From: Candidatus Methanomethylophilaceae archaeon
GTDB lineage: Archaea; Thermoplasmatota; Thermoplasmata; Methanomassiliicoccales; Methanomethylophilaceae
DNA: 64,000 nucleotides
NCBI GenBank assembly: GCA_017540825.1
Contig: JAFYAH010000049.1
Location: 62,001 to 126,000, forward strand
Reading direction: 5' to 3'
Shown here: positions 1-64,000 of the stretch, one piece after another
How the letters are laid out: each line of letters starts with the position of its first letter
Position numbering within the stretch: position 1 is the first letter of the stretch
The notes under the pieces: generated by a model
Database searches by the model: none
What the model saw: only the letters and a program-made list of their open reading frames with translations
What the model was told of the DNA's origin: nothing
Translations under genes and position numbers: made by a program

Positions 1-519
1 GAGCACCTGGAGTCGGAAGAGGGCGCCAGAATGGTGGACGATATGGCCGAGTCCATAATGGGGACGGTCCCAGCCATAACCTGCTACAGCTCGCTGCAGT
101 CTGTAGCTTTCAGATGGAAGTCGCAGCTGAACGAGAACTCGAAGATGGTTGCGTTCCGCGACATATCCTCCGACCTCAACGACGAGGCCATCGAGAGCGT
201 GTCCGCAGCCGACAGGAACACCATAAGGGTGCTGGCTGTCGGAAACGCAGACAGCAAGCTGCTCTCCTTCGACACCGGTCCCGCCGACGTCGTCGACAGC
301 ACGTTCCGCTCCATCATGCTCGGCGACTACATATCTATCAGGATCGCCGAGAAGCGCGGCATCGACCCGGAGTCGGTAGCCCCGATCAAGAGCCTCAAAG
401 AGAAGCTGTCGAGGATGCGATCGCGTCTCGGGACGACGAATGATCCTATCAGCGATCCCCTTCGACGCTCTCTTTCGCGTCGGAAGCCATGGCCAGGAAC
501 CTCTCGGAGCGCTCCTTAG
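1..519 (+). CDS. Bifunctional phosphoglucose/phosphomannose isomerase, C-terminal part (5' end outside window)
   Basis: The frame is open from base 1, so the start lies upstream. The visible part resembles the C-terminal SIS-type domain of the archaeal bifunctional isomerase that interconverts glucose-6-P, mannose-6-P and fructose-6-P. The segment LGDYISIRIAEKRGIDPESV followed by PIKSLKEKL matches the usual end of that family (known family ending is about VEPIERLKERL). The family normally stops near base 430. Here the frame runs on to a TAG at 517-519, overlapping the 3' end of the convergent glmM by 71 bases. If TAG is read as an amino acid, the next stop is TGA at 631-633. The last 30 residues are therefore probably not family sequence, and this is the only gene here whose TAG could be a true stop. 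The neighbour glmM acts on the same hexose-phosphate pool. Confidence 0.72.
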   Translation, partial: EHLESEEGARMVDDMAESIMGTVPAITCYSSLQSVAFRWKSQLNENSKMVAFRDISSDLNDEAIESVSAADRNTIRVLAVGNADSKLLSFDTGPADVVDSTFRSIMLGDYISIRIAEKRGIDPESVAPIKSLKEKLSRMRSRLGTTNDPISDPLRRSLSRRKPWPGTSRSAP

Positions 520-1813
520 CGACTTTTTCGTCCCTTGACTCGGAATAGACGCGGAACTTGGGCTCGGTTCCCGACGGACGCAGGAGCACCCAGCCGTCGT
601 CGTAGTCTATGCGGAGGCCGTCTTTCTGATTGAGCCTGCCGCCCTCGCAGCGACGAGCAATCTCCTTTATAACGGCACCCTTCAGGTCGTCCGGGCATTC
701 GACCGCTGCCTTGATGGTATAGAACCTGGGAAGGGAGTCCACCTGCTCGTCCAGGGATCCGCCGGACGCGACGGCCTCCAGCATCTTCGCGGCGGACATT
801 GCCCCGTCGCGACAGAACTGATGGTCTGCGAAGATCAGCCCGCCATTCTCCTCTCCGCCGAAAATCGATCCGCCTTCGATCATCCTGCGCGCCACGACAG
901 GCGACCCCACGGCGGTGTACGCCACATTCCCTCCGACGGACTTGACGGCCTCCTCGACGACGCACGAGGTGGCGACCGTCGTGACGACCTCCCCGCCGCC
1001 GTTCCTCTTCACAGCGGACCGGCCGAGGATGGCGAGCGACAGGTCGCCTGGGACGAACCTGCCAGAGCCTGTGACGAACACGCACCTGTCCGCGTCGCCG
1101 TCGTGCGCTATCCCAAGATCGCTGCCGGTCTCTACGACCAAGCGCTTGAGGTCTTCGAGGTTGCTCTCCGTGGGCTCCGAGTAATGGCCTGGGAACCTCC
1201 CGTCCTGGGAGGCGTTGATGGCGACGGCCCTGACCCCCAGCCTCTTCATCAGAAGCGGAGTCGTCTGCGATGCGGCGCCGTTAGAGCAGTCCAGACAGAC
1301 CTTGAGGCCGGCCTCTCTGACAGCGCGGACGTCGACGTTCCTCACGACTGCATCGACGTAGGCTTCTCCTGCATCCGATACGCGCCTGACAGAGCCGACT
1401 CCGTCCCATCCTGGGCAGGCTATCTCCGACTCGTAGGCGTCCTCTATGGCGGCCTCCTCCTCGTGGGAGCATTCCGTCCCGTCGGAGGAGACGCATTTGA
1501 TCCCGTTGAACTCGGGAGGGTTGTGGGACGCGGTTATCATCACTCCCGCCACCACGTCCGGGTGCGTCTTGACGTAGTACTGGAGAGCCGGCGTCGGAAC
1601 CATGCCCAGGTCGGCTACGTCCGCGCCCATCGACAGAAGCCCGGCCTCCACGGCGCAGGAGACCATGTCGGCAGAGGTCCTCGTGTCCTTGGCAACCGCT
1701 ATCGTCCCTGGGCCGAGAACCTTGGCGATGGATTTTCCGACCTTCAGCGCGAGCTCCGCGGTCATGTAGCCGTTGACTACTCCGCGTATGCCGTTGGTTC
1801 CGAACATCTTCAT
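449..1813 (-). CDS. glmM: Phosphoglucosamine mutase / phosphomannomutase family protein
   Basis: The 454-residue protein belongs to the alpha-D-phosphohexomutase family, which moves phosphate between C1 and C6 of hexosamine or hexose phosphates for nucleotide-sugar synthesis. The start MKMFGTNGIRG is the family N terminus. The active-site serine loop is ITASHNPPEFNGIK, the Mg-binding loop is HDGDADRCVF, the sugar-binding loop is GEENGGLIF, and the C-terminal phosphate-binding loop is RPSGTEPKFRVYSE. All four key loops are intact and the length is normal. The ATG at 1811-1813 was chosen because everything upstream in frame lacks family similarity. A TATA-like TTTATTATG about 25-30 bases upstream suggests a nearly leaderless transcript. 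Whether glucosamine or mannose phosphate is the main substrate cannot be decided from sequence. It converges with the isomerase gene and overlaps it. Confidence 0.9.
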   Translation of the reverse strand: MKMFGTNGIRGVVNGYMTAELALKVGKSIAKVLGPGTIAVAKDTRTSADMVSCAVEAGLLSMGADVADLGMVPTPALQYYVKTHPDVVAGVMITASHNPPEFNGIKCVSSDGTECSHEEEAAIEDAYESEIACPGWDGVGSVRRVSDAGEAYVDAVVRNVDVRAVREAGLKVCLDCSNGAASQTTPLLMKRLGVRAVAINASQDGRFPGHYSEPTESNLEDLKRLVVETGSDLGIAHDGDADRCVFVTGSGRFVPGDLSLAILGRSAVKRNGGGEVVTTVATSCVVEEAVKSVGGNVAYTAVGSPVVARRMIEGGSIFGGEENGGLIFADHQFCRDGAMSAAKMLEAVASGGSLDEQVDSLPRFYTIKAAVECPDDLKGAVIKEIARRCEGGRLNQKDGLRIDYDDGWVLLRPSGTEPKFRVYSESRDEKVAKERSERFLAMASDAKESVEGDR

Positions 1814-1978
1814 GGAGGACGGACAGAGAAGAGCACATAATAAAGGATGCTGAAGACTTCGAAAAAGGACAGAAGGCGACGCGTCCGGCTTAAACCCGAA
1901 GGCCGTCAGCACGTCATAACGCAAAGGCTTCGCAGGACGGGCTAGATGCATCCTAGGCTGAGCCTAAAGAGAAAGACG

Positions 1979-1992
1979 AGGGGTCTCCCCCT
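1979..1992 (-). terminator. Hairpin after DUF308 gene
   Basis: A five-base stem AGGGG/CCCCT with a TCTC loop lies just past the TGA of the DUF308 gene. A second small inverted repeat, TAGGC-TGA-GCCTA, follows at 1954-1966. These are plausible transcript ends, but there is no long T run, so termination is inferred. Confidence 0.4.
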
Positions 1993-1997
1993 GGTTT

Positions 1998-2519
1998 TCA
2001 GCGCCTCTGCTGGAGGGCCCTGTACGTCCCCAACGCTCCGGCGATGATCATCATGACCCCGACGATGAGCATGGTGACGTCCGCTGCCCCTTTGGGATTC
2101 AGGAGAGCCAATATGCCTGCGGCTACCATGACCACCGCGATGACCATGCTTATGATCATCACCGGGCCGGAAGCGCCGGCGGTTGCTCCTCCCAGAAGGG
2201 ATGCTAGGCCCATCAGTATGACCACGACGGCCAGCACCACCATCATGATGTCGCTGAACACGTTCGGAGCCAGGATCAGCGCGGCGCCCAGGACGAACCC
2301 GAGGACGCACAGCCCTATCCCGAGAGGGGATGCGAAGCTCAGAGAACCTAGCAGGACGTATAGCGACCCTAGCACTATGATCGCTCCCGAGATCATCAGC
2401 ACGATCTTGAGAGCGCCCTGGCCGCCAACGGCCAAGAGAAATCCTATGACCAGCATGATGATGCTAAGGACGAGGGGGCCCTTCCAAGGCCTCTCGTCCA
2501 CGATAGTGACTTTGCTCAT
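1998..2519 (-). CDS. DUF308 (HdeD-like) multi-span membrane protein
   Basis: The 173-residue protein is almost wholly hydrophobic, with about six membrane segments arranged as repeated pairs rich in Gly, Ala, Val, Ile and Met. This resembles the DUF308/HdeD family of small membrane proteins, whose biochemical role is not settled (HdeD is linked to acid resistance in enterobacteria). The N terminus MSKVTIVDERPWKG is short and cytoplasmic, and the C terminus YRALQQRR is basic. It is transcribed away from the parvulin gene, and the two start codons are 91 bases apart with a 10-base inverted repeat between them. No catalytic motif is seen. Confidence 0.7.
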   Translation of the reverse strand: MSKVTIVDERPWKGPLVLSIIMLVIGFLLAVGGQGALKIVLMISGAIIVLGSLYVLLGSLSFASPLGIGLCVLGFVLGAALILAPNVFSDIMMVVLAVVVILMGLASLLGGATAGASGPVMIISMVIAVVMVAAGILALLNPKGAADVTMLIVGVMMIIAGALGTYRALQQRR

Positions 2520-2529
2520 ATGAAAGCAC

Positions 2530-2580
2530 CTCTCTGTCCATCCTGAATCATGCTGATAACCATTGCTGTCGGACAGAGAG
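2530..2580. promoter_or_regulatory. 10-base inverted repeat between divergent genes (possible operator)
   Basis: CTCTCTGTCC at 2530-2539 is exactly repeated in inverse as GGACAGAGAG at 2571-2580. It sits between the start codons of the DUF308 gene (2519) and the parvulin gene (2611). The 31-base spacing suits two sites for a regulator, or a loop, better than a simple terminator, since neither gene ends here. Function is inferred from position only. Confidence 0.4.
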
Positions 2581-2610
2581 CATTATCACATATGAGCATG
2601 ATGACCAGGC

Positions 2611-2940
2611 ATGGCAGTGAAGAGCGTAAACGCCTCGCACATACTGTTGAACAAAGAGAAGGATGCTGACAACATCCTGGCCAGGCTCGGCAAAGGAGAG
2701 AACTTCGAGGAGCTCGCCAAGAGGTTCTCCAAATGTCCCTCGAAATCGAAAGGAGGGAACCTTGGCTGGTTCAAGAAAGGAGAGATGGTTCCTGAGTTCG
2801 AGAAGGCCTGCTTCGAAGGCAAGATAGGCGATATCGTCAAGGTGAAGACCCAGTTCGGATACCACGTCATCAAGATAGTAGACCAGAAACGATGCGAGAT
2901 CCGAGCACGCATCCATATGGCCTCGGGCGGGGCCGTATGA
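2611..2940 (+). CDS. Parvulin-type peptidyl-prolyl cis-trans isomerase
   Basis: The 109-residue protein is a single stand-alone rotamase (parvulin) domain that would speed cis/trans isomerisation of peptide bonds before proline. Family landmarks are visible: VNASHILLNKEKDA near the start, GENFEELAKRFSKCPSKSKG, then GNLGWFKKGEMVPEFEKACF and GYHVIKIVD at the end. No signal peptide is present, so it should be cytoplasmic. The length is typical of the short archaeal and bacterial parvulins, with about 15 extra C-terminal residues. ATG at 2611 places the domain directly at the start. It diverges from the DUF308 gene. Confidence 0.9.
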   Translation: MAVKSVNASHILLNKEKDADNILARLGKGENFEELAKRFSKCPSKSKGGNLGWFKKGEMVPEFEKACFEGKIGDIVKVKTQFGYHVIKIVDQKRCEIRARIHMASGGAV

Positions 2941-2974
2941 CCCGAGCATACGACCTCGCCGGATTACCGAGGCG

Positions 2975-4228
2975 TCAGCTTTTGGCTTCGAGGGAGTCGA
3001 GTCCCTTCTTGTAGACGGGATCCTTGTCGGCAGCCTTCGCGAACAGCTCTTTCGCCTTCTTCAGGTTCTTCTTCACGCCCTTCCCGTCGCGATAGGCGCA
3101 TCCGAGGCGATACATGGCCCCAGGCTCCTCGAGCGATGCGGGCGTCTTTATGATCTTCACCATCTCCTCGTAGGATTCCGGCGTGTCGATCTTCAGAAGA
3201 ACGTCGAAAAGCTCGTTCCTGGCAAGCGGAGTCTTGAGGGCGACGGACTTCCTGGTCAGCTCCAGCGCCTTGTCAAGATCCTTCTTCACGCCTCTTCCGT
3301 CGCGATAGGCGCGACCGAGGAGCTTCATGGCCACTCCGTCGCCTTCCTTAGCCGGACCACAGACGACTTTGACAAGTTCCTCGTCAGACTCTTTCGAACG
3401 AGTCCTCCAGAGCATGTTGAAGAGCGCGTACTTCGCCCATCTGATTCCTATTGAGGAGAGGGACCTCAACCACTTCAGACGAACGTCTGCGGCCGCGCCT
3501 CTCCGGACTGCCACATTGTACGCATGCTCGGATTCTGCGGCCGCGCCCATGTCTCCTCTGCATGCCAGCTCCACGCATATGGAGCAGGCCTCTATCCTGT
3601 CTCCTTCAGCTATGGCCTCCCCGTATGCCTTCTTGAGCGCGCAGGCCCCTGCCTCGGTGTCCTCCAGAAGCCCGCTAATCTCGGAGGCGCATCTGATCGC
3701 GAGCGCATCGATAGCATTCCTGTCGTATTTCTCGGCGACGACTGAAACGACGCCGCGGATGTAGTCCGAGATGCAGGGAATGTAGTGGAACGGGGTGAAG
3801 TCGCTCGAGACGCAATCGAACGGCATGGTGATGACATAGGCTTTAGACGACTCCGCCAGCTTTGCGGCCAGCGCTTCTGCGGCTGGGTCGTGCCTGCAGC
3901 GGATAGGATAGAGCGCGGACTCGCCCATCCTGTATGCGGACGGCCTTGCGATGGCGACGATTATCTTCCTGCCCCAGCCCTTCTTCAGAAACCTGGCGAG
4001 GGCGTCGATGTCGGAAGCGGAATCCTCTCCGTTCGCCCCGCAGGAGATGTATGCCGTGTCGATGAAAATCCAGTCCCCTTTGTCCGACGACAGCGTCTCC
4101 ATCTCCCCCTGAGAGATGCAGGCTGGATTGATCCCGGTCACGCTGCCCTTGACCTCGACAGAATCGCAGCCTGCCAGAGCATCTTTGAAAAAACGACTTC
4201 CCAGAACGTTGAACGTGTGTTTCGCCAC
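2975..4228 (-). CDS. Sel1-repeat protein with unassigned N-terminal domain
   Basis: The 417-residue protein ends in tandem Sel1-like helical repeats (about residues 200-410) carrying the hallmark YRDGRGVKKDLDKALEL and YRDGKGVKKNLKKAKELF. Such repeats usually mediate protein-protein contacts. Residues 1-170 form a separate domain with FNVLGSRFF near the start, DWIFIDTAYISC and FHYIPCISDYI. The order of these segments loosely recalls SGNH-like DUF6270 domains found in polysaccharide clusters, but the active-site residues cannot be confirmed. No signal peptide or membrane segment is seen. A TATA-like AAAATAAGAG about 30 bases upstream suggests its own promoter. It resembles in its repeats the Sel1 proteins at 42-62 kb. 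Function unknown. Confidence 0.75.
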   Translation of the reverse strand: MAKHTFNVLGSRFFKDALAGCDSVEVKGSVTGINPACISQGEMETLSSDKGDWIFIDTAYISCGANGEDSASDIDALARFLKKGWGRKIIVAIARPSAYRMGESALYPIRCRHDPAAEALAAKLAESSKAYVITMPFDCVSSDFTPFHYIPCISDYIRGVVSVVAEKYDRNAIDALAIRCASEISGLLEDTEAGACALKKAYGEAIAEGDRIEACSICVELACRGDMGAAAESEHAYNVAVRRGAAADVRLKWLRSLSSIGIRWAKYALFNMLWRTRSKESDEELVKVVCGPAKEGDGVAMKLLGRAYRDGRGVKKDLDKALELTRKSVALKTPLARNELFDVLLKIDTPESYEEMVKIIKTPASLEEPGAMYRLGCAYRDGKGVKKNLKKAKELFAKAADKDPVYKKGLDSLEAKS

Positions 4229-4352
4229 CGTGTCACCCGTCTAGGCTATCTCCAAACTCTTATTTTATCTTGGCGCAGTGACGATCCGGAACCATAAACA
4301 CGCCAAAATGCCTCGTCGAATCCCTGACGGCGGGCGATGAAGAAGTGATGAC

Positions 4353-4396
4353 GGCGGGCGGACCCGCCATCTTAAGAGGTTTGGCCCTTGCGGGCC
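4353..4396 (-). terminator. Two tandem GC hairpins after the secreted repeat protein gene
   Basis: GGCCC-TTGC-GGGCC lies at 4383-4396 and GGCGGG-CGGA-CCCGCC at 4353-4368. Both are perfect short stems directly downstream of the TGA at 4420, and they probably end the long transcript from the minus strand. Confidence 0.5.
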
Positions 4397-4419
4397 TTTA
4401 AGGTTTCACCCGATCGTAA

Positions 4420-7362
4420 TCAGATGATCTGGTACCAGATCACGAGAGGATCGTTGATGTCGTCGTGGACGTTGAGTCCGCCGGCGATGACGACCTCGAC
4501 AGCGTCGTAGGTCTTTCCGTCCTTGATGACCTTGGGCAGCTGGTTGACGGAGTAGGTGTATCCGTTGTAGGAAGCGGACTGCCCGGCTCCGATGAAGGTT
4601 CCCTGAGCCTCGTTGCCGACGACGTCGTCGGTGATGAGGATCTTGATGGCCTTTCCAGCGTCAGTGGGGTCGTTGGCGACGACGGTGGCGTGGTGGGCGT
4701 CTCCGTAGGGCTCGGAGGTCTCGTAGACAGGGTTCGCAACGGGGTTGGTCTGCCTGTGGAACTGGACGTAGGCTCCCTTCTTGGAGAACTCGAACACGAT
4801 GACGGTGAGGTTCTCGTTGATGGTGACAGAGACGGTCTCGCCCTGGTCGGCAGGCATCGAAGGCTGCTCTACGTATCCCTTCAGGAGGGTGTACTTGGAG
4901 GCCATGACGCTGTCGAACTTGGGGTTGTCGAGGTAGTTGTAGGTGAAGGTGCTTCCCCACTCTCCCTGGGAGTTGACCCTGATGTCGACTCTGTCCTTGA
5001 GGATGGGAGCGCCGTCGCACATGTACTTGACGACGACAGAGTAGGGGATCGCAGTGGGCTTGAAGTGGGCGGTAACGACCCAGTCGCTCACGATGGTGGT
5101 GTCACCCTCGGTGTAGTTGATGAAGGAGTAGGTGTAGCGCAGGTCAGCAGGAGCGGGAGTCGCGACAGTCTGTCCGTATCCGGCGACGGTCAGGATGTTT
5201 CCAGCGGTGCTGAGCTTGGTTCCGTAGTCGACAACGTACTTGTCGACGTCAACAGTTCCCTTCTCTCCCTCGGTGACGACAGTGACGGTGTACTGGTTGA
5301 CGATAGGCTCGAAGACGGCGACGATGTAAGTGTCCTTGACAACGGTCGCGGGGTACTCCTGCCACTCGACGAACCTGTAGGTGTACTGGGCGTCGGCGGG
5401 GGCGACGAGAGCGTCGCAGGATCCCATTCCACCAACGGTGAACTTGGTTCCGACAGCGCTGAGAGAGGTTCCGTAGGGGACATCGGTGATCTTGTCGATG
5501 GAGACGGTTCCCTTCTGTCCGATGGCCTCGAAGTAGACGGTGTAGTTGTTGACGATGGGCGAGAAGACCGCGACGATGGTGGTGTCAGCGACGACGGTCT
5601 CGGGGTAGGCCTGCCACTCAACGAACTGGTAGGTGTACTGGGCGTCAGCAGGAGCGACGATGGCGTCGCAGGTTCCCATGCCAGCAACGGTGAACTTGGT
5701 TCCGAGGTCGCTGAGCTTAGTTCCGTAGGGGACGTTCTCGATCTTGTCGATGGAGACGGTTCCCTTCTCGCCGATGGCCTTGAAGTAGACGGTGTAGTTG
5801 TTGACGGTAGGCGCGAAGTGCGCGACGACGGTCTTGTCCTCGGTGACGGTCACGGGTGCACCAGTCCAGTTGATGAAGGCGTAGGTGTACTGAGCGTCAG
5901 CGGGAGCGGCGGTGGCGACGGAGGTCGCAGCCCTGTCGCTGAGGGACAGAACGTTGTCGACGTAGGTAACTTCGGTACCGTAGGGAACGTTGTCGAACTG
6001 GGCGACAGAGACGGATCCCTTCTCTCCCTCGGTCACAACGTAAACCGTGTAGAGGTTGACGGTGGGCTTGAAGTGAGCGGTGACGACCCAATCGCTGGTG
6101 ACGACGGTGTCTCCCTCGGTGAAGTTGATGAAGGCGTAGGTGTACTGAGCGTCAGCGGGAGCGGCGGTGGCGACGGAGGTTCCGTAGTCTCCGACGGTCA
6201 GAGTGTCTCCGGAGGTGCTGAGGACGGTTCCGTAGGCGACCTTGAAGTAAGTCTCGGAAACGGTTCCCTTCTCTCCCTCGGTGACGACGGTGACGGTGAC
6301 CTCAGGGTAGTAGTAGAAGACGGTGACATTGTAGGGGGAGATTCCCTCGAAGTAAGCCTCCATCATCTCATCGGTGATGTAGGGCTTACCCTGTCCGGCC
6401 TATATGTCAGCGGCAGACTTTCCGCCGACGCTCCAGACGAGCTCCTGGTAAGTGAGTCCGAGGAGTTCCTGGGGGGTCTTGTCGGGAGTCACGATGCTGA
6501 CGGGCTGGTAGTACCTGCCCTCGTCGTCGACCTTGTACTTGTATTTGATGACGTCTCCGGTGATGTCGTCAACAGAGTAGATGCTGTATCCGGCGATCTC
6601 ACCAGCGTAGACCCTGAATCCTCCAGAGAATCCGCTGGGTCCGGGAGTGGCCTCATAGCTGTTGCGGATGTAGTATCCGCTGTTGTTCCTGTCAACAGCC
6701 CAGCTGCCCCATCCGTACTTCTCGGGGGCGATCATCTCACCAGTCAGAGCATCGCGGTACTCGACGACGTACTCGAAAGCGCCGAAGTCGAAGGCGGTGC
6801 CGATGATGAGCTAGTACTGGCCGTTAAGGGCAGTGTCGTTGTAAAGGGTGGTGTAGATGACAGCCTCAACCTGAACGGGGTAGACGTTGTCCTCGGAAGG
6901 CCAGAGGTCGGGAGTGCAGATGACGTTCTCGACGTAAGGAATTCCGTTAACTTCGAAGACAGGGTAGCAGACGGTCTTGGAGGCCTTGATGTTACCGATG
7001 TCGTCGGCGGTGCCGTCGCTGAAGTAGAAGGTGACAGCGATCACGGCGTCGTTTCCGTAGGGCCAGTAGTATCCCCTGTTGATGCTCTTGCTGAAGTCGA
7101 AGGAAGCGACCCAGTACTGAGTGTGAGGGAATGCCTCGTTGGCCATGGGATCGACCTCGCTCAGAGCGTAGTAGTCATATCCCAGGGTCACATCGAAGTC
7201 GATGCTCCTTTGGGGGAGATCCGCAGACCCGTAGACCTCTTTAACATCCTTGGCAGCGTCTGTGGACTCGGAGGCGATAGCGCCAACGAATACGGCAGAA
7301 ACAGCAAGGATAGCGAGAACCGCTACGAGCAGAGATTTCTCCATCTTGTATGCTGTGTTCAT
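4420..7362 (-). CDS. Large secreted repeat protein read through two in-frame TAG codons (predicted pyrrolysine)
   Basis: One frame of 981 codons runs from ATG at 7362 to TGA at 4420, broken only by TAG at 6811-6813 (codon 184) and TAG at 6400-6402 (codon 321). Residues 1-35 form a signal peptide, with a basic start (MEKS) followed by a hydrophobic stretch and Ala sites. Codons 184-321 continue with ordinary extracellular-type sequence rich in Tyr, Gly and Thr. From about residue 350 there are five tandem units of 83-85 residues, about 250 bases each (about 5050-6300), with the cores GEKGTV, VPYGT, APADAQYTY and VAHF. They resemble InlB B-repeat/Listeria-Bacteroides modules. No C-terminal anchor is seen, so it may be released or bound non-covalently. 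Base and codon use are uniform across the TAGs, and no second break type occurs. A pseudogene with two identical nonsense mutations is less likely than amber read-through. Confidence 0.8.
5050..6300 (-). repeat. Five tandem ~250-base coding repeats
   Basis: Five direct repeats of about 250 bases, marked by a conserved segment encoding GEKGTV or GQKGTV near 6265, 6013, 5765, 5510 and 5255, encode surface-protein modules. Units 3 and 4 are most alike, which suggests recent duplication. They may vary in number between strains. Confidence 0.7.
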
Positions 7363-7513
7363 ATTCTCTTTCTCCAGAGATTGAGACCTTGTCAGGACTC
7401 ATTAGGCTTTGCGTGTTACCGCACCATCCCCAAGCCGTTGGCCCTCGGATGCACGCACGTCCAGTGCAAGCACTTTCTGTTCGCGAGCCTACAAACCGCT
7501 CTGATGCTTTGTC

Positions 7514-7523
7514 ATTATTTAAT
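7514..7523 (-). promoter_or_regulatory. TATA box for the secreted repeat protein gene
   Basis: The minus strand reads ATTAAATAAT here. Initiation about 25 bases downstream would give a leader of roughly 125 bases before the ATG at 7362, which is long compared with the near-leaderless genes around it. Confidence 0.45.
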
Positions 7524-7715
7524 TCTACCTGACAGTTAAGAACTGGTTTCTACAGCAGGTTTTTAGTCGTCCAGAACAGATAATCTAGCCTTCATGTTCC
7601 CCTAGTTTTGATAGACGGCAAGGCTCCCGAACTCATACTAAGATACCCGACTTGACGATCTTTCTCAGATGGTCGTCCAACAGCCCTTTCGCTACAAGCA
7701 GGCACCTATAGACAA

Positions 7716-7725
7716 TTTTTAAATC
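7716..7725 (+). promoter_or_regulatory. TATA box for the cohesin/dockerin protein gene
   Basis: TTTTTAAATC lies 22-31 bases before the ATG at 7747, the spacing expected for a leaderless archaeal transcript. Confidence 0.55.
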
Positions 7726-7746
7726 TCATTTAGTATAGTCACCAGC

Positions 7747-9120
7747 ATGAAGGAATGGAAAATAGCCGTTGCGCTCGTTGCCATCCTCACCGTGTCCCCC
7801 TTCATCGTGCTTTGCGAAGGGCCGGCGGAAGGAGCCTACGAGCCGTCTCCCGGCATCATATCCCCCGACGTCGTCTCCATCGAGTACGACTCTTCTGCGA
7901 GCACCAACCTGAAGGTGACCACCGACAAGGACCTCGGGATCAGGGTCTGCCAGTACCAGATCAAGAACTCCAGGGGCATAATCCAGCTCCACGGCCCCGC
8001 CACGTCCTCGTCCAACGTGTTCTACCTCGACACCGCCGTGTCCACGGCCGGGTACCTGGACGACGACTCCTACGGCATGTACTTCGACAACAGGACCACG
8101 CCCTACCTGTTCAGCATCGTCAAGGTCACCTTCAACGGGAACGGCACCTCCATGAAGTCGCAGATCGTCCACCTCTCGACCGACAGCCTCTCCTCGTACT
8201 CCATGCCCGCCGGGTTCGTCTGGAACACCGAGAGGGACGGCTCCGGAACCTGGATCACCGACCTTTCCAACGTCGACATACTTGACAACTCGGTCACCCT
8301 CTATGCGTTCAAGGGGAACAACATCGGCATTGGCGTCTCCGCAAGCACCTCGGCGGTGTCTGCCGGCTCCGACGCATGCGTGCTCGTCAACCTCGACAAC
8401 AACTCGGGCGTCGCGGAAATCGACCTCAGCATCGAGTACGACCGCTCCGCGCTGACTCTGGAAAGGGTGGAGCCCGGGAACGTCTTGAACCTCCAGAAGT
8501 CGTCCATCAAAGACTACCCCTATGTCGCCAAGCTCACCACGAACGAGAACGTCAGGACTGTCGGAAACCTCCTGCGCCTGACATTCTCGGTGTCCCCCGA
8601 CGCCGAAAAGGGCCAGTATCCTGTCTTCGTAAAGGTCGACGTAGCCGAGGACTACATTGGAAAAGTGGTACCCTACACCGTGTCTGGAACCTCTGTGACC
8701 GTTGCAGACAAGACCCGCGGCGACCTCAACGGGGACGGCGCCATAGACAGTGCAGACTCCACAGTGCTCATGAATCGCCTGGCCAATATCCCCACCGGAC
8801 TTCCCGACTCTGAGTTCGACCTCAACGGGGACGGGGACGTCAACGCCCTGGACTCTCTGATCATGATGAAGTACATATCCGACATGCCGGTGTCCTTCTC
8901 CGACAGCGCCGATGACAGCTACACCATGACCATCTCCAACGCGAACGGAAACAGTGCCGTCAAAGGCATGGAAGCTGGGAAGACCTTGTTCGTCACCGCC
9001 GACGACTCCAGCACCGTCACCGCTTCGACTTCCTCCGGCAACATACCCGTGACTAAGCTCGCAGACGGAAGGTTCTCGCTCACAGTGCCTTCGTCCGATT
9101 TCACGGTCAGGGCCAGCTGA
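7747..9120 (+). CDS. Secreted protein with cohesin-like and type I dockerin modules
   Basis: The 457-residue protein starts with a signal peptide (MKEWKIAVALVAILTVSPF, with cleavage possible after about residue 30). After a unique region to about residue 185 comes a cohesin-like beta-sandwich (about 190-325), recognisable by VSAGSDACVLVNLDNNSGV, EIDLSIEYDRSALTLERVEP and GNLLRLTFSV. Residues 328-380 form a type I dockerin with two Ca-binding loops, GDLNGDGAIDSADSTVLMN and DLNGDGDVNALDSLIMMKYI. A short C-terminal tail follows. In bacteria, cohesin-dockerin pairing builds cellulosomes. Both modules in one archaeal protein suggest surface assembly or self-association, which is inference. No catalytic domain or anchor is seen. 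It diverges from the large repeat protein. Confidence 0.82.
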   Translation: MKEWKIAVALVAILTVSPFIVLCEGPAEGAYEPSPGIISPDVVSIEYDSSASTNLKVTTDKDLGIRVCQYQIKNSRGIIQLHGPATSSSNVFYLDTAVSTAGYLDDDSYGMYFDNRTTPYLFSIVKVTFNGNGTSMKSQIVHLSTDSLSSYSMPAGFVWNTERDGSGTWITDLSNVDILDNSVTLYAFKGNNIGIGVSASTSAVSAGSDACVLVNLDNNSGVAEIDLSIEYDRSALTLERVEPGNVLNLQKSSIKDYPYVAKLTTNENVRTVGNLLRLTFSVSPDAEKGQYPVFVKVDVAEDYIGKVVPYTVSGTSVTVADKTRGDLNGDGAIDSADSTVLMNRLANIPTGLPDSEFDLNGDGDVNALDSLIMMKYISDMPVSFSDSADDSYTMTISNANGNSAVKGMEAGKTLFVTADDSSTVTASTSSGNIPVTKLADGRFSLTVPSSDFTVRAS

Positions 9121-9127
9121 AACCTAT

Positions 9128-9151
9128 GAAGCGGTCTGTGAGGGCCGCTTC
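9128..9151 (+). terminator. Hairpin terminator after the cohesin/dockerin gene
   Basis: A seven-base stem GAAGCGG/CCGCTTC with a ten-base loop is followed by CCCCTTTTCT, eight bases past the TGA. This is a typical terminator layout. Confidence 0.6.
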
Positions 9152-9208
9152 CCCTTTTCTATTCCATATTTTATTATCCACGACCCGCATACCCTTGCAA
9201 GGGGTAGG

Positions 9209-10495
9209 ATGAATCTTCTAGACCAGTCTACGGACAGCTCTGCATGGAACGAAGTCTCTTCGGAGGCCGTGCAACTCATTACCTCGGAGCTCAAAAAGCG
9301 TGCCGTCGTCCAAGAGGGCCGCTCGCCGGAAAGCGAAGAGATTGCAGGCCGCCTCTGCCTCGTGCAAGACGGGTGCCTCTCGCTAGCCGGAGCCTTGATC
9401 CTCTGCAGGAGGCCGGACCGCTTCCTTGAAGGGACGTACGTCAAGATCGGGCTTTTCGACTCGGGTTCCACCCTGCTGGAGGAGGACGTCGTCAAAGCCC
9501 CTCTCGTCCTGCAGCCTCAGATATCTGTCCGCAGGCTCTTCAAGAAATACGTCGAGAGCAGGATCGTCTACGGGAACCTGTTCCTGGACGCGGTGTACGA
9601 CTACCCCGTCAAAGCCGTGCAAGAGGCCGTCACCAACGCCTGCGTGCACAAAGACCTGTTCTCGGGATGCCCCGTGGAGATCAGGGTGTACCCGGACAGG
9701 ATGACCATAACCAACGACGGCTCACTCCCGGACGGATGGACGGTAGCCGACCTTCTGTGCGAGCACAGGTCCAAGCCTCGCAACACCAGGATAGCGGACG
9801 CGTTCCACGACTCGGGGCTCATGGGATGCTGGGGCAAGGGGATAGAGCTCATGACGTCCGAATGCGCCGCCGCAGGCATCCCCTCGCCTGACTTCTATAC
9901 GGACGGACGTAGCTTCACCGTGACGTTCCGCCTGTTCGATGACGCGCCTGAGCCGTTTGTAGAAGAACAGGTCGAGGTCCCGAGCAGCCTAGAGTCCCGC
10001 ATCGTGGACCTCGTGGCCGAAGGTTCTCTCAGGACGGGCACCGAGTTCTCGGAAGCCCTGGGGATCAACAGGCGCCAGTTCACGAGGGTCATGTCAAAGC
10101 TTATGAGCGAAGGAGTCGTAGCCAGAGAAGGGAACAGGCGCAAAGGGCGCTGGGTCCTTGCGACAAAACAAGAAGGAGATGAGCGAAGTGGTAAGCGCAT
10201 GCCCTGCAGAATCAGACCCCAGGAAGAACGTCGGCGAGTTCGTAAGAGACAGAAGCTCCAGATACCTGACCGGGCTCCGCGAAGAAGGGCTGGAGGCCAC
10301 GGTGCAGGTCCTGACGGACGAGCTGAAGAGGCAGAGGGCGAACGGCAAGGTGCTGCTCGTAGACAGGGAGTTCCTCTGCGACAACGGCATCGACTTCGCC
10401 AGGGAGCTGGAGTCCTGCCTGGACCAGGCCGTGGACGAGAGCACCAGCGTTCTGTTCACCTACATCCCGGTCAAAGGGTGGGAAACAGCCGCTGA
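9209..10495 (+). CDS. RecG C-terminal-like (AlbA_2/HATPase_c_4) ATP-binding transcriptional-regulator-like protein
   Basis: Residues 1-320 resemble the family annotated as 'ATP-binding protein / RecG-related transcriptional regulator'. They include AVQEAVTNACVHKDLFSGCP (an HATPase-type N-box), MTITNDGSLPDGWTVADLL, SKPRNTRIADAFHDSGL and CWGKGIELM. A winged-helix DNA-binding region follows (TGTEFSEALGINRRQFTRVM). The AlbA_2 N-terminal domain seems short, so the protein may lack part of it. After about codon 330 (near 10190) the translation becomes Arg/Gly/Pro-rich and matches no protein pattern, while the downstream gene occupies another frame. The true end, or a frameshift, probably lies near 10165-10200. 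A TATA-like stretch at 9164-9178 and AAGGGG before the ATG support the start. DNA regulation is inferred. Confidence 0.65.
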   Translation: MNLLDQSTDSSAWNEVSSEAVQLITSELKKRAVVQEGRSPESEEIAGRLCLVQDGCLSLAGALILCRRPDRFLEGTYVKIGLFDSGSTLLEEDVVKAPLVLQPQISVRRLFKKYVESRIVYGNLFLDAVYDYPVKAVQEAVTNACVHKDLFSGCPVEIRVYPDRMTITNDGSLPDGWTVADLLCEHRSKPRNTRIADAFHDSGLMGCWGKGIELMTSECAAAGIPSPDFYTDGRSFTVTFRLFDDAPEPFVEEQVEVPSSLESRIVDLVAEGSLRTGTEFSEALGINRRQFTRVMSKLMSEGVVAREGNRRKGRWVLATKQEGDERSGKRMPCRIRPQEERRRVRKRQKLQIPDRAPRRRAGGHGAGPDGRAEEAEGERQGAARRQGVPLRQRHRLRQGAGVLPGPGRGREHQRSVHLHPGQRVGNSR

Positions 10496-10583
10496 GCGCT
10501 GCCGCAGCAAGGGAGCGGACGTGTTCTTTTGCGACCTGGCCTGCAGGCAGGTACCTCTGATCACGAGGATTCTTGGTCCTTGA
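10179..10583 (+). CDS. Hypothetical protein (possible frameshifted C-terminal part of the upstream gene)
   Basis: The 134-residue frame from ATG 10179 (TTG at 10158 is also possible) has normal amino-acid composition, with helical N-terminal stretches, GKVLLVDREFLCDNGIDFA and STSVLFTYIPVKGWETAAE. I do not recognise a family. It overlaps the upstream open frame by more than 300 bases, where only this frame looks protein-like. Either the two are translationally coupled genes or one gene broken by a one-base shift near the CAAAACAAGAAGG run. Its 3' end overlaps the convergent hemD by 23 bases. Confidence 0.5.
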   Translation: MSEVVSACPAESDPRKNVGEFVRDRSSRYLTGLREEGLEATVQVLTDELKRQRANGKVLLVDREFLCDNGIDFARELESCLDQAVDESTSVLFTYIPVKGWETAAERCRSKGADVFFCDLACRQVPLITRILGP

Positions 10584-11247
10584 CGGCCTGGAGCAGTCCT
10601 CTGAACGTGGGCTCCGCAGAGACGAGGTCGGGCTTCCTGCCCAGCTTCACCAAGGCAGCCGCCGTAGGTTCGTCCATGGCGGCTATCTTGACGTGGTCGT
10701 CCAGGTAGGTCCTCGAGTCGTCCTCCCCGTACTTCCCGTCCATGAACCGGAAGAAGGACCTGGCGGCGGCGGGCGACGTGAAAGCCAGCCAGTCCAGCTC
10801 TCCGCGCTTGACGGCTATCATCATATGGAGCACGGGGCTGCCGATCCCCGCTTCCGCGGACCTGTATACTGCCGCTCTCATCTCTGCCGCGCCCTCGGGC
10901 ATCCCGCCCTCCTCGCCGATCAGCACCCCGTCCTCGCCGACCTCGGCCTCTATCCCGTTCCGGCGAAGGCATTCCGTCGCGGATCCGCTCGCGTACACCC
11001 TGCACCCCGACAGCATGGGGGCGAGGTCCTTCTTGAAGTGGTCGAGGCACATCTCCACGGCTGTAGACGTCAGGAAGCTGACCGGCTTCCCTGCGGCCGC
11101 GGCGTCCGCGATCTTCGCGTATTCGCGGTCGTCGGCCTTCGTTATGGTGGCGTACGGGGCGGCCATGACCTCGAACCCCATGGATTCGGCCTCCTTGACC
11201 GAGTCCAGGATCCTCCTGGTCGTGCGCATGAAGCCTAGTCTAGTCAT
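10561..11247 (-). CDS. hemD: Uroporphyrinogen-III synthase (HemD-like)
   Basis: The 228-residue protein fits HemD, which closes and flips hydroxymethylbilane to uroporphyrinogen III, the precursor of cobamide and F430. The two-domain layout is visible, with FLTSTAVEMCLDHF in the N-terminal half, a linker near residue 120, then DWLAFTSPAAARSFFRFM and VKIAAMDEPTAAALVKLGRKPD, which matches the usual (I/V)GxxTAxAxxxxGxxPD signature with Met-Asp in place of the first Gly. HemD is naturally poorly conserved, so the match is to signature positions only. The hemC-like gene lies 42 bases upstream on the same strand, supporting a tetrapyrrole role. Start ATG 11247 was chosen, but ATG 11229 (MRTTRRIL) is also possible. 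Confidence 0.72.
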   Translation of the reverse strand: MTRLGFMRTTRRILDSVKEAESMGFEVMAAPYATITKADDREYAKIADAAAAGKPVSFLTSTAVEMCLDHFKKDLAPMLSGCRVYASGSATECLRRNGIEAEVGEDGVLIGEEGGMPEGAAEMRAAVYRSAEAGIGSPVLHMMIAVKRGELDWLAFTSPAAARSFFRFMDGKYGEDDSRTYLDDHVKIAAMDEPTAAALVKLGRKPDLVSAEPTFRGLLQAVKDQESS

Positions 11248-11289
11248 GATATCGGCAGAGGAATCGCCTCATCGTTTATCTGCATGACG

Positions 11290-12069
11290 TCAGGCCTTCC
11301 CCGAGAGGTAGTCGGCTATGTCCAGGAGGTCGTCCATCACATAGTCTATGGCCACGTAGTCGTCCACCTTCCTGGGGCCGTCGGGGCAGACGTACGACGT
11401 CGCCTGGACATGCACGAACATGTCCTCCAGGACGCCGCTGACGCCCACCGGAGAGAAGGGCCCGGCGCCCATCATCTTGAGCACGCCCCTCTCCACGCCT
11501 ATCTCGATGCGGGTACGCGGATGGTTGGCCGTCCTGGCCCATGTCAGGGCGTTGTCGTCGTCGGAGCGGCATATGACCGCCACGACACCCTGGGACGCAG
11601 CCTGGGGGATCGCGTCCGCAGGCAGGCTGAAGCGGCTGCCTGTCCCCGAAAGGACGGCCTCCATCTCCGGGATGACCGCGGCGTCGGCGTCGGCTTCGAG
11701 CATCTCCAGGCACTCATCCGCCCCGTCGGCGAGTACGATGCTGAGGCTGGGGAACGCCTCCTCCAGCGCCGGGGCGGCCACCGGGACGCATGTGGCGACC
11801 TTCGAGCCAGGAGGGAGCGACTCCAGCGGGCGGGGGACCGAGACGTATCCGCGAGGGCCCCTCTCCATGATCGCAGCCATTATGGTCCCCTCCTCGATGG
11901 TGGACGGGGCCCTTCTGAGCATCATGACCAGCGCGGAGTCGTCCTCCATGCCGCCTTCCAGCGTCCCTGCGTATTCGGCGACGATGTCGGGCCTCGTCGA
12001 CGAGACGGCTTCGATGAACGTCCTCGCGGCGCCCTCGTCCGCGAAGCCTCCTGCAGAATACACGCGCAT
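11290..12069 (-). CDS. HemC-like (porphobilinogen deaminase) protein lacking catalytic residues
   Basis: The 259-residue protein aligns along most of the hydroxymethylbilane synthase fold. Residues 45-78 follow the DIAVHSLKDxPTELPEG..ER.DPRD.LVS pattern, 84-100 the LPxGAxVGTSSLRR pattern, 156-168 the QGALAVECR pattern (here SQGVVAVICR), and 186-210 the E.A.L..LGGGCxxPVG pattern. The key residues differ: the catalytic Asp region reads LRRAP at 51-55, the substrate-binding SSLRR reads TCVPVAA, and the Cys that carries the dipyrromethane cofactor is replaced in GAGPFSPVG (Pro204). It is also about 40 residues shorter than usual. It sits directly before hemD. It is either a degenerate or re-purposed deaminase, or a very divergent active one. 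The real hemC may lie elsewhere. Confidence 0.6.
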   Translation of the reverse strand: MRVYSAGGFADEGAARTFIEAVSSTRPDIVAEYAGTLEGGMEDDSALVMMLRRAPSTIEEGTIMAAIMERGPRGYVSVPRPLESLPPGSKVATCVPVAAPALEEAFPSLSIVLADGADECLEMLEADADAAVIPEMEAVLSGTGSRFSLPADAIPQAASQGVVAVICRSDDDNALTWARTANHPRTRIEIGVERGVLKMMGAGPFSPVGVSGVLEDMFVHVQATSYVCPDGPRKVDDYVAIDYVMDDLLDIADYLSGKA

Positions 12070-12249
12070 GACGGTGCCATGCCCAGAACCGTTATGATTG
12101 TTTTGGTCAGAAGGTAAGGGAGGGCCCGGACCCTTTATTCCGGGCCCCGTTTGTTCAGGAATGGGGTAGGCGACCCCGAAGGGCCGCCAGAGCAGATGTT
12201 TAGGTATTCGATCCTGTTCCGTTTCCGGGCTCGTGTTGTTTTATCGGCT

Positions 12250-15200
12250 TCATGCGCGCCTAGCCCTCAGTATGACGGCCACAGCGACAAGGATGATCAG
12301 GATCACTATGACTATCAGGAGGATGTCGGTGAGGGACATCGACTTGGGCTCGACGACGATCGGCGGTTCGTCCTCCTCGAAGCTGAACTGCAGCAGGTAG
12401 CTGACGAGCTCCTCGTTGTCGGGGTTGCCGCTGAAGGTGAAGTCGTAGGTGGACTGCGGGACTCCGTTGACGACCAGAGGGTTGTCGATGTACTCGTCCT
12501 CGTGCCCGAGGGCGTAGGTGAGAGCCACGCGGTAGGTTCCGGCAGTGAGGTTCACCGGGGACTCGTAGCAGTTGAGCCCGGTCTTCGCAAGGGTCAGCGG
12601 GACGGTGTTTCCGTCGACCAGCTTTCCGACCATGGGGGTGGCGGTCTCGTCGGCGACGTACAGCTTGAAGTTGTAGATGTCGTAGACGCAGTTGAGCCAG
12701 ACGGACTCGTGGGTTCCGTACGGGTCGTAGACCCTGGCGCTGGCTGCCTCGGCGGCGTTCTTCACGTTCTTGGTGGCCCTCCATCCGTTGACGTACGCAT
12801 CGTCCGCGGAAGCGTAGATGCTGTCGATGTTGCGCCTGAGGGACTTGCCCTTCTCGGTGTAGGTGTCGACGTAGTTGTCGGGGTCGGCGTATACCACGAG
12901 GTAGAGGTTGTCTCCCTTGTAGTACCTGGTGAAGTCGAACCCGGAGAACGCCCCGTTGGTCTTGACCGCGGGGGAGACGTATGCGACTCCGTCGGGGGTT
13001 ATGGTGACGTTGGACCCTATTACAGGGGTCGATGTGGCGGGAGCGACTCCGGTTCCGAAGATGCTCTCGTTGACTCCGATGAACAGCTTGCTGGCTGCGA
13101 AGCTACCGGCCTCGGTCAGGATGCTGCCGTAGACGTAGACGGTCTGGTACATGACGAAGGATCCGTCCTTGGCGTCGATGGTGCCGGGGATGGTGGATGT
13201 TCCGCCGACCTCGGGAGAGCCGATGACGACGTCTCCGGAGTTGGTGAACGTTCCGGGGATGCTGAGCGCGGCGGCCCTGAAGGCGCTGTCGACTCCGGTG
13301 ACAATGTTGCCGGTGACGTCGACGGCTCCCTTTGCATCGGTCCCTACGACGACAGAAGATCCGGATCCGACGTTGAGGGTCCCTCCGACGGAGAGGTCCT
13401 TGCCGATGTCGAAGCTGGATCCGTCCACGATTCCGAGAGTGGCGCTGGAAGCGACCCTGACGGCGCCGAGGACGTCGATGTCTGCCTCGGAGGCTCCGAT
13501 GACGGCGCTGCCGTATACGTCGAGGTCCCCGTTGATGGCGACGGTCTTCATTCCGGTGAGGTCCATCTCGCCAGAGACGGCTGCGTCCTTGGCGACGGAA
13601 AGGCTTCCGGCGGCCTCGGAGTTGGTGGGTATAGCCTTGAGCGACCCGTCGACGTCGAGAGCGCCGCTGAGGACGATCTTGGTCGCAGGAGTGACGGTGA
13701 GGGCGCCGTTGACGTTCATGTCCTGGGCGGTGACCTTCACGTTGTCGCTCAGAGCGGAGACGTCGTTGAAGGTGATGTCCTCGAAAGCCGTGATGTTGGA
13801 GTTCTCGGCGACGGTGAGCTTTCCGACGGTGATGTTGTCGGCGCCGATCTCGGCCTCGGTCCCGAACGCGGACTCTCCGGAGAGGGAGAGGTCGTTGAAG
13901 GCGCTGACGCCAGAGCCGTTTCCGAGAACGATTCCGACCATGTCGATGGACTCTGCCGCGACGGCGGAGTTGTTGCCGGCCTCGATGGTTCCCTCGGTCA
14001 GGGCCTTTTCGATGACGAACATCAGGTCGTTCCCGAAGGTCGCGGTGTCGACGGTTGCCGTGTCGGCGGAGATGTTGGCGTTGTCGCCAGCGGTGATGGC
14101 GCCTATGAGGGCCTTCTCGGTGGCCTTGACGATCAGGTTGTTCTTGAGCACTCCGCTGATGGCGACTTCCTTCCCGGTGAAGGAGGCGTTGTCTCCGGCG
14201 TTGACGTCCCCGAACACGTTCTTGTCGCCGGCGGTGGCGGTGAAGCCGTTGCCTGCGTCGACGGTTCCGTCGGACTTGATGCTCTCCTTGGCGACGAGCT
14301 TGGCTCCGTCCTTGAGGGAGGCGTTGCCGAAGAAGATGTTGCTGGCGCTGATGGAGAGGTTGTTGCCGGCCTCGATGGTGTCGAGCGAGACGACGTCTCC
14401 GGTGACCTCGATCCTGCTGTCGTCCCCGAGGATGACCTTTCCGTCTCCCATGAGGGTGTCGAGCTTCAGGTAGGTGTTGTCTCCGCAGTAGGCCTTTCCG
14501 TCCACGTTGAAGGTGCTGAGGTCGTACATCGCGGGGAGCTTGCCCTCCTGGGCGGTGTACGTGGATCCGGTCTGGGCGACGGAGATCTTGTCTCCGACGA
14601 CGATGTCCGCGACGAGGGTTCCGGCGACGTCGATGGTCTTCGCGGTGAGTCCCTTCTCGGCGGTGACCTTCGCTCCCTCGGGAATGACGATGTCCTTGTA
14701 GAAGGTGTAGTCGTTGGTGAGGCTGACGTCCGCGTCGGAGGCGAACAGGACGTTGACCCCCTCGGCGATGTTTGCGTTGACCCTTGCGAGCCCGGAGAGT
14801 GTAGCGGACGCATCGGAGGACGCGGCGTCGATGGCGCTGCTGACGAGCACTCCGCCCTCGGCGCTCTTGGTGAGGACGACGTTCTTGGCCTTGGCCAGCG
14901 TGACGGATCCGTTGCCGATGGCGATCTTTCCGCTGACGGAGGAGGCCTCGGACGCGTTGAAGTCGAATCCGCTGAGGCTCAGGGTGCCGGCCTCGAAGGC
15001 TCCGCCCCTGACGAATATGGTCTTTCCGGCTCCCATGAGGGTGACGTCTCCGACGGAGTTGTCGCCGTACATCTCGACGATGCTTCCGATGGTGGACTCC
15101 TTTCCTGCGATGTAGGAGAGGGGAGCGATGGTATTGACTCCGCCGTTCGTGAAGTACGCTCCCGCGATCTGCGAGGAGTACGCGCTGAAGGGCGCGTCGA

Positions 15201-17001
15201 AGACGAAGCATCCGTTGACGACGGTGGATCCGGAGGTTATGACGAAGTTACCAGGGTGGGCGTCGAGCATTCCGTTCACGGTGAGCTTGGCGCCGTTGAT
15301 GACCTCGACGGTGTTGCCGCTTCCGATCTTGAGGGTGACGTCCTTGGGGATGACGGTGTCCTCGGATATGTAGACGTGGTTCCTCTTGATGTAGATCACG
15401 TCGCCAGGCTGCGCCTCCTCGAGAGCTCTCTTGAGGTTGGTGAACTTGGTCATGATGCCGGACTCGACGAGGACGTCGCTGTTGACGATGGAGACGTTGG
15501 TCTCGCTGGTAGGGGTGTTCTCGAGGATCAGGGTTCCCTGGACGTCGATGGGGATGGTCCCGTTGCGGAAGACCCCTCCGTCCTTGACGGTGACGGTAGC
15601 CCTGTTGGTGATGGTGATGGAGTTGGCCTCGGTCATGTCGATGGTCATTCCCTTGGGGATGACGGTATCGGAGTCGAAGACGATGTCTCCATAGACCTTG
15701 ATGTAGTCGGGATTGGCCGCGAGGGCCTTGTCGAAGGTCGTGTAGAAGTGGTAGTTGTCCTTCATGTAGTACACGGCGTTCAGAGCGATTCCCGGAGTGG
15801 TCTTGGACTTGATTACCAGAGGCACCGCGGTCTGCACGGTCCCGGTGACGGTGAGAGTGCCGGTACCGGTGATGGGCGCCGTTGCAGTGTTCTGGATCAT
15901 GGTGACGTAGGAGGTCACGAGAAGAGCGGAACCGGGCTCCAGAACGACGTTCACGTCGGCGGGGAAGGTCATGTCGTCGTTGAACTGGACCTTCGTCCCT
16001 GCGACGGTGACGATTCCTGCCTCTCCGCCGTTGGCGGGGATCCCGGCAAGGGCGACGCTTTCTCCGTCAGCGGCGACGACGACTCCCTCGACGTTGCTGA
16101 TCTGAAGCTGGAGGTCGTTCCCGGTGCGGAACGAGGCCGTTCCGTTGAGGTTCTTGGACTCGAAGGTCGACTTGTCGAGAGCCTCGACGTAATAGCTGGA
16201 AGGCTCGTCGCTGTCGGCGACGACCGCCTTGTCGTTGACTATGTTTCCGACGAACGCACCGTTGTTGGTGAAGGTTCCGTTGTTGACGAGGGCGGCGTCG
16301 GCTCCTGCGATCTGCTTGAGGGATCCGGAAGGCGAGACCACGAAGGACGACCCGTCCTGGATGGTCAGGCCCTTGAAGGATGCTACTCCGTTGACGGCGA
16401 CGGCGGATCCCGACTCGGCGGTCAGGCCGTTGAGGTAGGTCCCTTCGTCGACGCTGGCGATGGTGAGCTTTCCGCCGTTCTTGACGGTGACCCCCTCGAG
16501 AGAGGCGGTACCGTTCTCGGCTATGGTCATGTTTCCGCTGACGGAGGCGGTCGCTCCCTCTGCGAGAACGAACGCGTTGGGCCCGTTGACGGACACATCG
16601 CCGCTGATGCTGATGGAAGCGCCGTTGTCCACGACGAACGTGGGCTGCTCGACGGTTCCTCCGGCGCAGACGACCTTTCCTTTGATGTCAGCGGTTCCGG
16701 ACGCGATCTTGACGTAAGATCCGCTGTCGAGAGTGAGGGTCACCCCTTCGTTGACGGTGAAATTGTTGTTCGCCTCGACGAACTGGCCTTCCCTTACGGT
16801 GAGGTCATCATCGACGATTATAATCTGGCTCTCGCTGCCGATTATGCTCGAGCGGAGAGCGCCGTGGATGTACAGTGTCTCGACCTCTTCCGCATCAGCA
16901 GGAATAGCGATGGCGAGACATGACGCCACGACCGCCAGAACGGCGAAGATGGCAAGGAGCCTTCCCTTGCCTCTGAATGCATTTGCTTTTACGAACTCCA
17001 T
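12250..17001 (-). CDS. Giant adhesin-like cell-surface protein with C-terminal membrane anchor
   Basis: The 1583-residue protein has a signal peptide (GRLLAIFAVLAVVASCLAIA, cleavage near ADA at about residue 37). A very long middle part is built of short beta-strand repeats of the form 'xIxxGxxxxVxGxxxVxAGxxxxxxG', rich in Val, Gly, Asn, Ala and Asp, suggesting a right-handed beta-helix. A C-terminal membrane helix (MSLTDILLIVIVILIILVAV) is followed by RARRA. Near residues 1370-1500 there is a non-repeat region with Tyr-rich segments before the anchor. The architecture matches methanogen adhesin-like proteins thought to bind host, syntroph or plant surfaces. There is no enzymatic motif. Codon bias is so strong that the opposite strand is also open for most of its length. 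It is preceded by a long structured leader. Confidence 0.85.
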   Translation of the reverse strand: MEFVKANAFRGKGRLLAIFAVLAVVASCLAIAIPADAEEVETLYIHGALRSSIIGSESQIIIVDDDLTVREGQFVEANNNFTVNEGVTLTLDSGSYVKIASGTADIKGKVVCAGGTVEQPTFVVDNGASISISGDVSVNGPNAFVLAEGATASVSGNMTIAENGTASLEGVTVKNGGKLTIASVDEGTYLNGLTAESGSAVAVNGVASFKGLTIQDGSSFVVSPSGSLKQIAGADAALVNNGTFTNNGAFVGNIVNDKAVVADSDEPSSYYVEALDKSTFESKNLNGTASFRTGNDLQLQISNVEGVVVAADGESVALAGIPANGGEAGIVTVAGTKVQFNDDMTFPADVNVVLEPGSALLVTSYVTMIQNTATAPITGTGTLTVTGTVQTAVPLVIKSKTTPGIALNAVYYMKDNYHFYTTFDKALAANPDYIKVYGDIVFDSDTVIPKGMTIDMTEANSITITNRATVTVKDGGVFRNGTIPIDVQGTLILENTPTSETNVSIVNSDVLVESGIMTKFTNLKRALEEAQPGDVIYIKRNHVYISEDTVIPKDVTLKIGSGNTVEVINGAKLTVNGMLDAHPGNFVITSGSTVVNGCFVFDAPFSAYSSQIAGAYFTNGGVNTIAPLSYIAGKESTIGSIVEMYGDNSVGDVTLMGAGKTIFVRGGAFEAGTLSLSGFDFNASEASSVSGKIAIGNGSVTLAKAKNVVLTKSAEGGVLVSSAIDAASSDASATLSGLARVNANIAEGVNVLFASDADVSLTNDYTFYKDIVIPEGAKVTAEKGLTAKTIDVAGTLVADIVVGDKISVAQTGSTYTAQEGKLPAMYDLSTFNVDGKAYCGDNTYLKLDTLMGDGKVILGDDSRIEVTGDVVSLDTIEAGNNLSISASNIFFGNASLKDGAKLVAKESIKSDGTVDAGNGFTATAGDKNVFGDVNAGDNASFTGKEVAISGVLKNNLIVKATEKALIGAITAGDNANISADTATVDTATFGNDLMFVIEKALTEGTIEAGNNSAVAAESIDMVGIVLGNGSGVSAFNDLSLSGESAFGTEAEIGADNITVGKLTVAENSNITAFEDITFNDVSALSDNVKVTAQDMNVNGALTVTPATKIVLSGALDVDGSLKAIPTNSEAAGSLSVAKDAAVSGEMDLTGMKTVAINGDLDVYGSAVIGASEADIDVLGAVRVASSATLGIVDGSSFDIGKDLSVGGTLNVGSGSSVVVGTDAKGAVDVTGNIVTGVDSAFRAAALSIPGTFTNSGDVVIGSPEVGGTSTIPGTIDAKDGSFVMYQTVYVYGSILTEAGSFAASKLFIGVNESIFGTGVAPATSTPVIGSNVTITPDGVAYVSPAVKTNGAFSGFDFTRYYKGDNLYLVVYADPDNYVDTYTEKGKSLRRNIDSIYASADDAYVNGWRATKNVKNAAEAASARVYDPYGTHESVWLNCVYDIYNFKLYVADETATPMVGKLVDGNTVPLTLAKTGLNCYESPVNLTAGTYRVALTYALGHEDEYIDNPLVVNGVPQSTYDFTFSGNPDNEELVSYLLQFSFEEDEPPIVVEPKSMSLTDILLIVIVILIILVAVAVILRARRA

Positions 17002-17118
17002 AGAACATCTGCTCCTATGAACCGGGACTCAGCGCCCGGAGGCTCCGACGCGCCGATTGGCGCACCGGACGGTTGGTTCGGGTCTAGCGCCCCGACTAGG
17101 GCATCCCAACCCGAGCGA
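17002..17118 (-). promoter_or_regulatory. Long structured 5' leader of the adhesin-like gene
   Basis: About 115 GC-rich bases lie between the predicted transcript start and the ATG. They hold three consecutive hairpins: CCGGG/CCCGG at 17022-17039, GCGCC-GATT-GGCGC at 17050-17063, and TCGGG/CCCGA at 17078-17095. The arm at 17078-17083 can instead pair with ACCCGA at 17109-17114, and GGTTGG at 17071-17076 with CCAACC at 17106-17111, so two mutually exclusive folds are possible. Regulation by this leader is inferred. Confidence 0.4.
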
Positions 17119-17142
17119 ACGATACTCTATGTCGCTCTTGAT

Positions 17143-17153
17143 ATTTATTAAAT
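17143..17153 (-). promoter_or_regulatory. TATA box of the adhesin-like gene
   Basis: The minus strand reads TTTAATAAATA here, overlapping the stop codon of the ABC-F gene. Initiation about 25 bases downstream predicts the leader described at 17002-17118. Confidence 0.5.
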
Positions 17154-18986
17154 TATAAGTTCCTTAGAAAGTCGGCGGGGCGCGTCCGGCTTGGGATCCT
17201 TCGCGACGTCGACCTTCTTCCGCTGGCGGCCGCCGGTCTTCTTGAGCTTGCCCTGCCCCAGGGCCCATTCGAAGCTCTTCTGCTCGGCAGGGGTTATCAG
17301 GACGCGGTCCCCCTTGGCGTACTTCCTGCCGGTCACCCAGTTGGTGAACGGGGAGAGGACCTTGTACTCGTCCGCGTCCATCACGATCTCCTTCACGTTG
17401 GGCCTCCCTTTCATCTCGGAGTAGGTCCCGGCGAACGTCCTGACGCGGCCGTCGGCGACCTCTATCATGCTGGTGCAGACCGTGTCGAGGAAGTACCTGT
17501 CGTGCGTGACGGCTATTATGGTGCCGTCGTACTCGTTGAGGGCCTCCTCCATGGCGTGCTTGGCGGGGATGTCGAGGTAGTTCGTGGGCTCGTCCAGCAC
17601 CAGGAGGTTCGTCTGGTCCAGGAGCAGGATGCACATCGCCACCCTCGCCCTCTGGCCGCCCGACAGCGTGGATATGGGGCGCTCCACGTCCTCCCCCTCG
17701 AGAAGGAACCTGGAGAGCATGCTGCGCGCGTCCCCCCTCCTCTCCTTGCCGATGATCTGGAGCAGCTGCTCCTCGGCGGTGAGCTTCATGTCGAGCCTCT
17801 CGTGATGCTGGGAGTAGTAGCCTATCTTGGCCCCGGGTGCCATCCAGAGCTCGCCTTTGGAGGGTATCTTCCCCAGGAGGGCCCTGACGAGGGTGGTCTT
17901 CCCCTCGCCGTTGGAGCCGAACACGCCGACCTTGTCGCCCTTCTGTATGTCCAGGTCCACCCCTTCCAGTATGGTCCTGCCTCCAAGCTCCACAGAGAGC
18001 CCCTTGGTGGTGAGCACGTTCTTGCCGGACTTGTGGGCGGCCTGTATCCTGACCGTTATCTCCCTGCTCTCCTCCGGCTTCTCCTTCTCCTCCATCCTGG
18101 AGATCATCTTCTCCCGGGTCTTGTGGGTCGTCATGTACCACTGGTCCCTGTGGAGCTCCTTCGCGATCTCCTCCTGCCTCCTCTTCTGGGAGGCGTACTT
18201 CCTGTACTCCTTCTCCATGCGGTCCAGGTCCAGCATCTTCTTCATGACGAAGTCCGAGTAGTTGCCCTTGTACTCCCTCGACTTCCCGTTGGATATCTCG
18301 AGCATCCTCGTCGCGATCTTGTCGAGGAAGTACCTGTCGTGGCTGATGACGAGGACGGCGCAATGGGTCTTCAGGAGGTAGTCCTCCAGCCACTCTACGG
18401 TGTTTATGTCCAGGTGCGAGGTGGGCTCGTCCATCACGAGGAGGTCGCAGTCGTCGGCCTGGACCACGATGCGCGACAGCATGACCTTGGTCCTCTCCCC
18501 TCCGGATAGGGAGTCCATGGTCCTGTCCATTATGTCTGGGGATAGCCCCACCTTCTCCAGAGCGGCCCTCTTGCCGCCCTCGTCCTCGACGTCCGACTTG
18601 GCCAGCTGGGCCTCCAGGTCCGCGCTCTCCTCCGCCAGCGCGTTCCAGTCTATGTCCCCGCCCTTGGCCATCTCCCCGTCTATCTCCGCCAGGCGGCGGC
18701 GGATCCTCTCTATGTGGCCGTAGGGCCTCCCGAGGACGTCCCTGACCGTGAACTCCGGCGACGACTCCGCGAACTGCTCCAGATAGCCTATCCTCTCGGT
18801 GTTGCGGGTCAGCTCCCCTGTGTCCGGCTTCATCTCCCCCAGCAGTATCTTCAGAAAGGTGCTCTTCCCGGCGCCGTTGACCCCTATCAGCCCTATGGCG
18901 TCGCCTTCGTTTATCTGGAGGCTGACGTCGGTCAGGACTTTGACGGGTCCGAATGCTTTAGCGATGGCCTGGGCTTTTAGGAGCAT
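17148..18986 (-). CDS. ABC-F family ATPase (duplicated ATP-binding cassette protein)
   Basis: The 612-residue protein has two ABC cassettes and no membrane segments, the ABC-F plan, so it probably acts on ribosomes or translation rather than transport. The first cassette has Walker A GVNGAGKST (about residue 35), signature LSGGERTKVMLSR and MDEPTSHLD. A charged linker rich in Lys/Glu/Arg follows. The second cassette has Walker A GSNGEGKTT, signature LSGGQRARVAM and LDEPTNYLD, then a basic C-terminal extension ending in KELII. ATG 18986 (MLLKAQAIAKAFGP) was chosen, but a Met six codons upstream is possible. The 17-base gap to the upstream YigZ-like gene suggests co-transcription. Subfamily (Uup, EttA, resistance) is not assigned. 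Confidence 0.9.
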   Translation of the reverse strand: MLLKAQAIAKAFGPVKVLTDVSLQINEGDAIGLIGVNGAGKSTFLKILLGEMKPDTGELTRNTERIGYLEQFAESSPEFTVRDVLGRPYGHIERIRRRLAEIDGEMAKGGDIDWNALAEESADLEAQLAKSDVEDEGGKRAALEKVGLSPDIMDRTMDSLSGGERTKVMLSRIVVQADDCDLLVMDEPTSHLDINTVEWLEDYLLKTHCAVLVISHDRYFLDKIATRMLEISNGKSREYKGNYSDFVMKKMLDLDRMEKEYRKYASQKRRQEEIAKELHRDQWYMTTHKTREKMISRMEEKEKPEESREITVRIQAAHKSGKNVLTTKGLSVELGGRTILEGVDLDIQKGDKVGVFGSNGEGKTTLVRALLGKIPSKGELWMAPGAKIGYYSQHHERLDMKLTAEEQLLQIIGKERRGDARSMLSRFLLEGEDVERPISTLSGGQRARVAMCILLLDQTNLLVLDEPTNYLDIPAKHAMEEALNEYDGTIIAVTHDRYFLDTVCTSMIEVADGRVRTFAGTYSEMKGRPNVKEIVMDADEYKVLSPFTNWVTGRKYAKGDRVLITPAEQKSFEWALGQGKLKKTGGRQRKKVDVAKDPKPDAPRRLSKELII

Positions 18987-19003
18987 GCAGGGGGTTACCA
19001 CCA

Positions 19004-19639
19004 TCAGATAGATGATTCTTCGGTCGGGACGTGCTCGTCGGGAAGCCTCGTCGGCGCCGTGCGCCCGCCGGTGAGCTCGTCCAGCCTCCGGAGCAGCTCG
19101 TCCGCCCTGCCGGCCAGGACCCACGCCTTCACGTCCACCCTCTCGGAATAGGTGCACTCCGGGCGCCTGGCCATCAGGTCCCTGAACCTGCCCTCGAAAA
19201 CGCTGTACCTGTCGTAGGGGAGCGAGAACGAGAACACGGCGCATGAGCGCATGGTGGCGACCTTCGCGGCGGACAGCGCCTCCGAGGCTGTTCCGGAATA
19301 GGCGTGCACCAGGCCTCCGGTCCCCAGGAGCGTCCCTCCGAAGTAGCGCACCACCGCGACCATCGAGTCGGAGAGCCCGGCCCCCCTGAGGGAAGCCATC
19401 ATAGGCCTCCCGGCGGTCCCGGACGGCTCGCCGTCGTCGCTGAACCTCTCGTTCCCTCCGTAAGAGGCGGCGTAGCATACATGGGTGGCCTCGGGATGCC
19501 CGCTCCTGATCCTGGCGAGGTTCTCGGCCAGCTCCTTGCCGTCCCTGCACCCCATGGCCATCCCGATGAACCTGGACCCCTTTATGGTCGTCTCGGCCGC
19601 GCCCTCGCCGACGATCGCGCGATAGTCGCCGGAAGCCAT
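19004..19639 (-). CDS. YigZ/IMPACT family protein (UPF0029)
   Basis: The 211-residue protein carries the IMPACT/YigZ N-terminal domain: IKGSRFIGMAM, THVCYAASYGGNERFSDDGEPSGTAG (broken into its two halves THVCYA and DDGEPSGTAG in the family signature) and VVRYFGGTLLGTGGL. The C-terminal ferredoxin-like half (about residues 135-200) is also present. Eukaryotic IMPACT regulates the GCN2 translation-control pathway, and the prokaryotic function is not established. The start ATG 19639 lies immediately before the conserved domain. It is followed closely by the ABC-F gene, a ribosome-related context. Confidence 0.88.
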   Translation of the reverse strand: MASGDYRAIVGEGAAETTIKGSRFIGMAMGCRDGKELAENLARIRSGHPEATHVCYAASYGGNERFSDDGEPSGTAGRPMMASLRGAGLSDSMVAVVRYFGGTLLGTGGLVHAYSGTASEALSAAKVATMRSCAVFSFSLPYDRYSVFEGRFRDLMARRPECTYSERVDVKAWVLAGRADELLRRLDELTGGRTAPTRLPDEHVPTEESSI

Positions 19640-19690
19640 GGTCTCGCCTATAAAAAATAAAGGGGTTTGGCGGCCGGAGCCGCTTGAGGT

Positions 19691-21202
19691 TCAGGCGTCC
19701 TCCTTGACGCTGCTCTCGGCATATGCCTGGGCATCGTCGAACTCCTTCTGGATCTCGGCGGAAGGCTCGGGGGTCGCGAGCGACACGACGACACCGACCG
19801 CCAGGGCTATGATGAATCCGGGCAGGAGCTCGTATATGCCGGTGCTCGCCGTGAGGAAGGTGTTCCACAGGATGACCACCAGGAAACCGGCGATCACGGA
19901 AGCCAGAGCGCCGTAGAGGTTCATCCTCTTCCAGTACAGGGACAGGATCATCAGCGGGCCGAACGCCGCTCCGAACCCGGCCCACGCGTACGAGACCAGG
20001 CCCATGATGTTGCTGCCGCCGTACAGCGCGAGGATCAGAGCCAGCACGGCCACGGCGACGACCACCAGCCTGGCGATCCACATGAGCTTCGAGGGCTGGG
20101 ACTTGTACTTGTCGTACTTCCCGAGGATGTCGTTCGTTATGGACGAGGAGGCCACCAGGAGCTGCGAGTCGGCCGTCGACATGATGGCGGCCATGACCGC
20201 CGCGAACAGCAGCCCTGCGATGATGGGCGCGAACAGGTCCCCAGCCATCTCTATGAAGATGTGCTCGGCGTTGAAGCCCGGGGAATCCACCTCCGCCTCT
20301 CCGACGTACACCCTCCCGACCATGCCTATCAGGATGGCGGCGGACAGGGCGATGACGATCCATACGAGCGAGACCCTGCGTGAGACCTTGACCTCCTCGG
20401 GGTCCCTGATGGACATGTACCTGACGACTATGTGCGGCATGCCGAAGTAGCCGAACGCCCAGGCCAGCAGCGACAGGATCGCTATGAACCCCATCTGCGC
20501 CCCTCCGTCCCAGAACAGGTCGGTGAAATGGCTCACCCCCACGGACTCCCAGCCGGCCTCCAGGTTGCTCCAGCCCCCGAGGGAGCCGATCGCGGCCATG
20601 GGGACGACGAGGACCGCCACGAGCATCAGCAGGCCCTGGAAGAAGTCGGTCCAGCAGACGGCCTTGTACCCTCCCAGGAAGGTGTACACTATGATTATGA
20701 CCGCTCCGACCCCCATGGCCAGCTCGAACGATATCTCCGGGAATATCGTCTGGAGGGTGACCCCGCACCCCTTGAACCCGGAAGCGACGTAGATCACGAA
20801 GAAGAACAGGATGATGACCGCGGAGATGAACCTCAGGTATCCCTTCTCGTCCTTGTAGCGGTTGGAGAAGAACTCGGGCATGGTGAGCGAGTTACCCGCG
20901 ACGACCGAGTGCTTCCTGAGCCTCTTGGCGACGAAGAGCCAGGACAGGTAGGACCCCGCCGCGAGGCCGATGCCTATCCAAGCCTCTCCGAGCCCGAACA
21001 GGAGGACGGCCCCGGGCAGGCCCATCAGCAGCCAGCTGCTCATGTCCGACGCCTGTGCGGACAGAGCGGTGACGTACGGGTTCATCGAGCGCCCGCCGAG
21101 GATGTAGTCCGCCATGTTGGAGGACCTCTTGTAGAAGTAGAAACCCACTCCTATGACCAAGGCGAAGTAGACGATGAACGCTATCAGTACTTCGACATTC
21201 AT
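19691..21202 (-). CDS. putP: Sodium/solute symporter, PutP-like (SSS family)
   Basis: The 503-residue protein has about 13 membrane segments and SSS-family landmarks: DYILGGRSMNPYVTALSAQASDMSSWLL in the first loops (the substrate/Na site region), VYTFLGGYKAVCWTDFFQG, and IMSTADSQLLVASSS near the second Na site. These resemble Na+/proline symporters, though other amino acids or carboxylates are possible. ATG 21202 (MNVEVLIAFIVY) gives the usual short external N terminus, while the 19 upstream in-frame codons are not hydrophobic. The C terminus is acidic (EIQKEFDDAQAYAE). It stands alone, between the YigZ-like gene and the MMPL exporter. Confidence 0.9.
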   Translation of the reverse strand: MNVEVLIAFIVYFALVIGVGFYFYKRSSNMADYILGGRSMNPYVTALSAQASDMSSWLLMGLPGAVLLFGLGEAWIGIGLAAGSYLSWLFVAKRLRKHSVVAGNSLTMPEFFSNRYKDEKGYLRFISAVIILFFFVIYVASGFKGCGVTLQTIFPEISFELAMGVGAVIIIVYTFLGGYKAVCWTDFFQGLLMLVAVLVVPMAAIGSLGGWSNLEAGWESVGVSHFTDLFWDGGAQMGFIAILSLLAWAFGYFGMPHIVVRYMSIRDPEEVKVSRRVSLVWIVIALSAAILIGMVGRVYVGEAEVDSPGFNAEHIFIEMAGDLFAPIIAGLLFAAVMAAIMSTADSQLLVASSSITNDILGKYDKYKSQPSKLMWIARLVVVAVAVLALILALYGGSNIMGLVSYAWAGFGAAFGPLMILSLYWKRMNLYGALASVIAGFLVVILWNTFLTASTGIYELLPGFIIALAVGVVVSLATPEPSAEIQKEFDDAQAYAESSVKEDA

Positions 21203-21334
21203 TGATGCACCGGCCGTCGATTGGGCTTTATCACATAAATACGCATTGTTCGGCCGCATTTAAAGAGATACGAATATCGTAATGTTTTCTACGAGAAACA
21301 ACAATATTAAAGGGTTTGTAAATGGTTTTACGCC

Positions 21335-21346
21335 GTTGCCGGCAAC
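21335..21346. other. Perfect 12-base palindrome GTTGCCGGCAAC
   Basis: This sits 13 bases past the MMPL gene stop and about 130 bases upstream of the symporter start. It could be part of a terminator or a dimeric-regulator site. Nothing else in the sequence distinguishes these. Confidence 0.3.
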
Positions 21347-21358
21347 AGTTTCTGACGT

Positions 21359-23896
21359 TCAGGCGCCCTGCCTCTGCATGAACCTCGGGCCCTTCCAGTT
21401 GAGGTCGCCCAAGAGGTGCATGATGGCGGGGACGATGTACGTGCGCACGATCAGGGCGTCGCAGAGTATGGCGAAGCACAGCGCGAACCCGAACTGCTGA
21501 AGCATGACCATGGAGGAGAGCATGAGGGTGCCGAACGCCCCTCCCATGATGAGCCCGCATATCGTTATCACGGACCCCGTGTGCGTCACGGCGTGGTGTA
21601 TGGCGTCGTCGTTGGACATGCCTTTGATGACGTTCTCCTTGATGCGGGTGGTCAGGAGGATGTCGTAGTCCATGCCCAGACCGAGGCATATGACCAGCAG
21701 GATCAGCGGGATCAGCCAGGTGACGTCCACCCCCATGACGGTCGTGAACAGGAAGTGCGTCATCGCCAGCGTCCAGCATATGCTCATCAGTATGGTCAGG
21801 ACGGACCTGACGGGTATCAGATACGACCTCATGACCACGAACAGGAGGATCACTATGAGGACGACCACGAGGACCTCTATCATCGTGAACTCGCTGCTGA
21901 CGTCCTTGGATATATCGTACATGACGGCCGCGGAGCCCGTGACCCACTTGTTGACCAGAAGGGCGCTGCCGTGCTCCGAGTTGACGTCCTTCATGAAGGC
22001 GTCCACCTTCTCCGAGGCGGAGTCTATGGACTTCATGGACACCGGGGCCATGGCGGCCGCCTGGGTGGAGAACGTGACGGTGAAGAAGCTGGCCTCCCCG
22101 TCCCCGGTCTTGACGAAGTCTCCCCCCAGAGCTCTGCTGGATGTGTTGACGTAGTAGTCTATGGAGGGGCCTCCGATGAGGACGAGCGCCTCGTCGGACA
22201 TCCCGCTCTCGCGCATGGACGACACCGTCTGCATGACGTACAGCGCCTGGGTCTCCGGAAGGCTGGTCAGGACCGCGCCTATTATCTGCTCCCCGGTCGG
22301 GTCGGCGACGCCCTGGGACGCCAGATAGGCGATGGCGGCCTTGACGCTGTCGTCCCATACTAACGGCCCCGAGACCGAGGCCACGTTGGGGTCTTCCGCT
22401 ATCGACTCGCACAGGCCGCCTATGTCCAGACCTTTGAACGTGTCCGTCCACGTCAGGACCTTCGTCCCTGGAGACAGCGGGTTGTCGCTGACGACCGCGA
22501 GAGGCTCCGAGGACTGTATAGGTATGTAGTTAGGCATGAACATGCCCAGGTCGGCGTACTGGCCGATGAGGTCCATCCCCTCTCCCGACTCGCCTGTCTG
22601 CATGGAGCTGATCATGTCGTACGACGTCTCGGCGTTGAAGGCCACATACGCCGCAGGAACCGAGACCAGGACGGTGGCGACGACGATCGCCTTGGCGTGC
22701 TTGAGGGAGAACCTCGAGGACTTGTCGAAGTACCTCTCCCCGAGCCTGCCGAACCATCCGAACCATCCCTTGGTCGCCTTTCCGCCTTCCTCGAAGGACT
22801 TCATCGAGGTCGGCCAGAATATCTTGTCGCGAACCAGCTCCAGTATCGCGGGGATGAGGGTGAGCGCCGCCAGCAGAGCGACCAGGATCCCCAGGGCGAG
22901 ACAGAGCCCCATGGTGGAGACCATGCTTATGGAGCATATGGACATCACTCCGAACCCTATCATGACGGACGCGCCGGACGTCGCTATGGATTCCCCTGCC
23001 CATTTTATGGCGTCATGGAGGGCGCCGTCGTGGCCTAGCCCCGCGCGCAGCCCTTCCCTGTAGCGGGCTATGATGAAGATGCAGTAGTCGCACCCGGCGC
23101 CCATCATGGCGACCAGGAGCATCATCTCGGTTATGAAGAAGATGTTGAGCACCTGCCCTATCCCGAAGATCAGGGCCAGGACAACCACGAACGCCACGCC
23201 TATCGTCAAGGGCGGGGTACCGGAGGAGACGAACGACCTGAAGAACAGCCCTACGAGCACCAGTATCAGGAGCACCGTGAACGGGTCTATCCTTGAGATG
23301 TCCTCCAGCGCTCCGACCGAAAGATCGTTGGTGATGGCGGTGGTCCCGGTCAGATAGACCCTGACGTTCTCGAACGAGGATGCGCCGTCGCTCTTGATGT
23401 AATCCGCCTTCATGTCGGCTATGAAAGCCCTCAGGTTGCCTGTGTCGTCGATTATAGAGCCGTCATATCCCCCGTAGACGACGCCAGCAAGGATGATGCC
23501 CCCGCTGAGGCCCTCCTTGGTCTGCGCCCCCATGCTGACGAAAGGCTTTTCCAAAGAGAGCTTCGGATTGCCCTTGTCGTCGGTATAGAGACCGGCATGG
23601 TCGGAAAGATACGATATAAATCCTTGAGAAAGAATCGCCTCTTCTTTGGTGCTGTACTTCATCAGGATTATAGGCAACGACGAGGTGTCTATCCCGCTGC
23701 TGGAATAGTACTCGCTGATGATCTGGAGGCCTTTGACCGCCTCCGAATCCTCTCCTGCCATGTCGTTGACGTCATACTTCATGACTTCGCCGGACTTCAG
23801 AGCCAGCGGAGCCGAGACTATCAGAACGATGACCCATATAACGACGATAAGCTTAGCATGCTTGGTGATGCCATCTGCTAACTTATCGAATATCAT
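21359..23896 (-). CDS. MMPL/RND-type membrane exporter
   Basis: The 845-residue protein has the duplicated MMPL layout: one N-terminal membrane helix, a large external domain (about residues 35-200), five or six clustered helices, then the same again. Landmarks are MGAGCDYCIFIIARYREGLRAG in the first half and LGLGMDYDILLTTRI in the second, the paired membrane-embedded Asp-Tyr motifs used for proton coupling. The length and topology match the archaeal 'hydrophobe exporter' (HAE) family, which moves lipids or amphiphiles. The substrate is unknown. A TATA box within the tail of the upstream helicase gene suggests independent transcription. Confidence 0.9.
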   Translation of the reverse strand: MIFDKLADGITKHAKLIVVIWVIVLIVSAPLALKSGEVMKYDVNDMAGEDSEAVKGLQIISEYYSSSGIDTSSLPIILMKYSTKEEAILSQGFISYLSDHAGLYTDDKGNPKLSLEKPFVSMGAQTKEGLSGGIILAGVVYGGYDGSIIDDTGNLRAFIADMKADYIKSDGASSFENVRVYLTGTTAITNDLSVGALEDISRIDPFTVLLILVLVGLFFRSFVSSGTPPLTIGVAFVVVLALIFGIGQVLNIFFITEMMLLVAMMGAGCDYCIFIIARYREGLRAGLGHDGALHDAIKWAGESIATSGASVMIGFGVMSICSISMVSTMGLCLALGILVALLAALTLIPAILELVRDKIFWPTSMKSFEEGGKATKGWFGWFGRLGERYFDKSSRFSLKHAKAIVVATVLVSVPAAYVAFNAETSYDMISSMQTGESGEGMDLIGQYADLGMFMPNYIPIQSSEPLAVVSDNPLSPGTKVLTWTDTFKGLDIGGLCESIAEDPNVASVSGPLVWDDSVKAAIAYLASQGVADPTGEQIIGAVLTSLPETQALYVMQTVSSMRESGMSDEALVLIGGPSIDYYVNTSSRALGGDFVKTGDGEASFFTVTFSTQAAAMAPVSMKSIDSASEKVDAFMKDVNSEHGSALLVNKWVTGSAAVMYDISKDVSSEFTMIEVLVVVLIVILLFVVMRSYLIPVRSVLTILMSICWTLAMTHFLFTTVMGVDVTWLIPLILLVICLGLGMDYDILLTTRIKENVIKGMSNDDAIHHAVTHTGSVITICGLIMGGAFGTLMLSSMVMLQQFGFALCFAILCDALIVRTYIVPAIMHLLGDLNWKGPRFMQRQGA

Positions 23897-23913
23897 GCGG
23901 AGAGAAACCTTTG

Positions 23914-23926
23914 AAAAGTATATAAT
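23914..23926 (-). promoter_or_regulatory. TATA box of the MMPL exporter gene
   Basis: The minus strand reads ATTATATACTTTT, 18-30 bases before the ATG at 23896, so the transcript should be leaderless or nearly so. Confidence 0.55.
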
Positions 23927-23932
23927 TGATTC

Positions 23933-25453
23933 TTACAACAACGGTCGCCTTTTGACCTTCTGCTTGTACTTCACCTTTGCTGGAGCCGGGTACGCCCTCA
24001 CTTTCCTTTCGCGGAACGTGGTTCCGTTCAGAGCCCTGATGACGGACGAAGCCGCCGCCGAATCGATCTCTACGAACGTCGACACGTTTCCGATTCCGAT
24101 CCTGCCTATCTTGTCCTCTGTGACTCCTGACGTCTTCATGACGTACCCGACGATCTCGGTGCGAGAAACGCCAGCATCCTTGGGGATGTCCAGAGCTATT
24201 ATCGTCAGATCGGCATCGCGGGGGGCCCTGTGGCCTCCTTTCGTCGCATTTCTGGCGACAGCGTCGATGCGCCTGATTGCGGCCTTGGTCGATTCGTCAG
24301 CATGCATCGCTTTGAGTTCCGGGTTGGATATTTGAAGCTTGGATATTTGCTTCCTGTTGACGCGCTCGATCTTCTTGCCCATATACTCCTCGTACGAAGG
24401 GATCCTCCTGTCCTCGCGAGGAGTCACGAAGGTTATCGCAACACCTGTCCTTCCTGCCCTCCCGGCCCTTCCGATACGATGGGTGTAGGACTCAGGATCG
24501 ATGGGCGCATCGTAATTAACGACGCATTCGATGTTGTCGATGTCGAGCCCTCTTGCTGCAACATCTGTGGCGACAAGCATTTTCATTCTGTTGGCTTTGA
24601 ATCCGCGAATCGTCCGCTCCCTTCTATTCTGGGGCATGTCACCATGAATGGCTCCGATGCTGACGCCTTCCTTGCTCATGCCCTCGTACAAGTCGTCTAC
24701 CATCTTCTTGGTAGAACAGAACACGACCATCTTTGGATCGCCGTTCGCCATGATATCACGAAGGACGTCCATTTTAGCGTTCCTCTTCACCTCTATATAG
24801 TACTGCCTCACCAGCTCCGGAACCAAAGAATCGTGAGAAACAGAGACCTCGACCGGCTCCCTCATGGAACGCTCCGCAACAGAACGCACATCATCGGACA
24901 ACGTCGCTGAGAACATGAGGGTCTGCCTATGCTTAGAGACCATGGATATGATTTTGTCCATGTCTTCTATGAATCCCATGTCCAGCATCCTGTCCGCCTC
25001 GTCGAGCACAAGCTCTTTGACGGCGTCGAAACGAAGATACCCCTTTCCACAAAGATCTATTATCCTTCCCGGGGTCCCGACAACAACGTCGCATCCCGCT
25101 TTTAGCCCTTTCACCTGATCGGCATAAGGTGCGCCCCCGTATACAGTTACGACAGCGTGATGCGTATATTTCGTAAGGGCGCGTATTTCGTTAGACACCT
25201 GCTCTGCCAGCTCCCTTGTTGGGACGACTATCAGCGTAGTAGGCAGCTCCGACCCCGATTTGGTGCGTCCTATAGCTGTTATAGCATAGGCCCCTGTCTT
25301 TCCAGTCCCCGTCTGGGCCTGACCGAACATGTCCTTTCCGGACATTCCCACCGGAATCGACTGAAGCTGTATAGGTGTCGGCTCGCTCCATCCCATCTCT
25401 GCAATAGCCTTGCATAGCCTCTTGTTGATGCCTAATTCACTGAATAGCGACAT
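23933..25453 (-). CDS. DEAD-box ATP-dependent RNA helicase with DbpA-type RNA-binding domain
   Basis: The 506-residue protein unwinds structured RNA, probably in ribosome assembly or cold adaptation. The Q motif region (WSEPTPIQLQSIP) is followed by AQTGTGKTGAY, VPTRELAEQV, TPGRIID, DEADRMLD, FSATLS, ATDVAARGLD and HRIGRAGRAGRTG, so all helicase motifs are intact. Residues about 430-500 resemble the DbpA/CsdA RRM-like domain (DLTIIALDIPKDAGVSR, RKVRAYPAPAKV), ending in basic residues. The start ATG 25453 is preceded by GAGGT at a proper distance. The gene is less GC-rich than its neighbours. Exact subfamily (CsdA-like or DbpA-like) is uncertain. Confidence 0.93.
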   Translation of the reverse strand: MSLFSELGINKRLCKAIAEMGWSEPTPIQLQSIPVGMSGKDMFGQAQTGTGKTGAYAITAIGRTKSGSELPTTLIVVPTRELAEQVSNEIRALTKYTHHAVVTVYGGAPYADQVKGLKAGCDVVVGTPGRIIDLCGKGYLRFDAVKELVLDEADRMLDMGFIEDMDKIISMVSKHRQTLMFSATLSDDVRSVAERSMREPVEVSVSHDSLVPELVRQYYIEVKRNAKMDVLRDIMANGDPKMVVFCSTKKMVDDLYEGMSKEGVSIGAIHGDMPQNRRERTIRGFKANRMKMLVATDVAARGLDIDNIECVVNYDAPIDPESYTHRIGRAGRAGRTGVAITFVTPREDRRIPSYEEYMGKKIERVNRKQISKLQISNPELKAMHADESTKAAIRRIDAVARNATKGGHRAPRDADLTIIALDIPKDAGVSRTEIVGYVMKTSGVTEDKIGRIGIGNVSTFVEIDSAAASSVIRALNGTTFRERKVRAYPAPAKVKYKQKVKRRPLL

Positions 25454-25510
25454 TTGAACCTCTGGATACAGAAGGGGTTATCAGAATCCAAGCTGTGTGT
25501 ATAAACCACA

Positions 25511-25520
25511 ATATATAAAC
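25511..25520 (-). promoter_or_regulatory. TATA box of the DEAD-box helicase gene
   Basis: The minus strand reads GTTTATATAT about 58-67 bases before the ATG, giving a leader of about 30 bases that contains a GAGGT ribosome-binding site. Confidence 0.5.
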
Positions 25521-25568
25521 CTGCCTAGACGGACGAATACTGGCACCAAACAGGATCATTACAAAAAG

Positions 25569-25576
25569 TTTATATC
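25569..25576 (+). promoter_or_regulatory. TATA box of tRNA-Gly
   Basis: TTTATATC lies 31-38 bases before the mature tRNA 5' end, the normal archaeal spacing. Confidence 0.6.
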
Positions 25577-25606
25577 GAAAAACTAGAATGGGGTGGTAAC
25601 CATGTT

Positions 25607-25678
25607 GCGGCAGTGGTGTAGGGGTTAACACTTAACCTTGCCAAGGTTAGACCTCGGGTTCGATTCCCGGCTGCCGCA
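25607..25678 (+). tRNA. tRNA-Gly (anticodon GCC)
   Basis: A 72-base cloverleaf is readable by eye. The acceptor arms are GCGGCAG and CTGCCGC with discriminator A. The D-loop contains TGTAGGGGTTAACA. The anticodon stem TAACC/GGTTA encloses the loop TTGCCAA with anticodon GCC, and the T arm is CTCGGGTTCGATTCCCGG with the T-loop TTCGATT. CCA is not encoded in full (CC then T). It has its own TATA box, and a TnpB element begins just downstream on the other strand. Confidence 0.95.
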
Positions 25679-25727
25679 CCTTTGTTTATCTCATTATCGA
25701 TTTGGTTGCCATTCATCTGAAAAGGGT

Positions 25728-25753
25728 CTCCCGGGAACATTCGCCCCCGGGAG
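25728..25753 (-). mobile_element. Hairpin at the 3' end of the TnpB element (element end / guide-RNA scaffold candidate)
   Basis: A perfect eight-base stem CTCCCGGG/CCCGGGAG with a ten-base loop lies 25-50 bases past the tnpB stop, between it and tRNA-Gly. IS200/IS605-type elements end in such subterminal hairpins, and their reRNA (omega RNA) scaffold comes from this part of the element. The exact element boundary and guide cannot be set without comparing other copies. Confidence 0.45.
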
Positions 25754-25777
25754 CAGTGGTAGTAGGTTGTGCATGCG

Positions 25778-26947
25778 TCAGACTCGAGCCCGACCATTCC
25801 TGTTCCCGGTTACAGAGGCCTGCATGCCCAGGCCGATCCTAAGTATGTTCTTCGCCGCGTTCACATCGCGATCTATGACCAGACCGCACATCGGACATTC
25901 ATGGACGCGGACGCCCAGGTCCTTCTTGACATAAAATCCGCAACCGGAACAGATCTGCGACGTATTCCTAGGATTGACGAAGACCACTTCGACACCTGCC
26001 TTTTCAGCTTTGTACTCTATCATCCCTACAAATGTTCTCCAGGCCGCTGTGCTCTGGCTTCTTCTCCCTGCATGGGTGCGGTAATGCCCGATCATCTTCT
26101 TCACATCGATGTCTTCCAATGCGATCATCGAATAGCTTCCGACTATCGCAGTAGAACGCTTGTGCATATCGTCTTTCATCTGGTTGTTGTAATGTTCGAA
26201 GAGATGGTCCAGCCTGCGCTTGTATCTCGTATGCTCTTCCGATCCGATCTCATAGGAAGCCATTTTCCGCTGTATCTTGATCATTTTTGAAGACATCCTA
26301 TCGTACTGCTTCTTGTTGTCGTAGAACGTCCCGTCAGAAAAGGCTGCCAGATTGTTTAAGCCTAGATCGATACCTACAGGCTTTGCATCCCTTGTACGCT
26401 CGCTCTGGCAGCCTTCGTCGTTCTGGATGAGAAAAATCGTGGCATACCACTTTCCTGTGAGCGATTTTGTCACCGTGCATGAAAAAGGAGCGCCTTCCAT
26501 AGGCCTGTGAGCCACGCATTTCACATTCCCTATCCCATGCAGCCAGAGCCTGCCGCCAGGAATCAGGCGAACGTCGCCTTTGTACCTGGGATACGTGAAA
26601 GAACAATACCTGTCCAGGTCTTTATCAGCAGGCAATGCGGCCGAATGATCTCCGCTGCTCCTCAATGACTGGAATCTGGAGAAAGCCCTGTGCACGCGAA
26701 GCGCTACGTCACCAAGGCAATCGGGAAACACCAGGTCCAACTGCGGAATCTCGAGCTTCAAGACGTATTCGCAGTACTCGTGAATGGAGTCCGAATCCAA
26801 GATCCTTCCATCAGCTTCGAACGCTCTTCTGCACATCTCCGCCTCCTTGTTATAGGCGAGCATGCATAGCTCCAGAAAATTGTCCATCTGCTTAGCCTGT
26901 GTCCTGTTTGGGTATAGCCTGTATCTCACGTTCCTGAACCTTGGCAT
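25778..26947 (-). CDS. tnpB: TnpB, RNA-guided nuclease of an IS200/IS605-type element
   Basis: The 389-residue protein begins with the OrfB helix-turn-helix-like N terminus (FRNVRYRLYPNRTQAKQM). It has the three RuvC acidic sites in order: VGIDLGLNN (Asp), MIALEDIDV (Glu) and CGLVIDRDVNAAKNI (Asp). Between the last two lies a zinc finger, CSGCG and CPMCG, 18 residues apart. All catalytic residues are intact, so it may be active as a reRNA-guided DNA nuclease. No TnpA transposase is present in the window, so it is a lone tnpB that either moves in trans or is stranded. Base composition is slightly lower in GC than the neighbours. Its 3' end faces tRNA-Gly, 100 bases away. Confidence 0.93.
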   Translation of the reverse strand: MPRFRNVRYRLYPNRTQAKQMDNFLELCMLAYNKEAEMCRRAFEADGRILDSDSIHEYCEYVLKLEIPQLDLVFPDCLGDVALRVHRAFSRFQSLRSSGDHSAALPADKDLDRYCSFTYPRYKGDVRLIPGGRLWLHGIGNVKCVAHRPMEGAPFSCTVTKSLTGKWYATIFLIQNDEGCQSERTRDAKPVGIDLGLNNLAAFSDGTFYDNKKQYDRMSSKMIKIQRKMASYEIGSEEHTRYKRRLDHLFEHYNNQMKDDMHKRSTAIVGSYSMIALEDIDVKKMIGHYRTHAGRRSQSTAAWRTFVGMIEYKAEKAGVEVVFVNPRNTSQICSGCGFYVKKDLGVRVHECPMCGLVIDRDVNAAKNILRIGLGMQASVTGNRNGRARV

Positions 26948-27012
26948 GACACGCTCATCAAGAGAACATAAGAAAGCCGTTCTGCTTGCGAGATAAGGTT
27001 GTTAAAATAAAA

Positions 27013-27030
27013 CCCGAGCCGAAGCCCGGG
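27013..27030 (-). terminator. Terminator after isocitrate dehydrogenase gene
   Basis: CCCGAGC-CGAA-GCCCGGG (one mismatch) is followed on the minus strand by TTTTATTTT, a standard hairpin plus T-run layout, about 20 bases past the stop. Confidence 0.6.
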
Positions 27031-27047
27031 AAGCTGTTTTTCTTGAA

Positions 27048-28262
27048 TCAAGAGCTCTTGGCGGCGCCGACGTAGCTGTTCCAAGCCTGTTCGAGGTCCG
27101 GCCTCTGGATGGTGTCCATGACATACTGTGCGAACTCGTCGCCGGTCGCTCCGGTATCCCTGCCGGTCATGACGAGCTTCTTCTCGAACTGGCAGCATAT
27201 GTCGAGGGCCATCTCGAGCTTCCTTCCCTTCTCTCCCTCTCCGATGTGGTTCATCATCAGGACGACAGCCTTGATCATGCTGCAGGGATCGGCATACTGG
27301 GCCCTTCCCTCCGTGACCATCCTCGGAGCGGATCCGTGAATGGCCTCGAACATGGCGTACCTCTTTCCAAGGTTGGCGGAGCCTGCGGTCCCGACGCCGC
27401 CCTGGATCTGCGCAGCCTCGTCGGTGATGATGTCCCCGTAAAGGTTGGGAAGGACGAAGACGCGGAAGTCACTCCTCCTGGCAGGGTCTATGAGCTTGGC
27501 GGTGGCGATGTCGATGAACCAGTCGTCCCATCTGACCTGCGGATAGTCCTTTGCGACCTGCTCGGCTATGCTGAGGAACTTTCCGTCTGTGGTCTTGATG
27601 ATGTTGGCTTTCGTGACGAGGGACACGTAGTTCAGGTTGTTCTTCGCAGCATAGTCGAAGCCCAGCCTGATGATCCTCTCGGTGCCCTGGGTGGTGGCGA
27701 TGCAGAAGTCCATGGCCAGGTCGTCCGTGACGTTGAGGCCGTCGCTTCCCATCACATAGGAGCCTTCGGTGTTCTCCCTGAAGAAGGTCCAGTTGATTCC
27801 CAGCTCCGGCACGGACACCGGCCTGACGTTGGCGAACAGGTCGAGCTCCTTCCTCATGGCGACGTTTGCGCTCTCGATGTTCGGCCAGGGGTCTCCCTTC
27901 TTGGGCGTCGTCGTGGGGCCCTTCAGTATGACATGGCACTTCTTCAGCTCCGCCAGGGTGTCGTCGGGTATGGCCTTCATGACTTCTACGCGCCTCTCTA
28001 TGGTCAGGCCGTCGATCTGCCTTATCTCGACCTTCCCGGCCTTTATCTTGTCGGCCAGGAGGAACTCCATGACCTTCTGTGCTGAAGCGCAGATGTACGG
28101 GCCGATCCCGTCCCCGCCGCAGACTCCTATGACGAGCTTGTCCAGCTTGGAATAGTCGACCCAATCGCCCTCGCCTTTGAGGACCTCGACCCTCTCGAGC
28201 TGCTTTCTCAGAAGGGCGCCGAATCTCTCCTGCGCCGCTTTAATGGCCTGTTCATCAACCAT
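27048..28262 (-). CDS. icd: Isocitrate/isopropylmalate dehydrogenase family protein, probably isocitrate dehydrogenase
   Basis: The 404-residue protein belongs to the decarboxylating beta-hydroxyacid dehydrogenases and would turn isocitrate into 2-oxoglutarate. Landmarks are VCGGDGIGPYI, KGPTTTP, ANVAMRKELDLFANVRPV (substrate Arg and Ser/Asn region), FRENTEGSYVMG, NLYGDIITDEAAQIQGGVG (metal-binding Asp residues; the family signature) and FEAIHGSAPRM. The ATG at 28262 follows a well-placed TATA box. The length fits archaeal NADP-type enzymes. Isopropylmalate or homoisocitrate dehydrogenase activity cannot be excluded, but the N terminus resembles NADP-isocitrate enzymes. It is a single-gene unit between two terminators. 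Confidence 0.85.
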   Translation of the reverse strand: MVDEQAIKAAQERFGALLRKQLERVEVLKGEGDWVDYSKLDKLVIGVCGGDGIGPYICASAQKVMEFLLADKIKAGKVEIRQIDGLTIERRVEVMKAIPDDTLAELKKCHVILKGPTTTPKKGDPWPNIESANVAMRKELDLFANVRPVSVPELGINWTFFRENTEGSYVMGSDGLNVTDDLAMDFCIATTQGTERIIRLGFDYAAKNNLNYVSLVTKANIIKTTDGKFLSIAEQVAKDYPQVRWDDWFIDIATAKLIDPARRSDFRVFVLPNLYGDIITDEAAQIQGGVGTAGSANLGKRYAMFEAIHGSAPRMVTEGRAQYADPCSMIKAVVLMMNHIGEGEKGRKLEMALDICCQFEKKLVMTGRDTGATGDEFAQYVMDTIQRPDLEQAWNSYVGAAKSS

Positions 28263-28291
28263 TGGTATCGTCCGCTCGTACGGATTTATCT

Positions 28292-28300
28292 TATTAAAAA
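28292..28300 (-). promoter_or_regulatory. TATA box of the isocitrate dehydrogenase gene
   Basis: The minus strand reads TTTTTAATA, 30-38 bases before the ATG at 28262, consistent with a nearly leaderless transcript. Confidence 0.5.
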
Positions 28301-28305
28301 TCTGA

Positions 28306-28330
28306 CCAGGGCCTTCGGACCGGGCCCTGG
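28306..28330 (-). terminator. Terminator after the M18 aminopeptidase gene
   Basis: An eight-base stem CCAGGGCC/GGCCCTGG with a nine-base loop is followed on the minus strand by TCAGATTTTT. The T-run is shared with the next promoter's TATA box. Confidence 0.6.
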
Positions 28331-28372
28331 AGGATGAAAAGGTGGCCGCCCGCGCGGGAACGGCCGCTTGGT

Positions 28373-29788
28373 TCAGAACAGCTTGGGCTTCTTGCTGTTG
28401 TAGACGGCGTAGATCGCCCTGTAGAGCATGTACTCGTCCGCCTTGGAGGTCACTTCGACAGGGGCGTGCATCGACAGCACCGGGATCCCGATGTCGACGG
28501 TGTCGATGTTGTGGACGGATATCTCCGATGCGATCGTCCCGCCGCCTCCGACGTCGATCTTCCCGAGCTCCCCCATCTGCCACGAGACCCCGTCCTCCCT
28601 GAGGATGCTGAGGATGTAGTCCATCATCTCGGCGGAGGCGTCGTTGGTGCTGTACTTCCCCCTGGCTCCGTCGTACTTGGATATTATGGGGCCGTGGTTG
28701 AGGAAGGCGCAGTTCTTCGTGTCGTAGACCTCTCCGAAGGCGGGGTCGAACGCCGATCCCACGTCTGCGGAGAGGCAGACGGAGTTGCGCATGACGTGCC
28801 TCACCTCCGCTCCCTCCGCCTGGGCCAGGTCCTCTACGAAGTCCCTGAACAGATAAGACCTCATCCCGGTGACGCCGTCGGACCCGGTCTCCTCCTTGTC
28901 GGCGAAGATGGTGACCGTCGTGTACTCGGGGGAGACAGTGTCCAGCTCGGCCATGAGTTCGGCGTAGGCGCAGGAGCTGTCGTCCTGTCCGTAGCCTGCG
29001 ACCATGGACCTGTCGAACCCCATGTCCCTGGCCTTGAAGGCGGGGACGGCGCAGAGCTCTGCGGACTCGAAGTCTGCCTCCCTGATGCCGTACTTCTCGT
29101 TGATGGCCGCCATGACGGCGAGCTTGACCTTGTCGGAGACCTTCTCGTCGTCGTAGGGCCACGAGCCGATGAGGAGGTTGAGCTGCTCCCCGTCTATGAC
29201 CTTGGAGGCGGTCTTGGACATCTGGTCCTGGGCGAGATGGACCAGGAGGTCGGTTATGCAGAAGGAGGGCTCGTCCTCCTCCTCTCCTATCCTGACGACG
29301 ACGGTTGTCCCGTCCGACTTCTTCACGACCCCGCGTATGGACAGTGGGACCGTGGTCCACTGGTACTTCTTGATGCCTCCGTAGTAGTGCGTCTTGAAGT
29401 AGGCCATTCCCGAGTCCTCGAACAGGGGATGCGGCTTGAAGTCCAGCCTGGGGCTGTCGACGTGGGCGACCGAGACGCGGATCCCTTCGACGATCGGCTT
29501 CTTCCCCTTGGTGCACATTATGATGTTCTTGCCGCGGTTGACCATGTAGAACTTCTCGCCAGCGGAGTAGACCTTCCCGCGGACGAACTCGGTGTACCCG
29601 CGATCCTTGAGGATGGGCAGGACGTACGCGACGGCCTCGCGCTCCGTCTTGTTGGACAGGAACTTCTTGTAGCCTTCGCAGAACTCGGACGCCTTCTCCA
29701 GCAGAGAGGGGTCCTTCTCGGCGAGGCTCTTCGGCTTTCTGAGCAGGTCTTCGGCCAGGAGCTGGCCCTTGGTCTTCTCTTCTTCCAT
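28373..29788 (-). CDS. M18 family zinc aminopeptidase
   Basis: The 471-residue protein is an M18 (aspartyl/leucyl aminopeptidase I type) di-zinc exopeptidase of the cytoplasm that trims N-terminal residues of peptides. Metal-site motifs are present: VSVAHVDSPRLDFKP (His and Asp), YGQDDSSCAY (Asp), FADKEETGSDG (catalytic Glu pair), LSADVGSAFDP (Asp) and PVLSMHAPVEVTSKAD (His). The length fits the family. ATG 29788 (MEEEKTKGQLLAEDLL) was chosen over the GTG two codons upstream. A terminator follows. The methylthioadenosine phosphorylase gene lies 115 bases upstream on the same strand, and co-transcription is possible but not shown. Confidence 0.92.
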   Translation of the reverse strand: MEEEKTKGQLLAEDLLRKPKSLAEKDPSLLEKASEFCEGYKKFLSNKTEREAVAYVLPILKDRGYTEFVRGKVYSAGEKFYMVNRGKNIIMCTKGKKPIVEGIRVSVAHVDSPRLDFKPHPLFEDSGMAYFKTHYYGGIKKYQWTTVPLSIRGVVKKSDGTTVVVRIGEEEDEPSFCITDLLVHLAQDQMSKTASKVIDGEQLNLLIGSWPYDDEKVSDKVKLAVMAAINEKYGIREADFESAELCAVPAFKARDMGFDRSMVAGYGQDDSSCAYAELMAELDTVSPEYTTVTIFADKEETGSDGVTGMRSYLFRDFVEDLAQAEGAEVRHVMRNSVCLSADVGSAFDPAFGEVYDTKNCAFLNHGPIISKYDGARGKYSTNDASAEMMDYILSILREDGVSWQMGELGKIDVGGGGTIASEISVHNIDTVDIGIPVLSMHAPVEVTSKADEYMLYRAIYAVYNSKKPKLF

Positions 29789-29902
29789 GCCCACGTCATC
29801 GATGAACTCGGTACTTCAATATTCCCAAAGGGCCGGATGTGCGGCAGGACTCCACGGGAAGGCTGGAAATCGGAGGCCTGCCGCTGGACGAAGGCAGGGT
29901 TC

Positions 29903-30685
29903 TCAGAGCGCCCCTGCGCCCTTGGCCGCTTCGATGCAGGACCCGCATCCGTCCGCATGGATCCTGGGCAGGCCCGTCTCCAGGAGCCTGAGCACCTTGT
30001 CCAGGCATTCGGACATCGTCTTCACGACCATGTCGATGTCCACCGGCTCGTCCTTCCACACGTCGTAGTCCGTGACCGTGGCCAGGCTGCAGTAGCACAT
30101 GCCGAGCTCCCTGGCCAGCTGGCACTCCGGGACGACGGTCATCCCGATGATGTCGGCGAAGTTCCTGAACATCATGCTCTCGGCCCTGGTGGAGAACCTG
30201 GGCCCTTCGATGCAGAGGTAGCGCCCGCCCAGATGGTATTTGATGCCCAGCTGCTCGGCGGCCTCGGCGAATATGCCGTTGAGGTACGGGCAGAACGGGT
30301 CCGCGATGGATATGTGGACGACCTTGTCGTCGAAGTAGGTGTAGTCCCTCTTCTTCGTGAAGTCGACGAACTGGTCGGCGATGACCAGGTCCCCGGGCGC
30401 GAACTGCTCCTGGAGAGAGCCTACGGCGCAGGCGGATATGACGTATTTGCATCCCAGCTCCTTGAGGGCCCACATGTTCGCCCTGTACGGCACCGAGGAT
30501 GGCGGGTACCTCTCCTCTCCGGTCCCGTGGCGGAACAGGAACGCCACCTCCACGCCTGCTATCCTGCCGATCATGATCTTGGACGACGTCTTTCCGTAGG
30601 GCGTGTCCGGACGGACCTCCCTTGTCAGCTCGAAGGTGTCGGGGTTGTATATCCCGGTGCCTCCGACTATAGCGATCTCTGGCAT
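29903..30685 (-). CDS. mtnP: 5'-methylthioadenosine (or methylthioinosine) phosphorylase
   Basis: The 260-residue protein is a trimeric-type purine nucleoside phosphorylase that cleaves methylthioadenosine with phosphate, recycling the product of polyamine and other SAM reactions. Motifs are AIVGGTGIYNPDTFEL (phosphate loop), FLFRHGTGE (phosphate His), YLCIEGPRFSTRAES, IGMTVVPECQLARELG (where the family usually reads NMT..PEA..LAREA) and ATVTDYDVW. Archaeal homologues may prefer methylthioinosine, and the base-binding Asp in VTDYD is compatible with an adenine-type substrate. The C-terminal CGSC is a pair of cysteines seen in thermostable homologues. Start ATG 30685 gives the canonical N terminus. 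Confidence 0.9.
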   Translation of the reverse strand: MPEIAIVGGTGIYNPDTFELTREVRPDTPYGKTSSKIMIGRIAGVEVAFLFRHGTGEERYPPSSVPYRANMWALKELGCKYVISACAVGSLQEQFAPGDLVIADQFVDFTKKRDYTYFDDKVVHISIADPFCPYLNGIFAEAAEQLGIKYHLGGRYLCIEGPRFSTRAESMMFRNFADIIGMTVVPECQLARELGMCYCSLATVTDYDVWKDEPVDIDMVVKTMSECLDKVLRLLETGLPRIHADGCGSCIEAAKGAGAL

Positions 30686-30738
30686 GCCCACGCCTAGATT
30701 CTCTGCGTATATCTGTTTAACTGGGCTCGGACGGACGG

Positions 30739-32154
30739 TCAGGCTGCGCGCCTCTCCTCGTCGAACGCGTATGCCAGGATCAGCGTCAGGACCGACAGGG
30801 CCGTCCCGACGACCATGGCGAACCAGAACCCTCCCATGAACTCCTCCACGGAGAGCACCGAGATGAGCGCGCCCTGGGCGCCGGATCCGAGAGAGAACAG
30901 CCCCGAGTACAGCGCGGAGCCCAGCGCGCAGCCGAAGTATATCACGAACGAGACCATCGGGGAGGCCGCCCCCCTCTTGTCCGCGTCGACGCTGTCGATT
31001 ATCCTGTTCCCCAGGGATCCACCTCCGAACCCCCATATCACGCCCAGGAGCACCACGGCGACCATCATTGGCAGAGGGGATTCCGTCCCGGCGAAGACCA
31101 GGGACAGCGACATCGCGACCATGGAGGCCGTCGCCAGTATGACGTAGTGCCTGTTCCCTTTCAGCGGCACCCTCTTCCCTATGGGAACGCACATAACCAG
31201 GGTCGCAACGGACTGCACGCAGAGCACGACGCCCGTCATCATGACGTCGTAGCCGAGGACCAGCTGCATGTAGAACGGAAGCAGGTAGAATACGCCCATC
31301 CAGCAGAGGTTGACCATCAGGAACACCGTGATGGCAGCCAGCGTGGCCGGCCTCCTGAACACCGACGTCTCCAGGACCGGCTCCCGGACCTTCCTCTCCC
31401 GGAAAGCGAACAGGACGATGAGCACTGCGAAAGCCGCCGACATCATGGCGGATGACGGCCCGAACCCGTGAGCCGGCGCAGACTCGATGACGTACAGGCC
31501 GAGCACCATGGCCGCGAACAGCAGAGCGGAGCCCAGGTAGTCGAAGCTGGACCTGTCGAGCCCGGGGTCCTTCGGGACCGACCTGATAGCAAGCGCGGCT
31601 CCGGCCAGGCCTATGGGCACGTTGAACAGGAATATCCAGCCCCAGTCCAGGAACTCGGAGAGGACGCCTCCGAGTATGGGGCCGCAGGCTCCCCCCACCG
31701 AGTATCCGAGCACGGATATGGACAGCCCCAGGGCGGTCTGCTCGCGAGGGAGGTGCTTGACCGCTATCATTATGCCGGAGGCGGAGAGCATCCCCGCTCC
31801 GATCCCCTGGGCCGCCCTGAAGGCCAGCAGCATCCAGAATGTCTGCGAGAAGGCGCACAGCAGCGACCCGACGGCGAAAACCGCGAACCCCGCGGTTATG
31901 ATCAGCTTCAGTGCGCCCTTGTCGCACATCTTGCCGAACACGAGGATGAGCCCCGCCATCATCAGGAAGTAGACCGTGATGACCCAGGAGGAGTCGGCGG
32001 CGCTCACGTCGAAAGCGTCGGCTATGTCCGGCAGGACGGTGGTGACTATCGTCCCGTCCAGCCCGTCGACGAACGCCGCGAGGGCGATGACGGCGAACAG
32101 CATCGTCGTCTCCCCCTTCGTCCTAGCGAAGCGGCCTGCGCTGAAAGGGCTCAT
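30739..32154 (-). CDS. MFS multidrug-type exporter (EmrB/QacA, DHA2-like)
   Basis: The 471-residue protein has about 14 membrane segments. Motifs typical of DHA2 exporters are AFVDGLDGTIVTTVLPDIA in helix 1, FRAAQGIGAGMLSASG, GYSVGGACGPILGGVL (antiporter motif C) and WIFLFNVPIGLAG. The start ATG 32154 overlaps the stop of the upstream PHP gene (ATGA), so it is translationally coupled to the end of the histidine operon. The substrate is unknown. Coupling to a histidine operon could hint at export of an amino acid or analogue, but this is inference. The overlap implies that ribosomes must pass the in-frame TAG of the PHP gene to reach this start. Confidence 0.9.
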   Translation of the reverse strand: MSPFSAGRFARTKGETTMLFAVIALAAFVDGLDGTIVTTVLPDIADAFDVSAADSSWVITVYFLMMAGLILVFGKMCDKGALKLIITAGFAVFAVGSLLCAFSQTFWMLLAFRAAQGIGAGMLSASGIMIAVKHLPREQTALGLSISVLGYSVGGACGPILGGVLSEFLDWGWIFLFNVPIGLAGAALAIRSVPKDPGLDRSSFDYLGSALLFAAMVLGLYVIESAPAHGFGPSSAMMSAAFAVLIVLFAFRERKVREPVLETSVFRRPATLAAITVFLMVNLCWMGVFYLLPFYMQLVLGYDVMMTGVVLCVQSVATLVMCVPIGKRVPLKGNRHYVILATASMVAMSLSLVFAGTESPLPMMVAVVLLGVIWGFGGGSLGNRIIDSVDADKRGAASPMVSFVIYFGCALGSALYSGLFSLGSGAQGALISVLSVEEFMGGFWFAMVVGTALSVLTLILAYAFDEERRAA

Positions 32155-32813
32155 CGGTATGTTCGGCGCAGCGCCCTGATGGCCTCGAAGGGGGTCACGT
32201 TTATGGCCAGCTCTACCTCCTCGTCGGTCATGCCGGCCCCGCGCGCCACCACCCTCGCGGCGGCCTCGTCCATGAGGTTCTCCGGGGCGTGGGTGTCGGA
32301 ATCGACAATCATCTTGGCGCCCGCCTCCCTGGCGACCTTCACGACGTGCCCGTTGGTTATGTTGTGGCCCATCCTCCCGGTCACCTCTATGAGGACCCCG
32401 TTCTCCTTTGCCAGCAGGGCCTCTTCGAGGGTCAGGAAGCCCGGGTGCGCGAGGACGTCTATGTCCGGGTTCTCCGCGGAGCTGCGGTTGGTGCCCTGCT
32501 AGACGGGCTCGACCACGGTCTCCCCGTGGACCACCACCCATTCGGCCCCGAACGACCTGGCCGCCTCGGCCACCTTGGCTATCTTGCACGGAGGGACGTG
32601 CGTTATCTCCACCCCGGGTATGACCCTGATGTAGTCCTCGCACAGTTCCGAGGCCTTGACGACGTTGGTGACCACCCACTCCACGTTGGTCATGTCCACG
32701 TGGTCCGTGATGGCTATCGCGTCGTGGCCGAGGACCATCGCCCTCCTGACCAGCTCCGCCGGGATCAGCTCCCCGTCGCTGTAGACCGTGTGGGTGTGCA
32801 GGTCGGCCCTCAT
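32151..32813 (-). CDS. PHP-domain phosphatase, probable histidinol-phosphatase, with in-frame TAG
   Basis: The frame runs from ATG 32813 to TGA 32151 (220 residues) with a single TAG at 32499-32501 (codon 105). Both sides belong to one PHP domain: [16 protein letters not shown] (metal His-x-His), AITDHVD, VIPGVEITH and VVVHGETVVEPV before the TAG; QGTNRSSAENPDIDVLAHPG, GHNITNGHV and IVDSDTHAPENL (Asp-x-His metal ligands) after it. Truncation at the TAG would remove half of the metal site. The gene overlaps hisIE upstream (ATGA) and the MFS gene downstream (ATGA), so the frame must be translated through. In this operon it is the best candidate for the histidinol-phosphate phosphatase step. A DNA polymerase-like PHP role is unlikely at this size. 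Confidence 0.87.
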
Positions 32814-33412
32814 TTCGCCCTCTCTGAGAGCTTGGCGTAGACCTTCTCCATGGGAAGCCCGGACTTCTCGATGGCGACCATCGTGTGGTATATCAGGTCC
32901 GCCAGCTCCCATGCCATCTCGCCCTCGTCCTTGTCCTTGATGGCAAGGGCGAACTCCCCGGCCTCCTCGATGACCTTCTTGCACATGCGGGTCTCGTCGG
33001 ACAGCAGCTTGCAGGTGTAGCTCCCCTCGCGGGGGTTCCTGTGCCTGTCCTCGATGACGCGCTTGAGATCGGGTATTATGGCCATCGTGTTGGACGCGTC
33101 GCCGTATACGACCTCGTCGAAGCAGGAGGGGTTGCCGGTGTGGCATGCGACCCCGGTCTGCTCCACCCTGACGAGGAGCGTGTCGCCGTCGCAGTCGGTC
33201 TGTATGGACTTTATCTTCTGGACGTTCCCGGACTCCTCGCCCTTCTTCCAGAGCTTCTGCCTGCTCCTGGACCAGAAGTGGGTGTACCCCGTGCTCTTCA
33301 TGAGCCCGACCGCCTCCTCGTTGGCCCAGGCCACCATGAGCACCTCGTTGGTGATCCAGTCCTGCACGACCACCGTGATCAGCCCTTTGTCGTCGTATCT
33401 GAGTTCTGTCAT
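32810..33412 (-). CDS. hisIE: Phosphoribosyl-AMP cyclohydrolase / phosphoribosyl-ATP pyrophosphohydrolase
   Basis: The 200-residue bifunctional enzyme performs histidine steps 2 and 3. The HisI half (about residues 1-110) shows [43 protein letters not shown] and QTGVACHTG, with the zinc cysteines and Asp residues. The HisE half (about 112-198) shows [28 protein letters not shown] and [11 protein letters not shown], the MazG-like acidic metal site. Both sites are intact. It overlaps hisF upstream and the PHP gene downstream by four bases each. Confidence 0.95.
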
Positions 33413-34161
33413 CTTACCACTATGCCCCTGTCCTTGAGGAACTCCTTGACCTCTGCGACCGTACACTCGTTGTAATGGAATATTGATGCGGCCAGCGCGG
33501 CGGAGGCACCGGTCTGCTGGAACACCTCTGCTATGTGCTCCTTGGACCCGCATCCTCCCGAGGCGATGACCGGTATGTCCACGGCGTCGGCGACGGCTGC
33601 GGTGAGGGGGATGTCGTACCCGGTCTTCACGCCGTCGGCGTCCATGGAGGTCAGCAGGATCTCCCCGGCCCCCAGGTCCTGGACCTTCTGCGCCCATTCC
33701 ACGGCGTCTATCCCGGTGGGACGGGTGCCTCCGTGGGTGAAGACCTCCCAGCGGTCCCCGACCTTCTTGCCGTCGATAGCCACTATGACGCACTGCTTCC
33801 CGAAGTCCTTGGCGCATTCTGTTATGATCCCGGGGTCGCTCACGGCCGCAGAGTTGACCGAGACCTTGTCGGCGCCGGAGTTGAGCGCGTCCCTCATGTC
33901 CTGGGCGCTCCTTATCCCGCCTCCGACGGCGAGAGGTATGGTGAGGTTCTTGGCGGTCTCGGAGACTATGTCGAGCATCGTCTGCCTCGCCTCCAGGGAA
34001 GCCGATATGTCCAGGAACGTGATCTCGTCCGCGCCCTGCCTCTCGTACTCCATGGCGAGCTGGGGAGGGTCCCCGACGTCTCTCAGTCCCTTGAAGTTGA
34101 TTCCCTTGACGACCCTGCCGTTCTTCATGTCCAGGCAGGGGATTATCCTCTTTGCCAGCAT
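33409..34161 (-). CDS. hisF: Imidazole glycerol phosphate synthase, cyclase subunit HisF
   Basis: The 250-residue (beta/alpha)8-barrel protein turns PRFAR plus ammonia into imidazole glycerol phosphate and AICAR, working with HisH. The catalytic Asp residues are in [15 protein letters not shown] and [15 protein letters not shown]. Phosphate sites are [13 protein letters not shown] and [13 protein letters not shown]. The N terminus [13 protein letters not shown] is canonical. It overlaps hisB by 19 bases upstream and hisIE by four bases downstream. Confidence 0.96.
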
Positions 34162-34718
34162 CGTCTAGCGCCTCCTATCTCTACCGTGTCCTTGGTGCTC
34201 AGCTCCTCGCCCCTGGGCCTGACGGCCTCCTTGAGGGCCTTCCCCATGGACTTGAATCCTGCTTCTATTATGTGGTGCTCGTCGAACCCGCGCATGACCA
34301 CCACGTGGAGGGTCATGCCTGCGGACATGGCGAAGCTCCTGAAGAAATGGTGAAACTCGGGCGAGGGGCAGTCTATGTCCGCGTACGGCCTGTCGACGAG
34401 GTCCAGGGACGTCATCACCAGCGCGTCGTCCATGGGGACCACGGCGGTGGCCATCCTCTCTATGGGCTTCCCGTCCAGGGCCTGCTGGAGCGCCTTGCCT
34501 ATGGTTATGGCCGTGTCCTCGATGATGTGGTGGTCGTTGTCGCCGTACGCGCTGACCTTGAGGTCGAAGGACGCGTACCTCGCCAGAGTCTCCACCATGT
34601 GCTTGAGGAACATTATGTTGCTCTCGACCTCGAACCTGCCTGTTCCGTCTATGTCCAGGTCGACGGAGATCTGGGTCTCCCTGGTCTTGCGCTCGATCCT
34701 AGCAGCCCTTCCCGACAT
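34143..34718 (-). CDS. hisB: Imidazoleglycerol-phosphate dehydratase
   Basis: The 191-residue monofunctional HisB dehydrates imidazole glycerol phosphate. The two Mn-binding sites are [13 protein letters not shown] and [32 protein letters not shown] matches the family's FLDHMLxxxxxHGxFD, with Lys and Val in place of two usual residues. The usual C terminus STKGVL is replaced by [18 protein letters not shown], produced by reading into hisF to a TAA. ATG 34718 is chosen because it matches family starts. The gene follows the HTH regulator by 28 bases. Confidence 0.93.
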
Positions 34719-34746
34719 TCTACCGTGCCCGCATAAGAGCCGGACG

Positions 34747-35187
34747 TTAATAAGCATGACCGTCCCGCGCCAGCCTGATGCGCGGACGTCGGTCGCGGGG
34801 ATAGACTATGGCCAGGTTGGGGCACTCCATGCATATGCCGAGCTCCCCGTCGTAGCCTTCGAGCACGTAGAGGGCCCTGAGCAGACCGCACTCCTTCACG
34901 AAGCGGCAGATCCCGCAGAGGACCTCGGTCACCTCCTCGCCGGCCGCCACGCGGTCCGCCATCTGCGAGATCACCCTGTAGAAGTCGTTGCGGTACTCGC
35001 TCCTGTCTATCACGGCGTTGCCGCCCCTGAACCCCTTGAGGTACTGGGATACCGCCGCGCTGGTGACGCCGAAGAGCCTCGCCACCTGGATCTGGGTCAT
35101 GTTGTGCCGGTTGACCAGCTCCTTCGCCAGCGCTCCTCTCGCGGTGGGGAGGATGTGGACGACCATGAGCTCGCAGGGAAGTTTCAT
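34747..35187 (-). CDS. HTH transcriptional regulator with Cys cluster, inside the his operon
   Basis: The 146-residue protein has an N-terminal helix-turn-helix (about residues 18-50: KELVNRHNMTQIQVARLFGV and TSAAVSQYLKG). The C-terminal half has cysteines in the order CGIC, EC, and CMEC (near residues 91-121), a pattern able to bind zinc or an Fe-S cluster. This matches a family of predicted archaeal regulators (COG2522-like), whose ligands are not known. It lies between hisA and hisB in the same direction, and has its own TATA box. It may control the downstream his genes, which is inferred from position. Start ATG 35187. Confidence 0.75.
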   Translation of the reverse strand: MKLPCELMVVHILPTARGALAKELVNRHNMTQIQVARLFGVTSAAVSQYLKGFRGGNAVIDRSEYRNDFYRVISQMADRVAAGEEVTEVLCGICRFVKECGLLRALYVLEGYDGELGICMECPNLAIVYPRDRRPRIRLARDGHAY

Positions 35188-35216
35188 CGGAACCAGGGAT
35201 GCAATCCGCGATTGTC

Positions 35217-35223
35217 AGATAAA
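35217..35223 (-). promoter_or_regulatory. Internal TATA box before the HTH regulator
   Basis: The minus strand reads TTTATCT, about 30 bases before the regulator ATG at 35187. The 54-base gap after hisA is the largest in the operon, so a second promoter here is plausible. Confidence 0.35.
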
Positions 35224-35240
35224 GGTTGCCACAGGTCTGC

Positions 35241-35954
35241 TCAGGCTTCCCAAGGGGAGTCCCATTCCCACGGGCGGATGACGTCGGTGTACACCGCCAG
35301 GCCGACGACCGCGCCCTCCGCGCCTGCCTCCGACAGGATCCTCGCGTCCTCGAGCGCGGTCACCCCTCCGGACGCGATGACGCCGCAAGGGCACCTGGAT
35401 ATGAAGTCCCTCGCCTGGACGGGGTCTATCCCCTTCCTCTGGCCCTCCACGTCGACGTTGGTGTTCAGCACGGCGGCGAGTGGCATGCCCTCGATGCGCT
35501 CGAACATCTCGGAGACCGTCAGCTCAGCGGACTCCTGCCATCCCTTGACGGCTATGCGCCCGCCCTTGGTGTCCATGGACAGGACGACCCTTCCCGGGAA
35601 CTCGTCGGCGATCTCCGCGAGCCAGTCCGGGTCCTTGACTGCCTTGGTGCCCACGATGACGCGGTCGACGCCGGCGCAGACGAGGTCCTCGACGACCTCC
35701 CTGGACCTTATCCCTCCGCCTATCTCCACGGGGACGCCGCACTCCGCCGCTATCCTCTTGAACACGGGGAGGTTCCCCTCCGTCCCGAAGGCGCCGTCGA
35801 GGTCGACCAGGTGCAGATACCTGGCGCCCTTCTCGACCCACATCTCCGCGACGGAGACCGGGTCCGGCATGACTATCTGCTGGCTGCCGGGGACCCCTCC
35901 GACCAGCTGGACCACCTGGTGGTCCATGACGTCCACCGCAGGGATGACCCTCAT
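35241..35954 (-). CDS. hisA: ProFAR isomerase (HisA)
   Basis: The 237-residue barrel enzyme isomerises ProFAR to PRFAR. MRVIPAVDVMDHQVVQLVGG has the N-terminal catalytic Asp. YLHLVDLDGAFG, VPVEIGGGIRSREVVEDL and GVIASGGVTALEDARIL contain the phosphate-binding loops. The usual second catalytic Asp/Thr loop reads LNTNVDVEGQRKGID, where the family has TDIxRDG. The N in place of D is a small departure, though the Asp one turn later may serve. It overlaps hisH by four bases upstream. Confidence 0.93.
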   Translation of the reverse strand: MRVIPAVDVMDHQVVQLVGGVPGSQQIVMPDPVSVAEMWVEKGARYLHLVDLDGAFGTEGNLPVFKRIAAECGVPVEIGGGIRSREVVEDLVCAGVDRVIVGTKAVKDPDWLAEIADEFPGRVVLSMDTKGGRIAVKGWQESAELTVSEMFERIEGMPLAAVLNTNVDVEGQRKGIDPVQARDFISRCPCGVIASGGVTALEDARILSEAGAEGAVVGLAVYTDVIRPWEWDSPWEA

Positions 35955-36556
35955 ACCAGCCCCTCCGCGAACGAGATGAAGTTCTGGAGGACCTTCCTGC
36001 CCGTGGCGCTGCTCTTCTCGGGGTGGAACTGGGTGCCGTAGGCGTTGCCCTTCCTGAAGAAGGATGCGAACTCCTTCCCCTCGTACTCCGTGGTGCCGAT
36101 GCACAGGCCGGGGTCGTCGGGGCATCCGCGGTACGAATGGACGAAGTAGAACATGCGGTCGTCGACGCCGTCGAACAGGGGGTCGCTGGTGACGACCTCG
36201 TTCCATCCCATGTGCGGGAGGACCTCGGCGTCCATCGGCCTGACCCTGCCCGGGTAGAACCCGATGCCTGGGCTCGTCCCTTCGTCGCTGCCCTCGAAGA
36301 GGATCTGCATCCCGATGCATATCCCGAGCGCAGGAGTCCCGGACTCCAGCTTGGACACGATCTCCTCCCTGTACGGAAGGAGCTTCCGCATGGTCCTGTC
36401 GAAAGCGCCCACGCCCGGGAACACGATGCACTCGGCGTCCGCTATCCTGGACATGTCGGAGACGACCTCGACCTCCGCCCCGCACCTCTCGAGAGACCTG
36501 CATATGGAGTACAGGTTACCCACACCGTAGTCGGTGACCGTCACCTTCAGCGGCAT
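35951..36556 (-). CDS. hisH: Imidazole glycerol phosphate synthase, glutamine amidotransferase subunit HisH
   Basis: The 201-residue class I amidotransferase supplies ammonia to HisF. The nucleophile elbow is ALGICIGMQILFEGSDEG (catalytic Cys). The His and Glu of the triad are in GTQFHPEKSSATG. TDYGVGNLYSICRSLER and VFPGVGAFDRTM are the usual N-terminal signatures. It overlaps hisC upstream by 10 bases and hisA downstream by 4 bases. Confidence 0.96.
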   Translation of the reverse strand: MPLKVTVTDYGVGNLYSICRSLERCGAEVEVVSDMSRIADAECIVFPGVGAFDRTMRKLLPYREEIVSKLESGTPALGICIGMQILFEGSDEGTSPGIGFYPGRVRPMDAEVLPHMGWNEVVTSDPLFDGVDDRMFYFVHSYRGCPDDPGLCIGTTEYEGKEFASFFRKGNAYGTQFHPEKSSATGRKVLQNFISFAEGLV

Positions 36557-37602
36557 TCCGCGATCACCGCCTCCATCTCGTCCAGGAGGAGCCTGTTCTG
36601 CTCCGCCGTCCCGACGGTGGTCCTTATGCAGTTCTCGGTCCTGCGCTTGGCCCCGAAGTCGCGTATCAGTATGCCCCTCTCCTTGAGGCCGGATACGAGG
36701 GCGGCATGGTCTACAGGAGACCTCGCGAGAATGAAGTTGGAATCGGACGGATAGGGCTCGAAGCCGAGCCTCCTCAGCCCTGCGGCCAGGACCGGCCTCT
36801 GCTCCCTGACCATGGCCACGCTCCTCCTGATGAACTCCTGGTCCTTCACGGCGGCGATGGCCGCCCCTTCGCTTATCATGTTGAGCGAGTAGGGGATCTT
36901 GACGCACATCATCATGTCGGCCAGCTTGGAGTTGGCGGCCGCGTACCCCACGCGGAGGGCGGCCATGGCGTACGCCTTGGAGAACGTCCTGAGCACCACC
37001 AGGTTGTCGAACTCCTCGACCCTGCGTATCATGGAGCCGTCCGCGTACTCGGCGTAAGCCTCGTCGACCACCACTATGCCGTCGAAGCGGGCGAGGACCT
37101 CCTCGATGTCCTTCTGCCTGAAGCAGTTACCGGTAGGGTTGTTGGGAGAGGGCATGATGGCCATCTTCGCGTCTTCCCGGACCATAGCGTCCACGTCCAG
37201 CTGGAAGTCCTCGGTGAGGTCCACAGCGGCGACGCTCCCTCCGTTGAGACCGACGAAATAGTCGTAGAGGGTGTAGGACGGCACCGGGACGACGCTCCTG
37301 TCCCCCCAGCCCATGAACGTCTTGAACGTTATGTCCAGAAGCTCGTCGGAGCCGTTCCCGGCGATGAAGTTGTCCGGCTGGAGATCGTACAGCTCTCCAA
37401 GGGCCGCCCTGAGCCCGTCGGAGTATGTGTTGGGGTAGGAGTCGAGGTCCCATCTCCCTTCCGAGAGGTACCTCTCCGCGGCCGGGTTGGAGCCCAGCAC
37501 GTTCGTGTTCGTGTCCAGCCTGAGCTCGCCGTTCAGCTTGGGGTTGTAGTACTTCTGGAAACCCCTGGTCGTCTCTCTCATGATGCTCCTGTCGATCTTC
37601 AA
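36547..37602 (-). CDS. hisC: Histidinol-phosphate aminotransferase
   Basis: The 351-residue fold-type I PLP enzyme transaminates imidazole acetol phosphate. The Schiff-base Lys is in VLRTFSKAYAMAALRVGY, FIAGNGSDELLDITF binds the cofactor phosphate, and MPSPNNPTGN plus VVVDEAYAEY contact PLP. RTTVGTAEQN carries the substrate carboxylate Arg. The TTG at 37602 forms a TTGA with the expected hisG stop; ATG at 37581 (MRETTRGFQKYY) is an alternative start close to family N termini. The frame is clean throughout. Confidence 0.93.
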   Translation of the reverse strand: MKIDRSIMRETTRGFQKYYNPKLNGELRLDTNTNVLGSNPAAERYLSEGRWDLDSYPNTYSDGLRAALGELYDLQPDNFIAGNGSDELLDITFKTFMGWGDRSVVPVPSYTLYDYFVGLNGGSVAAVDLTEDFQLDVDAMVREDAKMAIMPSPNNPTGNCFRQKDIEEVLARFDGIVVVDEAYAEYADGSMIRRVEEFDNLVVLRTFSKAYAMAALRVGYAAANSKLADMMMCVKIPYSLNMISEGAAIAAVKDQEFIRRSVAMVREQRPVLAAGLRRLGFEPYPSDSNFILARSPVDHAALVSGLKERGILIRDFGAKRRTENCIRTTVGTAEQNRLLLDEMEAVIAECR

Positions 37603-38467
37603 CTCGGTCCACCTGCCTCTCGATGGACATGGTCAGGATCCCCTTGGCGCCGGCCTTCTTGAGCTCGGAGATCGTGCTGTACACCTTGGAGGCGTCGATC
37701 ACGGCGTGCACCGCTACGTATTCGCTGTTCCCGGCGAGGGGTATGACCGTGGGGCCTTCCAGCCCGGGTATTATGGCCTCCACCCTCTCCAAGGCCGGCT
37801 TGGGGACGTTGGCCATGAGATACTTCTTGTTCTCCGCGCACAGGACGCTGCGGATGGAGCTGACGACCTCCTCTATCTCGTTCTTCTTGGAACTGAGGGC
37901 CCTCTCGCTCGAGATCACCGCCGCCTGGGACTCGACGACGGTGCCGACCTCCACGAGCCTGTTCATCTTCAGGGTGGACCCGGTCGACACGAGGTCCACG
38001 ATGTAGTCGGACACGCCCAGGTAGGGCATGATCTCGGCCGCCCCGGACACGACGATGACGCTGACGTCATTTCCGTGCGAGTCGAAGAACCTCTTCGTGA
38101 TCTTGGGGAACGAGGTCGCTATCCTGCTCCCGTCCGGGATGTCCTCGACGCTCCTCACAGGGGAGTCCTCGGGCACCGCGACGGAGAGGCGGCAGTATCC
38201 GAACCCGAGGTCCATGACGTCTACCAGGTCGTATCCGGACTCCGCCACCTGGTCCAGCCCCGTTATGCCGATGTCTATGGCTCCCCTCTCGATGAACTCG
38301 GGAATGTCCTGGGCGCGCACGAACATGACCTCGACGTCCTGGTTGCTGGCCTTCACGTACAGCTTCCTCCCGATGTCCTCGCCCAGGCCCAGGCCGGCCT
38401 TGGTGAGCAGCTCGACCGCCCTCTCGTTCAACCTTCCCTTGTTAGGAACTCCAAATCTAAGCGTCAT
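37127..38467 (-). CDS. hisG: ATP phosphoribosyltransferase HisG (long form); open frame overruns into hisC
   Basis: Residues 1-288 are a complete HisG with its C-terminal regulatory domain. It commits PRPP and ATP to histidine synthesis. Landmarks are MTLRFGVPNKGRLNE, DIGITGLDQV, DLVSTGSTLKMNRLVEV (PRPP site, family DxxxTGxTLxxN) and the HisG_C ferredoxin-like domain ending in GAKGILTMSIERQV. The family stops there (near 37605). In this sequence no stop is present in that frame, and it runs 150 codons further, out of phase over hisC, to a TAA at 37127. A TGA one frame off overlaps the hisC start, so a single-base indel just upstream is likely, natural or from assembly. It is the first gene of the operon. 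Confidence 0.85.
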   Translation of the reverse strand: MTLRFGVPNKGRLNERAVELLTKAGLGLGEDIGRKLYVKASNQDVEVMFVRAQDIPEFIERGAIDIGITGLDQVAESGYDLVDVMDLGFGYCRLSVAVPEDSPVRSVEDIPDGSRIATSFPKITKRFFDSHGNDVSVIVVSGAAEIMPYLGVSDYIVDLVSTGSTLKMNRLVEVGTVVESQAAVISSERALSSKKNEIEEVVSSIRSVLCAENKKYLMANVPKPALERVEAIIPGLEGPTVIPLAGNSEYVAVHAVIDASKVYSTISELKKAGAKGILTMSIERQVDRVEDRQEHHERDDQGFPEVLQPQAERRAQAGHEHERAGLQPGRGEVPLGREMGPRLLPQHILRRAQGGPWRAVRSPAGQLHRRERLRRASGHNVQDVHGLGGQERRPGAVLHPLRLFRRSQRRERRRCGPHRGLPAGRGRYGPGRREDGHHALSQQPYR

Positions 38468-38500
38468 ATGAATACTCCGGCAATATCTTTCGTATAATAG

Positions 38501-38513
38501 GCATATAGATAAG
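38501..38513 (-). promoter_or_regulatory. Probable promoter of the his operon
   Basis: The minus strand reads CTTATCTATATGC, followed by CTATTATACG closer to hisG. A GGAG lies about 10 bases before the hisG ATG. Either AT-rich box could be the TATA element. Confidence 0.4.
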
Positions 38514-38537
38514 TCTGTTGTCCGGAACCAGGGGATA

Positions 38538-38545
38538 TTTATAAA
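38538..38545 (+). promoter_or_regulatory. TATA box of the ligase gene
   Basis: TTTATAAA lies 28-35 bases before the ATG at 38573, consistent with a near-leaderless transcript divergent from the his operon. Confidence 0.55.
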
Positions 38546-38572
38546 AATAAGAACCGTGGATGCGGGGCAGAG

Positions 38573-40192
38573 ATGCCTGAACAACCTTTGAAGGCCTCTG
38601 AGCGCACCGTATACGAGGTCCTCAGGGATGCCGCCGCGGAAGATCCGGACCGCCCCGCGCTGTCGTACATGGGCGAGAGGACGTCCTATGGCAAGCTCCT
38701 CTCCCAGGTGGACCGCGTGTCCGTGTGCCTTTCCGAGAGGGGCGTCGTGAGGAGTGACTGCGTGTCCGTATGCCTCCACAACTGCCCGGAAGCCGTCGTC
38801 GCGTTCTATGCTGCCAACCGCCTTGGGGCAGTCGCCGCGATGGTCCACCCCCTGTCGTCCAGCGAGGACGTCGCCCGCTGCGTGGAAGACACGAAGTGCA
38901 AGGTGGCGTTCGTGAACGGAGCCTCCGCCCGCAGGTTCTCGAAGGCTATGCGTCCGGACGCCGGCTGCGGCCTGGTCCTGATCCCGGCTCCCGGAGAGGA
39001 GGACCGGCTCCCCGGGACGGAAAGCTGGGAAGGCTTCCTACGCGAGGCCGGGCACGGGACCCCGTACGAGCGCAGGTGCTCGCCGGACGACCCTGCGGCC
39101 ATACTGTACACCGGGGGCACCACCGGGCCTAGCAAAGGCGCCGTCATCTCCAGCACGTCGTTCAACGCGTCAGCGGCAGGGATGAAGGAGCTGTCCGGGC
39201 TCTGCGAGACAGACCAGAAGATGCTCTCGGTGCTGCCGCTCTTCCACGGGTTCGGCCTCTGCACCGGGATCCATCTCCCTGTACTGCATAGAATGGAGAC
39301 CATCCTGGTCCCCCGCTTCTCTGCGGAGTCCGTCATGAAGGCGATGGCGGAAGAGCGCCCCGGAGTCATCTTCGGGGTCCCGACCGTCTTCGAGAGGATC
39401 CTGGAGAAGGGCGTCCCGCCGGGGCTGGACCTTTCGTTCCTGACCGGCCTCTTCTGCGGAGGGGACGCGATGCCGGCCGAGGCCAGGCGCTCCATGGACC
39501 GCATGCTGGCGGAGCACGGGTGCAATGCCAGGATCAGGATCGGGTACGGATGCACGGAATGCCTCTCCGCGGTCACCATAACCCGCGAGGACGAGGCGCG
39601 CGACGGGAGCGTCGGAGTCCCTCTGCCGGGGTGCGAGGTCTCGATCGCGCCCATGGAAGGCCAGCCGTCCGGAGACGGGGCCGGGGAGATATGCGTGAGG
39701 GGACAGATCCTCATGACAGGCTACCTGAACCGCCCGGAGGAGACCGCCGAAGTGCTTCGCAGGCACGACGACGGGAAGGTCTGGCTCCACACCGGGGACG
39801 TCGGCAGGATGGACGAGGACGGCTCGCTCGTGTTCCTCAGGAGGGCGAAGCGCGTCATAGTGACTTCGGGGTACAACGTGTATCCCAGCGAGCTGGAGAG
39901 GTGCCTCGACTCCGACCCCCGGGTGAAGGCCTCGTGCGTGGTCGGGATTCCGGACAGCCTCCGCATCGCCAGCGTGAAGGCGTTCATAATACTGAAGGAC
40001 GGCGTCGAGAAGTCCGTGGGCACAATCGAGCGCATAAAGGCCCGCCTGGCCGAGATGGTGCCGGCGTACGCCCTGCCGCGCGAGTTCGTGCTCCTGGACG
40101 CTTTCCCCAGGACGATGTTCGGCAAGGTGTCCTACAAGGACCTCGAGAACGACCCTTCCTATTCCGCAGACGTCGCTCCACGATTGGCATGA
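38573..40192 (+). CDS. Class I adenylate-forming enzyme (acyl-CoA ligase family)
   Basis: The 539-residue protein activates a carboxylic acid as acyl-AMP and usually transfers it to CoA. The phosphate loop is AILYTGGTTGPSKGAVIS, the adenine/acid motif is IGYGCTECLSAVT, and the hinge region is WLHTGDVGRMDEDGSLVFLRRAKRVIVTSGYNVYP (Asp of TGD and hinge Arg/Lys present). The C-terminal catalytic Lys is in FPRTMFGKVSYKDL. The start ATG follows a TATA box. The fatty-acid versus other acid preference cannot be told. Its 3' end overlaps by about 200 bases with the open frame of the convergent nucleotidyltransferase gene. Possible roles include lipid or short-chain acid use, unproven. Confidence 0.88.
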   Translation: MPEQPLKASERTVYEVLRDAAAEDPDRPALSYMGERTSYGKLLSQVDRVSVCLSERGVVRSDCVSVCLHNCPEAVVAFYAANRLGAVAAMVHPLSSSEDVARCVEDTKCKVAFVNGASARRFSKAMRPDAGCGLVLIPAPGEEDRLPGTESWEGFLREAGHGTPYERRCSPDDPAAILYTGGTTGPSKGAVISSTSFNASAAGMKELSGLCETDQKMLSVLPLFHGFGLCTGIHLPVLHRMETILVPRFSAESVMKAMAEERPGVIFGVPTVFERILEKGVPPGLDLSFLTGLFCGGDAMPAEARRSMDRMLAEHGCNARIRIGYGCTECLSAVTITREDEARDGSVGVPLPGCEVSIAPMEGQPSGDGAGEICVRGQILMTGYLNRPEETAEVLRRHDDGKVWLHTGDVGRMDEDGSLVFLRRAKRVIVTSGYNVYPSELERCLDSDPRVKASCVVGIPDSLRIASVKAFIILKDGVEKSVGTIERIKARLAEMVPAYALPREFVLLDAFPRTMFGKVSYKDLENDPSYSADVAPRLA

Positions 40193-40919
40193 ACCTCTTG
40201 TCGAGCTTGCTGGAGACGTCCTTTGTCCGCACGTACTCCATTATGCGCTCGTAGTCCTGGACGTAGTCCACCTCGGCCCAGAAGAGGTCTGGGACGTCCA
40301 CCACGCTCACCGGCTCTTCGGCGAGGTTGTTGTAGAGGACGTTCTCCCACCACAGATCGTACTTCTCGTCCTTCACCATCCTGTCCAGCCTCTTCGAGAA
40401 CGCCTCGACGCGGCCGGCGGTGATCTTCGCCAGCCCGACGTACTCCTAGTTCCTCTCGCCGATGTCCAGATCCTTCCCGAACTTGGATATTAGGCCGTCC
40501 TCGACGTAGAAGAAGTAGTCGCCGACCTCGTACCTGGAGCTGTCCGCGACCATCACTATGTTGCCAGGGGCATCCAACAGCCTGTCCAGGAGGGGCTCCT
40601 CCCAGAACACGTCGGCGTTGGCGATTATCGTGTCCTCGCCCGGGACCAGGTACTTCCTGGCGGTCCAGAGGGACCCGAGGCTGTTTGTGACCGAGTAGAA
40701 CGGGTTGTAGCAGTAGTCGACGTCGTAGTCCTTTAGGCAGGAGCGGATGGTCTCGCAGTCGTACCCCAGGACGACGGTAACGTCGATGCCCCTCCTGCGG
40801 AGGATGTCCACTGAATGGGCGATGATCGGCACCCCGTCGATCTTCAATGTGCTCTTGGGGCACTTGAAATGCCTGTACATCCTAGTCCCCTTCCCTGCAG
40901 CCAGCAGAATAGCCCTCAT
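39984..40919 (-). CDS. Nucleotidyltransferase (LicC-like CTP/NTP transferase) with in-frame TAG
   Basis: The frame starts MRAILLAAGKGTRMYRH at 40919, the classic sugar-phosphate or phosphocholine nucleotidyltransferase loop, and continues with CPKSTLKIDGVPIIAHSV (Lys), TIIANADVFW (metal Asp) and YFFYVEDGLISKFGKDLD. At codon 158 (40446-40448) there is a TAG, after which the same frame goes on: EYVGLAKITAGRVEAF, WWENVLYNNL and VPDLFWAEVDYVQDYERIMEY. The last two match the C-terminal part of phosphocholine cytidylyltransferase-like enzymes (WxEI/D motif with substrate metal site). Truncation at the TAG would lose that substrate site. The protein should end near 40195, but the open frame continues about 60 codons over the convergent ligase gene to TGA 39984. 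It lies 4 bases after the ATP-grasp gene. Confidence 0.82.
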
Positions 40920-40923
40920 GCGA

Positions 40924-42195
40924 TCACCTGTAGTTCTTGAGAAGCAGCCCCGTGTCGAACTGCTCCATGAGCAGAGACGTCCCGTCCGCGGCAAGGACGT
41001 CGTAAGCGTCGTAGATCCTGTCGATGCGCTCCTTCAGGTCGGAGACGCTGTCGGCCACCACGAAGAACCTGCAGACTATCTGCTTGAGCGTGCCTGCGTC
41101 CTTCACGGTCTCCCCCACCTCGTAGCTGGGGTTCACGAAGACCACGCCTTCCATCTTCGATATCTCCTCCAGGCCGACGACCTTGGATATCGTCCCGGGC
41201 TCCATGAGCACCGAGAGCTTGCACCCGAAGCGGCCTCCAAGGAGCGGATCGGCCTTCGCAGAGATGTCGAAGTCGGCCATCCTCCCGTGGAGCGCGAAGT
41301 CGGCCATCATCCTCTTCGCGTCTATCCCGCACAGGTTCGCGAATATATGATGCTCCTGGGCGCCGTTCAGCCTGTAGCCGGACTCGTAGAACCTGAGCGT
41401 GCCGTCGTCGTCGGCGAAGCCCTGGAGGAACATGACCCCGTTCTTCACGCCGACCTTGCGGAACATCTCCTTGACCACGGCGTCCTCTGAGGCCATGTAT
41501 CCCTTGGTGTACCTGGACGGGAAGACGTAAGACGTGGGGAGCTGGGCCCTGGACGCGCGCTGGTGGTTCGTGTAGCGGTCGCATATGCCGAGGAAAACTG
41601 GCTCGCCGTCCTGGAACGCGTAGTAGACGACGACCTCCTGCCCGGTCATGTACCTCTCGACGAGGACCTTGTCCAGCTCCGAGAACGAGAGGGCACCCTC
41701 GATCGCGGGGCGGAGCTCGTCGAACCCGTAGCAGACCCTGATCCCCCTGGATCCGCTGCTGTCCACGGGCTTGACAATAAGAGGGAACCTCTTGTCCTTG
41801 AACGAATCGACGTCGTCCAGCCCGTAGAGTCCTCCCTCGGTGGTAGGGACCCCGTTGGCCCTGCAGGCCTCTTTGAACGCGCTCTTGTCGGAGAAGAGGT
41901 CCAGGAGCTCCTTCGTGGCGTAGCACCTCATCCCGAGCCTCTCGCAGACCTTCTGGTAGGTGTCCATGAGCTCTTCGACTGCTCCGAGCATGACGCCGTC
42001 GGCCTTCTCCTTCATGGCGATCTCCACTATGCTGTCCACATCCGTGCCGTCGACGTCGTACGACGCGTCCGCGAACTTCTTTGCGTACGCGCGAGGGTTC
42101 ATGTCCACGACGACGGTCCTAGCCCCCATGGACCTGGCTACAGTGACGAGACCTGCCGTCGCGGAGTTCCCGCCAAGGATGAGAAGGCATTCCAT
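40924..42195 (-). CDS. ATP-grasp family ligase (carbamoyl-phosphate-synthase-like)
   Basis: The 423-residue protein has an N-terminal Rossmann-like preATP-grasp domain (LLILGGNSATAGLV, TVVVDMNPRAYAKKFAD) and an ATP-grasp core: KSAFKEACRANGVPTTEG, FPLIVKPVDSSGSRGIRV (nucleotide Lys and Gly loop), KVLVERYMTGQEVVVY and FYESGYRLNGAQEHH (in place of the usual E.NPR metal motif). Such enzymes join a carboxylate to an amine or similar nucleophile. It is coupled to a LicC-like nucleotidyltransferase downstream, a pairing that suggests modification of a surface glycan or phospho-group with an amino-acid-like residue (inference). TATA-like GTATAATTATTTA lies about 25-35 bases upstream. Confidence 0.85.
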   Translation of the reverse strand: MECLLILGGNSATAGLVTVARSMGARTVVVDMNPRAYAKKFADASYDVDGTDVDSIVEIAMKEKADGVMLGAVEELMDTYQKVCERLGMRCYATKELLDLFSDKSAFKEACRANGVPTTEGGLYGLDDVDSFKDKRFPLIVKPVDSSGSRGIRVCYGFDELRPAIEGALSFSELDKVLVERYMTGQEVVVYYAFQDGEPVFLGICDRYTNHQRASRAQLPTSYVFPSRYTKGYMASEDAVVKEMFRKVGVKNGVMFLQGFADDDGTLRFYESGYRLNGAQEHHIFANLCGIDAKRMMADFALHGRMADFDISAKADPLLGGRFGCKLSVLMEPGTISKVVGLEEISKMEGVVFVNPSYEVGETVKDAGTLKQIVCRFFVVADSVSDLKERIDRIYDAYDVLAADGTSLLMEQFDTGLLLKNYR

Positions 42196-42488
42196 GCGCC
42201 TCGTATACGCTCTTCCCTAAATAATTATACCTGACGCGCACAAGTTGTTCGTAAAATCACAAATGTCACCGAGCACATGCGGGCTTGGAACAATGGTCCA
42301 TGGACCGGGCGCGGTCGGCTGTCCCCCGTAGTAGTCGCACTGAAACCAATAAATCCTAAGATAATAATCACGAACTGTTCGATTCGACCGGCATCCGCAA
42401 CAATTCATGCTCGATTAGGGCAGAATATGCTAAGATAGCAAGTAGGACCAAAAACCTCGCGATGAATTGGGCTTCAAGGAGGATAAAG
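42196..42488. other. 293-base divergent intergenic region
   Basis: This region contains AT-rich promoter-like sequence for the ATP-grasp gene at 42219-42230, a perfect palindrome GGTCCATGGACC at 42295-42306, and AT-rich stretches near 42340-42365 that could serve the LicD gene. I see no reading frame or RNA gene. Confidence 0.45.
42476..42482 (+). promoter_or_regulatory. Strong ribosome-binding site deciding the Sel1-LicD start
   Basis: AAGGAGG lies six bases before ATG 42489. It selects this start over the in-frame ATG at 42462. Confidence 0.6.
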
Positions 42489-44132
42489 ATGAAAACCAAA
42501 GCGAACGTGAAGGCCAAGACCGGATCCACTGATGACAAGAAAACTACGCTGAAAGCGGCCAGGCTGGCGGCTTCGAAGGCGACTGTGGAGCTCTTCGACA
42601 TCCTTCGCAAGACCAAGGGATCCGAGGCCAAAGAGGAGATGTTCAGGATCATCGAGCCATTCGCCATCTCCGGGTATCCTCCTGCGATGACCCGCCTTTC
42701 CATCTGCTACAGAGAAGGGTACGGGGTGGGGAAGGACCTCGGAAAGGCCATAGAATGGATGGGAAAGGTCGCAGATACGGGTTCCGAGGCTTCCGCTTGC
42801 AAGCTCTTCGACCTCCTGCAGGAGCAGGATCCGAAGGGCAACGGGAACAGGATGTTCAGCGCCATCGAGCCCTACGGTGAGACCGGCAAAGAGCCGGCCA
42901 GGATGCGCTACGCCCTCTCCTTCCTGAACGGGTACGGGGTGGAGAAGGACGTCAAGAAGGCCCTGGACATAATCGTCGGGCTCCTCCCCGTTGATCCGAA
43001 ATGGACCCCCGACCTCTATCGCGCGGCGCTGGAGCACTACTACTCCGGAGGCAGCATCGTCGACGGCCTCAGCAGCCTGAAGCTCTATAGCAAAGTCGAA
43101 GACATAGCCAGCTCCCTGTCCCTGTTCTCTAAAAACTATCTGCTGGTGTCTCTGATCGAGTCGCATCTCGGGATCAAGCCCACGTACGCTGATGAGATAA
43201 AGGATGTTTCTAATAAAAAAGAATGCATAATGTCCGATTGCAGGATACTCTTCAACGCTTTGAAAACGATGAGGAGGAACGATCTTGTAAACTCTGTCAA
43301 CATACCCCGCACCTTGAACACGATCCTGGATGCTGGGAGGTCCTCAGGCACATTGAATGACGATGACGTCGTGTCTCTGTTCATGTCCCTGAAAGCCGAC
43401 GACGAGGACGCGGACGCCGCGCACAAAGCGCTGATGGCGCTGATGACAGACTTCGACGAGGAGTGCAAAGCCTGCGGCGCGTCGTACCACATCACCCATG
43501 GCGCCCTGCTGGGAGCGTACCGCCACAAAGGATTCATCCCCTGGGACGGCGACATAGACGTCTGCATGCTCCGCGAGGACTGCGACAGGCTGAAGGAGCA
43601 TTGCGACCGCGACTCGAAGGTCGTGCTGTCGGAGACGCTCAGGCAGTCGGGAAAGGACATCCGCCGCATACGCAAAGCCAAGCATCCGGGGTCTGCCGCC
43701 GGCGGCCCCTCGATAGACGTCCTCGTCTGCTGCCCCATTGGCTCCTCCGACGAATGCGCCAAGAAGTACGCGGAAATCGACGAGTCGTTCCGCGCGAGGA
43801 TCGCGGCAATCGTCGACGAGGACGTGGAGAGCAAGACCGACCCGAAGCTGGACGACAGGATACCTGCCATCTTCTCGGAGGCCGCCGAAGAGATGAAGGG
43901 ATGCTCCGGCGACAGAAGCATGCTGGCGCTGGCTTTCGACAACCCACCGGGGCTCGACAGGAGCCTGATGTTCTCTCGCGATGACGTCCTTCCGACCGGC
44001 ACGGCGAGGTTCGAAGACATGGACCTCCCTGTTCCGAAGAACGTCGGGAAAGTCCTGGAAGCGCTGTACGGGAACGTGCTGAGATTCCCGGACGAGATGT
44101 ATCCGCGCAGGAAGGCGTCGCGGAAGCCATGA
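42489..44132 (+). CDS. Sel1-repeat / LicD phosphotransferase fusion protein (copy 1)
   Basis: The 547-residue protein joins Sel1-like repeats (about residues 25-190: CYREGYGVGKDLGKAIEWMG, LNGYGVEKDVKKALDI) to a C-terminal LicD-family domain (about 300-540) with HITHGALLGAYRHKGFIPWD then GDIDVCM. This is the nucleotidyltransferase-fold signature that places phosphocholine or a similar head group on surface sugars. The Asp pair for metal (DGDID) is present. The end PKNVGKVLEALYGNVLRFPD is the usual LicD tail motif. No signal peptide is present. The start is set by AAGGAGG. It is followed 16 bases later by a second fusion of the same type, so they are probably co-transcribed. The donor is unknown. 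The nearby LicC-like gene may make it. Confidence 0.87.
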   Translation: MKTKANVKAKTGSTDDKKTTLKAARLAASKATVELFDILRKTKGSEAKEEMFRIIEPFAISGYPPAMTRLSICYREGYGVGKDLGKAIEWMGKVADTGSEASACKLFDLLQEQDPKGNGNRMFSAIEPYGETGKEPARMRYALSFLNGYGVEKDVKKALDIIVGLLPVDPKWTPDLYRAALEHYYSGGSIVDGLSSLKLYSKVEDIASSLSLFSKNYLLVSLIESHLGIKPTYADEIKDVSNKKECIMSDCRILFNALKTMRRNDLVNSVNIPRTLNTILDAGRSSGTLNDDDVVSLFMSLKADDEDADAAHKALMALMTDFDEECKACGASYHITHGALLGAYRHKGFIPWDGDIDVCMLREDCDRLKEHCDRDSKVVLSETLRQSGKDIRRIRKAKHPGSAAGGPSIDVLVCCPIGSSDECAKKYAEIDESFRARIAAIVDEDVESKTDPKLDDRIPAIFSEAAEEMKGCSGDRSMLALAFDNPPGLDRSLMFSRDDVLPTGTARFEDMDLPVPKNVGKVLEALYGNVLRFPDEMYPRRKASRKP

Positions 44133-44148
44133 TACGGAGCAGGTCCAA

Positions 44149-45900
44149 ATGTCTGACGTCAGCGCCATGATGAAAAGGTCGAAGGACTACCTGAAAGGGA
44201 ACGGCGTGGAGAAGAGCCGCGACAAGGCCCGCTACTGGATGCTCATGGCCTCGTACCAGGGCTCCTCTGAAGCCGCCAACATGCTGTACGACATGTCCCG
44301 CAGGACCTCCGACGAAGAGAAGAGGGAGGAGATCGCCCGCGTCATAGAGACGTTCGCGGAATCCGGCAACGTCGCCTCCATGGTGCGCCTGTCTCTGATG
44401 TACAGGGACGGCTACGGCGTCGAGCAGAACGAGCTCCTCAGCATGGAATGGATGAGGAAGGCCTCGGAGGCTGGTTACGAGCCTGCTGCGTCAAAGCTGT
44501 TCGACCTCATGGCGGCTTCCGACGACCCCAGGGTAAGGAACAGGGCCCTCGACGCCCTCGCGCCCTATGCCAAGTCGACGAGGGGGTCCACCGTGATCAA
44601 GAGGGCCATAGCTTACCGCGAGGGCTACGGGGTGGAGAAGGACCTGGACAAGGCCGTCGGAATACTCTCGGAGGCTTCCAAGTTCAAGAGGAAATGGAAC
44701 GTGGAGCTGTACAGGTTCGCGGCGGAGCTGATCAGGAGGGGGCACGGGGTCGCCGACTCGCTCAAGAGGTGCCGCGTCGACTCCAAGGACGTGGACATGG
44801 CCAAGTCCCTCTCGCTCTTTTCCAAAGACCGCCTGTACCTGCCTCTGCTGGAGGCGTTCACGGGCAAGAGGTTCTCGTACGTGGACTGGGTCTCCCAGAG
44901 GCCCGATCCGATGGGGACCATGGCGGAGGACTTCAATACCGTCATCAACATACTCAACGGCAACCGCACCGACGACCTCGTCAGGCCGGCGAACGTGGCC
45001 GCTATGCTGAACGGGATACTGGCGCAGTCCAAGGAGCAGGGACTCCTCGACGACGAGGGGATCCGCTCGGTGTTCATGAAGGTCCGCATCGAGGACCCCT
45101 ACCTCAAGCAGATGCAGGACGGGCTCACCACCCTTCTGGACATATTCGACAGGCTCTGCAAGAGCAACGGCATCAGGTACATGATCTCCTGCGGAACCCT
45201 CCTGGGAGCCTACCGCCACGAGGGCTTCATACCCTGGGACGACGACACCGACATCTACATGATGAGCGAGGACTACGCGAAGCTCTCCGCGATCCTCAAG
45301 GACAACCCGGTGCTCATGACCCTGGACCGCATGTACGCGTCGAACCTCAAGGGCCATGGGGTGAACTACGCCCACCAGGTGGTATTCAGGAGCCCGAAGC
45401 TCAGGATCATCCACCTGGGAGTCATGACCTTCGACTACGTCAAGTCCGCAGACGACGAGGGCTGGGAGATGTACAGGAGCTACATCGACGAGCGCCGCAA
45501 GAAAGTGGACGCGTACACCAAGGAGGACAAGAGGAGCGGCGTCGACCCTCTCTCCGACAGGAGGATCAGGGCGATCTACCGCGACGCGATGTCGAACTTC
45601 AGCAAGGACCTGGAAGGCGGGGAGAGGAACGCCGTGGCGCTGTCGTTCGACAACCCCATCGCCTTCGCGAAGAGGAAGCTGTTCGACTACGGCGACTTCT
45701 TCCCCGAGAGGGACATGAAGTTCAACGGGCTGATGCTTCCGGCCCCGAACCGCCCCGAGGTCATCATGGACAGGCTGTACGGGAACGTGATGCTGTTCCC
45801 TAGCAACCTCCTGGTCCACAGGCATGCGGCGTGGGACGAGGAGAACGCCACGTACATCAGGAACTATCTCGCCAAGCTGAAGGAAGAAGGGTACTACTGA
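44149..45900 (+). CDS. Sel1-repeat / LicD phosphotransferase fusion protein (copy 2)
   Basis: The 583-residue paralogue of the preceding gene has Sel1 repeats at about residues 10-190 (GNGVEKSRDKARYWM, YRDGYGVEQNELLSMEWM, YREGYGVEKDLDKAVGIL) and LicD at about 325-575. The LicD signature is SCGTLLGAYRHEGFIPWD followed by DDTDIYM, with both metal Asp residues, and the tail is MDRLYGNVMLFP. The middle region (SLSLFSKDRLYLPLLEA) is shared with copy 1, so they arose by duplication and diverged strongly. It is a cytoplasmic enzyme by prediction, acting on lipid-linked or nucleotide-linked glycans. A strong hairpin follows. Confidence 0.88.
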   Translation: MSDVSAMMKRSKDYLKGNGVEKSRDKARYWMLMASYQGSSEAANMLYDMSRRTSDEEKREEIARVIETFAESGNVASMVRLSLMYRDGYGVEQNELLSMEWMRKASEAGYEPAASKLFDLMAASDDPRVRNRALDALAPYAKSTRGSTVIKRAIAYREGYGVEKDLDKAVGILSEASKFKRKWNVELYRFAAELIRRGHGVADSLKRCRVDSKDVDMAKSLSLFSKDRLYLPLLEAFTGKRFSYVDWVSQRPDPMGTMAEDFNTVINILNGNRTDDLVRPANVAAMLNGILAQSKEQGLLDDEGIRSVFMKVRIEDPYLKQMQDGLTTLLDIFDRLCKSNGIRYMISCGTLLGAYRHEGFIPWDDDTDIYMMSEDYAKLSAILKDNPVLMTLDRMYASNLKGHGVNYAHQVVFRSPKLRIIHLGVMTFDYVKSADDEGWEMYRSYIDERRKKVDAYTKEDKRSGVDPLSDRRIRAIYRDAMSNFSKDLEGGERNAVALSFDNPIAFAKRKLFDYGDFFPERDMKFNGLMLPAPNRPEVIMDRLYGNVMLFPSNLLVHRHAAWDEENATYIRNYLAKLKEEGYY

Positions 45901-45924
45901 CAGCCCTTGCGAATGAGGATAAAA

Positions 45925-45942
45925 CCGGGGGGAGACCCCCGG
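45925..45942. terminator. Bidirectional terminator between LicD copy 2 and asd
   Basis: A seven-base stem CCGGGGG/CCCCCGG with a GAGA loop fills the 50 bases between two convergent stop codons. It is flanked by AAAA on the left, so it provides a T-run for the minus strand. Confidence 0.65.
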
Positions 45943-45950
45943 AAACGATT

Positions 45951-47012
45951 TCAGAGTATTCCCTTGGCCTTGGCCAGCTCGGCGTTGAGGACGGATCCGC
46001 CCGCGCCGCCCCTGAGGGTGTTGTGGGACATGACGAAGGCCTTGTAGTACCCGTTGCTCTGCCTGAGCCTTCCGACGGTGGACGCCATCCCTCTCGCGCG
46101 AGCAGGAGTTCCGGCCATGGCGTCGAACGCCGGCTGGGGCCTGTTCTCCTCCGCCCTGACGATGACGGGCTGGTCCGGCGCGGAAGGCAGCCCGAGCTTC
46201 TGGGGCTCGCCGCGGAATCCTGAGAGGGCCTTGGACAGCTCATCGAGGGTGGGCTGCGCGTCAAGGTCCAGGACGAGGGACTCGAGGTGCCCGTCGACGA
46301 CAGGGACCCTGGCGCAGTTGGCCATGACCTTGAACCCAGCGAAGTTGAACTTTCCGCCGGAATACGTGCCGAGCATCTTTGCGAGCTCGCTTTCCATCTT
46401 CTCCTCCTCGTGGCTGATGAACGGGACCACGTTCCCGACCGCGTCGAGGGACGGCACTCCGGGATACCCTGCTCCGGAGAGCGCCTGGTACGTGGAGACG
46501 AAGACCTGCTTGAGGCCGAACGCCTTGTCGATGGCCACTAGGGGCAGAGCTATGCCCGTGGAGGAGCAGTTGGCGTTGGTGACTATGTATCCGCCGTCCT
46601 TGTACGTTGGCTGGTCCTTTATCGACTCGAAGTGGTCCGGGTTGACTTCCGGGATGAGTATGGGCACGTTAGCGTCCATCCTGTGGGATCCCGCATTGGT
46701 GAAGACTGCAACCCCGGATTCGGCCAGCTCGGTCTCCGTCGGACCGGCGAGGTCGGAGGGGATGCCGCTGAAGGCTACCCTGCAGCTCTTGGATATCTTC
46801 GCTATGTCCATGACCTCGATCGTCCTGTCCATGGTGTCGTCGAGGTATACGTGGTCCCTGACCTTCAGGACGTCGCGGAGCTTCTTCCCCTGCGACCTCT
46901 CGGACGCGTACAGGCCCTCTATCTCGAAATACGGGTGGTCCTCCAGCATCTGGATGAATCTCTGTCCGATCATCCCCGTGGCGCCGAGGACTGCAACGCT
47001 TATCTTGCTCAT
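45951..47012 (-). CDS. asd: Aspartate-semialdehyde dehydrogenase (archaeal/fungal type)
   Basis: The 353-residue enzyme reduces aspartyl phosphate to the semialdehyde for Lys, Thr and Met synthesis. The NADP loop is VAVLGATGMIGQRFI, the catalytic Cys is in VTNANCSSTGIALPL, and the catalytic His region reads VMANCARVPVVDGHLESL (family: RVPVxxGH). The archaeal length and FISHEEEKMESELAKMLG (family NIIPYIxxEExK) fit. ATG 47012 follows an AT-rich promoter, giving a short leader. It stands between a glycan/Sel1 block and a divergent iron-sulfur/pyruvyltransferase gene, with no functional link evident. Confidence 0.94.
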   Translation of the reverse strand: MSKISVAVLGATGMIGQRFIQMLEDHPYFEIEGLYASERSQGKKLRDVLKVRDHVYLDDTMDRTIEVMDIAKISKSCRVAFSGIPSDLAGPTETELAESGVAVFTNAGSHRMDANVPILIPEVNPDHFESIKDQPTYKDGGYIVTNANCSSTGIALPLVAIDKAFGLKQVFVSTYQALSGAGYPGVPSLDAVGNVVPFISHEEEKMESELAKMLGTYSGGKFNFAGFKVMANCARVPVVDGHLESLVLDLDAQPTLDELSKALSGFRGEPQKLGLPSAPDQPVIVRAEENRPQPAFDAMAGTPARARGMASTVGRLRQSNGYYKAFVMSHNTLRGGAGGSVLNAELAKAKGIL

Positions 47013-47377
47013 TTCTTTGGCACATCCTGTTGATGACGGCCGGAATCGCTGGTTCTTAATAAATATATATTGAAAGTATAGACGGCCCATCTGCAAGGCT
47101 TGCGGCAGGAAGATGCCCCGGGATCGGCTGATAGTCGCCCGCAATAGCGCCCAGACGTCGATAATCGAGCGAAATGCGAATGGCGCCCTGCGTACGATCG
47201 GAGCCGTGACAAAAGCGCTGAGCATGTCATGCGCTTCATTTTATAGAACCGACCAAAATTGTTTGGCATCTTAGGACCAGCGGTCCTTCGCCATATCGCG
47301 ACGCTGCCGATGTTCGCAGAAGATCGTCGCGTATGCCGGAGACGGCTGCGACGACTACTTTACGAGGAGACTCTGAA
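47013..47377. other. 365-base divergent intergenic region
   Basis: This region holds the asd TATA box (about 47058-47070) and a TATA-like TTTTATAG at 47239-47246 for the downstream gene. The predicted leader of the latter is about 100 bases. An in-frame ATG at 47333 could extend the downstream protein by 15 residues (ETAATTTLRGDSE), which lack family similarity. No other gene or repeat is seen. Confidence 0.45.
47058..47070 (-). promoter_or_regulatory. Promoter of asd
   Basis: The minus strand reads ATATATATTTATT, 46-58 bases before the asd ATG, leaving a leader of about 20 bases. Confidence 0.5.
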
Positions 47378-49987
47378 ATGGACGTAAGACTGGAGCTGCC
47401 TCTGCTCAAGTGCACCGGATGCAGCGCATGCGAGAGCGTATGCCCTAAAGGCGCCATATCCATGGACATCAATTCCCAAGGATTCGGAAAGGGGTTCAGA
47501 TACCCGCATGTAGACGCGAGCAAATGCATCGAGTGCGGCAAATGCGTGAAGACCTGCCCTGTGTTGAACCCGAGCTATTCGGGGGACAAGAAGCCCAAGG
47601 TCTATTCGGTCAAGTGCCCGAGCCATCAGATGAAATGCGCGTCCGGAGGAGTCTTCGGATTCCTGGCGGACCGCTTCCTGAGCGAAGGCGGCGGTGTGTG
47701 CGGAGCGGCCTTCGACGAAGGGTTCGAGCTCAGGGAGAGGTACGTGGAAGACCCCGAGGGGCTCCCTCCTCTGCTGAGCTCCAAATACCTGCAGTCCTAC
47801 CCGGGCGACGTCTACTCCGAGATCGAGAAATCGCTGAAGGCCGGGAAAAAGGTCCTGTTCTGTTCCACTCCCTGCCAAGTAGCAGGCTTGAAAGCGTACC
47901 TGAAGAAGGCCCCCGGCAACCTGTACTGCGTGGACCTGCTCTGCCGCGGGGTGCCGTCCAACGAGCTTTTCAAACGCTACCTCCACGAGACTTTCAACGG
48001 CGACATCGAGAACGTCGGCTTCCGCAGCAAGTCGGTCGGCTGGACCACCAGCATGACCATATCCCGCCCGAACGGCAAGGAGGAGGTCTACAGCAGAAAG
48101 GACGACCCATACATCCGCCTGTTCGAGAGCTGGGCGTCTCTTCGCGAATCCTGCTACGAGTGCCCGTTCAACCGCATCCCGAGGCAGGGCGACCTCACGA
48201 TAGGCGACCATTGGGGGGTCGGCGCAGAGAACCGCAACAGGAAGGGCATCAGCATTGTCCTCGTCAACAGCAAGAAAGGCAAAGAGCTCCTGGACATGAT
48301 CGAGAAGGGAGGGAACTCCGTCATCGAGACAGACATAGAGTCAGCCAGCGCCCGCAACAGGGCGATGACCAAGCCGACGGCGAAGCCCAAGGCATACGCC
48401 AAGCTCCAGGCGGGGCTGGAAAGCCTCAGCGTATCAGACGCCCTCTGGTACGCCGGGCTCGTCAAGAAGGACGTATGCATGGTGCTCATGTCCAACCGGA
48501 ACTTCGGGAACAACCTGACCAACTGGTCCCTCTACCGCACGATAAAGAGCATGGGCTACAGCGTGGTCATGACGTCCAGGAACAGGACCCACAGGATCTC
48601 TCCGCTGTTCCAGAAGAACCCTTACCGCCCCGACGAGTCCTTCGTCCTGGACCCGTACCGGCTCAACGACCTGTGCAAGGTGTTCCTCGTCGGATGCGAC
48701 CAGACGTTCGCGCCCATGGGCATATCCAAGGAGCGCGTGACCCTCCTCCCGTGGGTCCGCGGGGACAGGTACAAGATGTCGTACAGCGCCTCCCTGGGGA
48801 AGTCGGTGTACGAGGACGCCACGGAGGACCAGATCAAGCAGTTCGCATACCTGTTCAAGCGCTTCAACGCCGTCTCCGTGAGGGAAGCCAGCGGGCCCGG
48901 CCTCATGCGCGAGACGTTCGGCGTCGACGCCGAGTGCGTCATGGACCCGGTATTCCTGTCGACGGCCGACGACTACCGCTCCCTGGCAGCGACCAGCAGG
49001 ATCAAGGCGCCTCGCGAGAAGTACGTCCACTGCTACCTCCTGGACCCCACCCCGGACAAGGTCGCTGAGGTGAAGAGGTACGCGAAGAGGATGGGGATAA
49101 AGAAGATAACCTGCATAGTCAACAAAGGCGAGAGGACGCCGATAGAGGGCTTCGAAGTGCACAGGGCGAGGGTGGAGTCCTTCATAGAGCTGCTGGACAA
49201 GAGCTCCCTGTTCGTCACGGACTCCTTCCACGGCTTGTGCATGGCCATGATACTGAACAAGAACTTCTATGCACTCAAGGTCAAGAAGATAAGGGGAGAG
49301 GAGCGCTTCAGGAGCATCCTGGGCCTGGTCGGCCTCGAGGACAGGTGGGCGTCCGTCGCCGAGCCGAGGTTCGACGACATCGACTACGGCCCGGTCAACA
49401 GCATTCTGGGGAAGGAAGTGGAGAGGTCCAAAGCCTGGCTTAAGGAGCACCTGGAGCAAGGAATGGCGTTCGACGGGCCCCTGGATGCGTACGACATGCA
49501 GCTGGTGAACGCGGACCGCGTCATGAGCTTCCAGAGCGCGTCGTTCAGGCAGGCCTCGTTCGCCATGAACGCCGACTGCAGGTCCTCGGAGGTGTTCGAC
49601 CCCTCGGTGTGCGCCTCCATCGGGAACAGCTACCACGCCGGGAGGAGCGTCCCCAAGGACGACTCGAAAGCCATAGAGTGGCTCAAGCGCGCATGCATGT
49701 CCGGCGACGTGCCTTCCATGGTCGCGCTCCGCCGCATCCTTCGCGGAAGGGACGACGAGGAGTCCAGAAGGGACCTCCTTTCGACGACCAGATAGCTGGC
49801 AGACCTGCGGGCGCCGGGCCACGGCCTGATGGTGGCCAGGCTCTACGAGGAGGGGTCATGCGTGGAGAAGAGCCACGAAGACGCGGTCAGATGGGCGGGA
49901 TCCGCCGAGAAGCTGGAGGCGTACATGGCCATGATCTCCCCGGACGGCGAGGACGACGGCGAAGAAGCATCCGAGTTCCGAGCGTGA
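47378..49987 (+). CDS. Ferredoxin / F420-dehydrogenase-beta / polysaccharide pyruvyltransferase / Sel1 fusion with in-frame TAG
   Basis: The 869-codon protein has four parts. Residues 10-62 are a two-cluster ferredoxin (CTGCSACESVCP and CIECGKCVKTCP). About 70-350 resemble the FrhB/FdhB coenzyme F420 dehydrogenase beta subunit (CASGGVFGFLADRF, FCSTPCQVAGLKAYL, LTIGDHWG). About 365-670 match polysaccharide pyruvyltransferase (SNRNFGNNLTNWSLYRTIK, GCDQTFAPMG, SLFVTDSFHGLCMA). From about 740 on there are Sel1 repeats. A TAG at 49793-49795 (codon 806) falls inside the Sel1 region. Beyond it the same frame reads GLMVARLYEEGSCVEKSHED and AVRWAGSAEKLEAYM, a clear Sel1 unit, to TGA 49985. The frame is thus best read through. 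It probably modifies a surface glycan in a redox-linked way, which is inferred. Confidence 0.85.
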
Positions 49988-50141
49988 CGAATCGTCGAAC
50001 GAAGTTCCTGAAAGCGAGCGCAGACGAGGCCAGCACCGAGGGCTGATGCCTTCGAATCCAAGACAGCGGCATACGGCCGACGCTCCCCTCGCTTTCCGAC
50101 GAGAACGCAGGTTAAAAGAACAGGCTGAGCTATGCGGGAGC

Positions 50142-51098
50142 ATGCCTCCCTGTTCCGACACTTGCATCATCTGCGAGAGGAACGAAGGGACAATCCGCAC
50201 CAAGGACGGCCTGGTATGCAGGGAATGCATGCCCGATGACCTGATACCGAAAGCGCTCTCCTTGGGAAAGAACCAGATAATAGTATACGCCAGGGCGCAC
50301 AGCGGCAGGAAGCCTCGCGTGGAGAGGAACTGCACCAAAGCCTTGGACGATTCCGTGAGAAGCCGCAGCAGGGCCATCTCCCAAGGGACCGGGATCACCC
50401 TGGCGGAGGCGCTGAACGACGTCATGGCGCGCTCCCAGAGCATCGACATAGTGGTGTCGTTCATCAGGATGTCCGGGCTGAACCTCCTAATCGACGGGCT
50501 CAGGGACGCGGCGGAGGCCGGCAAGAGAATCCGGGCGATAACCACCGCGTACATGGGCGCCACCGAGTACGAGGCGGTCGCGGAGCTGTCCGACCTTCAC
50601 GGCGCGGAGGTCAGGATGGAGCTGAATCCCGAACGCTCCCGTCTCCATGCCAAATGCTTCCTCTTCACCGCATCGGACGGGAGAGGGACGGCTTTCATAG
50701 GGTCGGCGAACATATCGGAGAGCGCGCTGACGACCGGTGAGGAATGCGTTGCCATGATCAGGGAGGAGGACCTTCCGATGGTCTTCGAGGACCTCCGCTC
50801 CGAGTACGAGAGGCTGTGGTCGTCGCCGCTCCTGGAGAAGGTGACGAGGGACGACCGCGCCAGGATAGAGAGGGCTATCGAACGCAGGGGGAAACGAGCA
50901 GATGAAGATGAAGTTGGAGCTGGAAGTGAGCAGGATCGGGTACGTCCTTTACAGGAACGGGATGAACCCCGTGCTGACGGCCACGGCGGAGGCCGGGGAG
51001 GACGTCAAGAGCATAGAGTTCACCCTGAGGTCGGAGCCTCCGTTCGTCACCGCCCCGCCGTTCAAAGCGGACGGGATAGCCGGCGGCACGAAGCTTGA
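50142..51098 (+). CDS. PLD-family nuclease-like protein with N-terminal zinc ribbon
   Basis: From ATG 50142 the protein begins with CIICERNEGTIRTKDGLVCR and ECM, a four-Cys zinc-binding element. A phospholipase-D-like domain follows (about residues 85-235), including DIVVSFIRMSGLNLLIDGL and the HxK(x)4 region RLHAKCFLFTASDGRG then AFIGSANISESALTTGEE. Single-HKD PLD domains often act as nucleases, usually as dimers. The reliable sequence ends near 50895 (ERAIERRGKRA). The frame then runs 65 codons out of phase over the next gene to TGA 51098. A TGA one frame off overlaps that gene's ATG, so a one-base slip in the GGGGG run at 50887-50891 is possible. The start could also be upstream (50046). 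It is paired with the giant helicase. Confidence 0.75.
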   Translation: MPPCSDTCIICERNEGTIRTKDGLVCRECMPDDLIPKALSLGKNQIIVYARAHSGRKPRVERNCTKALDDSVRSRSRAISQGTGITLAEALNDVMARSQSIDIVVSFIRMSGLNLLIDGLRDAAEAGKRIRAITTAYMGATEYEAVAELSDLHGAEVRMELNPERSRLHAKCFLFTASDGRGTAFIGSANISESALTTGEECVAMIREEDLPMVFEDLRSEYERLWSSPLLEKVTRDDRARIERAIERRGKRADEDEVGAGSEQDRVRPLQERDEPRADGHGGGRGGRQEHRVHPEVGASVRHRPAVQSGRDSRRHEA

Positions 51099-54000
51099 CC
51101 TCAGAGAGCATCTCAAGGTCGCCCTGGACCCTTCCCTCCTGATCTCCGCCGCGGACACCGCCCCCTGCCGCATATTCATCGAAGCCTCCTCGGAGGACGG
51201 CGAGGCCGTTTCCGAGTTCTGCGACACCGAGGTGCTCCCGTTCGAGTTCTGGCCAGGGTTCGAGTACCCGGACCTCGTAGCCTCGTTCGTCACCCCCAAC
51301 GCCGAGTGCCTGGCCGAGATAAGGTCCTCCGCCTCCGACGTCCTCAGGGAATGGGGCATGGACCCCTCCCTGGAAGGATACCAGGGAGACAGGAACCGCG
51401 TATCCGCCATGGCGGCAGCGGCCTTCGTGGCGATCCAGAGGATGAACGTGAACTACGTGGTCCCTCCGGCGGGGTTCGAGACCTCCGGCCAGAGGATAAG
51501 GCTGGCGGACACCGTGACCTCGTCGAAGGAGGGCACATGCATAGACATGGCGGTCCTCTACTGCTCCGTGCTGGAGTCGATGGGACTCAACACGTTCGTG
51601 TTCCTGGCGAAAGGCCATGCCTTCGCAGGGTTCTGGCTGGTTGACGAGCACATGGCGGACACCGTGTCCGTGGACAGCTCCGCGATCACCCGCCTGGTCC
51701 GCAACAGAGACGCCTGCGCGGTCGAGTGCACGCTCATGTGCGCCCCGGGAAGGGAGACCTTCGACGAGGCCTGCAGGAAGGCCCTCGAGAGGCTGGACGA
51801 CACCGACTCCTTCATCTGCGCGGTGGACGTCAGAAAGGCCCGCAACACCATCGCGCCCCTTCCGACCAGGCGCTTCGAGAACGGAGTCTGGGTCGCCGAC
51901 AGGGACGAGGATACGCACAGGGCGGCCGCCCCGAAGTCCGTGGGCGAGGTCTACGAGGAGGCCGAGGAGAGGCCGCTCACCCGCGTGGACATGTGGAAGC
52001 GCGACCTCCTGGACATCTCCAGCAGGAACCCGCTCGTCAACATGAAGGTCGGCGCGAAGGCTGTCCCTCTTCTTGTCTCTGATACGTCCCTGTTCGAAGA
52101 CCTGTTCTACAACGGCGAGCAGCTGCTGATCATGCCCAAGCCCCAGGACTGGGACGGGGCCAAGACCTACGCCGAGAGGCCGTTCGAGACCGAAGCCTAC
52201 GTAGGGAACTACGCCAGGTCCTGCGCCGAGGAGATCGGCAGGGGATGGGTCAGGACCCCCCTAACAGAGGCGGAGACTCTGTCCTCGGTGAAGTCCATCT
52301 ACCGCCTGTACAGGAAGGAGATGGAGGAGAGCGGCTGCAACTCCCTGTTCGTTACCGTGGGGGTGCTCAGATGGTTCGAGGAGAGGGGCGACAGGATCCC
52401 TCGCTACTCGCCCCTGATACTGATCCCGGCGGAGCTGGTGAAGAAGCAGAAGGGCTACGCCGTCGTGAGGTACGACGAGGAGGCGGTGTTCAACGTCACG
52501 CTGGCCGAGAAGCTTCGCCAGGAGCGCGAGATCACGATAACCGGCATAGACCCCCTCCCCCTGGACGAGAACGGCGTCAACGTGGACCGCGTGTCCCAGA
52601 ACGTCCGCAGATGCATCGAGGGGCAGGAAGGATGGGAGGTCCTGGACGGGGCCGCCCTCGGGGTGTTCTCCTTCAGCCAGTACGCGATGTGGAAGGACAT
52701 CGACAAGAACATGGACAGGCTGAGAGAGAACCCCGTGGTGGACGCTCTGGTGTCCGGAGGGATATACCGCGCCGACCCTGCGCTGAGCGCCGACGCCGAC
52801 CCCTACCAGCTCTGCCTGTGCGTGGCCGCTGACGGCTCCCAGATCAAAGCTGTCAGAGCCTCCGGGGAGGGGAAGACTTTCGTCATGCACGGGCCGCCGG
52901 GAACGGGCAAGTCGCAGACGATCACCAACATCATATCCAACGCGATGTACCAGGGCAAGACGGTCCTGTTCGTCGCCGAGAAGAGGGCCGCCCTCGAGGT
53001 GGTCCAGAAGAGGATGGACAAGATAGGCGTCGGGAACCACTGCCTGGAGCTGCACTCCGACAAGACCGAGAAGACGAAGGTCCTGGAGCAGCTGAAGAGG
53101 GCCATGGAGCCCTGCAAGGAGTGCGACACGTCGAAGCTGGACGAGACCCTCGCCAAGCTGGACGGGATGAGGTCCAAGCTGGACTCGTACGTCTCCGACC
53201 TCCATAAGAGGCGCGAATGGGGCTTCAGCGCCTACGAGTGCATATCCCGCTACGAGGCCTACGACGTGAAGGGCGCGAAGGACCTGAAGGTCTCCCCCAG
53301 CACCGCCGTCAGGATGCGCCCGGAGACCATAGGAAACCTGGAGGACGACATCCTGAAGGCCCACCAGGCCTACGGAATCGCCAGCAGCATGTGCGACACC
53401 GGCCAGCTGGAATCCATACACGTCGACTTCCCCACGGCCTCCCTGCAGTACGACATCGAAGAGGCCATGGACGAGGCGATCGCCGCCGCGGACGAGGTGG
53501 AGGCCCTGGGCGCCAGGATCTCCGGCCTGGGGCTGCCTCAGGACGCGGAAGCCGCGAACAGGATGGTCGAAGCCGTCCTTGCGGCCGACCCGGAGATGGC
53601 CTCCGACCCCAGCCTGAGGACGATCCCCGACGTCGTGCCCAGGGCCATCGAGCTGATGGACGACGTCTTCCCGGCGTTCTCGTCCTGGGACGCCCGCGAG
53701 GTCCGCCCCGACCAGGCGTCGAGGATGCTGAAGGCCTCCGAGGACCTGGAGAGGCTCCTGGCCATGATCATGGAGCGCGGATGGCTCCCGAAGGACTGCG
53801 CGTCCCATGCGGCTGCCAGGGAGGTTTCCGGATTCTGCTCCAAGATCCTGTCCATGCGCTCGGACATGTACAAGATAGAGACGAAATGGAGGCCGGACGT
53901 CTACGACTTCAACGGCAGATACGACGTCCGCAGGAACTGGCACGACGCCAACGGGAAGATGCTCTTCAAAGGGGGAGCGAAGAAGAAGTTCATGGCCGAC

Positions 54001-56856
54001 GTCTCCGTGGTCCTCCGCGACTCCGGCACGGACTTCGACAGCCTGTCTGGAACGGTCGAGCTCATAGCCAAGGTGTCCGGGGACTTCAGGGCCCTCTCCT
54101 CTGTCCCGAGGTCCATCGGATCCAGGTCCAACGAGACCGGTTCGGAGAGGAGCAGGCTGGAGGACGTCCTCCGCCGCGCGTCGGCCACGCTGTCGTCCGC
54201 GGAAGCAGCCGGGCTGCCCCCTGAGGAGCTCGCCAGGCTCCGCGAGGCCATCGGCACCTCCATGGAGAGCATAGAGCTTTACAAGGCGGCCTCCGAGAGA
54301 TGGACCGCCGCCCGCGACAGGCTGGCCTCCGTCATGAAGACCGACGCGGAGATCTCCACCCCTGCGGGATGCAAGGCGTACTGCGAGTCGGTCCGCCCGC
54401 ACCTGGGAGGCGTGTTCGACTGGGCGAACTGGAACTACTACGCCGCCAAGCTCTCCGAAGAGGGCCTGAGCTCGTCCTGCGAGGCCATAAGGTCCGGGAT
54501 GGAGGCGGAGGACGTCGTCAACTCCACCTACAGGTCGATCTACAAGACCATGATCAACATCTGCAGGCAGGAGTCGGAGTCGCTGCGCATGTTCAACGCG
54601 TCGACGTTCGAAGGGCTCATCGAGAAGTTCAAGAAGCTCGACTCCTCCTACACCGAGATCAACAAGAGCATCCTGAAGTACAGGCTCTACAAGAACATAC
54701 CCCGCAACATGGACAGCTCGGTCCCCGACTCGGAGGCCGGGAAGCTGTACAAGGCCGTCAGCGGTACCCGCATGAAGAAGTCCATCAGGACCCTTCTGGG
54801 GGAGATACCGCACATGCTGCCCAAGCTCTGCCCGTGCCTCCTGATGAGCCCCCAGTCCGTCGCGCAGTACATAACCATGGACTATCCCAAGTTCGACCTG
54901 GTCGTCTTCGACGAGTCGTCCCAGATAACGACCAGCAAGGCCATCGGGTCCCTGGGCAGGGCGAAGGCGGCGATCATAGCAGGCGACAGGGAGCAGCTCC
55001 CGCCCACAAGGTTCTTCCAGAAGAAGATAGAGGCGGAGGAGGGCGAGGAGGACATAGAGGACATGGAGAGCTTCCTCGAGGACTGCCTGGCCCTGAACAT
55101 GCCGCAGACATATCTGGAATGGCACTACCGCAGCCAGCACGAGAGCCTGATCGCGTTCAGCAACAAGATGTTCTACGACAGCAAGATGCTCACCTTCCCT
55201 TCGCCGAACGACCAGGAGACCCGGGTCGGCATGCGGTTCGTGGAGAACGGGGTGTACGAGAAGGGGAAGCGCTACAACGCCATAGAGGCGGCGGCCGTCG
55301 TCGACGAGGTCTACAGGCGCGTGATGGACAGGAAGTACGCCGGCGAGAGCATAGGGATCGTCGCTTTCAGCATCAGCCAGCAGAACTGCATAGAGGACGC
55401 GATGGACGATATGGCCGCGAAGCACCCCAAGTTCTACCAGAGGCTGAGCACGATGTCCGAGGAGATGTTCATAAAGAACCTCGAGACCGTCCAAGGGGAC
55501 GAGAGGGACGTCATCCTGTTCTCCATCGGATACGGGCCCGGAAGGGACGGCACCGTCGCCCAGTCCTTCGGCCCGATAAACCGTCCCGGCGGAGGGCGCA
55601 GGCTCAACGTTGCCGTCTCCCGCGCCAGGTACGAGATGCTCGTGTTCTCGTCCATGAGGTACACGGACGTCAAGCTCACGCCCACGTCCAGCACCGGGGT
55701 CCGCAGCATGAAGGAGTTCCTCAGGTTCGCCGAGAACAACGGGCGCTTCGGGGACCAGGACCGCACCAGGCCTTCGGAAGGGATGTCCTCCATCATCGAG
55801 GACATCGCAGCGTCCTTGAAGACCATCGGCTACTCGTCGCACTTCGGGATAGGCAACTCGGGATTCAAGATCGACCTGACCGTCCTGGACCCTGACGACC
55901 CCGAGAAATACATATTGGGGATCCTGAACGACGGAGACTCCTACAGAGCCTCGGACAACACCAGGGACAGGGAGTTCGCGAGGGCGGACGTCCTCCTCAG
56001 GCTAGGATGGAACATAATGCACGTCTGGTCCGTGGACTGGTACTTCAGCAAGAAGCTGACGCTCAAGAAGATCGCGGACAGGATAGCGGACATCAGAGCC
56101 AAGCGCCTGGAGGCGGCGGAGAAGGCGGAAGAAGAGGAGCCAGAGGAGGTCGTCTCTGATGTCCCTGATGAGATCTCTGATCCTGTCTCTGATGAGGCCC
56201 CTGACGCTCCTGCCGAAGAGCCAGAAGAAGGGGCTCCCGTGGACACTGGCACAGAGCCGGCGGAAGCAGAGCCCGAGCCCAGAAGAATCCCGTACTTCCC
56301 TCCGGATCTGCCGGCTTTCAACGTATCCGCAGACGCAGCGATATTCGACAGGATGACCGTAACTGGGATCGCAGGCAGGATAATCAGCCTGGAGTCGCCG
56401 GTCAACGAGGAGCAGCTCCTGAGCCTGTACAGGAAGAGCGCCGGGATCAAGCGCCTGATGGAACAGAAGAGGAACGTGCTCGTAGGAAACCTGCGCACAG
56501 CGTTCAGCCCGGAGATGCGCGACGAGTTCGTCACATACTGGGCAGAGGGGTCGGACAGGAGCATCCGCACATATCGCGTCGCCGAGACTGCGGCCAACTC
56601 CAGGGACATCACCTGCGTGCCGCTGATCGAGATCCTGAACGCCTGCGTCGACGTGGCCGAGGCCTCGGTCTCGATCCCGAAGGACGCCTGCGTCACGGCT
56701 GTAGGAAAAGCTTTGGGTTACAAGCGCGCGGGAGCCAACGTCCTCGCTCTGGTCGGAAGAGCCCTGGACATCGCCATAGAGGACGGCCTTGTCAAGGAAT
56801 CCGGCGGGAACATAATGGCGGAGCGAGCCGCCGGATCAGATGCCACTATAGTCTAA
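50902..56856 (+). CDS. Giant transglutaminase-like / DUF4011 / SF1 helicase / Vsr-like nuclease / DUF3320 protein
   Basis: The 1984-residue protein has, in order: a beta-rich N-terminal domain; a transglutaminase-like domain with Cys213 (SKEGTCIDMAVLYCSV) and His239 (AKGHAFAGFW); DUF4011 at about 362 (MWKRDLLDISSRNPLVNM); and a superfamily 1 helicase with Walker A at about 664 (HGPPGTGKSQTITNI), Walker B at about 1337 (LVVFDESSQITTSKA), QLPPT, and motif VI at about 1571 (NVAVSRARYEMLVFSS). A Vsr/MTES_1575-type endonuclease-like region follows at about 1630-1720 (FKIDLTVLDPDDPEKYILGI, DREFARADVLLRLGWNIMHV, WSVDWY). An acidic linker leads to a DUF3320 domain at about 1790-1984. DUF4011-helicase-Vsr proteins have been reported as single-protein anti-phage systems. 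Walker motifs and the nuclease Asp residues appear intact. A PLD nuclease gene overlaps its start. Confidence 0.85.
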   Translation: MKMKLELEVSRIGYVLYRNGMNPVLTATAEAGEDVKSIEFTLRSEPPFVTAPPFKADGIAGGTKLDLREHLKVALDPSLLISAADTAPCRIFIEASSEDGEAVSEFCDTEVLPFEFWPGFEYPDLVASFVTPNAECLAEIRSSASDVLREWGMDPSLEGYQGDRNRVSAMAAAAFVAIQRMNVNYVVPPAGFETSGQRIRLADTVTSSKEGTCIDMAVLYCSVLESMGLNTFVFLAKGHAFAGFWLVDEHMADTVSVDSSAITRLVRNRDACAVECTLMCAPGRETFDEACRKALERLDDTDSFICAVDVRKARNTIAPLPTRRFENGVWVADRDEDTHRAAAPKSVGEVYEEAEERPLTRVDMWKRDLLDISSRNPLVNMKVGAKAVPLLVSDTSLFEDLFYNGEQLLIMPKPQDWDGAKTYAERPFETEAYVGNYARSCAEEIGRGWVRTPLTEAETLSSVKSIYRLYRKEMEESGCNSLFVTVGVLRWFEERGDRIPRYSPLILIPAELVKKQKGYAVVRYDEEAVFNVTLAEKLRQEREITITGIDPLPLDENGVNVDRVSQNVRRCIEGQEGWEVLDGAALGVFSFSQYAMWKDIDKNMDRLRENPVVDALVSGGIYRADPALSADADPYQLCLCVAADGSQIKAVRASGEGKTFVMHGPPGTGKSQTITNIISNAMYQGKTVLFVAEKRAALEVVQKRMDKIGVGNHCLELHSDKTEKTKVLEQLKRAMEPCKECDTSKLDETLAKLDGMRSKLDSYVSDLHKRREWGFSAYECISRYEAYDVKGAKDLKVSPSTAVRMRPETIGNLEDDILKAHQAYGIASSMCDTGQLESIHVDFPTASLQYDIEEAMDEAIAAADEVEALGARISGLGLPQDAEAANRMVEAVLAADPEMASDPSLRTIPDVVPRAIELMDDVFPAFSSWDAREVRPDQASRMLKASEDLERLLAMIMERGWLPKDCASHAAAREVSGFCSKILSMRSDMYKIETKWRPDVYDFNGRYDVRRNWHDANGKMLFKGGAKKKFMADVSVVLRDSGTDFDSLSGTVELIAKVSGDFRALSSVPRSIGSRSNETGSERSRLEDVLRRASATLSSAEAAGLPPEELARLREAIGTSMESIELYKAASERWTAARDRLASVMKTDAEISTPAGCKAYCESVRPHLGGVFDWANWNYYAAKLSEEGLSSSCEAIRSGMEAEDVVNSTYRSIYKTMINICRQESESLRMFNASTFEGLIEKFKKLDSSYTEINKSILKYRLYKNIPRNMDSSVPDSEAGKLYKAVSGTRMKKSIRTLLGEIPHMLPKLCPCLLMSPQSVAQYITMDYPKFDLVVFDESSQITTSKAIGSLGRAKAAIIAGDREQLPPTRFFQKKIEAEEGEEDIEDMESFLEDCLALNMPQTYLEWHYRSQHESLIAFSNKMFYDSKMLTFPSPNDQETRVGMRFVENGVYEKGKRYNAIEAAAVVDEVYRRVMDRKYAGESIGIVAFSISQQNCIEDAMDDMAAKHPKFYQRLSTMSEEMFIKNLETVQGDERDVILFSIGYGPGRDGTVAQSFGPINRPGGGRRLNVAVSRARYEMLVFSSMRYTDVKLTPTSSTGVRSMKEFLRFAENNGRFGDQDRTRPSEGMSSIIEDIAASLKTIGYSSHFGIGNSGFKIDLTVLDPDDPEKYILGILNDGDSYRASDNTRDREFARADVLLRLGWNIMHVWSVDWYFSKKLTLKKIADRIADIRAKRLEAAEKAEEEEPEEVVSDVPDEISDPVSDEAPDAPAEEPEEGAPVDTGTEPAEAEPEPRRIPYFPPDLPAFNVSADAAIFDRMTVTGIAGRIISLESPVNEEQLLSLYRKSAGIKRLMEQKRNVLVGNLRTAFSPEMRDEFVTYWAEGSDRSIRTYRVAETAANSRDITCVPLIEILNACVDVAEASVSIPKDACVTAVGKALGYKRAGANVLALVGRALDIAIEDGLVKESGGNIMAERAAGSDATIV

Positions 56857-56882
56857 CTTCTTCGACAGACTATAGTGGCATC
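56839..56882. terminator. Perfect 16-base inverted repeat between convergent genes
   Basis: The arms at 56839-56854 and 56867-56882 (cores CACTATAGTCT / AGACTATAGTG) pair perfectly around a 12-base loop. They enclose the helicase stop codon and lie 10 bases from the next gene's stop. The stem is unusually long and not GC-rich for a terminator here, but the position suits a two-way terminator. Confidence 0.6.
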
Positions 56883-56891
56883 ATGCAGCGG

Positions 56892-59594
56892 TCATTCGGT
56901 TCTGGAAAGGAGCTCGTTGAACTCCTCGCCCCACTTGTCTGGGTCGTCTATGTAGGCTTTCTCCATCCATTCTACAGCCTTTTCCAGATCCGTCTGGACG
57001 CCTTTGCCGTCGCGGTACATGCGAGCTATCAGCCCGCAGTAGGACGGCTCGAAGGTATCACTATAGTGTTCGTTGCAGAGGCGCCACGCCTTCTCGTGAA
57101 GGTCGGGATCGTCGGAGTCTATAAGGAACTCGCAGTAGTCGGAATCCCTGACGCCGCCGGAAGCCTCTGAATACCTGTCGAACCATTCCATGGCCTTGGG
57201 GACGTCCTTCTTGACCCCTTTGCCGTCGCGGTACATGGAAGCCAGCATCAGGCAGCTGAACGGGGAGCCGTTCTTCTTATAAAGGCCGGAGCATATCCTG
57301 TGGGCCTCCGCATGGTCCTCCGGGCGGTCCGTGCTCATCAGGAACTCGCAGTACTCCCGAAGATACCTGTTGGGGGCCGCCTTCGCAGCCTTCTGCATGC
57401 AGTCCACCGCCTTGGGCAGGTCCTTATGGACGCCCTTCCCGTAGCGGTATGCGCGCCCTATGAGAGCCAGATACATGTCCGACCCGGTCTTGGCGTAGCG
57501 CTCCTCCGCGATGTCCAGCGCCTCCCTCTCCAGGTCCGGGTCCCCGGAGGACTGGAGCATGCGGCAGAACTCGTAGGACAGCTGAGAAGGCCTCTCCTTG
57601 ACGGCCTTCCTCATCCATCTGGCGGCCTCGACCATGTCCTTGGGAACGCCCTTGCCGTCGCGGTACATGCCGGACATCATCATCCACAGGTCGGGGTTCC
57701 CTCCCTTCTTGCACATCTTAGCGCAGATCTCGGCCGCCTTCTTGTGGTCCGAGGGATTGTCGGAGTCGGACAGCAGCCTGCAGTATCCCGCCTCGTAGGA
57801 GGGGTCCAGCGCGGTCGCCCTGCCCATCCATCTCATGGCCTCGGCCTGGTCGGCCTCCGTCCCCTTCCCTTCGTGGTACATGGTCGACAGCATGGCGCAC
57901 AGCTTGGGGGTCTCCCTCTTGGCTATCTGCGCCTTGCAGAACGCGACGGCCTCGGCGCGCCTCTCCGGGTCCTCGGAGTCCATGAGCATGGCGCAGTAGT
58001 CGGCCGCATAGCGCTGGGGATTGAGCTCGGCGGCGTCCCTCATCCACATGATGGCGGCTTCGGGGTCCTTCTCGACGCCCCTCCCCTCGGAAAGCATCTT
58101 GGACATGCGGGCCATGGCGTACGGCCGGCGGATGTTGGCCTCCGGGAGGATCGCGTCCATGAGCTCGTCGTCGGAGTCCTTCGTCCTCCACAGAACGTCG
58201 AACAGCCTCACCCCGGAGTTCACGAAGCCGTCGGCGACCTCCTGCCTGTAGTGGTCGGCGACCATGTGGAGGCAGGCCGCCTCCTCCTCGCGGCTCTTCT
58301 CGACCCCTCTGCCCGCGGCGTACGCGTCGGCCAGGCGGTATGCGGCGTGGAAGTCGGTGTCCCTGTACGGCATTATGAGGCTGACGGCCTTGGCGTCGGA
58401 AGCGGGATCCCCCTTCTCCCAGAGGACGTCGAAGCGGTCGATGAGGTCGGCGACCTTCTCCACGCTCCTGAGCTCCTTGTCGCGGTTCTCGTGGAACGCG
58501 TCGTATATGGGGGAGAACATCCTCTCCTCCCTGTTGGCCCTCAGGTACCAGAGGTAGCGCCTGCGGTGCTCCCTGTAGAACCCCACGTCGTAGACCTCCG
58601 AGAAGGCGTCGAGCTTCCCCAGGGCGTCCAGCGCCAGGAGGTTCCTCGAGCACTTGTCACAGCGCGAGCAGTTGTCCGCCGAGTACATGCAGGAGTGGAG
58701 GTGCCTCTGGGCGATCGGGTACCTGGATATGTCCGCGATCTTCTCCATCCTTGAAAGGGCGCTCCCCTCCGTCAGTATCTCCATGCCGGAGGTGCTCAGG
58801 CACGAGAACAGGAACCCCTCGTAGTCGGAGGACCCCCTGGACAGGAAGTGCTTGAAGGACCAGCCCGTGGCGCCCTCGTTCCCTCCGGAGGCGTAGTAGT
58901 AGCACCTCCAGAGCTTCCTGAGGCACAGGACGGTGAAGGCGGAGGTGAAGTCGTGCGTGAACAGATGATTCTGGGTGAACACCTTGCTGATGTTGCAGTC
59001 CGTCTCGATGAGCGGAAGGCCCGCCTCCTCGGCGACCTCCCTGGCGCGCTGGTAGACCTTGGCCTTCATGCTCTCCGAGGGGTCCGCGGTGAAGGTGGTG
59101 TCGAAGGAGCCGGTGTTGTTGACGCAGAGGTGGGTCAGCCTGAACCTGTAGATCGGATGGTCCGCGTACTTCTGCAGCACGTGCATCGCGTCGACCCCGC
59201 AGGACATCCCGGTCCCGACCCCGGTGCCCTTCGGGAGGGGCGGCAGGAGCTTCGCGCTGATGCGGACGTCGTGGCCGCCGTTCCTTACCAGGTGCGGCAG
59301 AAGCCTCTCGACGATGTTATGGTACAGGTCCTCGGACATGGGCACGTCCGACCTTATGTCGTATCCCCTGTAGAGCGCATACCACAGCAGGAGCACCACG
59401 AAGGCGTCCGATCTCTCCGTCACCAGGTACAGCGAGTACGCCGCAGGGACCTCGAAGAACACCTCCTTGCTCTCGGTGGTGGGGATCCCTCCCACCGGGA
59501 CCGTCTCGTCGATCCCGCAAACTATCCTGGACCTCTCCTCTCCGTCCTCCTGACGGATCCATTTGATGTGAAGACTCTTCAACTCTTCCGACAT
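56892..59594 (-). CDS. QueC-like PP-loop ATPase / Sel1-repeat fusion (copy 1)
   Basis: The 900-residue protein has an N-terminal N-type ATP-pyrophosphatase-like domain (about residues 60-330) with the PP-loop GTGMSCGVDAMHVL at about 130 and a cysteine cluster NCSRCDKCSRNLLALD at about 315. It recalls 7-cyano-7-deazaguanine synthase (QueC), where such cysteines bind zinc. The usual SGGxDS loop is altered to SCGVDA. From about residue 420 to the end there are about 12 Sel1 repeats with YRDGKGV or similar (YRDGKGVPKDMVEAARWM, YRDGKGVQTDLEKAVEWM). There is no signal peptide. It follows its paralogue by 13 bases, so the two probably act together. The target substrate is unknown; adenylation of a carboxyl, carbonyl or amide group is inferred. 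Confidence 0.8.
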   Translation of the reverse strand: MSEELKSLHIKWIRQEDGEERSRIVCGIDETVPVGGIPTTESKEVFFEVPAAYSLYLVTERSDAFVVLLLWYALYRGYDIRSDVPMSEDLYHNIVERLLPHLVRNGGHDVRISAKLLPPLPKGTGVGTGMSCGVDAMHVLQKYADHPIYRFRLTHLCVNNTGSFDTTFTADPSESMKAKVYQRAREVAEEAGLPLIETDCNISKVFTQNHLFTHDFTSAFTVLCLRKLWRCYYYASGGNEGATGWSFKHFLSRGSSDYEGFLFSCLSTSGMEILTEGSALSRMEKIADISRYPIAQRHLHSCMYSADNCSRCDKCSRNLLALDALGKLDAFSEVYDVGFYREHRRRYLWYLRANREERMFSPIYDAFHENRDKELRSVEKVADLIDRFDVLWEKGDPASDAKAVSLIMPYRDTDFHAAYRLADAYAAGRGVEKSREEEAACLHMVADHYRQEVADGFVNSGVRLFDVLWRTKDSDDELMDAILPEANIRRPYAMARMSKMLSEGRGVEKDPEAAIMWMRDAAELNPQRYAADYCAMLMDSEDPERRAEAVAFCKAQIAKRETPKLCAMLSTMYHEGKGTEADQAEAMRWMGRATALDPSYEAGYCRLLSDSDNPSDHKKAAEICAKMCKKGGNPDLWMMMSGMYRDGKGVPKDMVEAARWMRKAVKERPSQLSYEFCRMLQSSGDPDLEREALDIAEERYAKTGSDMYLALIGRAYRYGKGVHKDLPKAVDCMQKAAKAAPNRYLREYCEFLMSTDRPEDHAEAHRICSGLYKKNGSPFSCLMLASMYRDGKGVKKDVPKAMEWFDRYSEASGGVRDSDYCEFLIDSDDPDLHEKAWRLCNEHYSDTFEPSYCGLIARMYRDGKGVQTDLEKAVEWMEKAYIDDPDKWGEEFNELLSRTE

Positions 59595-59607
59595 GGCGCC
59601 ACCTTCC

Positions 59608-62094
59608 TCAGACTCCTCCGGCCTTCCTCTCGGCCCTTATTGCTTCCAGCCCCTTGCTCCATCTTCCGGGGTCCTTCTCGCAGGCCTTGGCCGTCCACTT
59701 CTCGGCCATGACCAGGTTCCTCGGGACCCCTCTCCCGTAGCGGTACGCCCTCCCCAGGCGGCCCATGGCCCCGGGGTTGCCGGCGTTCGCGAACGGCAGT
59801 ATCATGTTTATCATCTCTTTGTCAGTGTCCTCGGCCCGGTCGGACCAGTACATCTCGAACAGCTCTATTGCCGCGATGGGCATCCCGGCCTCCGCCGCCT
59901 TGCCGTACCACTCGACGGCCGCCCCGGGGTCCTTCTCCACGCCCTTCCCGTCCCTGTACATGCGGGCCCTCTGGAGGTAGGCGTACTTCGACCCGCTCTC
60001 AGCCTCGGACGCACAGAGCCTGCTCGCCTCGTCGCGGAACTTAGGGTCGCCGGACTCCATGAGGGTGTCGTAGAGCTCCTGGAACCATGCCGGGTCCTTG
60101 TCCGTCGCGCGCCTGAGCCACCTGCGGGCCAGGAGGTAGTCCTTGGAGACCCCTCTGCCGCGATGGTACATCCTGCCCAGGCGGCCCATGGCGGACGCGA
60201 CCCCTGCCTCGGCGGAGGAGCGGACCAGCCCGAGGAGGTCGAGGTCGTCCCTGCGGTCGTCGAACGTCCACAGTATGTCGAACAGCTCCATGGGCGCCCA
60301 CTCCACGCCGTACTCCACGGCCTTCCTGTACCATCCTGCGGCGGCATGGAGGTCCTTCTCCACGCCCTTCCCGTCGCGGTATATGCGCCCGAGGAAGCCG
60401 TAGGCGTACCTGGCGCTACGGTCGCAGCGCTCCAGGCAGATCTCCAGAGCCAGCTTGTGGTAGTCCTCGCGGTCCGACTTCAGCAGGAGGTCGCAGAGCT
60501 CGGAGAGCCATACCGGGTCCTTCTCGTACGCCCATCTGAACCACCTGACCGCCTCGTCCGTGTCCTGGGGGACGCCTTTCCCGTCCCTGCAGGCGCGCCC
60601 CATGCGGGCGATGGCGGACATGTCCTCCGCGTCCAGCAGGGGCTTCAGGAGGCCTATCATCTCGGGATAGGTGCTCTCGTCCTCCAGGGCCCAGAGGGTG
60701 TCGAACAGCTTTATCCTCGAGGTGCTGAACCCGTCGGCGACCTCCTGCCTGAGGGCGTCCACGGTGATCCCCCAGTACCTCTGGGCCATATCCTGGTCCT
60801 TCTCCACGTAGATGCCGTACTTGTAGGCGCGCCCGACCCTGAAAGCCGCGTGCATCTCTCCGGCGTCCGCATATCCCTTGAGGGTGTCGAACGCCTCGCC
60901 TATCCAGCCCTTGTCGCCGCTCCTCCAGGCGTCGTCGAAGTCGCCGACCGCCCGGAACACCTTCCCTGTGCTCTCGAAGTCCGGGTCCCCCTTCTCGGCG
61001 AAGTTGGCGAACACCGGGCCGAAGTAGTCGTCGTCCTTCTTTGCGTAAAGATACCACATGTACCTGTACTTGAAGCTCCTGTACAGGTCCAGGTCGTAGA
61101 TCCCGGCGAATCCCTCCAGCTTACCGATGGAGTCGAGCGTCATCATGTTCCTGATGCACTTGTCGCACTTGGAGCAGTTGCGATAGGAGGACGTACACGA
61201 CACCAGATGCCTCTGCGCCACCGGATACTCCGATATGGCCACGGTCTTGTCGTACCTGGACACCGTCGGGGCGTCGATGTATATGCGCATCGAGGGCGTG
61301 CTGAAGCAGTTCACCGTCAGGAGCTCGTACTTCGAGGGCGGGAACATGAGGTGCCCCTTGATGGAGAACTCCGTGACGCAGTCCACCCCGGAGGACGCGT
61401 AGAAATAGTATCTCCATAGCTTCTTCAGGCAGAATATCGCGAACGCGGAGGTGAACGTGTGGGTGAGGTAGTGGTTCTGATGGAGGACCTCGTCGACGTT
61501 GGAGTCCGTCTCTATGAGAGGGAGGCCTATCTCCTTCGCGGCCTCGCGGGCGTTGGCGTACATCCCCTGGCGGACGTTGTCTATGCCCTCCATCCTGTAT
61601 ATGCCGTTGAAGGCGCCGACGTTGTTTATGCATAGGTGGGTGATCCTGAACTCCGGGTCCTCGGACTCGGCCAGCCTCATCACGCTGTACATCGAGTCCA
61701 CCCCGCAGGACAGGCCGGTCCCCACAGCCTTCCCTCCGCCTATGGCGCTACCCCTCTTCAGGAAGAGCTGCGCGGGATACCCGTCGTTCTTCACCACCGG
61801 CGGAAGGAACTGCTCCTTCAGGTTATAGTACAGGTCGTTGGATATCGGTATGTCGGAGCGGATGTTGTACCCCTTGGCGACGGCCAGCCTGATCAGCAGG
61901 ACCACGAACGCGTCGCACCTCTCCACAAGGAGGTAGTCGGAATACTCCGAGGGGACGGAGAACCAGACCTCCTTCGGGTCTACCGACTCGGTTCCGTCCT
62001 CTCCGAAGTCCACGACGTCCACCTTCCCTTTAAGGAAGGCCTTGCCGCCGGCGTCCTCCTTCCATATCTCCTTTATAACCAACTCCCCGAGCAC
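59608..62094 (-). CDS. QueC-like PP-loop ATPase / Sel1-repeat fusion (copy 2)
   Basis: The 828-residue paralogue of the next gene has the PP-loop VGTGLSCGVDSMYSVM at about residue 130 (closer to SGGxDS than copy 1), LPLIETDSNVDEVLHQNHYL, and the Cys cluster NCSKCDKCIRNMMTLD at about 310. About ten Sel1 repeats follow from residue 420 (YRDGKGVEKDLHAAAGWYRK, YRYGRGVPRNLVMAEKW). The start is GTG 62094, chosen because the following LVIKEIWKED aligns with the N terminus of copy 1 and no in-frame ATG exists nearby. A TATA-like GTATTAAG lies about 45 bases upstream. No membrane segment is present. Preservation of the reactive Ser/Asp loop in this copy suggests it is the more active partner. Confidence 0.8.
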   Translation of the reverse strand: MLGELVIKEIWKEDAGGKAFLKGKVDVVDFGEDGTESVDPKEVWFSVPSEYSDYLLVERCDAFVVLLIRLAVAKGYNIRSDIPISNDLYYNLKEQFLPPVVKNDGYPAQLFLKRGSAIGGGKAVGTGLSCGVDSMYSVMRLAESEDPEFRITHLCINNVGAFNGIYRMEGIDNVRQGMYANAREAAKEIGLPLIETDSNVDEVLHQNHYLTHTFTSAFAIFCLKKLWRYYFYASSGVDCVTEFSIKGHLMFPPSKYELLTVNCFSTPSMRIYIDAPTVSRYDKTVAISEYPVAQRHLVSCTSSYRNCSKCDKCIRNMMTLDSIGKLEGFAGIYDLDLYRSFKYRYMWYLYAKKDDDYFGPVFANFAEKGDPDFESTGKVFRAVGDFDDAWRSGDKGWIGEAFDTLKGYADAGEMHAAFRVGRAYKYGIYVEKDQDMAQRYWGITVDALRQEVADGFSTSRIKLFDTLWALEDESTYPEMIGLLKPLLDAEDMSAIARMGRACRDGKGVPQDTDEAVRWFRWAYEKDPVWLSELCDLLLKSDREDYHKLALEICLERCDRSARYAYGFLGRIYRDGKGVEKDLHAAAGWYRKAVEYGVEWAPMELFDILWTFDDRRDDLDLLGLVRSSAEAGVASAMGRLGRMYHRGRGVSKDYLLARRWLRRATDKDPAWFQELYDTLMESGDPKFRDEASRLCASEAESGSKYAYLQRARMYRDGKGVEKDPGAAVEWYGKAAEAGMPIAAIELFEMYWSDRAEDTDKEMINMILPFANAGNPGAMGRLGRAYRYGRGVPRNLVMAEKWTAKACEKDPGRWSKGLEAIRAERKAGGV

Positions 62095-62188
62095 CGGCTT
62101 CGTATCGCACCACCGCTGGCAAGTACATGTCTAACAGGCTTAATACACTGACGATTCGACGGATTTCTGATTTGGCAGGAGAAGGGAG

Positions 62189-62208
62189 GCCCCGCCCGGA
62201 GGCAGGGC
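62189..62208 (-). terminator. Hairpin after the BspA-like gene
   Basis: An eight-base stem (GCCCCGCC/GGCAGGGC with one G-T wobble) with a CGGA loop lies 16 bases past the stop. A TTTT run lies on its near side, so termination efficiency is uncertain. Confidence 0.4.
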
Positions 62209-62223
62209 AAAATAGTTTGATCG

Positions 62224-64000
62224 TCAGGCCTGGGCGACGAGGTAGAGGACCGATCCGGACCCTTCGAATATCTTCCCGGCGAGGTTCGCGGCCGTCCTCG
62301 GAACCGACGAGCCCCCGTCGAAGAACTTGATCTTGTAGAACGCGTTGGAGCCCAGGGACGACAGGCCGTCCGAGAACGACATGCTCGTCAGGCCGGTGCA
62401 ACCGCTGAACGCGCACGACGCTATGCTCTCGACCGAGCCCATGGCGACGACGGACAGCCCTGTGCATCCGTTGAACGCCCTCTCGCCGATGGAGGCGACG
62501 GCGCCCAGGTCGATGCTCTCCAGCGTCGTGTTCTGGTAGAAGACCTTCTCGTAGACGGCGACGACGCGCCAATCGAACCCCAGATACCTCACGGCCTCGG
62601 GAACCGTCACGCAGGCCGAGCTTCCCATGTACTCCCTCAGCGTGACGGTCTTGTCGGCGCCGTTGGACAGGACCTTGAACTTCATGTCCCCCGACACGAA
62701 CGACCCTCCCTTCACCGGGATGTACGCCTCCATGGCGCTCTTCGTGCCGACGAACTTGTGGCCGGCGAGGCTGTCCGCGTCTGCCGCTATGGAGTATCCG
62801 CAGACATAGAAGCTGCACGGATGGAAGGCGTTGGCTCCGACCGAGGACAGCGAATCTGGGAAGTACATGGTCCTGACGCCGGTGCACCCGCTGAACGCGC
62901 TCTTCGCAACCTCCTCCACGCCTTCGGAGAGGCGGATGGTCTTCAGAGAGGAGCACTTGTAGAACGCGTACTGCCCCACGTCGCACGGGACGGTCACCGA
63001 CGTGAGCCCCGTGCAGTACGCGAACGCCTTCGTCCCTATGCTGCCTACCGACCCAAGGTCCACCGAGGCCAGGGACGCGCAGTCGTAGAACGCCTTGTCG
63101 CAGACGCCCATGACGCGCCAGTCGAACCCCATATATCTGACGGACTCGGGGATGGAGACGGCGGTCTGCTCGCCATCGGGACCGTAAACGGACGCCTCCT
63201 TGTCGGCTCCGTTGGACGTTACCTTGTAGACCAGTCCGCCGGACGAGAACGTGTCCCCCACGCTCGGGATGAAGAGGCTCATGGTCTTCCCGGAGCCTGT
63301 GAACAGGTGCTCCGCCAGGCTCCCGGCGTCCGTAGCGAGGGCGGTCCCGCCGGAATAGAACTTGAACGGATGGAACGCGTTGGCCCCGACAGACGAAAGC
63401 GTGCCAGGGAACGATATGCTGGCCAGCGACGTGCATCCGCTGAACGCGCTGGCGGACAGGACCGACGCCCCCTCGGACAGGACCAGGGTCTCGAGGGCCG
63501 CGCACTTGTAGAACGCGTAGCCCCCGACGTTCCCAGGGACCGTCAGCTCCGTCATGCCGCAGTAGGCGAACGCCCTGTTCCCTATCTCGGACACACACCC
63601 GAGGTCCACGGAGACCAGCCCGGCGCCGTAGAACGCCCGCGGCCCGACGGAGTGCACCTCGAGGCTGACCCCGCTGCAGGTGACGCTGGCAGGCACTGAG
63701 AGCTCGTCCGAGCCGGTGCGGCTACCTATCAGGGACGCCATCATGGGGTCCGTGGAGGTCGTCTCGTATAGCAGCCCTTCGCAGCGGAAGCGGTCCCCGA
63801 CGGCCGGCGCGACTATGGACAGGACGCCTCCGGATCCGGCGAGCTTGCATCCCTTGGGCTGGACTACGGTGGAGCCGTCCATGTCGAGGAAGCTGATGCC
63901 GAAGAACGAGTCGTGCCTCGTCTGCAGGTCGTCCGGGATCAGGATGGACTGCAGGCCTGTGCATCTGGCGAACGTCTCGGAGCCAATCTTCGACACGTAG
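62224..64000 (-). CDS. BspA-type leucine-rich-repeat surface protein (5' end outside window)
   Basis: The frame is open to the last base, so the protein begins beyond the window. The 592 visible residues are BspA/TpLRR repeats of about 23 residues: IGTKAFAYCTGLTSVTVP, YAFYKCSSLKTIRLSEGVEE and AFSGCTGVRTMYFPDSL. They alternate with spacer segments such as ESVRYMGFDWRVMGV and EAVRYLGFDWRVVAVYE, repeated twice as larger blocks. Such repeats are common in surface proteins of gut and oral microbes and bind host or other cells. The C terminus simply ends (FEGSGSVLYLVAQA) without an anchor, so attachment would be via the missing N terminus or another partner. Confidence 0.88.
   Translation of the reverse strand, partial: YVSKIGSETFARCTGLQSILIPDDLQTRHDSFFGISFLDMDGSTVVQPKGCKLAGSGGVLSIVAPAVGDRFRCEGLLYETTSTDPMMASLIGSRTGSDELSVPASVTCSGVSLEVHSVGPRAFYGAGLVSVDLGCVSEIGNRAFAYCGMTELTVPGNVGGYAFYKCAALETLVLSEGASVLSASAFSGCTSLASISFPGTLSSVGANAFHPFKFYSGGTALATDAGSLAEHLFTGSGKTMSLFIPSVGDTFSSGGLVYKVTSNGADKEASVYGPDGEQTAVSIPESVRYMGFDWRVMGVCDKAFYDCASLASVDLGSVGSIGTKAFAYCTGLTSVTVPCDVGQYAFYKCSSLKTIRLSEGVEEVAKSAFSGCTGVRTMYFPDSLSSVGANAFHPCSFYVCGYSIAADADSLAGHKFVGTKSAMEAYIPVKGGSFVSGDMKFKVLSNGADKTVTLREYMGSSACVTVPEAVRYLGFDWRVVAVYEKVFYQNTTLESIDLGAVASIGERAFNGCTGLSVVAMGSVESIASCAFSGCTGLTSMSFSDGLSSLGSNAFYKIKFFDGGSSVPRTAANLAGKIFEGSGSVLYLVAQA

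Follow-up and report, generated by a model that had tools for sequence, protein, structure and literature searches.

The methylamine methyltransferases MtmB, MtbB and MttB are cytoplasmic enzymes in whose genes an in-frame TAG at a conserved position is read as pyrrolysine (Pyl), the rare 22nd amino acid. Archaea in which every TAG is read as Pyl (the 'Pyl code') have reportedly been published recently; they are like the archaeon analyzed here in that TAG is almost never a stop and Pyl proteins are many, but here about two genes look TAG-terminated, and the exported domain described below is a separate finding. Outside the methyltransferases, Pyl is known or predicted in Thg1 of Methanosarcina acetivorans (PMC2933860) and in transposases, 16 non-methyltransferase Pyl proteins are predicted in Methanomethylophilus alvus (PMC4153887), and ISO4-H5 has 46 TAG genes, one of which is called adhesin-like (PMC5011839). 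In the parts of these accounts that concern such proteins, the cases are neutral or merely predicted, and conservation of a TAG position across species is described only for a transposase family of Methanosarcina.

We analyzed a stretch of 64,000 nucleotides, hereafter the window (positions 62001–126000 of contig C50), from an assembly of 2.37 Mb in 73 contigs (G000), and found that a gene of 980 codons with two in-frame TAG codons can be compared with three described systems. Like the methyltransferase genes, it has TAG as a Pyl codon at a conserved position, but its product is exported, is unrelated to these enzymes, and has two Pyl sites. Like the genes of the incidental Pyl proteins (Thg1 and those of M. 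alvus and ISO4-H5), it is a TAG-containing, non-methyltransferase gene of a Pyl archaeon; unlike them, as far as their descriptions go, it keeps its first TAG across a clade. A β-rich exported stalk, possibly with a reactive residue, is shared with the cross-linked and thioester adhesins (the SfbI thioester domain, PMC4450167; the ester-bond domains 8fha and 8f9l), but the reactive group would here be an encoded imine, and there is no sequence relation. On the whole, this is probably an intact gene of an exported protein in which Pyl is decoded and site 1, at least, is selected. In the literature searched, we came upon no account of Pyl being conserved at a site of an exported protein family or domain. 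Judging from the sequence comparison, what is added to the reading of TAG as Pyl is the conservation of the site across species, and, if the proposal is true, a genetically encoded electrophile would be at work outside the cell.

The exported gene and its relatives

The gene occupies positions 4420–7362 of the window on the minus strand, as do all its parts given below, and is delimited from one frame and the orthologues; it starts with ATG and closes at the TGA at 4420–4422. The sequence-only reading had placed the open segments 7362–6814, 6810–6403 and 6399–4420 in one shared frame, and this was borne out, since the only breaks are TAG and the coding signal continues through them. The coding composition is normal on either side of each TAG (GC3 of 0.80 for the joined frame), and the codon scores are +457 after the first TAG and +391 after the second. 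The two TAG codons are codon 184 (TAG1, Pyl site 1; 6811–6813) and codon 321 (TAG2, Pyl site 2, in the motif DIOAGxGxP; 6400–6402). Both sit inside a domain of about 310 residues (residues ~45–350; 6313–7230) that is conserved in seven sequences. Searches of Pfam, NCBIfam, and PDB sequences with this domain gave no match, and it is called the orphan Pyl domain here.

The domain is preceded by a signal peptide (residues 1 to ~36; 7255–7362), assigned by hydropathy and by the similar N-termini of the full-length orthologues, and followed by five tandem repeats of ~84 amino acids each (residues 355–773; 5044–6300) and a C-terminal domain (residues 774–980; 4423–5043) with a counterpart in G057. 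Hydropathy, the repeats found and the orthologues all support the earlier view that signal peptide, middle domain and five repeats form one protein, whose complete synthesis requires that both TAGs be read. Contrarily, the designation of the repeats as InlB-like was a visual resemblance only and is not sustained, as neither the InlB B-repeat or Listeria-Bacteroides repeat profile nor any other repeat was matched in Pfam or NCBIfam at E ≤ 1. The signal peptide is the only hydrophobic window in the 980-residue protein. Hydropathy gives no second hydrophobic segment or C-terminal anchor, and the protein therefore has no obvious membrane anchor. Thus, of the earlier claim that Pyl is placed on the cell surface, the export is supported by prediction, whereas no anchor is visible and a surface location may only be surmised. 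The gene is presumably expressed, and its product is predicted to be an exported, fibrillar or adhesin-like protein of a methane-producing archaeon of the Methanomethylophilaceae type (Methanomassiliicoccales).

A search of 102 genomes of the family, and then of 147 of the order, found the orphan Pyl domain only in six species of one genus. The seven copies are one each in G000, G057, G061, G062, and G069 and two in G068. The profile matches in G032 and G063 are weak and neither shows the domain: the match in G032 is confined to the signal peptide and the residues that immediately follow, and that in G063 was lost on re-search. No relatives were found in viral contigs. The carriers include the named MAGs SIG7, Tb.RUG.172, Tb.RUG.20, and RGIG6046, which originates from sheep omasum; the names and this source suggest a rumen-type habitat. 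In the tree of the neighboring PHP protein, the six species form one clade (98/95), in which G062 branches first. The second copy in G068 is embedded in a frame at least 2,750 codons long that contains no TAGs other than TAG1 and TAG2. In all these proteins, of ~1000 to at least 2750 codons, the TAGs are confined to the orphan Pyl domain.

In the regions examined, each species has, next to the Pyl gene, an exported gene transcribed divergently from it. The divergent neighbor in the window (7747–9120, plus strand) carries cohesin and dockerin type I domains, which is unusual in an archaeon. The window also encodes a protein of 1583 residues (12250–17001, minus strand) whose gene lacks TAG and which matches no Pfam family; clade members have large proteins in a similar place with signal-peptide-like starts.

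Conservation of the two sites and possible use of Pyl

The sequence-only reading had raised the question of whether TAG is conserved or alternates with sense codons in relatives. TAG1 is kept in six of the seven copies (G000, G057, G061, G069, and both copies in G068) and is TGC (Cys) in G062. TAG2 is kept in four (G000, G057, and both copies in G068), and is GTC (Val) in G061 and G069 and AAC (Asn) in G062, indicating that Pyl is not essential at site 2 in these three copies. None of the seven copies ends at the first TAG. Among the six sequences that carry TAG1, most pairs are 38–52% identical at the protein level (~40–55% for the orthologues and the second copy taken together), and the distances at four-fold sites are ~0.6–1.4 between most species pairs, meaning that silent sites are strongly diverged. 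TAG1 is the sole invariant column between −10 and +4, a variable stretch of 13 columns. From the summed four-fold tree length, the probability of neutral retention is ~0.002 for TAG1 and, by the same approach, ~0.008 for TAG2 in its four carriers, both being rough values from seven sequences of one clade. Among the gap-free columns, ~28% are invariant in the six TAG1 carriers, so that TAG1 resembles a constrained residue and is not exceptional. We consider it likely that site 1, at least, is kept by purifying selection and that the Pyl side chain is used there. The retention of Pyl despite diverged surroundings suggests a job outside methylamine metabolism. As the orphan domain is small and could in principle be expressed alone, the function of Pyl becomes testable.

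The AF2 models of the orphan domain are weak (pLDDT of 51 and 60) and mainly β. In the better model, site 1 is the first residue of a strand and follows a low-confidence loop. The quality of the models is too poor for the arrangement of the two Pyl sites with respect to one another to be read from them. Foldseek searches with the models gave no significant match (best E > 0.01), and no covalent (ester or thioester) adhesin domain was matched significantly in the fold or PDB sequence searches; ester-bond adhesin domains recur among the weak Foldseek matches. No conserved Lys or His partner was identified. The position of a second Cys residue in G062 should be mentioned. It lies eight residues upstream of the Cys at site 1 in the same loop, and this single case is suggestive in that a disulfide between the two could stand in for a loop-closing constraint otherwise based on Pyl.

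Pyl is described as an electrophile whose ring reacts with ammonia and hydroxylamine to give adducts (PMC2933860). Here it would most likely serve either as a reactive residue, by way of its imine, or as a structural one in an adhesin-like domain. In the mechanism we propose, a strand of the folded orphan β domain would carry Pyl at its N-terminal edge, behind a variable loop, and the five repeats would serve as the stalk; the electrophilic pyrroline imine would react with a nucleophile to give an adduct that is covalent or at least tight. The adduct could act as a staple within the molecule, comparable to the cross-links of bacterial adhesin domains, or could result from the capture of an amine-bearing ligand, in the manner of the methylamine methyltransferases with ammonia or methylamine. 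We put forward such a chemical use of the imine in the exported domain tentatively. With the same reserve, Pyl may have been recruited beyond methylamine metabolism as a residue with a selected function in an extracellular domain, where its genetically encoded imine would act as an electrophile, either cross-linking the domain or binding amine-bearing ligands or partners covalently.

If Pyl is selected, it would most likely be used to form an adduct, either within the protein or with a ligand, and passive packing would be nearly as likely. In the latter case, which is possible if somewhat doubtful, Pyl would be selected only for the length and partly hydrophobic nature of its lysine-like side chain, and the imine would be idle. 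The predicted location of site 1 at the opening of a strand suits a packing residue, as does the tolerance of Val or Asn at site 2 in some species, but Lys, Met, or Leu codons would be cheaper and independent of Pyl, and Cys alone is found in its place at site 1.

Pyl could instead be decoded as a neutral passenger, TAG, hardly used as a stop in this genome, having arisen by chance in ordinary genes and persisted by descent, an origin proposed for TAGs in M. alvus and in the Thg1 gene of M. acetivorans (PMC4153887, PMC2933860). In-frame TAGs in other genes were compared by BLAST, with rows in real genes kept and the antisense or non-coding majority left out. The TAG at codon 158 of a nucleotidyltransferase-like gene (39984–40919, minus strand) corresponds to Tyr in G069 and is likely a neutral change from TAC to TAG, as judged from the alignment; that in a HAD-type gene corresponds to Leu in G069; and one TAG in G057 corresponds to Glu in G000. 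These replacements by Tyr, Leu, or Glu indicate that TAG can be neutral and that its retention is not automatic. A passenger would also agree with the ~16 non-methyltransferase TAG genes reported in M. alvus and the 46 TAG genes in ISO4-H5 (PMC4153887, PMC5011839), and with the fact that TAG2 is not universal among the seven copies. However, site 1 is unchanged in six sequences amid varying neighbors, where loss is predicted under neutrality, and every TAG in these very long frames falls in a single domain. We therefore regard the passenger explanation as rather unlikely. The frame of the nucleotidyltransferase-like gene appears to extend into its convergent neighbor.

Part of the TAG retention could be a clade-wide habit, because two other genes also keep TAG. 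One encodes the PHP-family phosphatase-like protein (32151–32813, minus strand), in which codon 105 (TAG at 32499–32501) closely follows a conserved HGE motif. All six clade species have TAG here, against Ala, Met, or Ile in the aligned members of the genus outside the clade. This codon, too, is a candidate for Pyl under selection. The other encodes a fusion of ferredoxin, polysaccharide pyruvyl transferase-like, and Sel1 parts (47378–49987, plus strand). Its TAG at codon 806 is common to G000 and G057, the only clade members with a close match over the C-terminal part, though the flanks differ.

Decoding of TAG in the genome

A tRNA-Pyl with the anticodon CTA was found by ARAGORN at 15328–15398 of contig C68, and pylS, pylB, pylC, and pylD are present, all above the curated cut-offs. 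The pyl genes are on C68, together with an MtmB gene in which an in-frame TAG is read through; an MtbB gene carrying one TAG is on C63. TAG stops were counted in sampled stretches of ~153 kb and not in the whole genome. Eleven gene calls end at TAG in this sample, and most of them run on as clear coding sequence, including MtmB and both TAGs of the 980-codon gene, while one or two are doubtful. The apparent true TAG stops are those of 46735–47745 of C50 and 4492–5352 of C68, and about two of the ~100–104 genes look TAG-terminated. Of the seven calls that end at TAG in 166 kb of G057, six run on, and the remaining one meets the next stop after only nine codons. The rarity of TAG stops in the two samples indicates that TAG is mainly a sense codon here, which agrees with the low use of TAG stops reported for M. 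alvus (PMC4153887). With the complete pylTSBCD set, the TAG-bearing mtmB and mtbB genes, and TAG seldom acting as a terminator, the decoding that had been proposed from the letters gains support. It is very probable that both TAGs of the 980-codon gene are decoded as Pyl by the genome's own tRNA-Pyl and PylS, and we infer that the residues at codons 184 and 321 are physically Pyl. As a consequence, exported proteins of this kind in rumen methanogens are split or cut short by standard gene-calling programs.

The TAGs could also be leaky stops, giving an exported product of 183 or 320 residues in addition to the full-length protein, with the ratio set by the supply of Pyl-tRNA in a methylamine-dependent switch. 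TAG is described as ambiguous in some Pyl archaea (PMC2933860), and the few genes here that still appear TAG-terminated are consistent with this. However, termination at codon 184 would split the conserved domain midway, and TAG termination is very rare in the sampled genome, making such a switch improbable. A broken gene or a sequencing error, for which nothing speaks but the stop codons themselves, is ruled out for practical purposes by the identical TAGs in independent assemblies of other species and the coding constraint on both sides of the TAGs.

Two observations on the decoding genes should be added. In G062, an assembly that is 82% complete, no pylS above the cut-off was found, though the PHP gene keeps its TAG. 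In G000, the PylD match (261 residues) lies inside an open frame of 646 residues (L006:18464–20000, on C68), suggesting that PylD may have a long C-terminal extension or be part of a fusion.

Follow-up and report, generated by a model that had tools for sequence, protein, structure and literature searches.

A PP-loop ATPase–Sel1 gene pair of a gut methanogen with a probable role in surface-polysaccharide biosynthesis

In a stretch of 64,000 nucleotides from a Candidatus Methanomethylophilaceae archaeon (contig JAFYAH010000049.1; hereafter the window), we found two adjacent genes whose products, P0002 and P0001, most likely help to make the sugar coat of the cell, because their relatives usually lie in surface-sugar gene clusters. 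We consider it probable that both are enzymes of surface-polysaccharide biosynthesis, carrying out a carboxylate-adenylating tailoring of glycans and docked by their Sel1 repeats; the chemistry and the complex are what we infer. The features of the pair are as follows.

59608..62094, minus strand: P0002, 828 aa, GTG start; PP-loop ATPase plus Sel1 solenoid; first gene of the pair in transcription
60940..62094, minus strand: predicted N-terminal beta/alpha domain and PP-loop ATPase core of P0002, residues 1-385 (model pLDDT 95.4; VIA match to QatC over model residues 1-378)
61693..61710, minus strand: PP-loop SCGVDS of P0002, residues 129-134 (S129, G131 and D133 in 39/39 relatives)
61156..61197, minus strand: zinc-type cysteines C300, C307, C310 and C313 of P0002, conserved among relatives (putative zinc, by analogy with QueC/QatC)
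59620..60984, minus strand: Sel1 solenoid of P0002, residues ~371-825
56892..59594, minus strand: P0001, 900 aa, ATG start; paralogue of P0002 and second gene of the pair
59187..59204, minus strand: altered PP-loop SCGVDA of P0001, residues 131-136, Ser to Ala
56949..58340, minus strand: Sel1 repeats of P0001, residues ~419-882

The two genes are separated by 13 nt on the minus strand, and their products, judged by an identity of 36% across 815 aa (E 1e-163), are paralogues. Both have the same layout, with an N-terminal PP-loop domain followed by a single continuous Sel1 solenoid. An earlier note on this DNA had described them as two large proteins combining an ATP-pyrophosphatase-like domain with long Sel1 repeats. 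Both ORFs, delimited by a greedy longest-ORF rule without a gene finder, were indeed present, and the Sel1 model (PF08238) matched six stretches in each of them (E 9.9e-39 and 5.4e-38), with 130.8 and 128.5 bits against a Pfam gathering score of 30.7. The SCGVDA and SCGVDS loops and the zinc-type cysteines that it pointed out were also found, the loops starting at residue 131 of P0001 and residue 129 of P0002. No such system was found in the literature searched, in agreement with its statement that the architecture is undescribed. A weak PADLOC match to PtuA1, which falls in the repeat region, and a weak match to a CcmH-like TPR were rejected as repeat cross-matches.

The AlphaFold2 model of P0002 residues 1-390 (pLDDT 95.4, pTM 0.93) was used for the structural comparison. 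The top structure in VIA was QatC (Z 13.4, 313 residues aligned over model residues 1-378, rmsd 5.2), followed by Cap9 (Z 12.2, 170 residues), TtuA (Z 11.0), and then many PP-loop enzymes. The Foldseek search against the PDB gave a best E of 0.11 and no match at E<=0.001. As modelled, the catalytic part folds like QueC and QatC, as an N-type ATP pyrophosphatase with a PP-loop. The likeness to QatC, the QueC-family protein of the qatABCD defence system (NF041925), would extend to an N-terminal beta/alpha extension, the PP-loop core, a four-cysteine site and C-terminal helices; QueC shares the core and the zinc-type cysteines and does not have the extra N-terminal domain seen here.

The name QueC-like, used in the earlier note, holds for the fold and fails for the family, as neither protein matched QueC (PF06508) at E<=1; of the 39 relatives, one matched, at E 0.067. 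The N-terminal domain reached no Pfam, NCBIfam or PADLOC cut-off. The QatC model NF041925 found no match at E<=1 in P0001, P0002 or the 16 rows of alignment A1, and no PADLOC QatC match was seen among the 39 relatives. In the PDB sequence searches with the P0002 domain and the profiles A1 and A4, no PP-loop relative was found; a match to Ask1 (E 0.077) looks like chance. The nearest sequence family in the profile alignments was DUF6395 (PF19932; hhalign 94.8%, E 5.5e-8, co-linear over 246 columns), with reversed and shuffled controls at 0.1-0.4%. The QueC profile matched at 82% over 110 columns. The QatC profile was aligned with a probability of 8%, although the alignment is co-linear over 252 columns, lies above the reversed and shuffled controls, and pairs D61 of P0002 with the invariant D62 of the extension in the QatC set. 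The DUF6395 members carry an S-x-G-x-D PP-loop (12/13) and a C-xn-C-x2-C-x2-C site (13/13), and one of the 13 is fused to a GT2 domain. They differ from the present proteins in having CWKC in place of NCxxCxKC at the cysteine site, and the scores in the own genome (best 20.4 bits; P0001 18.9) stay below the Pfam gathering score of 25 bits; among the relatives, 9/39 matched DUF6395 at E<=0.1 (best 6e-4). As far as these profiles indicate, the domain is an undescribed family adjoining DUF6395.

The examination of the conserved residues showed that S129, G131 and D133 of the SxGxD loop are kept in all 39 relatives and D61 in 36, while the loop cysteine C130 is present in 34 and replaced by L, G, R or A in the other five. 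Two patterns, one of them G[TV]G[LFV]SCGVD, had served to scan the contigs for relatives, so the conservation of SCGVD among the matches is partly a matter of ascertainment; the relatives without SCGVD were picked up by the other pattern and have SLG, SGG, SRG and SAG. C300, C307 and C310 are found in 38/39 relatives and C313 in 37/39. Their spacing, C(x)n-CxxCxxC with mostly n=6, is a QueC-type variant seen in 36/39, and the site would hold a structural zinc, as in QueC. The QueC signatures YxQxHxxE, VPxRN and YPDC were absent from all 39 relatives, in contrast to their presence in 10/10 QueC proteins used as a positive control. The QatC motifs P(x)4TK, TxTTHP and CGxCxxCxxRR occurred in 1, 0 and 0 of the 39, as against 8, 7 and 8 of the eight QatC rows. 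With these motifs and the cut-offs above, the assignment of the pair to QatC or QueC was ruled out. The WbpG-type motifs SGGxDSxY and CxxC(x)6CxC were found in 1 and 0 of the 39 relatives.

Many bacteria and two archaea have standalone relatives that lack Sel1 repeats. These relatives are single-copy in 12/13 bacterial genomes, and the Sel1 motif is absent from 35/35 loci outside Thermoplasmata. The fusion to Sel1 is confined to one Methanomethylophilaceae clade, whose main Sel1 forms group together with a support of 100/99. The duplication and the Sel1 tail are a lineage-specific elaboration outside the core function. In the order of Salinimicrobium, a survey with profile A4 found the family in 1/246 genomes, that of Salinimicrobium itself, and it is rare and patchy there.

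To describe the genomic context, we compared 12 of the 13 bacterial loci (G318 was left out for its short contig) with 24 control windows, two for each genome, which were placed by hand and for the most part on the contigs of the loci themselves. Within 5 kb, 12/12 loci and 3/24 controls contained a gene for a glycosyltransferase, a pyruvyltransferase or an FrhB-like protein. Taken separately, enrichment was seen for GT2 (8/12 vs 0/24, p 2e-5), PS_pyruv (7/12 vs 1/24, p 6e-4), GT1 (6/12 vs 1/24, p 0.003) and FrhB (5/12 vs 1/24, p 0.01). The 104 co-directional neighbours shorter than 900 aa and within two places of the gene (38 loci, L033 left out) included 15 Glycos_transf_2, 15 Glycos_transf_1, 12 PS_pyruv_trans, 8 FrhB_FdhB_C and 6 TupA ATP-grasp proteins. 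FrhB- or PS_pyruv-like genes within three places were seen in only 16/39 loci. In the archaeal genome G035, the single copy comes immediately after a PS_pyruv_trans gene, and genes for GT1 and GT2 are close by. The relative from Paracoccus yeei lies near 3-oxo-tetronate and 3-oxoadipate genes, a non-polysaccharide context, and no glycan family was recognised near several archaeal copies among the 10 proteins of those loci that the scan covered, a minority of the neighbours. The standalone relatives are mostly situated in surface-polysaccharide loci. The earlier note had set its idea against homologues that are single, free of Sel1 and in unrelated contexts; they proved to be single and Sel1-free, but their contexts are mostly related ones.

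The window also encodes other Sel1-tagged enzymes.

42462..44132, plus strand: Sel1-LicD fusion, 556 aa
44149..45900, plus strand: Sel1-LicD fusion, 583 aa
47333..49795, plus strand: FrhB-like protein with polysaccharide pyruvyl transferase and a marginal Sel1 repeat, 820 aa; synteny with genome G018

Together with the pair, these make up the five Sel1-tagged enzymes in 20 kb (42462-62094) that had been counted before, with the qualification that the Sel1 part of the FrhB-PS_pyruv protein is one marginal repeat (25.5 bits against a cut-off of 30.7) and is absent from its G018 orthologue. The Poisson estimate for at least five Sel1 ORFs in this span, with 37 assumed genome-wide, is 1.8e-5, tandem copies being treated as independent and the span being chosen post hoc. 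Of 36 Sel1 ORFs recognised in the own genome, 33 were scanned (Sel1 at E<=0.001 in 32), and these included fusions to LicD (3), FrhB-PS_pyruv (1), ABC_tran (1) and the PP-loop domain (4). On contig C53 of this genome, a PP-loop-Sel1 gene lies 1.8 kb from a LicD-Sel1 gene. No glycan domain was found in 24/33 of the scanned ORFs, and therefore Sel1 is not a glycan-specific tag. A shared Sel1 complex would be compatible with the LicD, FrhB-PS_pyruv, ABC ATPase and PP-loop fusions. Sel1-type repeats are also a feature of AlgK and other Sel1/TPR-like polysaccharide-export proteins; the AlgK model matched the repeats of the pair weakly (E 2.8e-9 and 2e-10) and far below its cut-off. AlgK itself is a lipoprotein and has no enzyme domain.

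The suggestion that the pair consists of an active and an inactive copy is only partly and weakly supported, because the loop change of P0001 is confined to its own sublineage. The Ser to Ala change is real, and this alanine is the only one at its column among the 39 proteins; the G001 and G002 orthologues retain an intact SCGVDS, and the G018 orthologue has a different, heavier loss of the loop. P0001 differs at 2 of 34 conserved positions (the loop serine and one more), other members at 0-8; with a full ORF as well, it was rejected as a decayed pseudogene. In its sublineage, P0001 has probably lost ATP turnover or kept it at a lower level, and it may serve as a regulatory or structural partner.

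In the mechanism that we propose, ATP would be bound at the SxGxD loop and used to adenylate a carboxylate on a sugar or sugar carrier, such as a uronic acid or a similar acidic sugar. The activated carboxylate would then be passed to ammonia or an amine, giving an amide on the glycan. In this gut-methanogen clade, a single fusion to Sel1 repeats, for which the grouping of the main Sel1 forms speaks, was followed by duplication of the enzyme, and docking through the repeats probably brings it next to further Sel1-tagged enzymes acting on glycans (LicD, FrhB-pyruvyltransferase and the ABC ATPase).

WbpG-type N-sugar amidotransferases form an amidine and work with a HisH/HisF partner. An acetamidine-forming enzyme of this type, supplied with ammonia by a HisH/HisF-like partner, would suit the kind of locus seen here, as the available text of PMC13329287 places such PP-loop enzymes in O-antigen and surface-polysaccharide loci. 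We nevertheless regard it as unlikely, given that the WbpG cysteine motif was not seen in any relative, that its loop motif occurred once, and that HisH/HisF families did not appear among the 25 most frequent neighbour families (of 118). The pair could instead be a conjugase of the QatC or Cap9 kind that modifies a partner protein at its N-terminus with a 7-deazaguanine-like base, perhaps in defence, with the glycan context incidental. QatC is the best structural match over nearly the whole model, and the co-linear alignment with its paired aspartates speaks for this, but we judge it about as unlikely, since the profile match is so low, YPDC, which belongs to CDG recognition, and the QatC motifs are practically missing, and the neighbours are glycan genes. 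No relative was found in phages or viral contigs, scanned with two short patterns. The 25 commonest neighbour families do not include KAP and TatD, looked for with regard to qatA, qatB and qatD neighbours, though these may be among the rarer families. Cap9 of type IV CBASS, in the available text of PMC13329287, consists of the core only and retains the QueC-like CDG motifs, which this family lacks. The Sel1 tail is a further difference from QatC.

A sulfur-transfer (thiolation) enzyme like TtuA, NcsA or LarE, acting on a sugar or lipid carrier, appears very unlikely. The TtuA, NcsA, ThiI-like and LarE structures matched the model in VIA with Z 8.4 to 11.0, and C130 could join the chemistry; however, this cysteine is partly a product of the scan pattern and is replaced in five relatives, and the remaining cysteines are QueC-type in spacing. 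Least credence is given to the view that the Sel1 proteins are surface adhesins or eukaryote-like factors with a vestigial PP-loop part. PMC7883539, in its accessible part, counts the Sel1 proteins of Methanomassiliicoccales as adhesion or eukaryote-like factors, but 9/33 of the scanned Sel1 ORFs in the own genome carry an enzyme or transporter-ATPase domain, which acts inside the cell, and the loop of P0002 is intact.

A further-reaching version of the glycan-tailoring reading, to which we give limited credence, is that the QatC-type fold has, besides queuosine synthesis and phage defence, a branch with a third function, the modification of surface glycans, which might proceed by attaching an amine or nucleobase-like group to a sugar carboxylate. 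In gut methanogens, Sel1 would then direct the copies of this branch, one of them turned non-catalytic, into one glycan-assembly complex with LicD, FrhB-pyruvyltransferase and an export ATPase.

According to the accessible text of PMC13279940, QueC-like enzymes have recently become known from phage defence, where they modify proteins, the substrate of QatC itself being unresolved. A family of the same build in surface-polysaccharide loci would offer an independent route to the function of QueC-like enzymes and cautions against naming QueC-like genes defence genes from the fold alone. The Sel1 proteins of gut methanogens may also be re-read, several of them as tagged intracellular glycan enzymes instead of adhesins, and the Sel1 tags would predict, in a directly testable way, which enzymes bind one another.

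Both open reading frames proposed in the earlier note were borne out at the coordinates that it gave. The proteins encoded by them, P0002 and P0001, are as follows:

59608-62094, minus strand: P0002, first of the pair in transcription, with a GTG start and the phosphate loop SCGVDS
56892-59594, minus strand: P0001, 13 nt behind P0002, with the phosphate loop SCGVDA

The two proteins are 36% identical in an alignment of nearly full length, and each consists of an N-terminal domain of ~385 residues followed by Sel1 repeats. In the full-length model of P0002 (pLDDT 93.5), this domain continues into a single helical solenoid (residues 371-825). A gap of 129 nt separates P0002 from the next gene upstream, which shares its strand and encodes a BspA-type leucine-rich-repeat-like protein (by eye; 62224-63999). 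A 1984-aa open reading frame, helicase-like by eye (50902-56856), also adjoins the pair, and a similar one stands beside the pair in the related genome G001.

The N-terminal domains of both proteins had no Pfam or NCBIfam assignment above cut-off. The model of P0002 residues 1-390 was very confident (pLDDT 95.4, pTM 0.93), and a Foldseek search with the N-domain model gave no significant match (best E 0.11). The structural re-alignment of the Foldseek candidates by VIA placed QatC, the QueC-family protein of the qatABCD defence, at the top, with Z 13.4 and an rmsd of 5.2 over 313 residues (model residues 1-378), then Cap9 (Z 12.2, core only), and after it TtuA, MesJ/TilS, LarE, 4-thiouridine synthetase, MnmA and GMP synthetase. 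Since PP-loop enzymes make up this ranking with QatC in first place, the domain as modelled is a PP-loop ATP pyrophosphatase, probably with the extra N-terminal domain of the QatC type.

The profile comparison of the family gave 94.8% over 246 columns with DUF6395, 82% over 110 columns with QueC, and 8% with QatC, yet co-linear over 252 columns; the reversed or shuffled controls gave 0.1-0.5%. The DUF6395 members fetched are PP-loop proteins with a cysteine site too, and one of them (L078) carries a GT2 glycosyltransferase domain in the same chain, which ties DUF6395 to glycan synthesis as well. Residue D61 of P0002, present in 36 of the 39 aligned family members, aligns with an Asp invariant in all eight QatC rows (8/8). 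That Asp may correspond to QatC D63, which PMC13329287 calls catalytic; "D63" is absent from the main text of PMC13279940.

Motifs set the family apart from QueC, QatC and the WbpG cluster. The QueC motifs were found in 0/39 members vs 10/10 QueC controls, the three QatC motifs in 0-1/39 members vs 7-8/8 QatC rows, and the cysteine motif of the WbpG cluster in 0/39. None of the proteins tested reached the curated cut-offs of QueC, QatC or DUF6395, the Pfam scan of the relatives being judged on E-values. As far as the part of PMC13329287 covered goes, its Pfam-based map of PF06508 clusters would leave our family outside. The open-licence PMC literature yielded no paper on DUF6395 or on PP-loop/QueC proteins in polysaccharide biosynthesis, and only unrelated reviews on QueC with capsule and uronic acid.

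The bacterial relatives mostly lie within tight co-directional gene runs. Among 104 co-directional neighbours at most two genes away, we counted Glycos_transf_2 (15), Glycos_transf_1 (15), PS_pyruv_trans (12), FrhB_FdhB_C with ferredoxin domains (8) and TupA ATP-grasp (6), with family counts overlapping. A FrhB- or PS_pyruv-like gene was within three genes in 16/39 loci (union). When the loci of 12 relatives were compared with 24 control windows drawn from the same genomes, GT2 was found near 8/12 vs 0/24, PS_pyruv near 7/12 vs 1/24, GT1 near 6/12 vs 1/24, FrhB near 5/12 vs 1/24, and any of the four near 12/12 vs 3/24. An annotated pyruvyl transferase gene precedes the family gene on the Gloeothece and Azospirillum plasmids. 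The archaeal single copy of G035 has a PS_pyruv_trans gene directly before it and a GT2 gene two genes behind. A nucleotidyltransferase-domain gene separates the two copies in G001. The Paracoccus yeei locus counts against a glycan context, and at several archaeal loci no glycan gene was recognised among the neighbours scanned.

This analysis shows the fold, the loop, the cysteine site, the glycan context with its controls and one fusion clade; a role of the family in surface glycans is very probable. TupA-type ligases perform amide chemistry on acidic sugars, and their presence among the neighbours makes such chemistry a natural guess, so that amide formation is tentatively suggested. ATP would adenylate the carboxylate of an acidic sugar, an amine or ammonia would displace AMP, and Sel1 would dock the enzyme to other Sel1-tagged enzymes.

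The active/inactive pair suggested in the earlier note has partial support. The column of P0002 S134 holds S in 37 of 39 members, T in one and A in P0001 only. P0001 has one further change among 34 conserved positions and retains the four cysteines. A QatC S156A/S161A double change abolishes defence (PMC13279940); the part of that paper covered holds no single change. In L016, the G018 orthologue of P0001, several loop residues are changed and an in-frame TAG is present, but SCGVDS is intact in the G001 and G002 orthologues. The loss of ATP turnover in P0001 is thus plausible from sequence, as a lineage-specific event and no rule of the pair. A single in-frame TAG occurs in three relatives of the pair, copies from G018 and G002 (L016, L017, L020); since PylS is above cut-off in the source genome, G018 and G001, these codons may be read as pyrrolysine.

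The family has four copies in the source genome and matches in 6/41 genomes (source plus 40 relatives). The pair type also occurs in G018 and G001, and in G002 with its members on separate contigs. A pattern scan of genome contigs found 44 loci. Nine belong to Thermoplasmata, one lies on a small contig that bears the label Methanobrevibacter, and the remaining 34 come from elsewhere; Sel1 motifs were present at 8/9 Thermoplasmata loci vs 0/35 of the rest. Nine plasmid records matched the family. Within one order of Bacteroidota it was found in 1/246 genomes, the centre genome only. Among 13 bacterial genomes searched whole, 12 had a single copy and one, G318, had two. Its Lentisphaerae contig (C30:20256-24984) carries them ~2.5 kb apart, the second with an open frame of 405 aa, possibly an independent pair. 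Another relative (L044:439-2334) has ~250 added C-terminal residues, D-alanyl-D-alanine carboxypeptidase-like by eye.

The tree groups the main Methanomethylophilaceae Sel1 forms into one 14-row clade (support 100/99) containing the P0002 type, the P0001 type and a third, shorter type; the long-branch G001 rows L015 and L018 lie outside. Since one clade holds all three types, the tree is most simply read as a single Sel1 fusion followed by duplications that would predate these species. Our verdict is that P0001 and P0002 belong to a genuine family of QueC/QatC-like enzymes that has not been described before, and that its Sel1 part is an elaboration specific to one lineage.

The glycan enzymes of the window that carry Sel1 are two LicD proteins and a FrhB-pyruvyltransferase (one marginal repeat). 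A third LicD-Sel1 gene of the source genome lies on contig C53, 1.8 kb from a PP-loop-Sel1 gene. Further fusions are as follows:

L108:2519-4486 (source genome, contig C50), ~4.5 kb before the first base of the window: ABC transporter ATPase-Sel1 fusion, possibly a glycan exporter ATPase
L133:8681-10756 (G001) and L136:7348-9486 (G018): distant relatives with a degenerate PP-loop, Sel1 and hexapeptide acyltransferase (Sel1 and Hexapep of L133 by Pfam; three-part architecture of L136 by eye)

Runs of four FrhB-pyruvyltransferase genes with changing strands were seen in the source genome (C57:935-9502) and G018 (C17:79986-88523); the copies checked in them had no Sel1. In the open-licence PMC literature, no paper was found on Sel1 with LicD or on pyruvyl transferase with FrhB or coenzyme F420 hydrogenase, and the matches listed held nothing by title on archaeal Sel1 as a polysaccharide scaffold. 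Among the source-genome Sel1 reading frames scanned, 9/33 had a PP-loop, LicD, FrhB-pyruvyltransferase or ABC ATPase domain and 24/33 had none of these. The Sel1 proteins of these archaea are presented as a possible gut adaptation in the part of PMC4153887 covered, and as adhesion or eukaryote-like factors in that of PMC7883539. The observed fusions of Sel1 to enzyme and ATPase domains point to at least some of these proteins being intracellular glycan enzymes.
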